22,803 nucleotides of DNA. It comes from a virus. Positions 1 to 22,803 of this stretch are shown here, one piece after another (the first letter of the stretch is position 1; each line of letters starts with the position of its first letter). Under the pieces are notes generated by a model. The model made no database searches and was not told the DNA's origin. It saw nothing but the letters and a program-made list of their open reading frames with translations. The translations under genes and the position numbers were made by a program. Location: positions 1 through 22,803 of the IMG/VR virus record IMGVR_UViG_3300035670_001304. One strand, written 5' to 3'.

Positions 1-2
1 AG

Positions 3-158
3 GCCGGTGCCAACCAGGTGCCAGCCATCAAGTCCAGCTTCGGCGAACTCAGGGCCGAGTGGTGGCAATGGCAGGGAGTAGTCCATCGAAACCTGCCGCT
101 ACCTTCTAATGGCTCAAAAGTTTCGCAATCTTTATCCGCAAATCTACGACTGGAATAA
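3..158 (+). CDS. possible 3' end of an upstream gene (partial, uncertain)
   Basis: An open frame enters from the left edge and stops at about 156-158, overlapping the start of the reverse transcriptase gene. Its first 20 or so codons have the G/C-rich third positions typical of this genome; the tail does not. The readable peptide includes ELRAEWWQWQGVVHRN. A second open frame ends in TAA at 107-109, overlapping the reverse transcriptase ATG as TAATG, so either frame could carry the upstream gene. In DGRs of the Bordetella phage type, the sequence just before the RT gene holds the accessory gene and the template repeat, so this stretch may instead be partly non-coding template. I cannot decide between these. 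Confidence 0.25.
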   Translation, partial: AGANQVPAIKSSFGELRAEWWQWQGVVHRNLPLPSNGSKVSQSLSANLRLE

Positions 159-1083
159 TTTGCTAATCGCCTATGCAGAGGCTAGGCGAGGCAAGACTTA
201 CAGCAGCTCTTATCTGCGTTTTAAAGAGTATGCGCTGGCCAACCTCAGGCAACTGCAGCTGCGTTTAATTGAAGGTGGCTGGCGACCAGACGCACAGCTG
301 CAGTTTGACATTATTGATCCTAAGAAGCGCACGATTGCCTGCCAAAGTTTTCGTGATCGTGTGCTGCATCATGCCTTGATCCAAGTGGTGGGGCCGATCT
401 TGGATGCGGCGATGATGCCCCAGGTGTTTGCTTGCCGGGTGGGGCTAGGTACTCATAAATGCGTGACGCGGATGCAGCAGCTGATGCGCCAAAACCCCGA
501 CGCCTGGGTGCTTCACGTTGACTTTAGTAAGTTCTTCCCCTCTATTCCTCAAGACCTGCTGCTGGCCCATCTGGGCAAGAAACTTACTTGCCGTCGCACG
601 CTGCTGTTGATTGAGCAGGTGCTATCGGTGCAGGATCAGGGCGTGCCGATCGGCGCACTCACCAGTCAAACCTTTGCCAACTACTGGGGCGGCAAGCTGG
701 ATCGCTTCATTGCGCAGCAGGGCAATGGCTGCTTCGTGCGCTACATGGATGACGCGGTGATCATCGTGTCGTCCAAGGCTGAAGGGTTGGCGCTGAAAGA
801 TCGCATCTGCACGTTCGTGGCCGACGAGATGGATCAACGCATCGGCAAGTGGAGCCTGGGCCCGGTGGAGCGCGGTGTGACGTTCTGCGGGTTCCGCATC
901 CGACGCAAGTTCAAGCTGATCAAGCGCCAGTCAATGATTAGGCAGCGCCGCAAGTTGCGACTGCTGCTGGACCACGATGATCACGAAGGGTGGCGAGCGT
1001 CGCAAATTGCTTGGATGGGCCATGTGCGCCATGCTGATGGGCAGAACGGATTGGCCCACATGGGCCTTGCATCTTCATGCTGA
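109..1083 (+). CDS. DGR-type reverse transcriptase
   Basis: RNA-directed DNA polymerase of the diversity-generating retroelement class, which copies a template repeat with adenine mutagenesis into the variable repeat of a target gene, usually a tail-fibre or receptor-binding protein. The 324-aa protein has the RT palm: catalytic Asp138 in VDFSKFFPSI, the DGR-typical GVPIGALTSQ at 178-187 followed by TFAN, the active site YMDD at 212-215, and the GVTFCGFRI segment near 256-264. As far as I remember the Bordetella phage BPP-1 Brt protein, the resemblance runs from the N-terminal 'RNL..QI..W.NLL.AY' to the C-terminal 'GH...AD..N' region. Start chosen at ATG 109; no clear Shine-Dalgarno is visible. 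The neighbouring lysis genes fit the end of a tail module. No template/variable repeat pair or Avd gene is visible, and both would lie to the left of the window. Confidence 0.9.
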   Translation: MAQKFRNLYPQIYDWNNLLIAYAEARRGKTYSSSYLRFKEYALANLRQLQLRLIEGGWRPDAQLQFDIIDPKKRTIACQSFRDRVLHHALIQVVGPILDAAMMPQVFACRVGLGTHKCVTRMQQLMRQNPDAWVLHVDFSKFFPSIPQDLLLAHLGKKLTCRRTLLLIEQVLSVQDQGVPIGALTSQTFANYWGGKLDRFIAQQGNGCFVRYMDDAVIIVSSKAEGLALKDRICTFVADEMDQRIGKWSLGPVERGVTFCGFRIRRKFKLIKRQSMIRQRRKLRLLLDHDDHEGWRASQIAWMGHVRHADGQNGLAHMGLASSC

Positions 1084-1325
1084 TCAACACCGCTACAGAC
1101 CTCCAAGCCACCGAGGCCGGCCCTGAGCAGCAGGCGTTCCTGCAAGCGTTGCTCAACGACTACGTGACTTTCGATGATGCGGAGTACCCAGATGGCTACG
1201 ACCGCTCTCTGCAGGAGGGGGACGACGGCTACGTGGCTCCGGTGTTGCGCCAGGAATGGAACGCAGGCGCTGCTGCGTTCTGGGGCTTCGGAAGCCGCGA
1301 GCAGATCGAAGCAGCTTTGGCTTAA
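1077..1325 (+). CDS. hypothetical protein, 82 aa
   Basis: The ATG overlaps the end of the reverse transcriptase gene (stop TGA at 1081-1083), a spacing that suggests translational coupling. The protein is acidic, with an internal run rich in Asp, Glu, Gly and Tyr (YVTFDDAEYPDGYD) and no membrane segment or recognisable motif. It does not resemble the basic four-helix Avd accessory protein of DGRs. Position between the reverse transcriptase and the holin-like genes suggests a late phage gene, but I do not recognise the family. The frame is supported by close packing with the upstream gene and ordinary codon use for this genome. Confidence 0.5.
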   Translation: MLINTATDLQATEAGPEQQAFLQALLNDYVTFDDAEYPDGYDRSLQEGDDGYVAPVLRQEWNAGAAAFWGFGSREQIEAALA

Positions 1326-1354
1326 GCACTGGACGGCAAGGCCTTTGCAGTTAG

Positions 1355-1370
1355 TCTGCAGGGGTGCAAC
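1355..1370. promoter_or_regulatory. TCTGCA-N4-TGCA palindrome, copy 1
   Basis: Reads TCTGCA GGGG TGCAAC. It is one of six copies of the 16-bp motif TCTGCA-N4-TGCARN placed at + strand gene starts (others at 1767, 7320, 12439, 14984 and 18814). This copy overlaps the first possible start codon of the small membrane protein gene and lies just upstream of the alternative GTG at 1382. Confidence 0.55.
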
Positions 1371-1561
1371 TGTCGCATCTTGTGGATCCGGCTTCGGTCA
1401 TTGCCCTGATTGCCCTGGGCGGGTCCGGTGTGGCCGCGCTTTGGAAGATCGCCAATGGGTTAGGCCGCTTCGAGGCGCGCACCAGCACGATCCTGGAGGG
1501 CATCAAAGAGATGCTGCAGGACCACGAAGAACGACTTCGCCGCGTTGAGAGGCAACCCTGA
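1364..1561 (+). CDS. small membrane protein with coiled coil (lysis-associated?)
   Basis: About 65 aa with GTG as first start; a second GTG at 1382 gives 59 aa and would leave the palindrome at 1355-1370 entirely upstream. Near residues 10-28 there is one hydrophobic segment (VIALIALGGSGVAALWKIA), followed by an amphipathic, charged helix (EGIKEMLQDHEERLRRVE) that would form a coiled coil. This layout is common for small phage membrane proteins in lysis cassettes, such as holin partners or spanin-like proteins. It overlaps the next holin-like gene by one base (TGATG), suggesting one transcript. The specific role is inferred from topology and position only. Confidence 0.5.
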   Translation: MQLSHLVDPASVIALIALGGSGVAALWKIANGLGRFEARTSTILEGIKEMLQDHEERLRRVERQP

Positions 1562-1746
1562 TGGACCGCTTTGCCGACTACATCGCCCTGGCCGTTGCCA
1601 TTCATGGCGTCGCCCTGGTGGTGGTCAACATCACACCGACGCCCAGGGACAACGAAGCCCTGGACGGCTACACCAAGGTCATTGTCAAGGCCTATAGGGC
1701 CATCGAGATCCTGGCGGGCATCATCAGCCCTAGGGTCAAGCGCTGA
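1561..1746 (+). CDS. holin-like small membrane protein
   Basis: This 61-aa protein has one N-terminal hydrophobic segment at roughly residues 6-24 (YIALAVAIHGVALVVVNI). It is followed by a TPTPRDNE turn and a second, weaker hydrophobic helix (VYRAIEILAGII-like) before a basic end, RVKR. Small proteins with the 'N-TPTP-D-N...Y+.IE.LAG' pattern occur in phage lysis regions, where a holin forms holes in the inner membrane to release the endolysin. The ATG overlaps the stop of the preceding gene by one base. The endolysin is about 1 kb away on the opposite strand. Holin is the best guess from length, topology and context; no biochemical signature can prove it. Confidence 0.5.
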   Translation: MDRFADYIALAVAIHGVALVVVNITPTPRDNEALDGYTKVIVKAYRAIEILAGIISPRVKR

Positions 1747-1766
1747 GCGCTACGACTTGCCCATTG

Positions 1767-1782
1767 TCTGCAGCAGTGCAGA
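1767..1782. promoter_or_regulatory. TCTGCA-N4-TGCAGA palindrome, copy 2 (perfect)
   Basis: Reads TCTGCA GCAG TGCAGA, with both 6-bp arms perfectly complementary. It lies 26 bp before the preferred ATG of the metallophosphoesterase gene. Either a dimeric regulator site or part of a phage promoter would fit. Confidence 0.6.
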
Positions 1783-1808
1783 ATGAGACGGTAGGCCTGC
1801 GACTGAGC

Positions 1809-2660
1809 ATGGCACCCGTCACCACGCGATTGTCGCCAGAGCTTCTAGAGGTTCGTGTAACTTACAACAGCCATAAAGAAGAGTTTACATTCCTACTACT
1901 GTCAGATATTCACCTCGACAATCCCAAATGTGACCGCAAGCTGCTACTGCAGCACCTTGATGAATGTAAAGCAATCGGCGGCCAAGCGTTGATGTTTGGC
2001 GATGTGTTGTGCCTCATGCAGGGCAAAAAAGACCGGCGTGGCAGCAAAGGCGACATTCGACCAGAGCATCTTGGCGGCAACTACTTTGACCTGGTGTTCC
2101 GTGAATCAGCTGATGTATTAAAGCCTTACGGTGACATGATTCTGATGATGGGCGACGGCAACCACGAAACTGCTGTCCTCAACAATCAAGAGATTGATCC
2201 GCTGGAAAATGTAGTTCGGCTGATGCGTAGCGATGGCGCCGTTGCCGAACACATGGGCTATCAAGGTTATGTGCGATTTGTATTCCGGCAGGAAACAGGC
2301 AGCACACGCCGCTGCACGTTGTTTTTTCACCATGGCGCATGGGGCGGGATCATCACCAAGGGCACTATGGGTGGCGGTCGCTATGCCTCGATAGCTCCCG
2401 ATGCTGACATCATCATCAACGGTCACAACCACGAACGCAGTATCGTTGCACATCCGTGCTATCGCATTTCAGAAAATGGCAAAGCATGGGTTGAACAACG
2501 CTGGCATTTGCAGACCGGCACCTATAAGCAGGAGTTTGGCGGTACCGGCGGCTGGGCGATTGAACGCATCGTGATGCCCAAATCGCTCGGCGGCATTTGG
2601 CTCACGCTGCGACCACGAAGACGTGGTGGCGTTGACATTAGCTGCAGGCCAACAATCTAA
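1809..2660 (+). CDS. calcineurin-like metallophosphoesterase
   Basis: A dinuclear-metal phosphoesterase acting on a phosphomonoester or phosphodiester; the substrate cannot be told from sequence. With ATG 1809 the protein is 283 aa and the family motifs appear in order: D33-x-H35 in SDIHLDN, GD at 64-65, GDGNHE at 115-120, HH at 174-175 in FFHHGAWG, and GHNHE at 205-209. A TTG at 1764 in the same frame would extend it by 15 residues but would place the perfect palindrome at 1767-1782 inside the gene, so ATG 1809 is preferred. The gene is somewhat richer in A/T than its neighbours. It is the last + strand gene before the convergent endolysin, so it may be expressed late. Phage-encoded members are known, but a role in lysis or nucleic-acid processing here is conjecture. 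Confidence 0.85.
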   Translation: MAPVTTRLSPELLEVRVTYNSHKEEFTFLLLSDIHLDNPKCDRKLLLQHLDECKAIGGQALMFGDVLCLMQGKKDRRGSKGDIRPEHLGGNYFDLVFRESADVLKPYGDMILMMGDGNHETAVLNNQEIDPLENVVRLMRSDGAVAEHMGYQGYVRFVFRQETGSTRRCTLFFHHGAWGGIITKGTMGGGRYASIAPDADIIINGHNHERSIVAHPCYRISENGKAWVEQRWHLQTGTYKQEFGGTGGWAIERIVMPKSLGGIWLTLRPRRRGGVDISCRPTI

Positions 2661-2686
2661 AGTTGCAAACTCAGGCGTGACCAGGG

Positions 2687-3769
2687 TCAGTAATCCCAGC
2701 GAACCCGCGGCCGGCCGCTTCTGATGCCTATGTGGATGAACCCTTTGGGCGCTCCATAGCCAAGGCTGTAGGGCCAGTTGACATCGGCCCAGCGCTGCAG
2801 CTCTGTGACGGACATGCCATCGAGGTAAAAGTCGATTGCGCCGGTATCTGGCTTGTCGTAGAGGTGCTCTGAGCGGGAAGCGCCACCCACCTGGGCGTTG
2901 ATCTTGGGAGGTCTGTAGCCACTGGTGATGATCACCGGCCGCTTGAAGTGACCCCTGGCCTTCTGAGCAAATTGGCAGAGCAGCACAGCGGTGTCGCATT
3001 GGTGCTGCCGGTGAAACCGGCGCGGCTCCGACTGCAGCGCAATCTCGCCATAAGTGATGTTGGGCGTAATCGCGTGGCTGAACGGTGATGCTGGAGTGAA
3101 CGCTGGTGCTGGAGGCACTGCAACGCCCTTGCGAAACAGATCCACCTCCGCAGTTCGGCGCCGAGCAAGGCCTTCAAGCACTTGGCCACCAGCACCTTTG
3201 TTCCAGCGCGGCAGCTCCTGCGCAACCACCGTCAACGGGTTTTCGCCGGCCTGCAAACGCCGCTTCAGCGTCGATTCTTCCACGGCCCCCAGGCCCACAT
3301 TGAAGGCCCAGGAGACCAGCGCAGCCTGCTGATTAGGGCTATACATCCGCACGGCAGGAATGACGCGAGCCAGGCCGTCGTAGAAGCGCTTGAGGTCATC
3401 ACCCAGCAGCTTTGCGGCCGCCTGCTGCGTGATCTTGTCGCCACGCTTGACTGCTTTGCCGTCAATGCTGGTGGCGCCGTAACCCACAGTCCAAACACCA
3501 GCAGGGCAGAGGTAAGCATCAGCACGAAAGCCCTCGAAGCTGGCGACAAAGGGCTGGGCAACCGTCAGCCAATCGAAAGCAGGCGCCGGCGCAACCTGGC
3601 CCTGCCAATTTTCGACCCACTCAGCGCTTTCGGTGAGCAACCCTGCGTCAGCTTGCTTGATGTGTCGGGCCAGCTTGATCAGCGCCTCTTTTTGATGCTT
3701 GAGGCCTTTGTAGTTGTCCCAGAATTGCAGCCAGCGCTCATCGGTGAACTGCACTTGATTGATTGGCAT
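2687..3769 (-). CDS. bifunctional endolysin: T4-type lysozyme plus M15 peptidase
   Basis: A 360-aa cell-wall lytic enzyme with two catalytic domains. The lysozyme-type muramidase domain (about 70-215) carries the phage-lysozyme signature FEGFRADAYLCPAGVWTVGYG; E79, C88 and T94 sit at the E-(D/C)-T catalytic positions, with Cys in the middle as in some phage lysozymes. A Pro/Ala linker (about 216-230) leads to a metallopeptidase M15-type domain (about 240-360) with SGYRPP at 283-288, likely zinc ligands H302, D313 and H346 (FIHIGI), and a C-terminal WDY. That domain should cleave peptide cross-bridges. The first 65 residues are an unassigned charged helical region. No signal peptide is evident, so holin-dependent release is likely. 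It lies on - and starts 29 bp from the divergent small-terminase gene. Confidence 0.93.
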   Translation of the reverse strand: MPINQVQFTDERWLQFWDNYKGLKHQKEALIKLARHIKQADAGLLTESAEWVENWQGQVAPAPAFDWLTVAQPFVASFEGFRADAYLCPAGVWTVGYGATSIDGKAVKRGDKITQQAAAKLLGDDLKRFYDGLARVIPAVRMYSPNQQAALVSWAFNVGLGAVEESTLKRRLQAGENPLTVVAQELPRWNKGAGGQVLEGLARRRTAEVDLFRKGVAVPPAPAFTPASPFSHAITPNITYGEIALQSEPRRFHRQHQCDTAVLLCQFAQKARGHFKRPVIITSGYRPPKINAQVGGASRSEHLYDKPDTGAIDFYLDGMSVTELQRWADVNWPYSLGYGAPKGFIHIGIRSGRPRVRWDY

Positions 3770-3798
3770 GATGGATTGAGATCTACACCCATGTAACC

Positions 3799-4056
3799 GT
3801 GGCCGACCTTAAGGAAACACTCGAGCAGATCCACGAAGAGGTCGCCTTTGGAATCCTTGAGGACCTGCGCAACGGCGACAAGACCGTTCGCCGGGAAGCG
3901 CTGCAGCTGCTGAAGCAGAACCAGATCAGCGCTGCTGCAATGCCTGAAACGCCCACGGCCGACTTGGCGCGCATGGCCGGCAAGCTCAACTTCCAGACGA
4001 TGGAAGAAAAAGCCAAGGTGGTGCCGATCCGGCTCGAGGACAAGCTCAGCGCTTGA
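3799..4056 (+). CDS. terS: small terminase subunit (DNA maturase A-like)
   Basis: This 85-aa protein starts with GTG. An N-terminal helix pair (LKETLEQIHEEVAFGILEDL, then RREALQLLKQNQI) is followed by a Pro/Thr linker and a charged tail. This matches the small terminase/DNA maturase A pattern of T7-like phages ('IHE.VA..IL..L..G....R.AL..LK.N.I'), whose product binds the packaging site and delivers DNA to the large subunit. T7 gp18 is of similar length (about 89 aa). Its 3' end overlaps the 3' end of the large terminase gene by 11 bp on the opposite strand, and its 5' end faces the endolysin gene. Being on the strand opposite to the large subunit is unusual. The assignment rests on weak sequence pattern, length and context. 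Confidence 0.65.
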   Translation: MADLKETLEQIHEEVAFGILEDLRNGDKTVRREALQLLKQNQISAAAMPETPTADLARMAGKLNFQTMEEKAKVVPIRLEDKLSA

Positions 4057-5812
4057 TCCCCCCGTAGGCCATGCCGCGGGGTTGCGGCCTGAAGCCCAGC
4101 GCCAGCGCGTCGATCTGGCTGCCGGTCTCGTCAAACCAGGCTTCACGCAAGGCATCGTCGATCTCTTCCTGGCGGGCGATCTGCGCTTTCTCCTGGTCCT
4201 GGGCCGCGGCCTCGACAAAGAACGCGCAGCCCAGGGCCAGCACGTCGATGCGGTCATCGAACTGCAGGGCGCCACGCTCGACTGTGATGCGACTGAGCTG
4301 GAACATCAGCGAGCGGGCGTGGCCCGTGTCAGGGTCGCGCTCAGCCCCGGCCCAGTCCTGCTGAATGACGTCTTGGCTGACCACCAGCCGGTGCTGCTGC
4401 ACCAGCGGCGCCAGGGTGTCCACGATGCGGCGCTCCTTTTGGCCAGTGGCCCGGCGCTCCTCGAACGCGCAGGGGTGGGCCTTGTTGACGACCGGCTGCA
4501 GCAGGGCAGTGAACATGCCGTCGCCCATGTTGCTCTCGGCCACGATCGTGTTCACGTTCCAGCGCTTGGCCTTCTGCGCCAGCAGCTGCAGCACCTCAGC
4601 TTCATAGCCGCGGGTCGTGCCGCCGGACTCGAGCAGGAACAGGTTGCCGTTGAGCTCAGCGATCACGGCCCAGGCCAGTTCGTCGCTGCCGCGGCCGGAG
4701 GGGTCAATAGCCAGGATGCAGCGCCACGTCTCTTTGGCTGGCACCCAACCCTGGATCAGCGCAGCGGAGTAGTAGTAGCGATCGCTGCCTAGGCCCACGC
4801 ACGGCAGGCTCTGGATGCGGTGCTCGTTAGCTGAGGACCAGGCGACCACCTCTGGCAGGGCCTTGCCGTCCAGCGACATGACGATCAAGTCGCCTAGGCG
4901 GATGGGGTAGCGATCCAGGGTGGACAGGCGGCAGTTGAGTTGGAACTGCAGTTGCACTGACGCCCGGGTCATGCGCATTTCGCGGCCCAGTAGCTCGGCT
5001 TCGCCAAAGCGCTCGGGGTCGGTGGGCGTGCCGGCCAACTCAGGGTGTTGCTCGACCTCTGCCGCCATGCGCGGGTCCAGGCTGCCCTCGTAGCAATCCC
5101 ATTGATCGGGGTCGTTGGGGTTTGGGTAACGGGCCGGCCAGTAGCGGATGGCGTAGTTGCGTTCGCGCACCAGTCGCAGGTACAGCGATGTCTCCAGGTG
5201 CGGCGTACCGAGGAACATCACCTGCCTGGGAAGGGTTTGTCCTTGGTCGGGCTTGAGGATGGCTTCGAGCTCGGTAACGGCCTGGGCCAGGCGCTCCTGC
5301 TTCAGCGGTGTGATCGAGTTGTTGAGCGTCTCGATGTCGTCTGGAATGGCGCAGGTGCAGCGCTTGCCAGTCAGCGCCGGGCTGAGGATGCCCACCGCGC
5401 GCACCGAGGGGCTCTGATCAACGATCGACGGGCCAACGTCAAAGGCCTTGGTCGACGAGCGGCCATCGGCTTTGGGCTCCAGGCAGCGCAGCACGTCGAT
5501 GTCACGGATGCAGCGCTGCATGAAGGTGGTGATCTCCACCGCCTTTTCCAGGGTTGAGCCGGGAATGAGGATCTTTTCGTTGAACGGGTCGATCCGCAGC
5601 CGGTGCAACGCACGGAAGGCCGCCATGGTGGATTTGGCCACACCGCGAAAGCCAACGGTGATCTGCCGGTCTGGGCCGTTCTCCATCCACTCGCAGATGG
5701 CCATCTGCTGCTTGGTTGGGGTGTCAGCGAGGTTGAGTTCGCGCAGCAGGTAGCAGACGAAATAGGCAAAGCGGCCTGGGCCTAGTTCGTCAGGAATGGG
5801 CGTCCAATTCAA
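4046..5812 (-). CDS. terL: large terminase subunit (T7 gp19-like DNA maturase B)
   Basis: ATP-driven DNA-packaging motor and nuclease. With the TTG start at 5812 the protein is 588 aa, nearly the 586 aa of T7 gp19, and begins NWTPIPDELGPGRFAYFVC, a conserved opening for this family. A GTG at 5905 in the same frame would add 31 residues read through two hairpins with a Cys/Arg-rich, un-terminase-like sequence, so I reject it. ATPase: Walker A GFRGVAKS at 54-61 and Walker B ending in DD at 158-159 (CAIPDDIE). Nuclease: AIDPSGRGSDELAW with D370, and the C-terminal FDDRIDVLALG. It would cut concatemers and package them with the small subunit through the portal. It is convergent with the small terminase gene. 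Confidence 0.93.
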   Translation of the reverse strand: MNWTPIPDELGPGRFAYFVCYLLRELNLADTPTKQQMAICEWMENGPDRQITVGFRGVAKSTMAAFRALHRLRIDPFNEKILIPGSTLEKAVEITTFMQRCIRDIDVLRCLEPKADGRSSTKAFDVGPSIVDQSPSVRAVGILSPALTGKRCTCAIPDDIETLNNSITPLKQERLAQAVTELEAILKPDQGQTLPRQVMFLGTPHLETSLYLRLVRERNYAIRYWPARYPNPNDPDQWDCYEGSLDPRMAAEVEQHPELAGTPTDPERFGEAELLGREMRMTRASVQLQFQLNCRLSTLDRYPIRLGDLIVMSLDGKALPEVVAWSSANEHRIQSLPCVGLGSDRYYYSAALIQGWVPAKETWRCILAIDPSGRGSDELAWAVIAELNGNLFLLESGGTTRGYEAEVLQLLAQKAKRWNVNTIVAESNMGDGMFTALLQPVVNKAHPCAFEERRATGQKERRIVDTLAPLVQQHRLVVSQDVIQQDWAGAERDPDTGHARSLMFQLSRITVERGALQFDDRIDVLALGCAFFVEAAAQDQEKAQIARQEEIDDALREAWFDETGSQIDALALGFRPQPRGMAYGGIKR

Positions 5813-5814
5813 AG

Positions 5815-5854
5815 GGGAAGCCCCCCTACGACAAACGACGCAGAGGGGCTTCCC
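5815..5854. terminator. 10-bp perfect inverted repeat upstream of terL
   Basis: The arms GGGAAGCCCC (5815-5824) and GGGGCTTCCC (5845-5854) are perfectly complementary around a 20-nt loop, two bases upstream of the preferred terL start on the - strand. On + it is followed at once by ACACCAACCAACC, like the early-gene leader cassettes but with no gene after it. It could be an attenuator or processing hairpin in the terL leader. No U-run follows on either strand. Confidence 0.6.
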
Positions 5855-5862
5855 ACACCAAC

Positions 5863-5888
5863 CAACCGCAACTTGTGTAGAGCGGTTG
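5863..5888. promoter_or_regulatory. second hairpin in the terL leader
   Basis: Arms CAACCGC (5863-5869) and GCGGTTG (5882-5888), a perfect 7-bp stem with a 12-nt loop, lie between the 74-aa gene and terL. Together with the hairpin at 5815-5854 they make most of the 113-bp intergenic stretch strongly structured. Confidence 0.45.
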
Positions 5889-5925
5889 CATTGCCAGGGA
5901 ACCACCCCTTAGCAACGGTCATAGC

Positions 5926-6150
5926 CTAACCCTCAACAAAGGCTTCATTCACTTCTGGAGTGGTGGGGTCATCACCTTCAAATTGCCCTTTGACGGTGCG
6001 TGCCCGTTTCTTCGTTGGGGCCGAGTCCGTTGCGGCAACAGGAACAGCTCCAGCAAGCGCTGCTTCAGCTGCCGCCACCACAGCATCCGGGACGTCACTG
6101 CCGAAATGCTGCAGACCGAGCCGGATCCGCTGGTCATTGGTGAGATACAT
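5926..6150 (-). CDS. small hypothetical phage protein, 74 aa
   Basis: Begins MYLTNDQRIRLGLQHFG, continues with an Ala/Val-rich helical stretch (VVAAAEAALAGAVPVAA), a basic patch TKKRARTVKG, and an acidic end with DDPTTPEVNEAF. The combination of a basic segment followed by a 'G.F..DDP.TP..NEA' tail is a pattern I have seen in small proteins of podovirus packaging and structural regions, but I cannot name a family. It lies between the winged-helix gene upstream and terL downstream, all on -, so the three probably share a transcript. Its AUG at 6150 follows 43 bp after the stop of the upstream gene. Confidence 0.6.
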   Translation of the reverse strand: MYLTNDQRIRLGLQHFGSDVPDAVVAAAEAALAGAVPVAATDSAPTKKRARTVKGQFEGDDPTTPEVNEAFVEG

Positions 6151-6193
6151 GGGTGCAGAGCAGTTTGTCTCAGGCTATCGAGAACTGAAAGGG

Positions 6194-6571
6194 TCAGTCT
6201 TCAACTGCTGCTTTGAACTGTGCCCAGAGGTGATTGCGGCGTTGCGGGCCACCGACGCTGAAGATAAACGGATTGACGAGGAAGTAACGCTCGCCAGAGG
6301 CTTTGTCAAAGACTCTGGCAATAACTTGCTGCTGTCTTAAGCGGGTCATGGAGGAGATGCAGGTGGAGTGGTTGATGTCGAGCTTTTCAGCCAAGGCTGC
6401 ACCGGTGACGCGCACGCGACCAGAGCGGTCCATGTGTGCGACCAGAGCTACGAGGACGCTGAGGTCCCGGAGCTGCAGATCCCTTTTGGCAACGGCGTCG
6501 AGAAGGGTTTCAAGGTCTCTGGTCTGGTGAAACATGACGAAGCGGTCCTGCTCCTCAGGGGGTAACGACAT
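6194..6571 (-). CDS. winged-helix DNA-binding protein (RepL/MarR-like)
   Basis: 125 aa. Residues about 35-100 form a clear winged helix: LSVLVALVAHMDRSGRVRV, then the helix-turn-helix TGAALAEKLDINHSTCISSM, then TRLRQQQVIARVFDKASGERYFLVNPFIF as the wing. The ending '..YFLVNPFIFSVGG...' resembles RepL-type plasmid initiators and related phage regulators, so both replication initiation and transcriptional control are possible. The start is ATG 6571, preceded on its own strand by the leader ACCAACCAACC and, further up, by the tandem CCTAGG array at 6595-6623, which could serve for autoregulation. It points away from the + strand early genes, the usual place for a lysogeny regulator. The DNA-binding fold is secure, the exact function is not. 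Confidence 0.7.
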   Translation of the reverse strand: MSLPPEEQDRFVMFHQTRDLETLLDAVAKRDLQLRDLSVLVALVAHMDRSGRVRVTGAALAEKLDINHSTCISSMTRLRQQQVIARVFDKASGERYFLVNPFIFSVGGPQRRNHLWAQFKAAVED

Positions 6572-6594
6572 GGTTGGTTGGTGTGTACGGGTTT

Positions 6595-6623
6595 CCTAGG
6601 AATCTCCTAGGAGTCCCCTATGG
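6595..6623. promoter_or_regulatory. tandem CCTAGG operator array 1 (11-bp period)
   Basis: CCTAGG occurs at 6595-6600 and 6606-6611, with the near copy CCTATGG at 6617-6623; starts are exactly 11 bp apart. Flanks extend the palindrome towards CTCCTAGGAGT. The array lies 23-51 bp before the winged-helix gene on - and upstream of the early region on +. Two more arrays with the same period exist at 10758 and 14926. Confidence 0.7.
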
Positions 6624-7319
6624 AAAGCGGCGCATAACGCAGGTATAGTTTTGTACTACCCTTGCAGCGCAACGGATTTGCCTCTCCTATGGCGAAGCAA
6701 CCTTGAGTTTAGGAGTTTTAACTCGCTTCTCGCCCAAGGCCCGGATGAAAGTCGCTCTTGACTCTCTATCTAGGTGGGCAAAAAACAAAAGCCTGAACAC
6801 AGGGCGAACTGTCCCACACCCACAGATTCTTGCCTACCCCCACGCAAGCGCCCCTGGGGCCTGTCTAAACCCGCTGGTGGTATCTCTGCACCCCTGAAGC
6901 TGTAGAGGCCTGTTCCCGGGGCTCCTGGACGCTTCTCAGCGCTGTTGCGCTTCATCCATGCAGACCTCAGACCCTCCTGCGCAGCGAAATCACTCAGATG
7001 TCCCGTTTTTGGGTCGCGTGATCTGGTGGTGTCCTCAGCGCGTGGAGCAGCCGGTTCCCCCCATAGGGGGCCCTGATCGCCCCTGGGGCACCCGCGCATC
7101 GGCTGCCGCACCCGATCGGCACCCAGGGGCCAACAACCCTCATGGGGGCTGGGGTTGCAGAGGATCAGGCATCCGCTGGAGGGGCCAGCTGCGCCCGCTG
7201 CCGCGGCCCTGAACGCCTGCCCATCGGTTGCTATGTAAAGATTTGTTACAAAGCAAGGGACGCCCACCGCCATTCCGGCGCCATTCGCCGCGATCACTGG
7301 CACAATGGCGTCAGGCACA
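6624..7319. other. long non-coding control region (possible virion-end region)
   Basis: About 700 bp between the divergent winged-helix gene and the early genes with no convincing coding frame on either strand. It holds a TATAGT-like box at 6644-6649, a degenerate TCTGCA palindrome at 6885-6900, the palindrome GCCCCTGGGGC at 6850-6860 and again at 7079-7089, a nested hairpin at 7079-7130, and a short A/T-rich patch at 7228-7252 that could be promoter DNA. In T7-like maps the genome ends, terminal repeats and host-polymerase promoters fall between the terminase and the early genes, which is this position. No terminal repeat can be proven from one contig. Confidence 0.4.
7079..7130. terminator. 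nested hairpin in the control region
   Basis: The outer arms GCCCCTGGG (7079-7087) and CCCAGGGGC (7122-7130) pair perfectly. Inside, ATCGG (7098-7102) pairs with CCGAT (7112-7116). No U-run follows, so a factor-dependent terminator, processing site or packaging structure is as likely as an intrinsic terminator. Confidence 0.45.
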
Positions 7320-7335
7320 TCTGCAGGGCTGCAGC
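7320..7335. promoter_or_regulatory. TCTGCA-N4-TGCA palindrome, copy 3
   Basis: Reads TCTGCA GGGC TGCAGC, one mismatch from a perfect palindrome, 41 bp upstream of the first early gene ATG. It sits where control of the whole early operon would be expected. Confidence 0.55.
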
Positions 7336-7376
7336 AGCTCAGCAGGAGTGCGCACCAACCAACCGCACCTAGACAC

Positions 7377-7688
7377 ATGAACACCACCACCGCGCCCGCG
7401 GCCGCTGAGGCTGTGGGCGGGATCCTGGACGCTGCGCAGCTGGCCTGGGATCGGTCCGACTGGATCGATGCCATGCAGCAGGGCTGCGAGGACACGTACG
7501 CGAGCTCAGTCATTTGGGCGAGCGATTGGGACCTGGAGCTCACCAGCGCGGACCTGCGCCAGCTGATCGAGGACCACGGGTTCACGATCACCCAGCTGGC
7601 CTACGACATCGCCAGCGCTGCAGCAGCGGGTCACCCGGTCGCTTCCGTCTGGCACGCCGGCCAGGCCCTCGTCTGGCTGGGGTACTGA
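7377..7688 (+). CDS. early protein of unknown function, 103 aa
   Basis: The start is ATG 7377, placed after the CA-rich leader ACCAACCAACC at 7354-7364; an upstream in-frame ATG at 7305 is rejected because it would run through the leader and the palindrome at 7320. The protein is acidic with a Thr/Ala-rich N-terminus, then a globular region with several Trp (WDRSDWIDAM, WASDWDLELTSADLRQLIEDHG, VWHAGQALVWLGY). No known domain is recognised. It is the first gene of the early cluster, a position that in T7-like phages often holds host-takeover or anti-restriction proteins; that role is inference. It overlaps the next ATG by one base. Confidence 0.65.
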   Translation: MNTTTAPAAAEAVGGILDAAQLAWDRSDWIDAMQQGCEDTYASSVIWASDWDLELTSADLRQLIEDHGFTITQLAYDIASAAAAGHPVASVWHAGQALVWLGY

Positions 7689-7816
7689 TGGCTGCCCTGA
7701 TGTACCTCGCCGGTTGGGTTACGAACCGGCTGCCAACTCGGCTAGCGCTGCTGATGCCTAACCCAGTGCTACGGGCTGCCTACCGGCAGCTCTGGCGGGA
7801 GCTGGCAGAGCAATGA
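7688..7816 (+). CDS. tiny early protein, 42 aa
   Basis: A short frame starting at ATG 7688, which overlaps the stop of the preceding gene (TGATG), and ending at 7816, where its stop overlaps the next ATG (ATGA). The peptide is MAALMYLAGWVTNRL followed by PTRLALLMPNPVLRAAYRQ and a charged end, so a hydrophobic N-terminus and a basic amphipathic helix. The coupled start and stop on both sides are the main support. It has no recognisable family. Confidence 0.45.
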   Translation: MAALMYLAGWVTNRLPTRLALLMPNPVLRAAYRQLWRELAEQ

Positions 7817-8004
7817 TCCGCGCCAACGTTGCAGGGAGCCTTGGGGCCGCCCTGCTGGGCCTCTGGGGCCTCTGGGCCCTGGCAGACCGTCCACAGATCC
7901 CGAAGGCCTCGCAGCCGCTCTCAGCGGCCGCAGAGGTTGCGCACCAGCCGCGGCGATGGCAGCAGCCAGACCCGCGGACCTTGGGCCGATTCCCTGGCCC
8001 TTGA
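7813..8004 (+). CDS. small early protein with one membrane segment, 63 aa
   Basis: Begins MIRANVAGSLGAALLGLWGLWALA, a single hydrophobic helix that could be a membrane anchor or an uncleaved signal, followed by a polar region rich in Pro, Gln and Arg. The start overlaps the preceding stop by four bases (ATGA). The stop TGA at 8002-8004 is also the first bases of the first stop-to-start hairpin cassette. Function unknown; small membrane proteins in early phage operons sometimes act in superinfection exclusion, but nothing here shows that. Confidence 0.5.
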   Translation: MIRANVAGSLGAALLGLWGLWALADRPQIPKASQPLSAAAEVAHQPRRWQQPDPRTLGRFPGP

Positions 8005-8075
8005 TCCCATCTCGGAGGGGCTTTGGCCCTTCCCTGCTGGGTTCACCAGCACCAACACCAACCAACCAACCAACC
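8003..8075 (+). repeat. intercistronic double-hairpin cassette, copy 1
   Basis: Runs from the stop codon of the preceding gene to the next ATG. Stem 1 is GAGGGGC (8015-8021) with GCCCTTC (8026-8032). Stem 2 is TGCTGG-GTTCA-CCAGCA (8035-8051). A leader of repeated CCAACCAACC follows up to the start codon. Copies 2 and 3 at 8920 and 9449 share the same order of parts, and both stems carry compensating base changes. Confidence 0.75.
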
Positions 8076-8468
8076 ATGACAACCAAAGACACACTGCCGC
8101 GGCCGCTGATGGGCCATTACGTGGGCCTGGCCATCGAGGCCCTGGAGCGCCACAACCTGACGCCTGCCGCCCTGCTGCGGGGGCTGCAGAACGGCACGCT
8201 GCAAATCGTCTGGAGCGGGCCGGCACTGCCGCCGCCCAGCTACTGCCGCTCTGGCGGTCAGATCGACACCGACACGATCGCCGGTGACTGGGCCTCGCGC
8301 CTTGTCAACGCTCTGGCCCGCGATGCCGGCACCTACGGCGCGGTGGGCTTTGACCTCACCGCCAGCGATTGCTGGTGGCTGATCGCCAAAGTCCGCGCCG
8401 GTGCCCTGCAGGTCGTAACGGCCGACACCCTGGCCGCTCTGGGCCGGGCCGCCCTTGTGGAGGCCTGA
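8076..8468 (+). CDS. early protein of unknown function, 130 aa
   Basis: ATG 8076 follows directly on the CA-rich leader of cassette copy 1. Longer in-frame versions would translate the hairpins and are rejected. The protein begins MTTKDTLPRPLMGHYVGLAI and has a helical stretch (EALERHNLTPAALLRGLQNG), a Pro-rich turn (ALPPPSYC), then a mixed region with ASDCWWLIAKVRAGALQVV. No known domain is recognised. Three bases separate its stop from the next ATG, so it heads a three-gene unit (8076, 8472, 8703) that ends at cassette copy 2. Confidence 0.65.
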   Translation: MTTKDTLPRPLMGHYVGLAIEALERHNLTPAALLRGLQNGTLQIVWSGPALPPPSYCRSGGQIDTDTIAGDWASRLVNALARDAGTYGAVGFDLTASDCWWLIAKVRAGALQVVTADTLAALGRAALVEA

Positions 8469-8471
8469 ACC

Positions 8472-8699
8472 ATGCAGCGCACCACCTACACCGTCTGGGC
8501 CAAGCTCTGGGGCATCAATGAACTCGAGTTCATCGACGAGTTCGAGACGCTCAAGGGCGCAGCCGCGGCCGCCCGCAGGTACCGGGAGCAATACCCGGAC
8601 GACATGCAAGGCGCGCCGGTGCAGTACCTCGTGCGCAAGGAGCCACCGCCAGAGCCCGGCATCCCATACGAGCAGCTGGCAGCTGCCGGGATGGCCTGA
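8472..8699 (+). CDS. early hypothetical protein, 75 aa
   Basis: A small protein that starts three bases after the previous stop. It reads MQRTTYTVWAKLWGINELEF, then an acidic helix FIDEFETLKGAAAAARRYRE and the pattern YPDDMQGAPVQYLVRKEPPP. The strand-helix-strand rhythm suggests a small compact alpha/beta fold, but I cannot place it in a family. Tight spacing with both neighbours supports the frame. Function unknown. Confidence 0.6.
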   Translation: MQRTTYTVWAKLWGINELEFIDEFETLKGAAAAARRYREQYPDDMQGAPVQYLVRKEPPPEPGIPYEQLAAAGMA

Positions 8700-8702
8700 C
8701 TC

Positions 8703-8921
8703 ATGCGCGACCCACTGCCCAACCCATGGCCCGGCAACCCCAACGCTTACGAGTGCCCCTGGGGTTGCAACGGCACCGGCTCGATGCCCTGGTTTGCCCA
8801 CATCGCCAACGGCGTTTGCTTCGGCTGCCACGGCAAAGGCTGGATCCTTGGCCGCGGCCACCGGCAACCCACCAAACGCCGCCAATGGCAAAAGGTGGGC
8901 GGCCGCATCGTTCCAGCTTGA
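8703..8921 (+). CDS. small zinc-finger-like protein (DnaJ-type cysteine pairs)
   Basis: 72 aa with two cysteine pairs: C18-P-W-G-C22 followed by NGTG, and C39-F-G-C42 followed by HGKGW. The 'C..C.G.G' spacing resembles one zinc module of the DnaJ cysteine-rich region; such modules in small phage proteins usually bind zinc and sometimes nucleic acid or a protein partner. The tail is basic (RQPTKRRQWQK). It starts three bases after the previous stop, and its own stop TGA (8919-8921) opens cassette copy 2. Zinc binding is a fair inference; the cellular target is unknown. Confidence 0.6.
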   Translation: MRDPLPNPWPGNPNAYECPWGCNGTGSMPWFAHIANGVCFGCHGKGWILGRGHRQPTKRRQWQKVGGRIVPA

Positions 8922-8991
8922 CGGCATCACGGAGGCCCTGCGGGGCCTCTCTGCTGCCCTCAGCAGCACCAACACCAACCAGCCACCAACC
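8920..8991 (+). repeat. intercistronic double-hairpin cassette, copy 2
   Basis: Stem 1 is GAGGCCC-TGCG-GGGCCTC (8932-8949), a perfect 7-bp stem with a tetraloop. Stem 2 is CTGCTG-CCCT-CAGCAG (8951-8966); compared with copies 1 and 3 both arms have changed together, keeping the pairing. The leader with ACCAACC-type repeats leads to ATG 8992. Confidence 0.75.
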
Positions 8992-9450
8992 ATGTCTAAC
9001 GCCATCTACAACCACACAGCAGGCCGCCTGCACACCTGCCTCAACACCGACGGGGTGTGCATGTTCACCGGTAAGACCGTTGAGCAGATGCAGCAAGAGT
9101 CAGCCGAACAGCTCGAGGTGATGCCCTTTACCCAGGCCCTCGAGCTGACCGGCGCCGCAGACCGCGCCCGCTACTGCACCGGGCCCGAGCGGATCACCCA
9201 GGAGCGCTACGAGGAAATGCTCAACGTGCTCCCGCCCGAGAACTGGCAGCGCGGGGTCGGTTACAGCTGCTTCCGGCTGTCCGAGCGACTCGCCGGCGCC
9301 ATTGCCAGCTTTTTTGTTCGCATCGGCGACAGCTTCTACCAGATCAACGAAGACGAGGACACAGACCCCGCTGTTCTGTTCCGCGCCTGCATGGACCACG
9401 ATGCCCCGCCAGAGCCGGCCGCGGCCATCTGCCGCCGTGCTGGCTGCTGA
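8992..9450 (+). CDS. early protein of unknown function, 152 aa
   Basis: ATG 8992 directly follows the leader of cassette copy 2. The N-terminus has spaced cysteines (HTCLNTDGVCMFTG). The middle has ITQERYEEMLNVLPPENWQR, and then FRLSERLAGAIASFFVRIGD, SFYQINEDEDTDPAVLF. The 'ERYEEML..LPP..W' and 'SERL.G.I...F.RIGD..Y..NE' segments look like a conserved fold found in small plasmid and phage proteins of unknown function; I cannot name it with certainty. Its stop TGA (9448-9450) opens cassette copy 3, so it is a single-gene cassette between two hairpin elements. Confidence 0.65.
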   Translation: MSNAIYNHTAGRLHTCLNTDGVCMFTGKTVEQMQQESAEQLEVMPFTQALELTGAADRARYCTGPERITQERYEEMLNVLPPENWQRGVGYSCFRLSERLAGAIASFFVRIGDSFYQINEDEDTDPAVLFRACMDHDAPPEPAAAICRRAGC

Positions 9451-9519
9451 TCCCATCACTGAGGCCCTGCGGGGCCTCTCTGCTGGGTTCACCAGCACCA
9501 CACCAACCAACCCAAACCC
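9449..9519 (+). repeat. intercistronic double-hairpin cassette, copy 3
   Basis: Stem 1 is GAGGCCC-TGCG-GGGCCTC (9461-9478), identical to copy 2. Stem 2 is TGCTGG-GTTCA-CCAGCA (9481-9497), identical to copy 1. The leader contains ACACCAACCAACCC and ends at ATG 9520. This copy therefore combines features of the other two. Confidence 0.75.
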
Positions 9520-9795
9520 ATGAACACACCCAAGCAACCGCCAGACCCGGCCCTTGTGGCCCTGGTGCTGGCCCTGCTGGCCCTCGAGCTGCTCTGGCAG
9601 CTGGTGCGGCCGGTGCTGACTCGCAGCGCCGCCCTGGTGCTGGCCCTGCTGCAGGTGCGCCCGGTGCGCACTGGTGCAGCCGACCTGACCGAAGAGCTGG
9701 CCGCCGATTGCACACCCGCGCCGCGGCCGGTAGCCAAAAGCAAGCGACGCCGCACACGGCGCACCCGTCACACCGCAACGGAGGCCTCATGCTGA
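9520..9795 (+). CDS. small early protein with membrane helix and basic tail, 91 aa
   Basis: After MNTPKQPPDP comes a strongly hydrophobic helix (ALVALVLALLALELLWQLV), a second Leu/Val-rich stretch (SAALVLALLQV), then a polar region and a strongly basic tail (KSKRRRTRRTRH). The topology suggests a membrane-anchored protein with a cytoplasmic basic end. The start follows the leader of cassette copy 3. It overlaps the next gene by seven bases. No family recognised; low-complexity composition makes function hard to judge. Confidence 0.5.
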   Translation: MNTPKQPPDPALVALVLALLALELLWQLVRPVLTRSAALVLALLQVRPVRTGAADLTEELAADCTPAPRPVAKSKRRRTRRTRHTATEASC

Positions 9796-10001
9796 ATCTT
9801 GACATCACCACCGCTGAAGCGGAGCTACTGGTGCAGCTGCTGCGGCCACGGACTGAGCTGCTGACTGAGCTGTTTGAGGTGCAGGTGCAGCATTGCCCTG
9901 CAGGTGATGACAGCTGGGCTCTGACCCGCGATGCCCTGCAGGTGGCCCACGGTGCCCTGATCAAGCTGCGCAATGCTCAAGTGCAGGGGGCGCAGTCATG
10001 A
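9789..10001 (+). CDS. early hypothetical protein, 70 aa
   Basis: ATG 9789 lies inside the end of the preceding gene (the sequence ATGCTGA contains both the start and the upstream stop). The peptide is acidic and Leu-rich: MLNLDITTAEAELLVQLLRP, RTELLTELFEVQVQHC, then a helix ALTRDALQVAHGALIKLRNAQ. It is probably all-alpha and could form a helical bundle or coiled coil. It overlaps the next gene by four bases (ATGA), so these short genes are likely translated in series. Function unknown. Confidence 0.6.
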   Translation: MLNLDITTAEAELLVQLLRPRTELLTELFEVQVQHCPAGDDSWALTRDALQVAHGALIKLRNAQVQGAQS

Positions 10002-10285
10002 AAGAGATCGGAGCGCTGATCTGGGCCCTGCTGCAGGTGGTGGGGTTCTTCCTGTCAATCCTCCTGGTGCAGCTGCCCTTTTACGTGGTGCGCCACGTGA
10101 TGCGGTGGTATCGGCTGCCACGGTGGAAGCGCGACGCCATCAACACTGAAAGCCGGCTGGCCACCGAATACGGCTGGCAACAGGTCGAAGCCTTAATCAG
10201 GGCAGAGCTGGCCATGCACAACTTGCAAGACACGCCAGAAAACCGGGTCAAACTCAACTCAACCCGAATCAGGAGGCGCAAATGA
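9998..10285 (+). CDS. small membrane protein, 95 aa
   Basis: One long hydrophobic segment at residues about 4-32 (IGALIWALLQVVGFFLSILLVQ, PFYVV), followed by a basic juxtamembrane region (RHVMRWYRLPRWKRD) and a charged helical cytoplasmic part ending in STRIRRRK. By the positive-inside rule the C-terminal part would face the cytoplasm. It overlaps its neighbours by four bases on both sides. The family is unknown; an early inner-membrane protein of a temperate phage could act in exclusion or host membrane modification, but this is only context. Confidence 0.6.
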   Translation: MKEIGALIWALLQVVGFFLSILLVQLPFYVVRHVMRWYRLPRWKRDAINTESRLATEYGWQQVEALIRAELAMHNLQDTPENRVKLNSTRIRRRK

Positions 10286-10644
10286 CCTCTCCTGCCAAGG
10301 TTGCTGGATTGATGGCAGGGCTTCGGCAGGCGGCCAAGACCGCCAGGGCCCAGGCCATGCACCCAGCGGTGCCAGAGGTGCTGCTGTGGATTGCAGCTGG
10401 TGTTGATCACCGGCAAGACATAACGAAGGTCAGCGGATTGTCCGATCGAGAAGTGCGCCGCATCTGCCACACCCTCAGCGGCAAGGGCTATAGGCAAGGA
10501 GGTCGCATAGTGGATTCAGCTTTTGATCTGGTGGCAGTGCGCCGACACCCGCACCGCCGCGGCGATCAGCTTGTCTTGACGGCCGCCGGCCAGTCTTTGA
10601 TCTCTAGTACATTTGAACCAACGGAGGATACGCCATGCGCCTAG
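10282..10644 (+). CDS. winged-helix regulator-like protein, 120 aa
   Basis: The N-terminal basic region (KVAGLMAGLRQAAKTARAQA) is followed by a helix-turn-helix-like unit: VPEVLLWIAAGVDHRQDITK, VSGLSDREVRRICHTLSGKG, and a wing with FDLVAVRRHPHRRGDQLVLT. It ends in an 'LTAAGQSLI' helix. This order (HTH, wing, 'L..G..L') is that of MarR-type winged-helix proteins, which are usually dimeric transcription regulators. It overlaps the membrane-protein gene by four bases. Together with the protein at 10784 it may recognise the palindromic arrays described in this window, but which protein binds which site cannot be told from sequence. Confidence 0.55.
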   Translation: MTSPAKVAGLMAGLRQAAKTARAQAMHPAVPEVLLWIAAGVDHRQDITKVSGLSDREVRRICHTLSGKGYRQGGRIVDSAFDLVAVRRHPHRRGDQLVLTAAGQSLISSTFEPTEDTPCA

Positions 10645-10925
10645 CGCTGCTGGCTTCGATTGAGCTGCCATTTCCTAAAGCGTGGCGCCACTATTCCCTG
10701 TGGGCAGAGCAGGTGGGAAACCGCCATCGCCTTGTTCTGCAGGGGTGTCAGAGTTCTCCTAGGAGTTTCCTAGGAGTGCAACCATGGATCTGGATCAACT
10801 GGCGAGGGCTCTTAATGCTTTTGCCGCAATGGACCCGACCAGCTTTCCGCTGCATCACGCCCAACTCTTCATCGAGGTGGCGCGCAAGGAGCAATGCACC
10901 TTTGCAGAGCTGCAAGAGGCCATGA
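10635..10925 (+). CDS. uncertain gene with good RBS, possibly decayed 3' end
   Basis: A clear Shine-Dalgarno GGAGG (10623-10627) lies seven bases before ATG 10635, better than most starts here. The first 39 or so residues (MRLALLASIELPFPKAWRHY, then SLWAEQVGNRHRLVLQGC) look like a plausible protein. After that the frame passes through the CCTAGG array and then runs out of frame across the next gene for more than 140 bp, where the amino acids look like a shadow reading. The original gene may have been cut short by a frameshift or by the arrival of the downstream control region. Treat as a possible remnant. Confidence 0.3.
   Translation: MRLALLASIELPFPKAWRHYSLWAEQVGNRHRLVLQGCQSSPRSFLGVQPWIWINWRGLLMLLPQWTRPAFRCITPNSSSRWRARSNAPLQSCKRP
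10756..10777. promoter_or_regulatory. tandem CCTAGG operator array 2 (11-bp period)
   Basis: CCTAGG at 10758-10763 and 10769-10774, 11 bp apart, each followed by AGT. The array ends seven bases before the ATG of the winged-helix gene at 10784, so a bound protein would block its translation start region or promoter. A degenerate TCTGCA palindrome (10736-10751) lies directly upstream. Confidence 0.7.
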
Positions 10926-11101
10926 ACCTCACCAACGGATCCGTGTCCCGGACCGTTGCTGCGCTGAGCGTGGTCAACCGCCACGGTGAGCCTGGATTTC
11001 GACTCGTCGAGGTCTTCAAAGACCCCGAGCAGCCCAGGCGATTCCTGGTGCGGCTCTCGCCCCGCGGCAAAGCCCTGCTCAAGCAGCTCAAAGACTCCTG
11101 A
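10784..11101 (+). CDS. MarR-like winged-helix transcription regulator
   Basis: 105 aa with a standard winged-helix layout: FPLHHAQLFIEVARKEQ as the first helix, CTFAELQEAMNLTNGSVSRT as the helix-turn-helix with the recognition helix NGSVSRTVAAL, then the wing GFRLVEVFKDPEQPRRFLVR and the 'LSPRGKALLKQL' C-terminal helix. MarR-type proteins act as dimers on palindromes. Its start lies seven bases after a tandem CCTAGG array, which makes autorepression plausible. It is the last gene before the integrase leader, as expected for a regulator of the lysis-lysogeny choice. The fold is well supported, the regulon is inferred. Confidence 0.7.
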   Translation: MDLDQLARALNAFAAMDPTSFPLHHAQLFIEVARKEQCTFAELQEAMNLTNGSVSRTVAALSVVNRHGEPGFRLVEVFKDPEQPRRFLVRLSPRGKALLKQLKDS

Positions 11102-11156
11102 GCAGGCCGCTGTCTGCGGCTTGCCAAAACAAGCCAACACCAACCAACCAACCACC
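11102..11156 (+). promoter_or_regulatory. integrase leader: hairpin plus CA-rich stretch
   Basis: The small hairpin GCCGC-TGTCT-GCGGC (11107-11121) is followed by the stretch ACACCAACCAACCAACC before ATG 11157. It resembles the stop-to-start cassettes at 8003, 8920 and 9449 in layout, though the stems differ. No Shine-Dalgarno is visible. Confidence 0.5.
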
Positions 11157-12155
11157 ATGACTGGATCTGTTCGCAAGGCTGCCGATGGCAGCTGGATTGC
11201 TGATGTCTCTGTGGCCGGAGTGCGCAAGACCGGCAAATGCAAAACCCGCGCCGAGGCCCTGGCCCGCAAGCGTGAGTTCCTGGAGCTCCTGCTGCAGCGT
11301 GAGGCCAAGCAGGTGCAGCGCTCCACCTACACCCTGGCCGAAGCCCGCGAGCTGTCGCTGCGCGTGCGCTGGAGCGGTCTCGCCTACCAGCGCACCGCTG
11401 CGATCTACAGCCAGGAGGCCGTGACCTATTTCGGCCCTGGCTTTCCCTGCAGCGAGTTCACCGCCACCCTGGTGGATGAATGGCGCCAGGCCCTGACGGC
11501 CAAGGGCAACAGGCCCAGCACCGTCAACAAGAAGGTGGCCGCCATCCGGGCCATGCTCAGCGACGCCCACCTGCACGGGCACCTGGAAGACGTGCCGCGG
11601 ATGCCACGGCAGCTGCGGATGCAGAACACCAAGGACCGGGTGTTTAGTCCCGAGGAGGTCGCTGGCTTTTGCAGGGTGTTTCAGGAGCTGGGCGAGCCCG
11701 CCGCGGCCGATCTGTTGGTGTTTCTGCTCGAGACTGCCTGCCGCTGGGGCGAGGCGGAGCGCTTGCAGGGCAAGGACGTGGACCTGGAGAAGGCCCGCGT
11801 GACCTTCTGGGCTACCAAGAACGGCAAGCCCAGGTCCGTGCCCCTCACCCGACGGGCTGTCGATGCCCTGAAGGACCACCTTCCGGCCGTTCGGACCCAC
11901 CGCGTCTGGCCCTACAAGTACGACCGCTTTGAGCACCTGTTTGATCGTGCCAAAGGCTGCCTCGGATTGGCTGGTGATCGCGCTCTCACCATTCACACCA
12001 CGCGTCACACCTGCGCCAGCAAGTTGGCCAGCCGGGGTATTCCCTTGCACCAGCTGATGGCGTTTGGCGGCTGGACTTCGCTGGCCTCAGTTCAGCGGTA
12101 TTTGCATCTGCACACCGACGCCCTGGCGGCCTGCGTTGACGCCCTGGAGGGCTGA
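11157..12155 (+). CDS. int: tyrosine-type site-specific integrase
   Basis: 332 aa; catalyses recombination between attP and a bacterial attachment site. ATG 11157 follows the CA-rich leader; an in-frame start at 10986 is rejected because it overlaps the regulator gene. The N-terminus (GSVRKAADGSWIADVSVAGV and onwards) is an arm-binding-type domain, then a SAM-like core-binding domain (about 60-150). The catalytic domain has R196 (ETACRWGE), the KNGKPRSVPL beta-hairpin, H280-x-x-R283 (HTTRH), W306 (FGGW) and nucleophile Y315 (RYLHL). Its gene ends about 140 bp before the intact tRNA-Thr and about 220 bp before the tRNA-Tyr half that I take as attP, the classical int-attP arrangement. Confidence 0.95.
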   Translation: MTGSVRKAADGSWIADVSVAGVRKTGKCKTRAEALARKREFLELLLQREAKQVQRSTYTLAEARELSLRVRWSGLAYQRTAAIYSQEAVTYFGPGFPCSEFTATLVDEWRQALTAKGNRPSTVNKKVAAIRAMLSDAHLHGHLEDVPRMPRQLRMQNTKDRVFSPEEVAGFCRVFQELGEPAAADLLVFLLETACRWGEAERLQGKDVDLEKARVTFWATKNGKPRSVPLTRRAVDALKDHLPAVRTHRVWPYKYDRFEHLFDRAKGCLGLAGDRALTIHTTRHTCASKLASRGIPLHQLMAFGGWTSLASVQRYLHLHTDALAACVDALEG

Positions 12156-12210
12156 GCCCTCATTTACATCGAAGAAGGTTCCAGCGGACAGCGTCCACCA
12201 AAGCCGTTTC

Positions 12211-12249
12211 TCTGCCGATTGTCTGCCGCAGTCTGCGGGCATCGGCAGA
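12211..12249. repeat. nested hairpin and TCTGC direct repeats after int
   Basis: The outer arms TCTGCCGAT (12211-12219) and ATCGGCAGA (12241-12249) pair perfectly, and inside CCGCA-GTC-TGCGG (12226-12238) pairs again. The same stretch contains direct repeats of TCTGC(C/G)G at 12211, 12222 and 12232, about one helical turn apart. It could terminate int transcription or be an integrase arm-binding region. No U-run follows on +. Confidence 0.5.
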
Positions 12250-12293
12250 CCCCTTAAAAATATAAACATATAAACATTGAACCCTTTTTTTGA

Positions 12294-12365
<72 letters not shown>

Positions 12366-12375
12366 ATGTGGAAGG

Positions 12376-12427
12376 TGGGCCGGGTTGGATTTGAACCAAC
12401 GTAGGCAGAGCCAGCGGATTTACAGTC
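12376..12427 (-). other. attP core: 3' half of tRNA-Tyr (GTA)
   Basis: On - this reads from GACTGTAAATCCGC through the variable arm, a perfect T-arm (GTTGG-TTCAAAT-CCAAC) and the 3' acceptor strand CCGGCCC plus discriminator A. The anticodon GTA and the 3' anticodon strand are present. The 5' anticodon strand should be GCGGA but reads GGTGA, and nothing upstream matches the D-arm or 5' acceptor. A tRNA 3' half starting at the anticodon loop, next to an integrase gene, is the classical phage attachment core. After integration the host 5' half would rejoin this 3' half. Confidence 0.8.
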
Positions 12428-12438
12428 ACCTGAAAACA

Positions 12439-12454
12439 TCTGCAGCCCTGCAGA
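12439..12454. promoter_or_regulatory. TCTGCA-N4-TGCAGA palindrome, copy 4 (perfect)
   Basis: Reads TCTGCA GCCC TGCAGA, both arms perfect, between the attP-like site and the RNA polymerase gene. Two half-matching copies follow at 12494 (TCTGCAGGGGTGAG) and 12535 (TCTGCAGCCCTT). Regulation of the polymerase gene, or of recombination at attP, would fit. Confidence 0.6.
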
Positions 12455-12545
12455 GCTATCGCAAAAACTGTCTGCGCCAAGGGTTTGGCCAGCTCTGCAG
12501 GGGTGAGGTGGAATTGGTGCTGTAAGCAGCGATCTCTGCAGCCCT

Positions 12546-14930
12546 TTGACACGGACTTTCCTGTCCACCGGCACCTTGGCCGACCCCGCTGCAGCCGACC
12601 CGGCCGCCATCGAGGAGCAAGATTGCGCCTCTTCTCAATCAAAGGCCAGGCTGCAATCGCTGGGCCGTGAATCAGTCAGCAGCTACGGGCGCGCTTTATT
12701 CATTGAGCACGGCGATCGGGTGGCCAAGGCGCTTGACGCCCTGCTGACCCGGTTTGTGCTGGACCCGCTGATCGCCGGGCCCCACTACTGCGCCCTGCCG
12801 CTGCTGCTGCACTTCTCAACCAAAGGAGCCGTGCCCATTGCGGCTGTGTCTTTGAAGGCGGTCTTGGATCAGCTGTCTCGCAGGCACACTCACCGCCGGC
12901 TTGCTGGTGCCATCGGCCGGGCCATTGAAGATGAAGTCAAGGCTGGGCGGATTGCCGCTCGAGACAGAGACGTGCTGCGGCTGCTCAAACGCCACCAGGG
13001 CAAGGCAGCAGTGGTCAGCAGCGAGACGCTGCAATCGCTGCGCGTGGGCCACACCAGCTGGACGACAACCGATCGCTTTGAAGTCGGCGCCCTGCTGCTG
13101 CAGCTGGTCATTGAGGAAACCAAGCTGCTGCGGCTGGTTCGGCAGTCAGTCCGCGGGCGCCAGACCTTGATGGTGGAGCCAACTGAGCTTGCAACCGAAA
13201 CGATTCGCAGGGCCCCGGAAGATCAGGCGCCACTGCCGCAGGGTCCAAAGCTCGAACCTCCCAGGGACTGGCTCGGGCCCCAGGGCCTGGTGAGCAGGCG
13301 CGACGGGCTACCCCTCGACTACCTGCATGGCGCAGACCTCAAGGTGCCGCTGCAAGTGGTTAATCACCTGCAGGCGCAAGCCCTGATGGTCGATCCGTGG
13401 ATGGCCCAGCAGCAGTCAGAGGCATGGAGCGCCAACTTGCGAGGCCTTTTCTCTGTCACCAGGGACCCGCAGCAGGCGCCCGCAAGACCAGAAGCCGATG
13501 AGGACCGCGCAGCATGGCGGCAGTGGCGGCGGGAAGCCCGAGAGGCCTGGGCGGAGGAGCGCAAGAACAAAGGCCCGCGGCAGCGCATCCAGGAATCACT
13601 GAACCAAGCCGTGGCGGTTGCGGGCGAACCGATCTGGTTTGGGTACGTGTTCGATTTTCGCGGCAGGGCTTACACGTCCAACCGACGTGTCACCCATCAA
13701 GGCCCTGATTTTGAGAAAGGGCTGGTCAACTTCCGCAGTGGGCTGCCCTGTGACGAGACCGCTGCCGAGTGGATCCTGAAGGCCGCGGCGTCGCATTGGG
13801 GGCTGAGCCGCTCGAGCTGGGCAGAACGTCTGCAGTGGGGCCGCGACAACATCGAACGGCTGCTGGCTATTGCCGAGGCGCCGCTGGACCGGCTCGAGCT
13901 GTGGCGTGATGCCAAGGAGCCATGGCAGTTGCTGCAAATGGCCAGGGCCTGGTCGCAATGGTTGAACGACCCATCGACGCCAATCACGGCGCCGATCCGC
14001 TTTGACCAAACGACGAGCGGCTTGGGGATCGCTGCGGCGCTGGTGCGGGACAAGGCGCTGGCACGCGAGACAAACCTGGTCGGCACCACCCGCCACGACA
14101 TCTACGTCGGGGTTGCCGCAAAGGCCGTCAGGGCGCTGCAGCTGGACCTGGAATCCGGCACCCCGGCTCAGCAGCGCTATGCCGCTGTGTGGCTTGAGCT
14201 GGGCGTTGATCGGGCCCTGGTCAAAGGGCCGGTGATGTCCTCTGTGTATGGCGCCCAGCTGCGCTCCATCTTTGACGGGCTGGCAGATCACCTGATCGAG
14301 CATGTGGAGCTGCAGCAAGCGGCGGACTACCAGCGGCAGATCGTGCTGCCTGCCCGCTACATGGCGCAGAAGCTGCAGCAGGTGCTCGCGCCCGAGATTG
14401 CCCCACTGCTCGAGCTCAAGCGCTGGCTGGAGGGCATCAGTGCTGTTGTTGTCAAACGCCAGCGGGGCATCCGTTGGACATCGCCGATGGGCCTGCCGGT
14501 GTTGCTGGCCGGCAAGCAGCCAGCCAACCCGCCTGCCCCGACGCTGCTGCATGGCAGCCGCGGCTGGCGAACAGAGGACAGCAGCAGGCGCCGCCATGAA
14601 CTCAGCGCCAGGGCGACAAGCCGCGGCATCACGGCCAACCTCATTCACTCGTTTGACGCTGCGCTGCTGCACGCCCTGATCTGCAGGGCTGAAGATGTCG
14701 GGGCCGAAGTGCTCCCTAACCACGACTGCTTTGCGGCTGTGCCAGCCCTGGCGACCTGGCTGCACAGAACAGTTCACTCAGAGCTGCGCACGCTGTACCT
14801 GCCGGAGTGGCTTGACGAGATCTCGGCTGAGATCGCCTGCAACGCAGGGTTGAAGCAGCTGCCGTCGCCGCCCATGGTGGGCACGCTGGTGCCTGGCGAG
14901 ATCGGTCAGAACTCCTATTGCTTTTCCTAG
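12546..14930 (+). CDS. T7-type single-subunit RNA polymerase
   Basis: 794 aa, DNA-directed RNA polymerase that transcribes the middle and late phage genes. From the TTG start at 12546, the motifs are DFRGR at 370-374 (T7 DWRGR), catalytic D487 in FDQTTSGLG (T7 D537), K560 and Y568 in VKGPVMSSVYG with the same 8-residue spacing as T7 K631/Y639, and H726-D727 in NHDCFAAVPA (T7 H811/D812). The end SYCFS corresponds to the aromatic C-terminal foot. It is shorter than T7 (883 aa), mainly in the N-terminal domain. The start is uncertain: the first Met after TTG is far inside. Its stop codon lies within the first CCTAGG of array 3. Confidence 0.95.
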   Translation: MTRTFLSTGTLADPAAADPAAIEEQDCASSQSKARLQSLGRESVSSYGRALFIEHGDRVAKALDALLTRFVLDPLIAGPHYCALPLLLHFSTKGAVPIAAVSLKAVLDQLSRRHTHRRLAGAIGRAIEDEVKAGRIAARDRDVLRLLKRHQGKAAVVSSETLQSLRVGHTSWTTTDRFEVGALLLQLVIEETKLLRLVRQSVRGRQTLMVEPTELATETIRRAPEDQAPLPQGPKLEPPRDWLGPQGLVSRRDGLPLDYLHGADLKVPLQVVNHLQAQALMVDPWMAQQQSEAWSANLRGLFSVTRDPQQAPARPEADEDRAAWRQWRREAREAWAEERKNKGPRQRIQESLNQAVAVAGEPIWFGYVFDFRGRAYTSNRRVTHQGPDFEKGLVNFRSGLPCDETAAEWILKAAASHWGLSRSSWAERLQWGRDNIERLLAIAEAPLDRLELWRDAKEPWQLLQMARAWSQWLNDPSTPITAPIRFDQTTSGLGIAAALVRDKALARETNLVGTTRHDIYVGVAAKAVRALQLDLESGTPAQQRYAAVWLELGVDRALVKGPVMSSVYGAQLRSIFDGLADHLIEHVELQQAADYQRQIVLPARYMAQKLQQVLAPEIAPLLELKRWLEGISAVVVKRQRGIRWTSPMGLPVLLAGKQPANPPAPTLLHGSRGWRTEDSSRRRHELSARATSRGITANLIHSFDAALLHALICRAEDVGAEVLPNHDCFAAVPALATWLHRTVHSELRTLYLPEWLDEISAEIACNAGLKQLPSPPMVGTLVPGEIGQNSYCFS

Positions 14931-14953
14931 GACTCTCCTAGGAGTTGCCTAGG
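14926..14953. promoter_or_regulatory. tandem CCTAGG operator array 3 (11-bp period)
   Basis: Three perfect CCTAGG copies at 14926, 14937 and 14948, exactly 11 bp apart. The first contains the TAG stop of the RNA polymerase gene. The array precedes the SSB gene by about 50 bp and lies upstream of the TCTGCA palindrome at 14984, the same order of motifs being reversed at the 10784 gene. Confidence 0.75.
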
Positions 14954-14983
14954 AGAGGTCAAGCCGCTACGGTGCGGCAGACA

Positions 14984-14999
14984 TCTGCACCCATGCAGC
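14984..14999. promoter_or_regulatory. TCTGCA-N4-TGCA palindrome, copy 5
   Basis: Reads TCTGCA CCCA TGCAGC and ends four bases before the SSB ATG at 15004, in the place of a ribosome-binding site. No Shine-Dalgarno is present. Confidence 0.55.
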
Positions 15000-15003
15000 A
15001 CAA

Positions 15004-15657
15004 ATGCCGCGCACAATGCTGACCACCCCCGTAGGCGATGCCTACTGGGCCAAATGCCTAGAGCCCGAAGAAGATCGCTTTGATCCAGAGAAGCCACGCA
15101 GCTGGTCTGTCAGCTGGTGCGGCGATCAAAACGACAAGCCAACCATCTCCTTGATGCAGCTGATCGAGGAGGAGTTTGCTCGCATCCATGGCGAGGGAGC
15201 CAAGCCAAGCAAAAACGCTTGGCCTTTCCGCGAGCAAACCGACAAGGACGGCAAGGCCACCGGCCTGCTCGAGTTCCGCTTCAAGAAAAACGAGACCACC
15301 AAAAAGGGCATGACCCTGATGGCTCCGGCCGTCTACGACAGCCACAAGAACCCTTGGCCGGCCAACACGCTGATTGGCAACGGCAGCAAGGTGAAGGTCG
15401 CGTTCTCCGTCTGGGGTTGGGAGGACAAGTTCGGCAAGAAGGGCGTGAGCCTGAGCTTTGAGGCCCTTCAGGTGCTTGACCTCGTGCCTTACGAGCGCAA
15501 GGACCCAGGCGATGCCTTTGGCGTTGAAAACGGCTACGTGGCAGAGACCCCGGCCGATGCCTTCACCAACGGCAAAGGCGATGAGGCCCTGACGCCCAGC
15601 CAGCGACTTGCTCAGCGCGCGGCCGCACCGGCCGACGACGAGGAGATCCCGTTCTGA
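15004..15657 (+). CDS. T7 gp2.5-like single-stranded DNA-binding protein
   Basis: 217 aa, binds single-stranded DNA during replication and recombination. The body begins PRTMLTTPVGDAYWAKCLEP and contains the central strand region with NGSKVKVAFSVWGWEDKFGK and GVSLSFEALQVLDLVPYERK, which matches the OB-fold core of phage gp2.5 proteins. The tail is acidic and ends DDEEIPF, like the acidic, aromatic-tipped C-terminus of T7 gp2.5 that contacts replication partners. It is the first gene of a tightly coupled replication operon: its TGA overlaps the next ATG. Both palindrome families lie in its leader. Confidence 0.85.
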   Translation: MPRTMLTTPVGDAYWAKCLEPEEDRFDPEKPRSWSVSWCGDQNDKPTISLMQLIEEEFARIHGEGAKPSKNAWPFREQTDKDGKATGLLEFRFKKNETTKKGMTLMAPAVYDSHKNPWPANTLIGNGSKVKVAFSVWGWEDKFGKKGVSLSFEALQVLDLVPYERKDPGDAFGVENGYVAETPADAFTNGKGDEALTPSQRLAQRAAAPADDEEIPF

Positions 15658-16016
15658 TGAAGACCGCCGACTTCGAGCTCAAAGTCCCGCTCATGTCCAA
15701 GGCTCGCCCCCGTTCCCCCAAAGGTGGTGGGCGGCCGTACATGCCCAAGGCCTACATGGACTGGAAGGCCAACGTCAGGGCAATTCTTGGCGAGTGGTGG
15801 ACTGTCCCACCTCTTGAGCAGGTCAACGCCTTGGTGCTGGTGTTCCGGGGCCCGGCCCGCGGCGACTTGGACAACCTTGCCGGGGCAGTGCTCGACAGCG
15901 GCAACGGCTTGATCTGGGCCGACGACCGGGTGGGTGTGATGCCCACCCTCGCCTTGCGCTGGACGAAGGCAGCCAAGGCAGAGCAATCCATCTACATGAA
16001 GGTGATCTGGGAATGA
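15657..16016 (+). CDS. RusA-like Holliday junction resolvase
   Basis: 119 aa endonuclease that resolves branched DNA before packaging. The signature GDLDNLAGAVLDSGNG is followed by IWADDRVG; acidic residues D70, D72 and D89/D90 sit where the E. coli RusA catalytic residues D70, D72 and D91 are. The N-terminal KARPRSPKGGGRPY is typical of the family's basic opening. In T7 this position after the SSB is held by the unrelated endonuclease I (gp3), so RusA replaces it here. The start overlaps the SSB stop by one base, and its end overlaps the next gene by four bases. Confidence 0.88.
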   Translation: MKTADFELKVPLMSKARPRSPKGGGRPYMPKAYMDWKANVRAILGEWWTVPPLEQVNALVLVFRGPARGDLDNLAGAVLDSGNGLIWADDRVGVMPTLALRWTKAAKAEQSIYMKVIWE

Positions 16017-16585
16017 ACTGCCCCAGCTGCAAACATCAACACTCTCGCGTCATTGACACCGACCGGGTGTCAGACGGCATCAGGCGTTACCGGGTCTGCC
16101 GCAACTGCGGCAATCGGTTCGCGACTCTCGAGCGGATCGAGGACTGGGATCCAGTCATGGGCGGCTATGGGCCCGTGGCAGAAGAGCCCGTGCCGGTCTT
16201 GGCGGCTGTCCCTGACCCGCTGCCAGCCAGGCCTCGGGTCGCAGCACGGCACGTTGTCGATCTGGCCGACGACCACTTATTGGCTGTCTGCCAAGAGGCA
16301 CAGCCGTTGTTAGTGCAGTGGTGGAACGAAAGCCGCCGCTCAAAGCACAAAGGCAACGCCACCTGGACTGAAGCCGCGTGGCAGGCATCGGTCAGCCGTG
16401 TTGCTGCACTGCCCCAGGCGCAGCAAATGCTGCTGGCTCAGGCGGGAGTGGAGCACGGCTGGCAGGCCCTTAAGCCCGAATACATCAAAGACGAGCTGGC
16501 CAGGCCAACAGCCGCTGGCCGCCCCATGCCCAAGGACCCGGCGATGCTCGCCGCTCTGGAGCAATGGCCAAGTCAAACCGCCTGA
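16013..16585 (+). CDS. NrdR-type zinc-ribbon protein with unknown C-terminal part
   Basis: 190 aa. The first 45 residues are a close match to the NrdR zinc ribbon: C3-P-S-C6, the DTDRVSDGIRRYRVC stretch, C29-R-N-C32-G, then RFATLERIE. Cellular NrdR continues with an ATP-cone and represses ribonucleotide reductase genes. That domain is absent here; instead a Pro/Val-rich linker leads to about 120 residues of helical sequence with WWNESRRSKHKGNATWTEAA and EHGWQALKPEYIKDEL. It sits between the resolvase and another unknown replication-region gene, overlapping the latter by 22 bp. It may bind DNA or tune host nucleotide metabolism, but this is inference. Confidence 0.7.
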   Translation: MNCPSCKHQHSRVIDTDRVSDGIRRYRVCRNCGNRFATLERIEDWDPVMGGYGPVAEEPVPVLAAVPDPLPARPRVAARHVVDLADDHLLAVCQEAQPLLVQWWNESRRSKHKGNATWTEAAWQASVSRVAALPQAQQMLLAQAGVEHGWQALKPEYIKDELARPTAAGRPMPKDPAMLAALEQWPSQTA

Positions 16586-17100
16586 CGCCGGAGACGTTCC
16601 TGGCCGTCGCCGAAATGATCGCGGCTCAGCTGCGCATCAAAGAGGCCGACCGCTGGAGTCCGCACATTTGCCGGCTCAAGTTCCACAGCTTCACGACTGA
16701 GTTTCCAGAGATCAGCGAGCCGCAGTTCATGTGGGCTGCTGAGCAGTGGATCCAGAGCCTGGAGCCCAACGCGTTCAAGCGCTACCCGACCTGGAAAGAA
16801 CTAATGGCACCGCTTTACAGAACCGAGAACGGGCTGGCCAACAGGAGCTGGGGCTTCCGCCCTGAGCTGCCTGGCTTTTGCCAGCCCAGCGCAGAGCAGC
16901 TGGCCATGCTGCCAACCGCTCCGCAGTCAGCTGTAGCGCCGCCTGACCCGCACAACGCTGCGGCCTACCTGCCATTTCAAGCAGGAGATCACCCTTTGCT
17001 GCCTCCACCCCTTGAAGAAACGCCCGCTCTGACACCAGAAAAATGGGCGGATTACATCAGCTGGGTGGCGCAGGAGGAAGCGCAGCTTGCGGATGCGTGA
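16564..17100 (+). CDS. replication-region protein of unknown function, 178 aa
   Basis: The N-terminal helical domain starts SNRLTPETFLAVAEMIAAQL and contains WSPHICRLKFHSFTTEFPEI, FMWAAEQWIQSL and the motif FKRYPTWKELMAPLYRTENG. The second half is Pro-rich and ends with TPEKWADYISWVAQEEAQLA. The pattern 'F..P....L...LY..E.G..NRSWGF' looks like a conserved phage protein, and its place between zinc ribbon and small genes suggests replication, for example as a loader or adaptor for the host replisome, but no ATPase or primase motif is present. It overlaps the preceding gene by 22 bp and the next by one base. Confidence 0.65.
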   Translation: MAKSNRLTPETFLAVAEMIAAQLRIKEADRWSPHICRLKFHSFTTEFPEISEPQFMWAAEQWIQSLEPNAFKRYPTWKELMAPLYRTENGLANRSWGFRPELPGFCQPSAEQLAMLPTAPQSAVAPPDPHNAAAYLPFQAGDHPLLPPPLEETPALTPEKWADYISWVAQEEAQLADA

Positions 17101-17303
17101 TGCAGCCACTTATCAACAAAACCGAGCTGCGCAGCATCCTGCAGCGCGGCCTGCTCAGCGGAAAGTGGTCGGTGTTGCAGTTCAACCGCGGCGGCAAAGA
17201 CCCAATCCTGCCAAGCAAGGAGTTTCTCGAGGAATACCCCCAGTTTCTCGACATGGAGTTCAGGGACAGCAAAGCGTTCAAAGAGCGAGGGCACACGCAA
17301 TGA
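17100..17303 (+). CDS. small hypothetical protein, 67 aa
   Basis: ATG 17100 overlaps the preceding stop by one base (TGATG). The peptide MQPLINKTELRSILQRGLLS is followed by GKWSVLQFNRGGKDPILPSK and an acidic, aromatic end (EFLEEYPQFLDMEFRD). It is charged and probably globular. It overlaps the next gene by four bases. It belongs to a run of five short coupled genes between 17100 and 18070 that occupies the place of the primase-helicase and polymerase genes of T7. I do not recognise its family. Confidence 0.6.
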   Translation: MQPLINKTELRSILQRGLLSGKWSVLQFNRGGKDPILPSKEFLEEYPQFLDMEFRDSKAFKERGHTQ

Positions 17304-17530
17304 GCTGGGAGCAGTACCGCAAGGGCCAGGCCGTTTCCTTCCGCGTCAATGGCGGCTGGAAAAAGGGATTGGCCAGCGAGATCTACGCCGACAGCATCTC
17401 TGTCACTTACTCAGTCGGATCCGCTGATCGAACTGCACGCATTTACGACTTACGAAACATCAAGCCATGGGAATCTACAAACAACAAACAGGCATCGACG
17501 TTGAACGAGCAGCTGTCGTTCGACTCTTAA
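17300..17530 (+). CDS. small hypothetical protein, 76 aa
   Basis: ATG 17300 overlaps the previous stop (ATGA). The sequence MSWEQYRKGQAVSFRVNGGW, KKGLASEIYADSISVTYSVG, SADRTARIYDLRNIKPW reads as a small all-beta barrel: short alternating strands with Gly turns, similar in style to SH3/Tudor-like modules. The tail is polar (NNKQASTLNEQL). A longer in-frame version from 17087 is rejected, because it would overlap the previous gene for 200 bp with an Arg/Gln-rich shadow sequence. Function unknown. Confidence 0.6.
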   Translation: MSWEQYRKGQAVSFRVNGGWKKGLASEIYADSISVTYSVGSADRTARIYDLRNIKPWESTNNKQASTLNEQLSFDS

Positions 17531-17646
17531 GCATGGCCAAGCAGCGATGCGCCGAGGCCGAAGAAGAAGGCGCGAACTACGTCTCAACCTGGTGGGGCGG
17601 CTATGTGCGAGCCCTCGAGGAAATCCTTGGCATGGAGATGGAGTGA
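17467..17646 (+). CDS. small hypothetical protein, 59 aa
   Basis: A short frame from ATG 17467, or from ATG 17533 directly after the preceding stop, to TGA 17644-17646. The longer form begins MGIYKQQTGIDVERAAVVRL and both contain the acidic helix AKQRCAEAEEEGANYVSTWW and GYVRALEEILGMEME. The longer start overlaps the upstream gene by 64 bp, the shorter one not at all, so 17533 may be the true start (37 aa). The stop overlaps the next ATG by one base, which supports the frame. Function unknown. Confidence 0.45.
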   Translation: MGIYKQQTGIDVERAAVVRLLSMAKQRCAEAEEEGANYVSTWWGGYVRALEEILGMEME

Positions 17647-17873
17647 TGGGCTGGTCAATGACCACAAGGCTGCCTTGCGAAGGGCCAGAGCCAAGGCTTG
17701 GCGCCGGCATCAGTAGGCCGCTGGCGAAGGAAAGCACCCGCGAGTATCGACTCCTGGTCAAGCAGCCTGGCAAGCCAGTCATGAGGCTGACTATCCCTGC
17801 GCCAAGCAAAGCCAAGGCGATCAGCTACTGCAAAAACCGCTGGCCCGATTGCACCGTGGAGGCACTGCCATGA
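17646..17873 (+). CDS. small hypothetical protein, 75 aa
   Basis: ATG 17646 overlaps the previous stop (TGATG). The peptide MGWSMTTRLPCEGPEPRLGA leads to a strand-rich part STREYRLLVKQPGKPVMRLT, IPAPSKAKAISYCKNRWPDC, and TVEALP at the end. It looks like a compact alpha/beta module with a basic helix. Its stop overlaps the following ATG (ATGA). A longer version starting at 17547 is a shadow of the neighbouring gene. No family recognised. Confidence 0.55.
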   Translation: MGWSMTTRLPCEGPEPRLGAGISRPLAKESTREYRLLVKQPGKPVMRLTIPAPSKAKAISYCKNRWPDCTVEALP

Positions 17874-18070
17874 GCTTGCTCGATCAACTAACTGAGCTGT
17901 ATTGGTCGCTTGGCGAATACAGCATTGACGATCGCCGTCGTATGAAGACGGTGGTTTATGAGATGGCAAGCCTCATCCGCACTTGGGCGCCAGACCCAGG
18001 GCGGGCTCGCATCTGCCATCTGGCCATTAACGAGGTGGCCGATCGGCTGATTAGGGAGGTTGAGCAGTGA
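17870..18070 (+). CDS. small helical hypothetical protein, 66 aa
   Basis: Starts at ATG 17870 within the preceding stop (ATGA). The protein MSLLDQLTELYWSLGEYSID, DRRRMKTVVYEMASLIRTWA, RICHLAINEVADRLIREVEQ appears to be all helical with amphipathic repeats. Its last bases overlap the GTG start of the exonuclease gene, so the two are likely translationally coupled. Function unknown. Confidence 0.6.
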   Translation: MSLLDQLTELYWSLGEYSIDDRRRMKTVVYEMASLIRTWAPDPGRARICHLAINEVADRLIREVEQ

Positions 18071-18807
18071 AAGCCCTGATTGACACCGAGGTGTACCTCT
18101 ACCGGGCCGCGACGGCCTGTGAGTTTGAGGCCGAGTGGGACACCGATGACTGGACCTACCTCTGCCGCCACGGCGATGCTCAGGCCGCTTTCCAGGACAC
18201 CATCAGCGAGATCCGCGACACCCTCCCGGACCACAACCCGGTGCTGGTGTTCAGCGATCGAGTCAGCTTCCGCTATGGCGTCTGGCCGCACTACAAGGCC
18301 AACCGCAAGAAGTACCGCAAGCCGGCTGGTTACCGGGCCCTGATCGAGTGGGTCTACAAGGTTGGCCCGGCTCGCGGCTGGGAGGTAGTGCGTTTGCCGG
18401 ACATCGAGGGAGACGACGTGCTCGGCGTTCTCTACGAAGAGGGCGACGTCATCGTCTCGATCGACAAAGACATGCTCACCCTGCCGGGCCTGCACCTGCG
18501 GGATGGCGAGTTGATGGAAGTGAGCCGACTTGAGGCCGACCGCAACTTCTACACCCAGGTGCTGGTGGGCGATGCCAGCGACAACTACCCCGGCTGCCCT
18601 GGGGTCGGCGCAGTAGGGGCAGCCAAGCTGCTTGCCGACTGTGCTGCAGAGGTGGAGATGTGGCGGGTGGTACTTGAGGCCTATTCCAAGAAGGCCCTCG
18701 GCGAGCCACATGCCATCACCCAGGCCAGATGCGCACGGATCCTCAGGGCTGGCGAGTACGACTTGACTGCCAAGGCTCCCCTGCTATGGAGTCCGCCGGT
18801 AATCTGA
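18067..18807 (+). CDS. 5'-3' exonuclease (FEN-like, T7 gp6 type)
   Basis: 246 aa nuclease of the FEN/5'-3' exonuclease superfamily, which removes RNA primers and degrades host DNA in T7-like phages. GTG start at 18067 overlaps the upstream stop. Motifs: D6 in ALIDTEVY; HYKANRKKYR at 76-84; EGDDVLG at 114-120; SIDKDM at 131-136; VGDASDNYPGCPGVG at 167-181, where the acidic metal ligands D169/D172 are followed by the helix-three-turn-helix DNA grip continuing to about 190. T7 gp6 is 300 aa, so this form is shorter at the C-terminus. It closes the coupled replication operon. Confidence 0.88.
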   Translation: MKALIDTEVYLYRAATACEFEAEWDTDDWTYLCRHGDAQAAFQDTISEIRDTLPDHNPVLVFSDRVSFRYGVWPHYKANRKKYRKPAGYRALIEWVYKVGPARGWEVVRLPDIEGDDVLGVLYEEGDVIVSIDKDMLTLPGLHLRDGELMEVSRLEADRNFYTQVLVGDASDNYPGCPGVGAVGAAKLLADCAAEVEMWRVVLEAYSKKALGEPHAITQARCARILRAGEYDLTAKAPLLWSPPVI

Positions 18808-18813
18808 GGTTGA

Positions 18814-18829
18814 TCTGCATGTCTGCAGT
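18814..18829. promoter_or_regulatory. TCTGCA-N4-TGCA palindrome, copy 6
   Basis: Reads TCTGCA TGTC TGCAGT, just after the exonuclease stop and at the boundary between the replication and structural genes. It overlaps the preferred ATG (18819) of the next gene. A switch of transcription at this boundary would fit. Confidence 0.5.
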
Positions 18830-19013
18830 GTTGCAGCCGATTGTCACCGATGAGCTGATCCAAAAGCTCAAGAGCGTCTTCCCCGACGCTCCAGGCAGGT
18901 CGATGTCTCATCGGGACATTGACCACTGGATTGGGCAGCAGGAAGTCATCGGCTATCTCGACAAGCTGCTGGAAGAACAGCAGTCCGACCCGCTCAACCT
19001 GGAGGCCCTCTGA
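18819..19013 (+). CDS. small hypothetical protein, 64 aa
   Basis: From ATG 18819 the peptide is MSAVLQPIVTDELIQKLKSV, FPDAPGRSMSHRDIDHWIGQ, QEVIGYLDKLLEEQQSDPLN and a short end. An alternative ATG at 18786 adds 11 residues and would overlap the exonuclease gene. It is acidic and helical with a pattern that recalls small phage proteins of the region just before the portal gene. It overlaps the next ATG by one base (TGATG). No family recognised. It is the first gene of the structural segment. Confidence 0.55.
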   Translation: MSAVLQPIVTDELIQKLKSVFPDAPGRSMSHRDIDHWIGQQEVIGYLDKLLEEQQSDPLNLEAL

Positions 19014-19450
19014 TGTGCTTTGGAGGTGGCGGCGGCAGTCCAGCGACGATCGTCATGCCCGACACCCGGGCTTACGACCGTCAGGCTGAGCTGCAAATGC
19101 AGGCAATGCGCGATACCCAGAACATGGGACTGTCGCTGAAGCAGCTTGAGCTGAACCGCGCCATGAGTGCGCAGCAGCAGGTCCTGTCTGACTTCAGGGA
19201 TTTCAAGATCGAGCAGGCTGACAAGCAGCAGTTCAAAGCAGAGGAGACCAGCGCCAACGCCGCTCGCATCAACGCGCTGATCGGAGCCCCTCCTCCGCAA
19301 CCATCCGCGAAGGCGCCGGTTCTTGGCTCCGACCGGGAAGGCCTGGTCAAAGCAAAGGGCAAGAAAGGTTTGCGCATTGACCGCGTCGGCCAGGCCGTCC
19401 CTGCCTCGCAAGGTGCCGGCACCGGCTTAAACATCGCTACCGCTTCCTAG
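19013..19450 (+). CDS. virion-type 'MC...NI' protein 1 (T7 gp6.7/gp7.3-like)
   Basis: 145 aa. It begins MCFGGGGGSP and ends with GLRID...SQGAGTGLNIATAS. The middle is a Gln/Ala/Glu-rich coiled coil (RQAELQMQAMRDTQNMGLSL and onwards). As I recall them, T7 gp6.7 begins MCF, T7 gp14 begins MCW, and T7 gp7.3 ends in a GGGINI-type tail; these T7 proteins are in the virion and ejected or assembled near the portal. Here both ends occur in one protein. It is the first of three tandem paralogues before the portal gene. A structural or ejection role is inferred from these end signatures and position. Confidence 0.65.
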   Translation: MCFGGGGGSPATIVMPDTRAYDRQAELQMQAMRDTQNMGLSLKQLELNRAMSAQQQVLSDFRDFKIEQADKQQFKAEETSANAARINALIGAPPPQPSAKAPVLGSDREGLVKAKGKKGLRIDRVGQAVPASQGAGTGLNIATAS

Positions 19451-19452
19451 CC

Positions 19453-19950
19453 ATGTGCTTCTTTCAATCCGCCCCTGCTGCGCCTCAGATCATTTATCAA
19501 GGCCCAAGCCAGGCAGACATTGACGCCAACAACAAAGCGCTTGAAGCGTATCGGCAGCAGTCCGTAGCGCAGCAGCAGCAGTTCTCGGCCGCTTTGCAGA
19601 AGCAGATTGACGACGCTAATACCTTGGCCGCAGGCCAGCGCAAGCAGCTTGAGGATGCTCGTGCAGCAGCAGAGGCAGGTTTAACAAGTCAGAAGCAAAA
19701 GGCAGAGGAAGAGCTGCTGTCGCAGCGGCAAAAGGCAGAGCTCGACATGCAAGCCCAAAGGGCTGCAGCGTCTTCTGACATGGCTGCCCAGAAGGCCGCG
19801 GCCTATGGCACTGCAGTCACGCAGGCCACGCCGGAAAACGCCCAGGTCACGCAAGCGCCAAAGCCCAAGGAAAAGATTAAGGGCAGCCTGAAGATCGCTC
19901 CTGGCGCCACGGCTCTCAGCCAAGGCAGCGGCCTAAACATTGGAGTCTGA
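19453..19950 (+). CDS. virion-type 'MC...NI' protein 2
   Basis: 165 aa. It begins MCFFQSAPAAPQIIYQGPSQ and ends KGSLKIAPGATALSQGSGLN followed by IGV. The body is an extended coiled coil (EAYRQQSVAQQQQFSAALQK, then repeats of QKQKAEEELLSQRQKAELD). It shares with its neighbours the initial MC, the long Gln/Ala helix and the end pattern L-K/R-I...G-x-G-L-N-I. The start lies two bases after the previous stop. Probably an ejection or core protein related by duplication to the flanking genes; longer than protein 1 by about 20 residues, mainly in the coiled coil. Confidence 0.65.
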   Translation: MCFFQSAPAAPQIIYQGPSQADIDANNKALEAYRQQSVAQQQQFSAALQKQIDDANTLAAGQRKQLEDARAAAEAGLTSQKQKAEEELLSQRQKAELDMQAQRAAASSDMAAQKAAAYGTAVTQATPENAQVTQAPKPKEKIKGSLKIAPGATALSQGSGLNIGV

Positions 19951-19952
19951 CC

Positions 19953-20705
19953 ATGTGCGCAGGTGGCTCTCCTTCTTACAACCGCCCGATCGAGCAGTAC
20001 AGCGATGCTGAGTTGATGTCGCTTAGCCCAGGCCCGGCGCCCACAAGGCCAAGTGACTTGATCAGCTACGAAGGCACCTTTGATGATGGGTCAACAAACA
20101 CCGTCTACTACACCCAAGACCCGAATACAGGCGAGCTCACGCGATTTGACGAGCAGTCATTCAATGAGCAATACGACCAGTGGTCGCAAATGAACGCCGC
20201 TTATGGGCCAGCGCAAGCTGAGCTCAGGCGCAGGGAAGACATCAAGCGCCAGCTTGAAAATCAAAACCAGGAACGCGAAACAGCTTTCAAAGCACAGCAA
20301 GCTGAGCTTGACAGGCTGAAGAAAGCCCAGGAAGACGCGCAAGCCACTCAACAAAAAACGATTGCGGACTTGGCTGCTCAGCGTGATGCCGAGATGTCGC
20401 GGATTGCCGCCACGAGAGCCGAGCAGGAAGCTGCAGTGGCGCGGCAGCGCCAGCAGCAAGAGGCGGCTCTGGCCGGGCAAAGAGCAGCGCAAGAAGCCGC
20501 CATTGCTCAAGAGCAGCTTGGCACTCAAGCCGTCTCGCAGTCCATGCGTGTGCTTGCCATGCAGAACGCTCAAAGGTCTGCCCCAACGGCTCAGCAGACC
20601 AGGGGCAGGGCGCCAGCAAAGGCGCGAGCAAATGCAGCCTCAAACGATTTGCGGATCGGTTCTTCCGGCCGCAGCTCGGGAGTAGGCGTCAACATCGGAG
20701 GCTGA
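19953..20705 (+). CDS. virion-type 'MC...NI' protein 3
   Basis: 250 aa. It begins MCAGGSPSYNRPIEQYSDAE and ends SNDLRIGSSGRSSGVGVNIGG, so both end signatures of the group are kept. Between them it has an extra globular segment of about 75 residues (SYEGTFDDGSTNTVYYTQDP and onwards) and a long coiled coil (RRREDIKRQLENQNQERETA; AALAGQRAAQEAAIAQEQLG). The globular insert is absent from the two smaller paralogues and could be a binding module. It starts two bases after the previous stop and ends one base before the portal ATG. Likely a virion protein acting near the portal. Confidence 0.65.
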   Translation: MCAGGSPSYNRPIEQYSDAELMSLSPGPAPTRPSDLISYEGTFDDGSTNTVYYTQDPNTGELTRFDEQSFNEQYDQWSQMNAAYGPAQAELRRREDIKRQLENQNQERETAFKAQQAELDRLKKAQEDAQATQQKTIADLAAQRDAEMSRIAATRAEQEAAVARQRQQQEAALAGQRAAQEAAIAQEQLGTQAVSQSMRVLAMQNAQRSAPTAQQTRGRAPAKARANAASNDLRIGSSGRSSGVGVNIGG

Positions 20706-20706
20706 C

Positions 20707-22350
20707 ATGTCTTGCGCCAAACGCTACAGAGCTCTCGAGTCGGATCGGAATTACTACCTCGAGCGAGCGCGCAGTTCAGCGCGACTCACCCTGCCGTATC
20801 TCATCCCACTGAGCGACGAACCTTACGCGCACGAGAGCCAGACCTTTCCGCTTCCGTGGAATGGCATCGGGGCCAGGGGCGTTCACAACCTTGCAAGCCG
20901 TCTGCTGCTGGCATTGCTGCCGCCGACTGAGACGTTCTTCCGCTTCACGATCGACGAGATCGAGATGCTTAAAAGCGAGCGCCAGATGGCCGCCGCAGGG
21001 GCCAGCCCCGACGCCATTGGCAAGCAGCGCAGCGAGTTTGATCTGGACCTGGCGCGGCTAGAGCGGGCGGTGCTGCGCAGCATCGAAACCAGCAACGACC
21101 GTGTGGCCGTTCACGAGATGCTGCTGCACCTGGTCATCGCCGGGAACGCCTTGATGTGGGTCTCGGACAAGGGGCTCAAGTGCTTTCACCTGAACCGCTA
21201 CGTCTGCCGGCGGGACATGATGGGCAACCCTCTCGAGGCCATCGTCTGCGAGCAGCTGTCTGTTGAGTCGCTGGATGACGATGCTCGCCAGCTGCTTGAT
21301 GACGAGGACGGCGAGGTCGAAGGCATCCTTGATGACGACTCGGCGCCCGAGTACGAGCGCGTTGTACGCATCTACACCCACATCGAGTGGGAAGGGAAAA
21401 AGGTCAAGTGGTATCAAGAGCTGAAGGACAAGGAGATCCCTGGCACTCGCGGCACCGCCAGCTTGAGCGAATCGCCCTGGCTGCCTTTGCGCATGTACCG
21501 GATCGACGGTCAGGGCTACAGCCCTGGCTATGTCGAAGCGGCTTGCATTGCTGACCTTCAGACGGCTGAGGCCCTGAGCCAAGCGATTGCTGAAGGATCG
21601 CTGGTGTCTGCTCAGGTCAAGCACCTGGTCAAGCCTAGCGGCATCGCCAATCCCAAGAAGTTGGCCGAGGCCCCCAACGGCGCCTATCTGCCCGGCAACC
21701 CCGATGACGTGTTCACCATCCAGGTGAACAAGGCAGCCGATCTAAATGTCGCTGCCCAGGGCCTGGCGCGGATTGAAGCCCGCCTAGCGCAGGCGTTCAT
21801 GCTGGCTGACGTGCGCGACTCAGAGCGCACCACTGCCGAGGAAGTGCGGCTGCAAGCGCTGCAGATCGAGAACTCTCTTGGCTCCATCTACGCGATCTTG
21901 ACGACCGAGTTCCAGCAGCCGTATGTGGCCCGCAAGCTGGAGATCCTGACCCGCAAAGGCAAGCTACCCAAGCTGCCTGAGTCGCTGGTCAAGCCGGTGG
22001 TGAGCGTTGGCCTGGCGGCCGTGGGCCGCGGCAACGACCTCGAAAAGACAGCGCGTTTTATGCAGATTCTGCAAGGCGCGCTGGGACCGGAGGGGATCGC
22101 CACCTACGTGATGCCAGCTGAGCTGATCCGCCGCCTGGCTGGCGCCATGGGCATGGACATCATCGGCCTGGTCAAGACCGATGAGCAGCTGGCCGCTGAG
22201 CAGCAGCAACAGCAGCAAATGGCGATTGCCCAGCAGGCGCTTCAAGCCGGCATGGGCGACCCGCAGAAGCTGGCCAACGCTGCTGCCACAACGCAAGAAA
22301 TGGCGGCCCCGCCGCCTTCACCCGAAACCCCTGAACAGGCCCCCGCATGA
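20707..22350 (+). CDS. portal protein (head-tail connector, T7 gp8-like)
   Basis: 547 aa, near the 536 aa of T7 gp8. It forms the dodecameric ring at the head vertex through which DNA is packaged and ejected. The N-terminal half reads like podovirus portals: YRALESDRNYYLERARSSAR, LTLPYLIPLSDEP, LPWNGIGARGVHNLASRLLL, ALLPPTETFFRF. An acidic loop (LLDDEDGEVEGILDDDSAPE) follows. Further on are QGYSPGYVEAACIADLQTAE, the AQAFMLADVRDSERTTAEEV segment typical of the family, and a Gln-rich, Pro-rich C-terminus (EQQQQQQMAIAQQALQ). Only one base separates it from the upstream gene, and it overlaps the scaffold gene by four bases. Confidence 0.95.
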   Translation: MSCAKRYRALESDRNYYLERARSSARLTLPYLIPLSDEPYAHESQTFPLPWNGIGARGVHNLASRLLLALLPPTETFFRFTIDEIEMLKSERQMAAAGASPDAIGKQRSEFDLDLARLERAVLRSIETSNDRVAVHEMLLHLVIAGNALMWVSDKGLKCFHLNRYVCRRDMMGNPLEAIVCEQLSVESLDDDARQLLDDEDGEVEGILDDDSAPEYERVVRIYTHIEWEGKKVKWYQELKDKEIPGTRGTASLSESPWLPLRMYRIDGQGYSPGYVEAACIADLQTAEALSQAIAEGSLVSAQVKHLVKPSGIANPKKLAEAPNGAYLPGNPDDVFTIQVNKAADLNVAAQGLARIEARLAQAFMLADVRDSERTTAEEVRLQALQIENSLGSIYAILTTEFQQPYVARKLEILTRKGKLPKLPESLVKPVVSVGLAAVGRGNDLEKTARFMQILQGALGPEGIATYVMPAELIRRLAGAMGMDIIGLVKTDEQLAAEQQQQQQMAIAQQALQAGMGDPQKLANAAATTQEMAAPPPSPETPEQAPA

Positions 22351-22803
22351 CCGCGACCCCCGCCCCTGAGCTTCAAGACCTGCTGGCCCCGGGCCAGGAA
22401 GACATGATTGACGGGTTCCTTGAGGAGCTCGAGCAGGAGCAGGCTGATCTGAACACCTCTGAGCCACAGCAAGACCAACAGCTGCTGGCCGGCAAGTTCA
22501 AAAGCACAGAAGAGCTTGAGAAGGCCTACCTCGAAGCACAGCGCCTCATTGGTCAGCGCGGGCAAAAGCTGCCCGAGCCTCAAGAAGAGGAGGCACCGCT
22601 GACGCCTGAGCAGTACACCCCTGAGCTGGGCAAGCAGCTCTATGGGGACACGGTGGCCACGGCCATTGAGGCCGCCCAGATCAACCCGCTCGAGATGGCC
22701 GAAAAGGTTTATTCCGGCCAGGACGTCAGCAGCTATGTCGATGCCCTGGTGGACAAGGGCGGGCTGCCTCGCCAGGTGGTGGAGACGTATCTGCAAGGCA
22801 TTG
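22347..22803 (+). CDS. capsid assembly scaffold protein (T7 gp9-like), 5' part
   Basis: ATG 22347 overlaps the portal stop (ATGA); the gene runs off the right edge. The visible 152 residues are strongly acidic: DMIDGFLEELEQEQADLNTS, then LLAGKFKSTEELEKAYLEAQ (the 'GKFKS.EELE+AY.E' signature seen in podovirus scaffold proteins), EEEAPLTPEQYTPELGKQLY, and ALVDKGGLPRQVVETYLQGI-type sequence at the end. T7 gp9 is placed right after the portal gp8 and before the major capsid gp10, the same order. The product guides procapsid assembly and leaves the head before or during packaging. Confidence 0.88.
   Translation, partial: MTATPAPELQDLLAPGQEDMIDGFLEELEQEQADLNTSEPQQDQQLLAGKFKSTEELEKAYLEAQRLIGQRGQKLPEPQEEEAPLTPEQYTPELGKQLYGDTVATAIEAAQINPLEMAEKVYSGQDVSSYVDALVDKGGLPRQVVETYLQGI

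What the first reader, a model, noticed from the sequence alone, without database searches (positions are those of the whole stretch)
6595..14953. CCTAGG arrays with exact 11-bp period at three control regions
CCTAGG repeats at 6595/6606 (plus CCTATGG at 6617), 10758/10769, and 14926/14937/14948, always 11 bp apart, with an extended consensus CTCCTAGGAGT. They precede two winged-helix genes and the SSB-led replication operon, and the last array contains the stop codon of the RNA polymerase gene. One palindrome per helical turn suggests cooperative binding along one face of the DNA by a regulator, probably one of the winged-helix proteins. The only other CCTAGG sites I saw are single ones inside terL.
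Basis: partly seen in the sequence, partly recalled or inferred. Interest (0 to 1): 0.85.

Follow-up and report, generated by a model that had tools for sequence, protein, structure and literature searches.

The report
Operator arrays of a phage repressor
A virus of freshwater cyanobacteria carries short CCTAGG palindromes, repeated every 11 bases in front of three key genes, that are most likely the docking sites of its own MarR-type repressor and so probably the switch between killing its host and lying dormant in it.

Summary
CCTAGG at 11-bp period occurs at three control regions: four pairs against none in 300 shuffles. One further single site, at 1729, was missed.

Relatives settle much of the meaning. 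In 21 distinct phages with the same regulator type, CTAG-centred sites (consensus GACTCCTAGGAGTC, 85 of 89 CCTAGG) recur upstream of the MarR-like gene (HTH3), at the RNAP-SSB junction and usually upstream of HTH1. They are not seen at capsid or tail genes.

Its recognition helix is the most conserved stretch of the protein and changes together with the operator: N[GS][ST]VSR with CCTAGG; NASVSR mostly with non-CCTAGG CTAG sites at 12-bp period; NASASR with none upstream of HTH3. Only about two independent changes support this.

The exact 11-bp phasing belongs to the window's own clade; relatives use 7 to 23 bp. The strict one-face model is therefore only partly supported.

HTH3 sits beside the integrase. 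A cyanobacterial contig carries an integrated relative at tRNA-Tyr, and attP lies between integrase and RNAP.

Best reading: operators of an autoregulated MarR-type lysogeny repressor. Binding and repression remain untested.

The parts
6593..6623 (.). Operator array 1: CCTAGG at 6595 and 6606, degenerate CCTATGG at 6617; between HTH1 (leftward) and the rightward early region
6621..6649 (+). Only sigma-70-like promoter found in 6150-7420 (TGGAAA-17-TATAGT); its first hexamer overlaps the third, degenerate unit of array 1. Weak consensus match, may be chance
   Evidence: 1 found, 0.3 expected
10756..10777 (.). Operator array 2: CCTAGG at 10758 and 10769, directly upstream of HTH3; site centres 23 and 12 bp before its ATG
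14924..14956 (.). Operator array 3: CCTAGG at 14926, 14937, 14948, between RNA polymerase (stop codon inside unit 1) and the SSB operon
10784..11101 (+). HTH3: 105-aa MarR-like winged-helix protein, the proposed repressor that reads the arrays
   Evidence: phrog_9665 E 6e-22; MarR fold; helix conservation and co-variation with operator
6194..6571 (-). HTH1: small winged-helix protein, downstream of array 1 but with a variable recognition helix
10282..10644 (+). HTH2: distant HTH3-like protein, no array in front, variable recognition helix
11157..12155 (+). Tyrosine integrase, directly downstream of HTH3
12294..12427 (-). Probable attP: tRNA-Thr(GGT) at 12294-12365 and the 3' half of tRNA-Tyr at about 12366-12427, collinear with a prophage-host junction in a cyanobacterial contig (L224)
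12546..14930 (+). T7-like single-subunit RNA polymerase (start codon uncertain)
15004..15657 (+). gp2.5-like SSB, first gene of the replication operon behind array 3 (then RusA-like 15657-16016 and NrdR-ribbon protein 16013-16585)
14985..14998 (+). CTGCA-N4-TGCAG element between array 3 and SSB, a recurrent second element, possibly the phage-RNAP promoter or a leader hairpin

Best explanation
The arrays are the operators of HTH3, the phage's own MarR-type repressor, in a temperate T7-like cyanophage. Each CCTAGG is the core of a roughly 14-bp dyad-symmetric site (GACTCCTAGGAGTC). HTH3 binds, probably as a dimer per site, and neighbouring sites let several dimers bind together. Bound HTH3 (1) limits its own operon HTH3-integrase, (2) closes the control region between HTH1 and the rightward early genes, and (3) blocks transcription into the SSB replication operon behind the RNA polymerase gene. 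Together this would hold the phage as a prophage. Integration at attP, which lies between integrase and RNA polymerase, would also part the polymerase gene from the transcription coming through HTH3-integrase. Shown here: sites, positions, conservation, co-variation with the HTH3 recognition helix, MarR fold, and integrase/attP with one integrated copy. Inferred: binding, dimer per site, cooperativity, repression, and the lysogeny role.
For: Regulon: in whole records of relatives, sites with 8 or more of 10 matches to CTCCTAGGAG lie almost only at the HTH1, HTH3 and RNAP/SSB regions, on a background of CTAG depletion (three- to eightfold in the freshwater relatives, less in the marine ones). 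All 21 distinct N[GS][ST]VSR phages have CTAG in the 45 bp before HTH3, most with the site centre exactly 23 bp before the ATG. Composition is mirror-symmetric to about +-7 bp. Reader: the HTH3 recognition helix is tied with the best of 96 ten-residue windows (79% against 60% overall), HTH1's ranks 105 of 116 (32% against 46%) and HTH2's 79 of 111. Co-variation: 31 of 32 HTH3 with N[GS][ST]V have CCTAGG upstream, 0 of 17 others; flanks 85/89 against 0/21 CCTAGG. MarR fold. HTH3 lies next to the integrase, and L224 shows a relative's INT-HTH3-array joined to host DNA at tRNA-Tyr/tRNA-Thr. A MarR-like lysogeny repressor had already been proposed for temperate T7-like phages (PMC10134795).
Against: The helix/operator co-variation rests on about two independent changes on the HTH3 tree, too few for significance. 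One NASVSR phage (L201) lacks CTAG and another (L180) has a single site. The HTH1 region has no array in the NASVSR clade. No array lies upstream of the RNA polymerase itself, where the LUZ100 model puts MarR sites. No good sigma-70 promoter was found at arrays 2 and 3, so what is repressed there is inferred. HTH3 lacks the C-terminal part of typical MarR proteins, and its N-terminal helix is modelled with low confidence.
Confidence: 0.72

Rival explanations
1. HTH3 does bind the arrays, but as an early regulator of the lytic cycle (activator, or timer that shuts off early genes and hands over to the phage polymerase), not as a lysogeny repressor.
For: A role in redirecting transcription to the phage is cited for the MarR-like protein of P-SSP7, and MarR is highly expressed early in pelagiphage HTVC022P infection (PMC12753301). 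No promoter position is known that would decide between activation and repression.
Against: HTH3 lies directly upstream of the integrase in the relatives where both were read, and an integrated copy keeps HTH3, integrase and the array together at the prophage end. Sites overlapping the HTH3 start region look like autorepression.
Confidence: 0.15
2. The arrays work as RNA: tandem palindromes pair with one another in the transcript, forming hairpins that mask the ribosome-binding site of HTH3 or attenuate transcription.
For: In the window all three arrays fold better than shuffled sequence (z -2.9 to -3.8), and in the HTH3 leader the hairpin would hold the GGAG before the ATG.
Against: Most relatives have a single site before HTH3, and spacings range from 7 to 23 bp, so the hairpin is not kept while the palindrome is. 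Operator bases change with the HTH3 helix.
Confidence: 0.05
3. The arrays are promoters of the phage T7-like RNA polymerase.
For: One array lies before SSB, where LUZ100 has tandem phage promoters (PMC10134795).
Against: No such sites lie at portal, capsid or tail genes in near-complete relatives. A different element, CTGCA-N4-TGCAG, has that genome-wide distribution.
Confidence: 0.02
4. HTH1, HTH2 or a host protein reads the arrays.
For: HTH1 and HTH2 are winged-helix proteins of the same phages, and HTH1 lies behind array 1.
Against: Their recognition helices vary freely while the operator is constant. A host protein would not explain the co-variation with HTH3.
Confidence: 0.06

Closest known systems
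MarR-integrase lysogeny cassette of temperate T7-like phages (LUZ100, PMC10134795; proposal by Boeckman et al. 2022, cited there)
   Same: MarR-like gene directly upstream of a tyrosine integrase and of the T7-like RNA polymerase; sequence homology to HTH3; proposed control of lysis and lysogeny
   Different: There the proposed MarR sites flank the promoter in front of the RNA polymerase. Here the sites lie before HTH1, HTH3 and SSB, none before the polymerase. The recognition helix differs (ISQASCSRNV) and LUZ100 has no CCTAGG array in the regions read.
gp0.7 MarR-like proteins of marine cyanopodoviruses (P-SSP7, S-CBP3) and the homologue in pelagiphage HTVC019P
   Same: Homologous protein, similar gene order
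   Different: Recognition helices differ (SSASGSRNT, TTASASRNT, SQSSVSRNA) and no CCTAGG array lies upstream
Trp repressor operators of E. coli (own knowledge)
   Same: Tandem palindromes with a CTAG core, one to three copies per regulated promoter, autoregulation, an operator that suits tandem dimer binding
   Different: TrpR is an unrelated protein family and its sites are 8 bp apart; resemblance in working only
Lambda OR/OL operators (own knowledge)
   Same: Several neighbouring operators at a few control regions of one phage, read by an autoregulated repressor
   Different: CI is not a MarR protein; spacing and site differ; no second repressor (Cro) is assigned here

Membership tests
MarR family regulators | MarR-type winged-helix fold | tested here: met
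   AlphaFold2 model pLDDT 84.7; nearly all top matches are MarR proteins, VIA Z about 12 to 2eth, 5h3r, 3voe
MarR family regulators | Pfam MarR/MarR_2 score above the curated cut-off | tested here: not met
   MarR_2 20.4 bits against 27, MarR 17.7 against 24.6: a divergent relative by sequence, MarR-like rather than a curated Pfam member
MarR family regulators | Dimer through N- and C-terminal helices | not testable with these tools
   Only a monomer was modelled; the protein is 105 aa against about 140, so the last dimer helix is short or missing
phrog_9665 transcriptional regulator of phages | Profile match over the full length | tested here: met
   E 6.3e-22, residues 4-104
Temperate T7-like lysogeny module | MarR-like gene, integrase, att site and T7-like RNA polymerase in this order, able to integrate | tested here: met
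   Order in window and relatives; junction of an integrated relative at tRNA-Tyr. Stable lysogeny not tested
Temperate T7-like lysogeny module | MarR sites flanking the promoter directly upstream of the RNA polymerase (LUZ100 hypothesis) | tested here: not met
   No CCTAGG between 12156 and 12545
Phage T7-like promoters | Copies upstream of late structural genes | tested here: not met
   CCTAGG operators are absent there in near-complete relatives
Trp repressor | Trp_repressor protein family | tested here: not met
   No Pfam match of HTH1-3 to it at E 0.1
Ribbon-helix-helix repressors (MetJ/Arc type) | An RHH protein encoded nearby | tested here: inconclusive
   None among the ten further small proteins scanned (nine early ORFs and 5926-6150), Pfam only

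The most novel reading that the evidence does not exclude
A MarR-type immunity system peculiar to this cyanophage lineage with two locks: HTH3 closes three operator arrays including the replication operon, and integration between integrase and RNA polymerase disconnects the polymerase from its upstream transcription. A residue-to-base code in the first turn of the HTH3 recognition helix would define separate immunity groups (CCTAGG, other CTAG flanks, and a third unknown operator).
Probability: 0.35. Interest if true: 0.75.

Novelty: new variant of a known kind. Interest (0 to 1): 0.6.

Why it matters
T7-like phages were long held to be strictly lytic. A MarR-like lysogeny repressor had been proposed for the temperate ones, but no repressor-operator pair is defined in the papers I could read. 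Here the operator sequence, its target regions and the protein that most likely reads it come out of comparison alone, with a specificity change visible in the recognition helix. That makes lysogeny control in widespread freshwater and marine cyanophages directly testable with one protein and three short DNAs, and lets immunity groups be predicted from sequence.

Tried and rejected
Phage-RNAP promoter: rejected, no copies at late genes. RNA hairpins: the window arrays fold well, but the structure is not kept in relatives. Ribbon-helix-helix reader: no such protein among the small proteins scanned, inconclusive. A blind scan of viral contigs for TCCTAGGN4TCCTAGG gave 102 stretches, apart from the known relatives probably mostly chance, not followed. 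The operator of the NASASR clade was sought: CCTCGTATG recurs before HTH3 in part of the clade but is not matched at SSB, so it is unresolved. The sign test for helix/operator co-variation cannot reach significance. L203 looks like a contig with sequencing frameshifts and was set aside. Sigma-70 scans at arrays 2 and 3 found nothing. No fetched paper describes the operator. Boeckman et al. 2022 is not in the library, so its proposed MarR sites were not compared.

Full report
What the window is. The window is a whole IMG/VR virus record of 22,803 bases. It encodes a T7-like RNA polymerase, a gp2.5-like SSB, a tyrosine integrase and a terminase. Its nearest named relative is Synechococcus phage S-SRP02 (46% identity over the polymerase), followed by uncultured Mediterranean phages of group G9. 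It is a fragment of a temperate T7-like cyanophage.

Observation. Four CCTAGG pairs lie at exactly 11 bp; none appeared in 300 dinucleotide shuffles, and no other palindromic hexamer behaves so. One further single site at 1729 was missed.

Conservation. In relatives from 97% down to about 45% polymerase identity the same sites recur between polymerase and SSB and before HTH3, usually also before HTH1. In the near-complete relatives CTAG is depleted, three- to eightfold in the freshwater ones and less in the marine ones, and good sites lie almost only at these three regions. All 21 distinct phages of the main class have CTAG in the 45 bp before HTH3, most with the centre exactly 23 bp before the ATG. 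The consensus is GACTCCTAGGAGTC. Co-variation between the two arms within a site is weak (p 0.007 over all sites, 0.02 over distinct ones, at one position).

Spacing. The 11-bp period is fixed in the window's clade. Relatives use 7, 9, 11, 12, 13, 14, 16, 17, 22 and 23 bp. At the SSB junction the outer sites often stay 22 to 24 bp apart, with or without a middle one. Two turns may therefore matter there, but a strict one-face array does not hold in general.

Which protein reads the sites. I compared the recognition helices of all three winged-helix proteins in 16 phages that share the operator. HTH3's helix is the most conserved stretch of that protein (79% against 60% overall); HTH1's (32% against 46%) and HTH2's (38% against 44%) are among the less conserved parts. 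Across 49 distinct HTH3 proteins, 31 of 32 with N[GS][ST]VSR have CCTAGG upstream and 0 of 17 others do. The NASVSR clade has CTAG sites with other flanks, three before HTH3 at 12-bp period. The NASASR clade has no CTAG before HTH3; S31C1 keeps one at its SSB junction. On the tree these are only about two changes, so this is strong coincidence rather than a statistical proof.

The protein. HTH3 is modelled as a MarR winged helix (pLDDT 84.7; VIA Z about 12 to MarR structures), shorter than typical members and below the Pfam cut-offs, and is a clear member of phrog_9665.

Lysogeny setting. HTH3 is followed by the integrase. Between integrase and polymerase lie tRNA-Thr and the 3' half of tRNA-Tyr. 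In cyanobacterial contig L224 a relative's array, HTH3 and integrase are joined to host genes (among them aroQ- and miaE-like ORFs, my reading of the translations) at an intact tRNA-Tyr/tRNA-Thr pair; similarity to the window starts in the tRNA-Tyr anticodon region. Integration would thus separate HTH3-integrase from the polymerase. That this silences the polymerase is inference. That genome gave no polymerase match, so the far end of the prophage was not seen.

Mechanism. Most likely HTH3 binds these sites and represses its own operon, the HTH1/early region and the SSB operon. Binding, direction of regulation and cooperativity are not shown. A lytic-cycle timing role remains possible: such a role is cited for the P-SSP7 homologue.

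What is known. The LUZ100 paper proposes MarR-based lysogeny control in temperate T7-like phages, with sites flanking the polymerase promoter, as a hypothesis. A similar hypothesis exists for Helicobacter prophages. LUZ100, P-SSP7, HTVC019P and S-CBP3 have other helices and no CCTAGG arrays in the regions read. The operator described here was not found in the library.

Noticed in passing
window 1768-1781, 7321-7334, 12440-12453, 14985-14998, 18815-18836: Palindrome CTGCA-N4-TGCAG, six copies against 0.15 expected; in relatives it lies outside recognised genes before RNAP, SSB, MCP, tail and other transcription-unit starts. Candidate phage-RNAP promoter element, leader hairpin or operator of a second regulator.
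   Followed up: partly
window 109-1083: Reverse transcriptase (RVT_1, E 3.5e-14) with a YMDD motif near the left end; possibly a diversity-generating retroelement.
   Followed up: no
L170, L173, L177, L181, L183, L184, L186, L187: A clade with HTH3 helix NASVSR carries three CTAG sites at 12-bp period before HTH3 and, where read, four before SSB, and none in the region read before HTH1 where that gene was found.
   Followed up: partly
L192-L199, upstream of HTH3: NASASR-type HTH3 has no CTAG; in most of these loci CCTCGTATG recurs about 45 bp before the gene, perhaps a changed operator.
   Followed up: partly
window 12294-12427: Phage-borne tRNA-Thr plus 3' half of tRNA-Tyr, collinear with a host tRNA pair at a prophage junction; attP lies between integrase and RNA polymerase.
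   Followed up: yes
upstream of HTH1 in relatives (e.g. L015, L150, L170, L189): A conserved ACTGGGT/ACTGGGC element lies upstream of HTH1, where CTAG sites are present some tens of bases further from the gene than these; function unknown.
   Followed up: no

Follow-up and report, generated by a model that had tools for sequence, protein, structure and literature searches.

Gene Content of the Window

The window, by which we mean the whole 22.8-kb stretch of DNA analysed, is a partial virus record that ends past a portal gene located at positions 20707-22350. Its T7-type RNA polymerase (RNAP), terminase (PF22530, E 3e-36) and portal (PF12236, E 3e-64) are those by which the Autographiviridae are recognized. 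The gene positions given in an initial annotation, from the ssDNA-binding protein (SSB) through the exonuclease, agreed with the Pfam and PHROG matches and with the list of open reading frames (ORFs). They are shown in Table 1 together with the other features of interest. The gene of p178 overlaps that of the NrdR-like protein, and the two are referred to below as the cassette. The window's clade, which also includes S-SRP02 and MedDCM-OCT-S38-C3 (S38-C3), probably consists of temperate cyanophages with a T7-type RNAP. The viruses of this clade infect freshwater cyanobacteria, S38-C3 being marine.

Table 1. Positions of the genes and repeats discussed in the text.
Feature	Position	Strand	Matches and remarks
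125-aa winged-helix protein (RepL-like in the initial annotation)	6194..6571	-	DnaD_N 0.0024, MarR_2 0.031, RepL 0.07, all below cut-off
Two CCTAGG palindromes preceding the 125-aa winged-helix gene, spaced at 11 bp	6594..6612	.	11/16 genomes
Two CCTAGG palindromes preceding the MarR-like gene (10784-11101), spaced at 11 bp	10757..10775	.	14/16 genomes
T7-like single-subunit RNA polymerase	12546..14930	+	PF00940 E 7e-43; phrog_414 E 7e-118
Three CCTAGG palindromes, 11-bp spacing, directly before the SSB gene	14925..14954	.	13/16 genomes
gp2.5-like SSB, C-terminus DDEEIPF	15004..15657	+	phrog_112 E 4.8e-19
RusA-like Holliday junction resolvase, where T7 has its gp3 endonuclease	15657..16016	+	PF05866 E 5.1e-9
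NrdR-like zinc-ribbon protein, 190 aa	16013..16585	+	PF22811 E 3.5e-13
p178, helical, 178 aa, new family	16564..17100	+	No family in Pfam or PHROGs
Five small genes	17100-17303, 17300-17530, 17467-17646, 17646-17873, 17870-18070	+	ORFs
5'-3' exonuclease, 246 aa	18067..18807	+	PF02739 E 2.9e-13; phrog_107 E 4e-51

Absence of DNA Polymerase and Helicase-Primase

T7-like phages are the textbook example of a largely self-sufficient replisome. The initial annotation had described a replication module with neither primase-helicase nor DNA polymerase, and this description held. No Walker A motif was present in the module genes tested (the small genes at 17300-17530 and 17870-18070 were judged from their sequence). 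Because the window halts after the portal gene, the record by itself is no proof of absence, and the finding named as refuting in the initial annotation, a polymerase or helicase gene in another part of the genome, was therefore looked for in relatives. The 47 records searched comprised 41 with the cassette (39 from IMG/VR, S-SRP02 and S38-C3) and six outgroups. Three of the relatives (G010, G025 and G029) carry 123-127-bp direct terminal repeats and are counted as closed; the genome of the isolate S-SRP02 is complete.

Neither a gp5 family-A DNA polymerase (PF00476, DNA_pol_A) nor a gp4 or DnaB-type helicase (PF03796, DnaB_C) was found in any of the 41 cassette-bearing records, and DNA_pol_A was also absent from the partial window record. 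The outgroups served as positive controls and gave the expected matches: DNA_pol_A was found in 3 of the 47 records, DnaB_C in 6 of 47 and Toprim_2 in 6 of 23, in outgroups only. Toprim_2 had no match in 17 cassette-bearing records. The Pol III alpha subunit (PF07733) was missing from all 47 records, and Pol B from 23, 17 of them cassette-bearing. In the three closed relatives and S-SRP02, no ORF of at least 200 aa showed signs of a polymerase or helicase. Assigned by likeness to S-SRP02 genes and by eye, these ORFs were RNAP, SSB, exonuclease, structural proteins, terminase, integrase, protease, a clamp-like protein, reverse transcriptase, tail protein, other unknown proteins and antisense frames. 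The loss of both halves of the T7 replisome in the window's clade is well documented by these records.

Replacement of gp4 by the Cassette

The co-occurrence of the genes was analysed in 379 phage loci, which were grouped into 116 clusters by a shared 150-mer; from the 117, 103 and 82 loci of three scans, 80 each were kept. The C-terminal domain of the NrdR-like protein and p178 were both present in all 52 clusters that carry either and were never found apart. Meanwhile, gp4 was present in 59 of the 116 clusters, and none of the 116 contained both gp4 and the cassette. The cassette lies between RusA and the exonuclease, which is the gp4 position of the sister phages. The corresponding spot in S31-C1 and S37-C6 is occupied by a zinc ribbon alone (61 or 87 aa), and gp4 follows it.

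In a quick RNAP tree of 75 clusters, which has long branches, the cassette clade fell on one side of a branch with an SH-aLRT of 99 and was sister to 22 gp4-bearing rows. Among the tree rows labelled H, three (L083, L142 and L143) are cut loci; L142 and L143 end within gp4, and the genome of L083 (W07) has polymerase matches. The tree makes the exchange of gp4 for the cassette an apparently single event. As the swap is one event, the perfect mutual exclusion of cassette and gp4 counts as one observation, not many.

The NrdR-like Protein

The NrdR-like protein has an NrdR-type zinc ribbon (aa 1-43), as found at the N-terminus of NrdR repressors, and, at about aa 95-160, a new C-terminal domain that is confined to the cassette clade. 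The zinc ribbon superposed on NrdR structures with a Z of 6.9 over 43 residues (rmsd 1.5). The ATP-cone domain of NrdR repressors was found neither among the Pfam matches of the window protein nor among the 25 families recorded across 49 members, and PDB sequence matches to NrdR reached profile positions 1-74 at most. A search with an NrdR box consensus gave 0 matches.

In the 49 aligned rows of the C-terminal domain, W103, W104, R108, K111, W118, G145, E147, G149 and W150 are invariant. A tblastn search of this domain against phages rose above noise solely in S-SRP02 and S38-C3. The family phrog_678 ('replication initiation O-like') matched the domain weakly in 2 of the 49 members (E 0.0016 and 0.01). 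The O-like profile was built from 11 C-termini, selected for a GWxGL-like motif, a choice that biases it toward likeness, out of 20 phrog_678 loci chosen for a match reaching the C-terminal part. Against this profile, the domain scored a weak 16.2 in hhalign, a value that 5 of 300 column shuffles also reached. The score of p178 was 17.9, above the domain's own value. Conversely, a profile of the C-terminal domain gave no convincing match in nine of the phrog_678 loci. A relation of the NrdR-like C-terminus to O-like initiators was kept as a weak lead. As a recruiter, the NrdR-like protein, to which the initial annotation gave no such part, is as good a candidate as p178.

The p178 Protein

The p178 family comprised 59 distinct sequences, and its 56-row alignment contains 38 invariant columns. 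A comparison of 56 members with Pfam, and searches of PHROGs and PDB sequences, gave no match that counts. The AlphaFold2 model (pLDDT 84) predicts a small helical protein, for which none of the PDB folds counted as a match (best Foldseek E 4.8, best VIA-align Z 2.8). A G39P/DnaI-like loader by homology, an idea prompted by the look of the sequence, was unsupported in all five comparisons. In these database searches, no match to the G39P, DnaC, DciA or lambda-P loaders appeared. A conserved QLAxLP motif (Q112 to P117) resembles clamp-binding motifs but was set aside because its middle positions are too variable.

Since p178 has no Pfam, PHROG, PDB sequence or fold match, its role rests on context. 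The initial annotation had proposed this 178-aa protein as a recruiter of the replisome. The context, that is, its constant association with the NrdR-like protein in the place of gp4, agrees with such a role, but no sequence or fold match points to the partner. We propose that p178 and its NrdR-like partner recruit the host helicase.

The SSB Tail

The C-terminus of the window's SSB resembles the bacterial SSB tail. A bacterial-type tail was found in 39 of 48 clusters with the cassette (the strict form being missing from the other 9), in 7 of 33 with gp4 only and in 1 of 11 with DNA polymerase; S45-C18 is a DNA-polymerase phage with such a tail. A further count of SSB tails was made without L082, and the Vibrio N4 protein listed in it as an SSB control (5647-6330), probably not an SSB, was not counted. 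The SSBs of phages L068 and L076 end in GGDPSEEEVPF, and that of a Cyanobium MAG in GGGEPSEEEVPF. The partners of SSB include PriA and DnaG (PMC5872125).

CCTAGG Repeats and the Winged-Helix Protein

The CCTAGG repeats were counted in 16 genomes, W06 being omitted. As they precede three separate genes, an operator-like function suits them better than iterons. The initial annotation had suggested that the 125-aa RepL-like protein recruits the replisome. This was unsupported, and the protein was rejected as an initiator, since its RepL match is below the cut-off and the iteron reading of the 11-bp repeats is disfavoured. As its gene has an operator-like repeat in common with the MarR-like and SSB genes, the winged-helix protein is more likely a regulator. 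No clear origin was seen by GC skew or AT-rich stretches.

Proposed Mechanism and Alternatives

We consider it probable that both halves of the T7 replisome were lost, that gp4 was replaced by the cassette once and that the cassette recruits the host helicase, primase and polymerase. We infer that in the ancestor common with Nohivirus S31-C1 and Oinezvirus S37-C6 the family-A DNA polymerase was probably already gone and gp4 was kept. Later, in the window's clade, gp4 would have been replaced in a single step by a zinc-ribbon protein with an added C-terminal domain together with p178. As neither protein has a known unwinding or priming motif, they are most likely an organiser and an adapter. 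The target bound by the zinc-ribbon protein would be phage DNA or the SSB-DNA complex; with p178, this protein would bring in the host DnaB, after which the host DnaG and Pol III would come. The bacterial-type SSB tail may be the docking point for host replication proteins on phage single strands, and RusA and the 5'-3' exonuclease would process the replication products.

Reliance on the host replisome, suggested in the initial annotation, agrees with the absence of replicase genes in relatives, the swap and the SSB tail, but recruitment itself we only infer, as p178 has no known fold match. That the zinc-ribbon organiser, p178 as a loader without an ATPase fold and the SSB with a host-type tail form a novel adapter is possible, and we put this forward tentatively. 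A clamp-like protein (P0001), annotated in S-SRP02 as the Pol III beta subunit, was found in just 4 of the 47 records and is therefore placed outside the core mechanism; its Pfam match (E 0.0065) was below the cut-off, no PDB sequence matched it and no copy was seen in the window.

A role of the cassette outside replication is also possible. The host machinery alone might replicate the phage by transcript- or recombination-primed synthesis with PriA and SSB, leaving the cassette for host takeover or counter-defence. The bacterial-type SSB tail alone could bring PriA and DnaG (PMC5872125), the RNAP, RusA and exonuclease fit recombination-dependent replication, and no match ties p178 to replication. 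However, the cassette occupies the gp4 position in the RusA-exonuclease interval with both genes in 52 of 52 clusters, and we regard this explanation as unlikely.

We find it quite unlikely that the phage has its own replicase diverged beyond recognition, with a new primase or helicase among p178, the NrdR-like protein and the small genes and the host Pol I or Pol III only synthesising. In its favour, gp4 is substituted one for one by two new families, p178 and the C-terminal domain of the NrdR-like protein, and we take the zinc ribbon to be reminiscent of the primase zinc-binding domain. Nevertheless, the two proteins are just 178 and 190 aa long, both lack Walker A, p178 is predicted to be small and helical, and Toprim is missing from 17 of 17 cassette-bearing records. 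It is very improbable that we are dealing with a defective phage or a satellite in need of a helper. The window alone has no replicase or capsid genes, because it is a fragment, whereas capsid, tail, terminase and lysis genes are present in closed relatives. In addition, S-SRP02, which shares the module, has been isolated, and its burst was estimated at 50 (PMC8790148).

If recruitment by the cassette is true, it would represent a helicase-recruitment system of a so far undescribed type, and two small proteins are now candidates as cyanobacterial DnaB recruiters. It would also mark a stepwise path by which an autonomous replisome became dependent on the host: the polymerase was lost, and the helicase-primase then gave way to an adapter. 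With the gp4-keeping sister clade alive today as an intermediate, the evolution of replisome dependence would be traceable.

Comparison with Known Systems

In SPP1 (G38P/G39P) and lambda (O/P), small phage proteins deliver the DnaB-type helicase to phage DNA, and the organiser and loader genes are adjacent. The cassette differs from these systems in that p178 has no sequence or fold match to any loader, while the NrdR-like C-terminus is weakly O-like.

Nohivirus S31-C1 and Oinezvirus S37-C6 (AP013547 and AP013546) resemble the window in a related RNAP, a zinc ribbon alike in position and the lack of a DNA_pol_A match. Unlike the window, they retain the gp4 helicase-primase, and the p178 cassette is absent (p178 was looked for in S31-C1; in S37-C6, absence is according to the annotated genes). 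The MPP-C cyanopodoviruses (P-SCSP1 group) are T7-like and have no DNA polymerase gene; their authors propose the use of host Pol I/Pol III and count the primase-helicase as a core gene (PMC9860041). MPP-C keep gp4, whereas the cassette-bearing relatives lack it. On the RNAP tree, P-SCSP1h and P-SCSP2 stand on long branches outside the cassette clade, so their DNA polymerase loss was likely independent. The loss of DNA polymerase alone is already known from MPP-C; the combined loss we have not found in print.

MedDCM-OCT-S38-C3 (Stopalavirus, AP013548) has the cassette and lacks DNA_pol_A and DnaB_C, as do the other cassette-bearing records, but it is marine and its RNAP is 38% identical. The gene order in S-SRP02 (MW822601; PMC8790148) is that of the window: RNAP, SSB, RusA, NrdR-like, p178, small genes, exonuclease and portal. 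The p178 proteins of the two are 66% identical and the RNAPs merely 46%. S-SRP02 was published with a 'DNA polymerase I' and a Pol III beta subunit, and the available text of that paper does not mention the absence of polymerase and helicase (PMC8790148). As judged from its sequence, the 'DNA polymerase I' gene is the 246-aa 5'-3' exonuclease, and it is probably the marker behind the phage's placement in the published tree. Cyanopodovirus surveys relying on DNA polymerase will overlook the cassette clade.

Absence of DNA Polymerase and Helicase-Primase

The window is a virus record of 22,803 bases. Its gene order is reverse transcriptase, lysin, terminase, a stretch of small genes, integrase, T7-like RNA polymerase (RNAP), replication module and portal gene, after which the record ends. 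Gene calls together with Pfam and PHROG matches showed that the genes listed for 15004-18807 in the initial annotation, which had also proposed that polymerase and primase-helicase are lacking, were correct. Polymerase and primase-helicase genes elsewhere in the genome were sought in the whole records of relatives. A first IMG/VR scan gave 64 relatives of p178, the 178-aa protein of this module, and an alignment query gave 117, 80 of which were kept. The set searched (n = 47) comprised 39 IMG/VR records with p178, many of them fragments, as well as S-SRP02, MedDCM-OCT-S38-C3 and six outgroups. The weightiest evidence of absence comes from the complete isolate S-SRP02 and the closed relatives G010, G025 and G029, whose terminal repeats (127, 127 and 123 bp, respectively) are exact.

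Among the 47 records, family-A DNA polymerase was found only in Syn5, the Limnohabitans phage and S45-C18, DnaB-type helicase only in these and in P-SCSP1h, S37-C6 and S31-C1, and Pol III alpha in none. In the 23 records searched for them, Toprim_2 was confined to the six outgroups and Pol B was not seen, the latter search having no positive among phages. The ORFs of at least 200 aa in the three closed relatives and S-SRP02 encode RNAP, SSB, exonuclease, structural proteins, terminase, integrase, protease, a clamp-like protein, reverse transcriptase and tail proteins; the remainder are unknowns or frames antisense to known genes, and no sign of polymerase or helicase was seen in the unknowns. 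The proposed absence was thus not refuted, and this phage very probably lacks both enzymes. It probably uses the host replisome.

ORF34 of S-SRP02 was published as DNA polymerase I, and the tree in that paper was built from three genes, a DNA polymerase among them (available text of PMC8790148). The ORF34 product (locus L077, 22389-23129; 246 aa) matches 5'-3' exonuclease families only, and DNA_pol_A has no match in the whole S-SRP02 genome. This annotation needs correcting, and we infer that ORF34 was the polymerase gene behind the published tree. A short 5'-3' exonuclease-type protein of AP013546 (20750-21481) is likewise DNA polymerase I by public annotation. Another S-SRP02 protein (L077, 10903-11607) is annotated as Pol III beta subunit, and relatives occur in G018, G020 and G025. 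Present in 4 of the 47 records, the protein is very diverged (Pfam E 0.0065) and has no PDB sequence match; such a protein, if real, would suit the use of host Pol III.

Exchange of gp4 for a Two-Gene Cassette

S31-C1 and S37-C6 share the gene order RNAP, SSB, RusA, zinc ribbon, gp4 (the T7 helicase-primase) and exonuclease, and their zinc ribbon is bare (61 and 87 aa). Members of the window's clade have a zinc ribbon with an added C-terminal domain, in which at least nine residues are invariant, and the p178 gene directly follows this NrdR-like gene, their ends overlapping (the overlap is 22 bp for 32 of 54 pairs).

For the survey, 379 phage loci were grouped into 116 clusters, each defined by a common exact 150-mer. 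Because p178, NrdR-like, RNAP and gp4 queries were used to fetch the loci, they are a non-random sample. The NrdR-like C-terminal domain and p178 co-occur in 52 clusters, 46 of which also have SSB or RusA plus exonuclease in view. We found gp4 in 59 clusters (with polymerase in 14 of those), polymerase alone in one and none of the three in four, while no cluster of this non-random sample held both gp4 and the cassette. In a quick tree built from the RNAPs of 75 clusters, the root of which was not inferred, a branch (SH-aLRT 99) separates the cassette clade from the rest, its sister is a group of 22 gp4-bearing rows (98), and the MPP-C phages (P-SCSP1-group cyanopodoviruses) fall outside and have long branches. 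The simplest account is a single polymerase loss, checked for the sister clade in the whole genomes of S37-C6 and S31-C1 only, and then a single replacement of gp4 by the cassette.

The AlphaFold2 model of p178 is helical (pLDDT 84; high confidence at about residues 10-120), and neither fold and sequence searches of PDB nor searches of Pfam and PHROGs gave a match to the protein. The zinc ribbon is the only recognised part of the NrdR-like protein, and no ATP cone was seen among its Pfam matches. The C-terminal domain of 2 of 49 members matched phrog_678 ('replication initiation O-like'), and a W..W...R...K ... GWQGL-like pattern also occurs in O-like C-termini from bacterial genomes. The profile comparison was weak: 5 of 300 shuffles scored equally high, and p178 outscored the domain against the same O-like profile. 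We therefore treat a possible kinship with O-like initiators as a lead, not a result.

The tail of E. coli SSB, DDDIPF, is a binding site for several proteins, among them DnaG, PriA and the Pol III chi subunit (PMC5872125, in part), and the gp2.5-like SSB of the window ends in DDEEIPF. A strict tail (an acid, at most two residues, I/V/L/M, P and F at the C-terminal end) was present in 39 of 48 cassette, 7 of 33 gp4 and 1 of 11 polymerase clusters, and in 60 of 67 loci of the cassette clade, all counts being inflated by relatedness. A clear exception is S45-C18, which bears a polymerase and yet has the strict tail. The two SSBs of a Cyanobium MAG end in PSEEEVPF and DDDIPF, and those of phages L068 and L076 in GGDPSEEEVPF. 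That the cassette recruits the host replisome is somewhat favoured.

Host, Lifestyle and Regulation

The tRNA-Thr(GGT) of the window adjoins the integrase, and with its flank it matches three contig ends of the Cyanobium MAG at 96-97% over 119-135 bp; this region is likely the attachment site. A close relative of the window's integrase is encoded on one of these contigs and ordinary host genes on the other two (translations judged by eye), and p178 occurs at 87% on a contig of the same MAG. These matches fit a temperate phage integrating at tRNA-Thr in Cyanobium, a binning mixture being the alternative.

TCCTAGGA repeats with 11-bp spacing lie 5' of the 125-aa winged-helix, MarR-like and SSB genes. 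Between -250 and +100 of the gene start, CCTAGG was found in 11, 14 and 13 of 16 genomes, respectively, in 4/16 for integrase and 5/15 for MCP, and in 0/16 for RNAP, terminase, portal, RusA, NrdR-like and p178 genes; 4.7% of random stretches contain it. Because the repeats are common to these genes, the replication operon and the integrase-side genes probably share one switch, an operator-like regulon uniting lysogeny and replication. The winged-helix protein, called RepL-like in the initial annotation, is more likely part of this switch than an initiator.

Features of the window
Feature	Position	Remark
Reverse transcriptase	109-1083	phrog_1423, E 1.7e-84
Lysin	2687-3769	minus strand; phage lysozyme and M15 peptidase domains
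Winged-helix gene	6194-6571	minus strand
tRNA-Thr(GGT)	12294-12365	
tRNA-Thr with flank	12270-12411	
NrdR-like gene	16013-16585	plus strand
p178 gene	16564-17100	plus strand
Phased CCTAGG palindromes, winged-helix gene	6594-6612	kept across clade
Phased CCTAGG palindromes, MarR-like gene	10757-10775	kept across clade
Phased CCTAGG palindromes, SSB gene	14925-14954	kept across clade
CACCAACACCAACCAACC-type leader copies	7352-7389, 8052-8080, 8969-8997, 9497-9525, 11134-11162	
CACCAACACCAACCAACC-type leader, inverted copy	6572-6588	

Several small genes, as well as the integrase and winged-helix genes, have the CACCAACACCAACCAACC-type leader immediately 5' of their ATG, and three copies lie inside a 76-nt repeat, part of which is GC-rich and hairpin-like. 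In the closed relative G029, the reverse transcriptase has a 512-aa tail-type protein in its vicinity, so the two may belong to a diversity-generating element.

Comparison with Known Phages

With most subscription journals lying outside our search, we found no published phage clade without both polymerase and helicase-primase. According to Mizuno et al., groups G7-G9 are Autographivirinae that have characteristic replication genes; the accessible portions of that paper do not mention replication-gene losses in them (PMC3861242). Phages without DNA polymerase are already known in MPP-C, whose authors proposed the use of host Pol I or Pol III (PMC9860041, in the part available). The MPP-C phages, however, keep gp4, whereas the cassette clade is without it.
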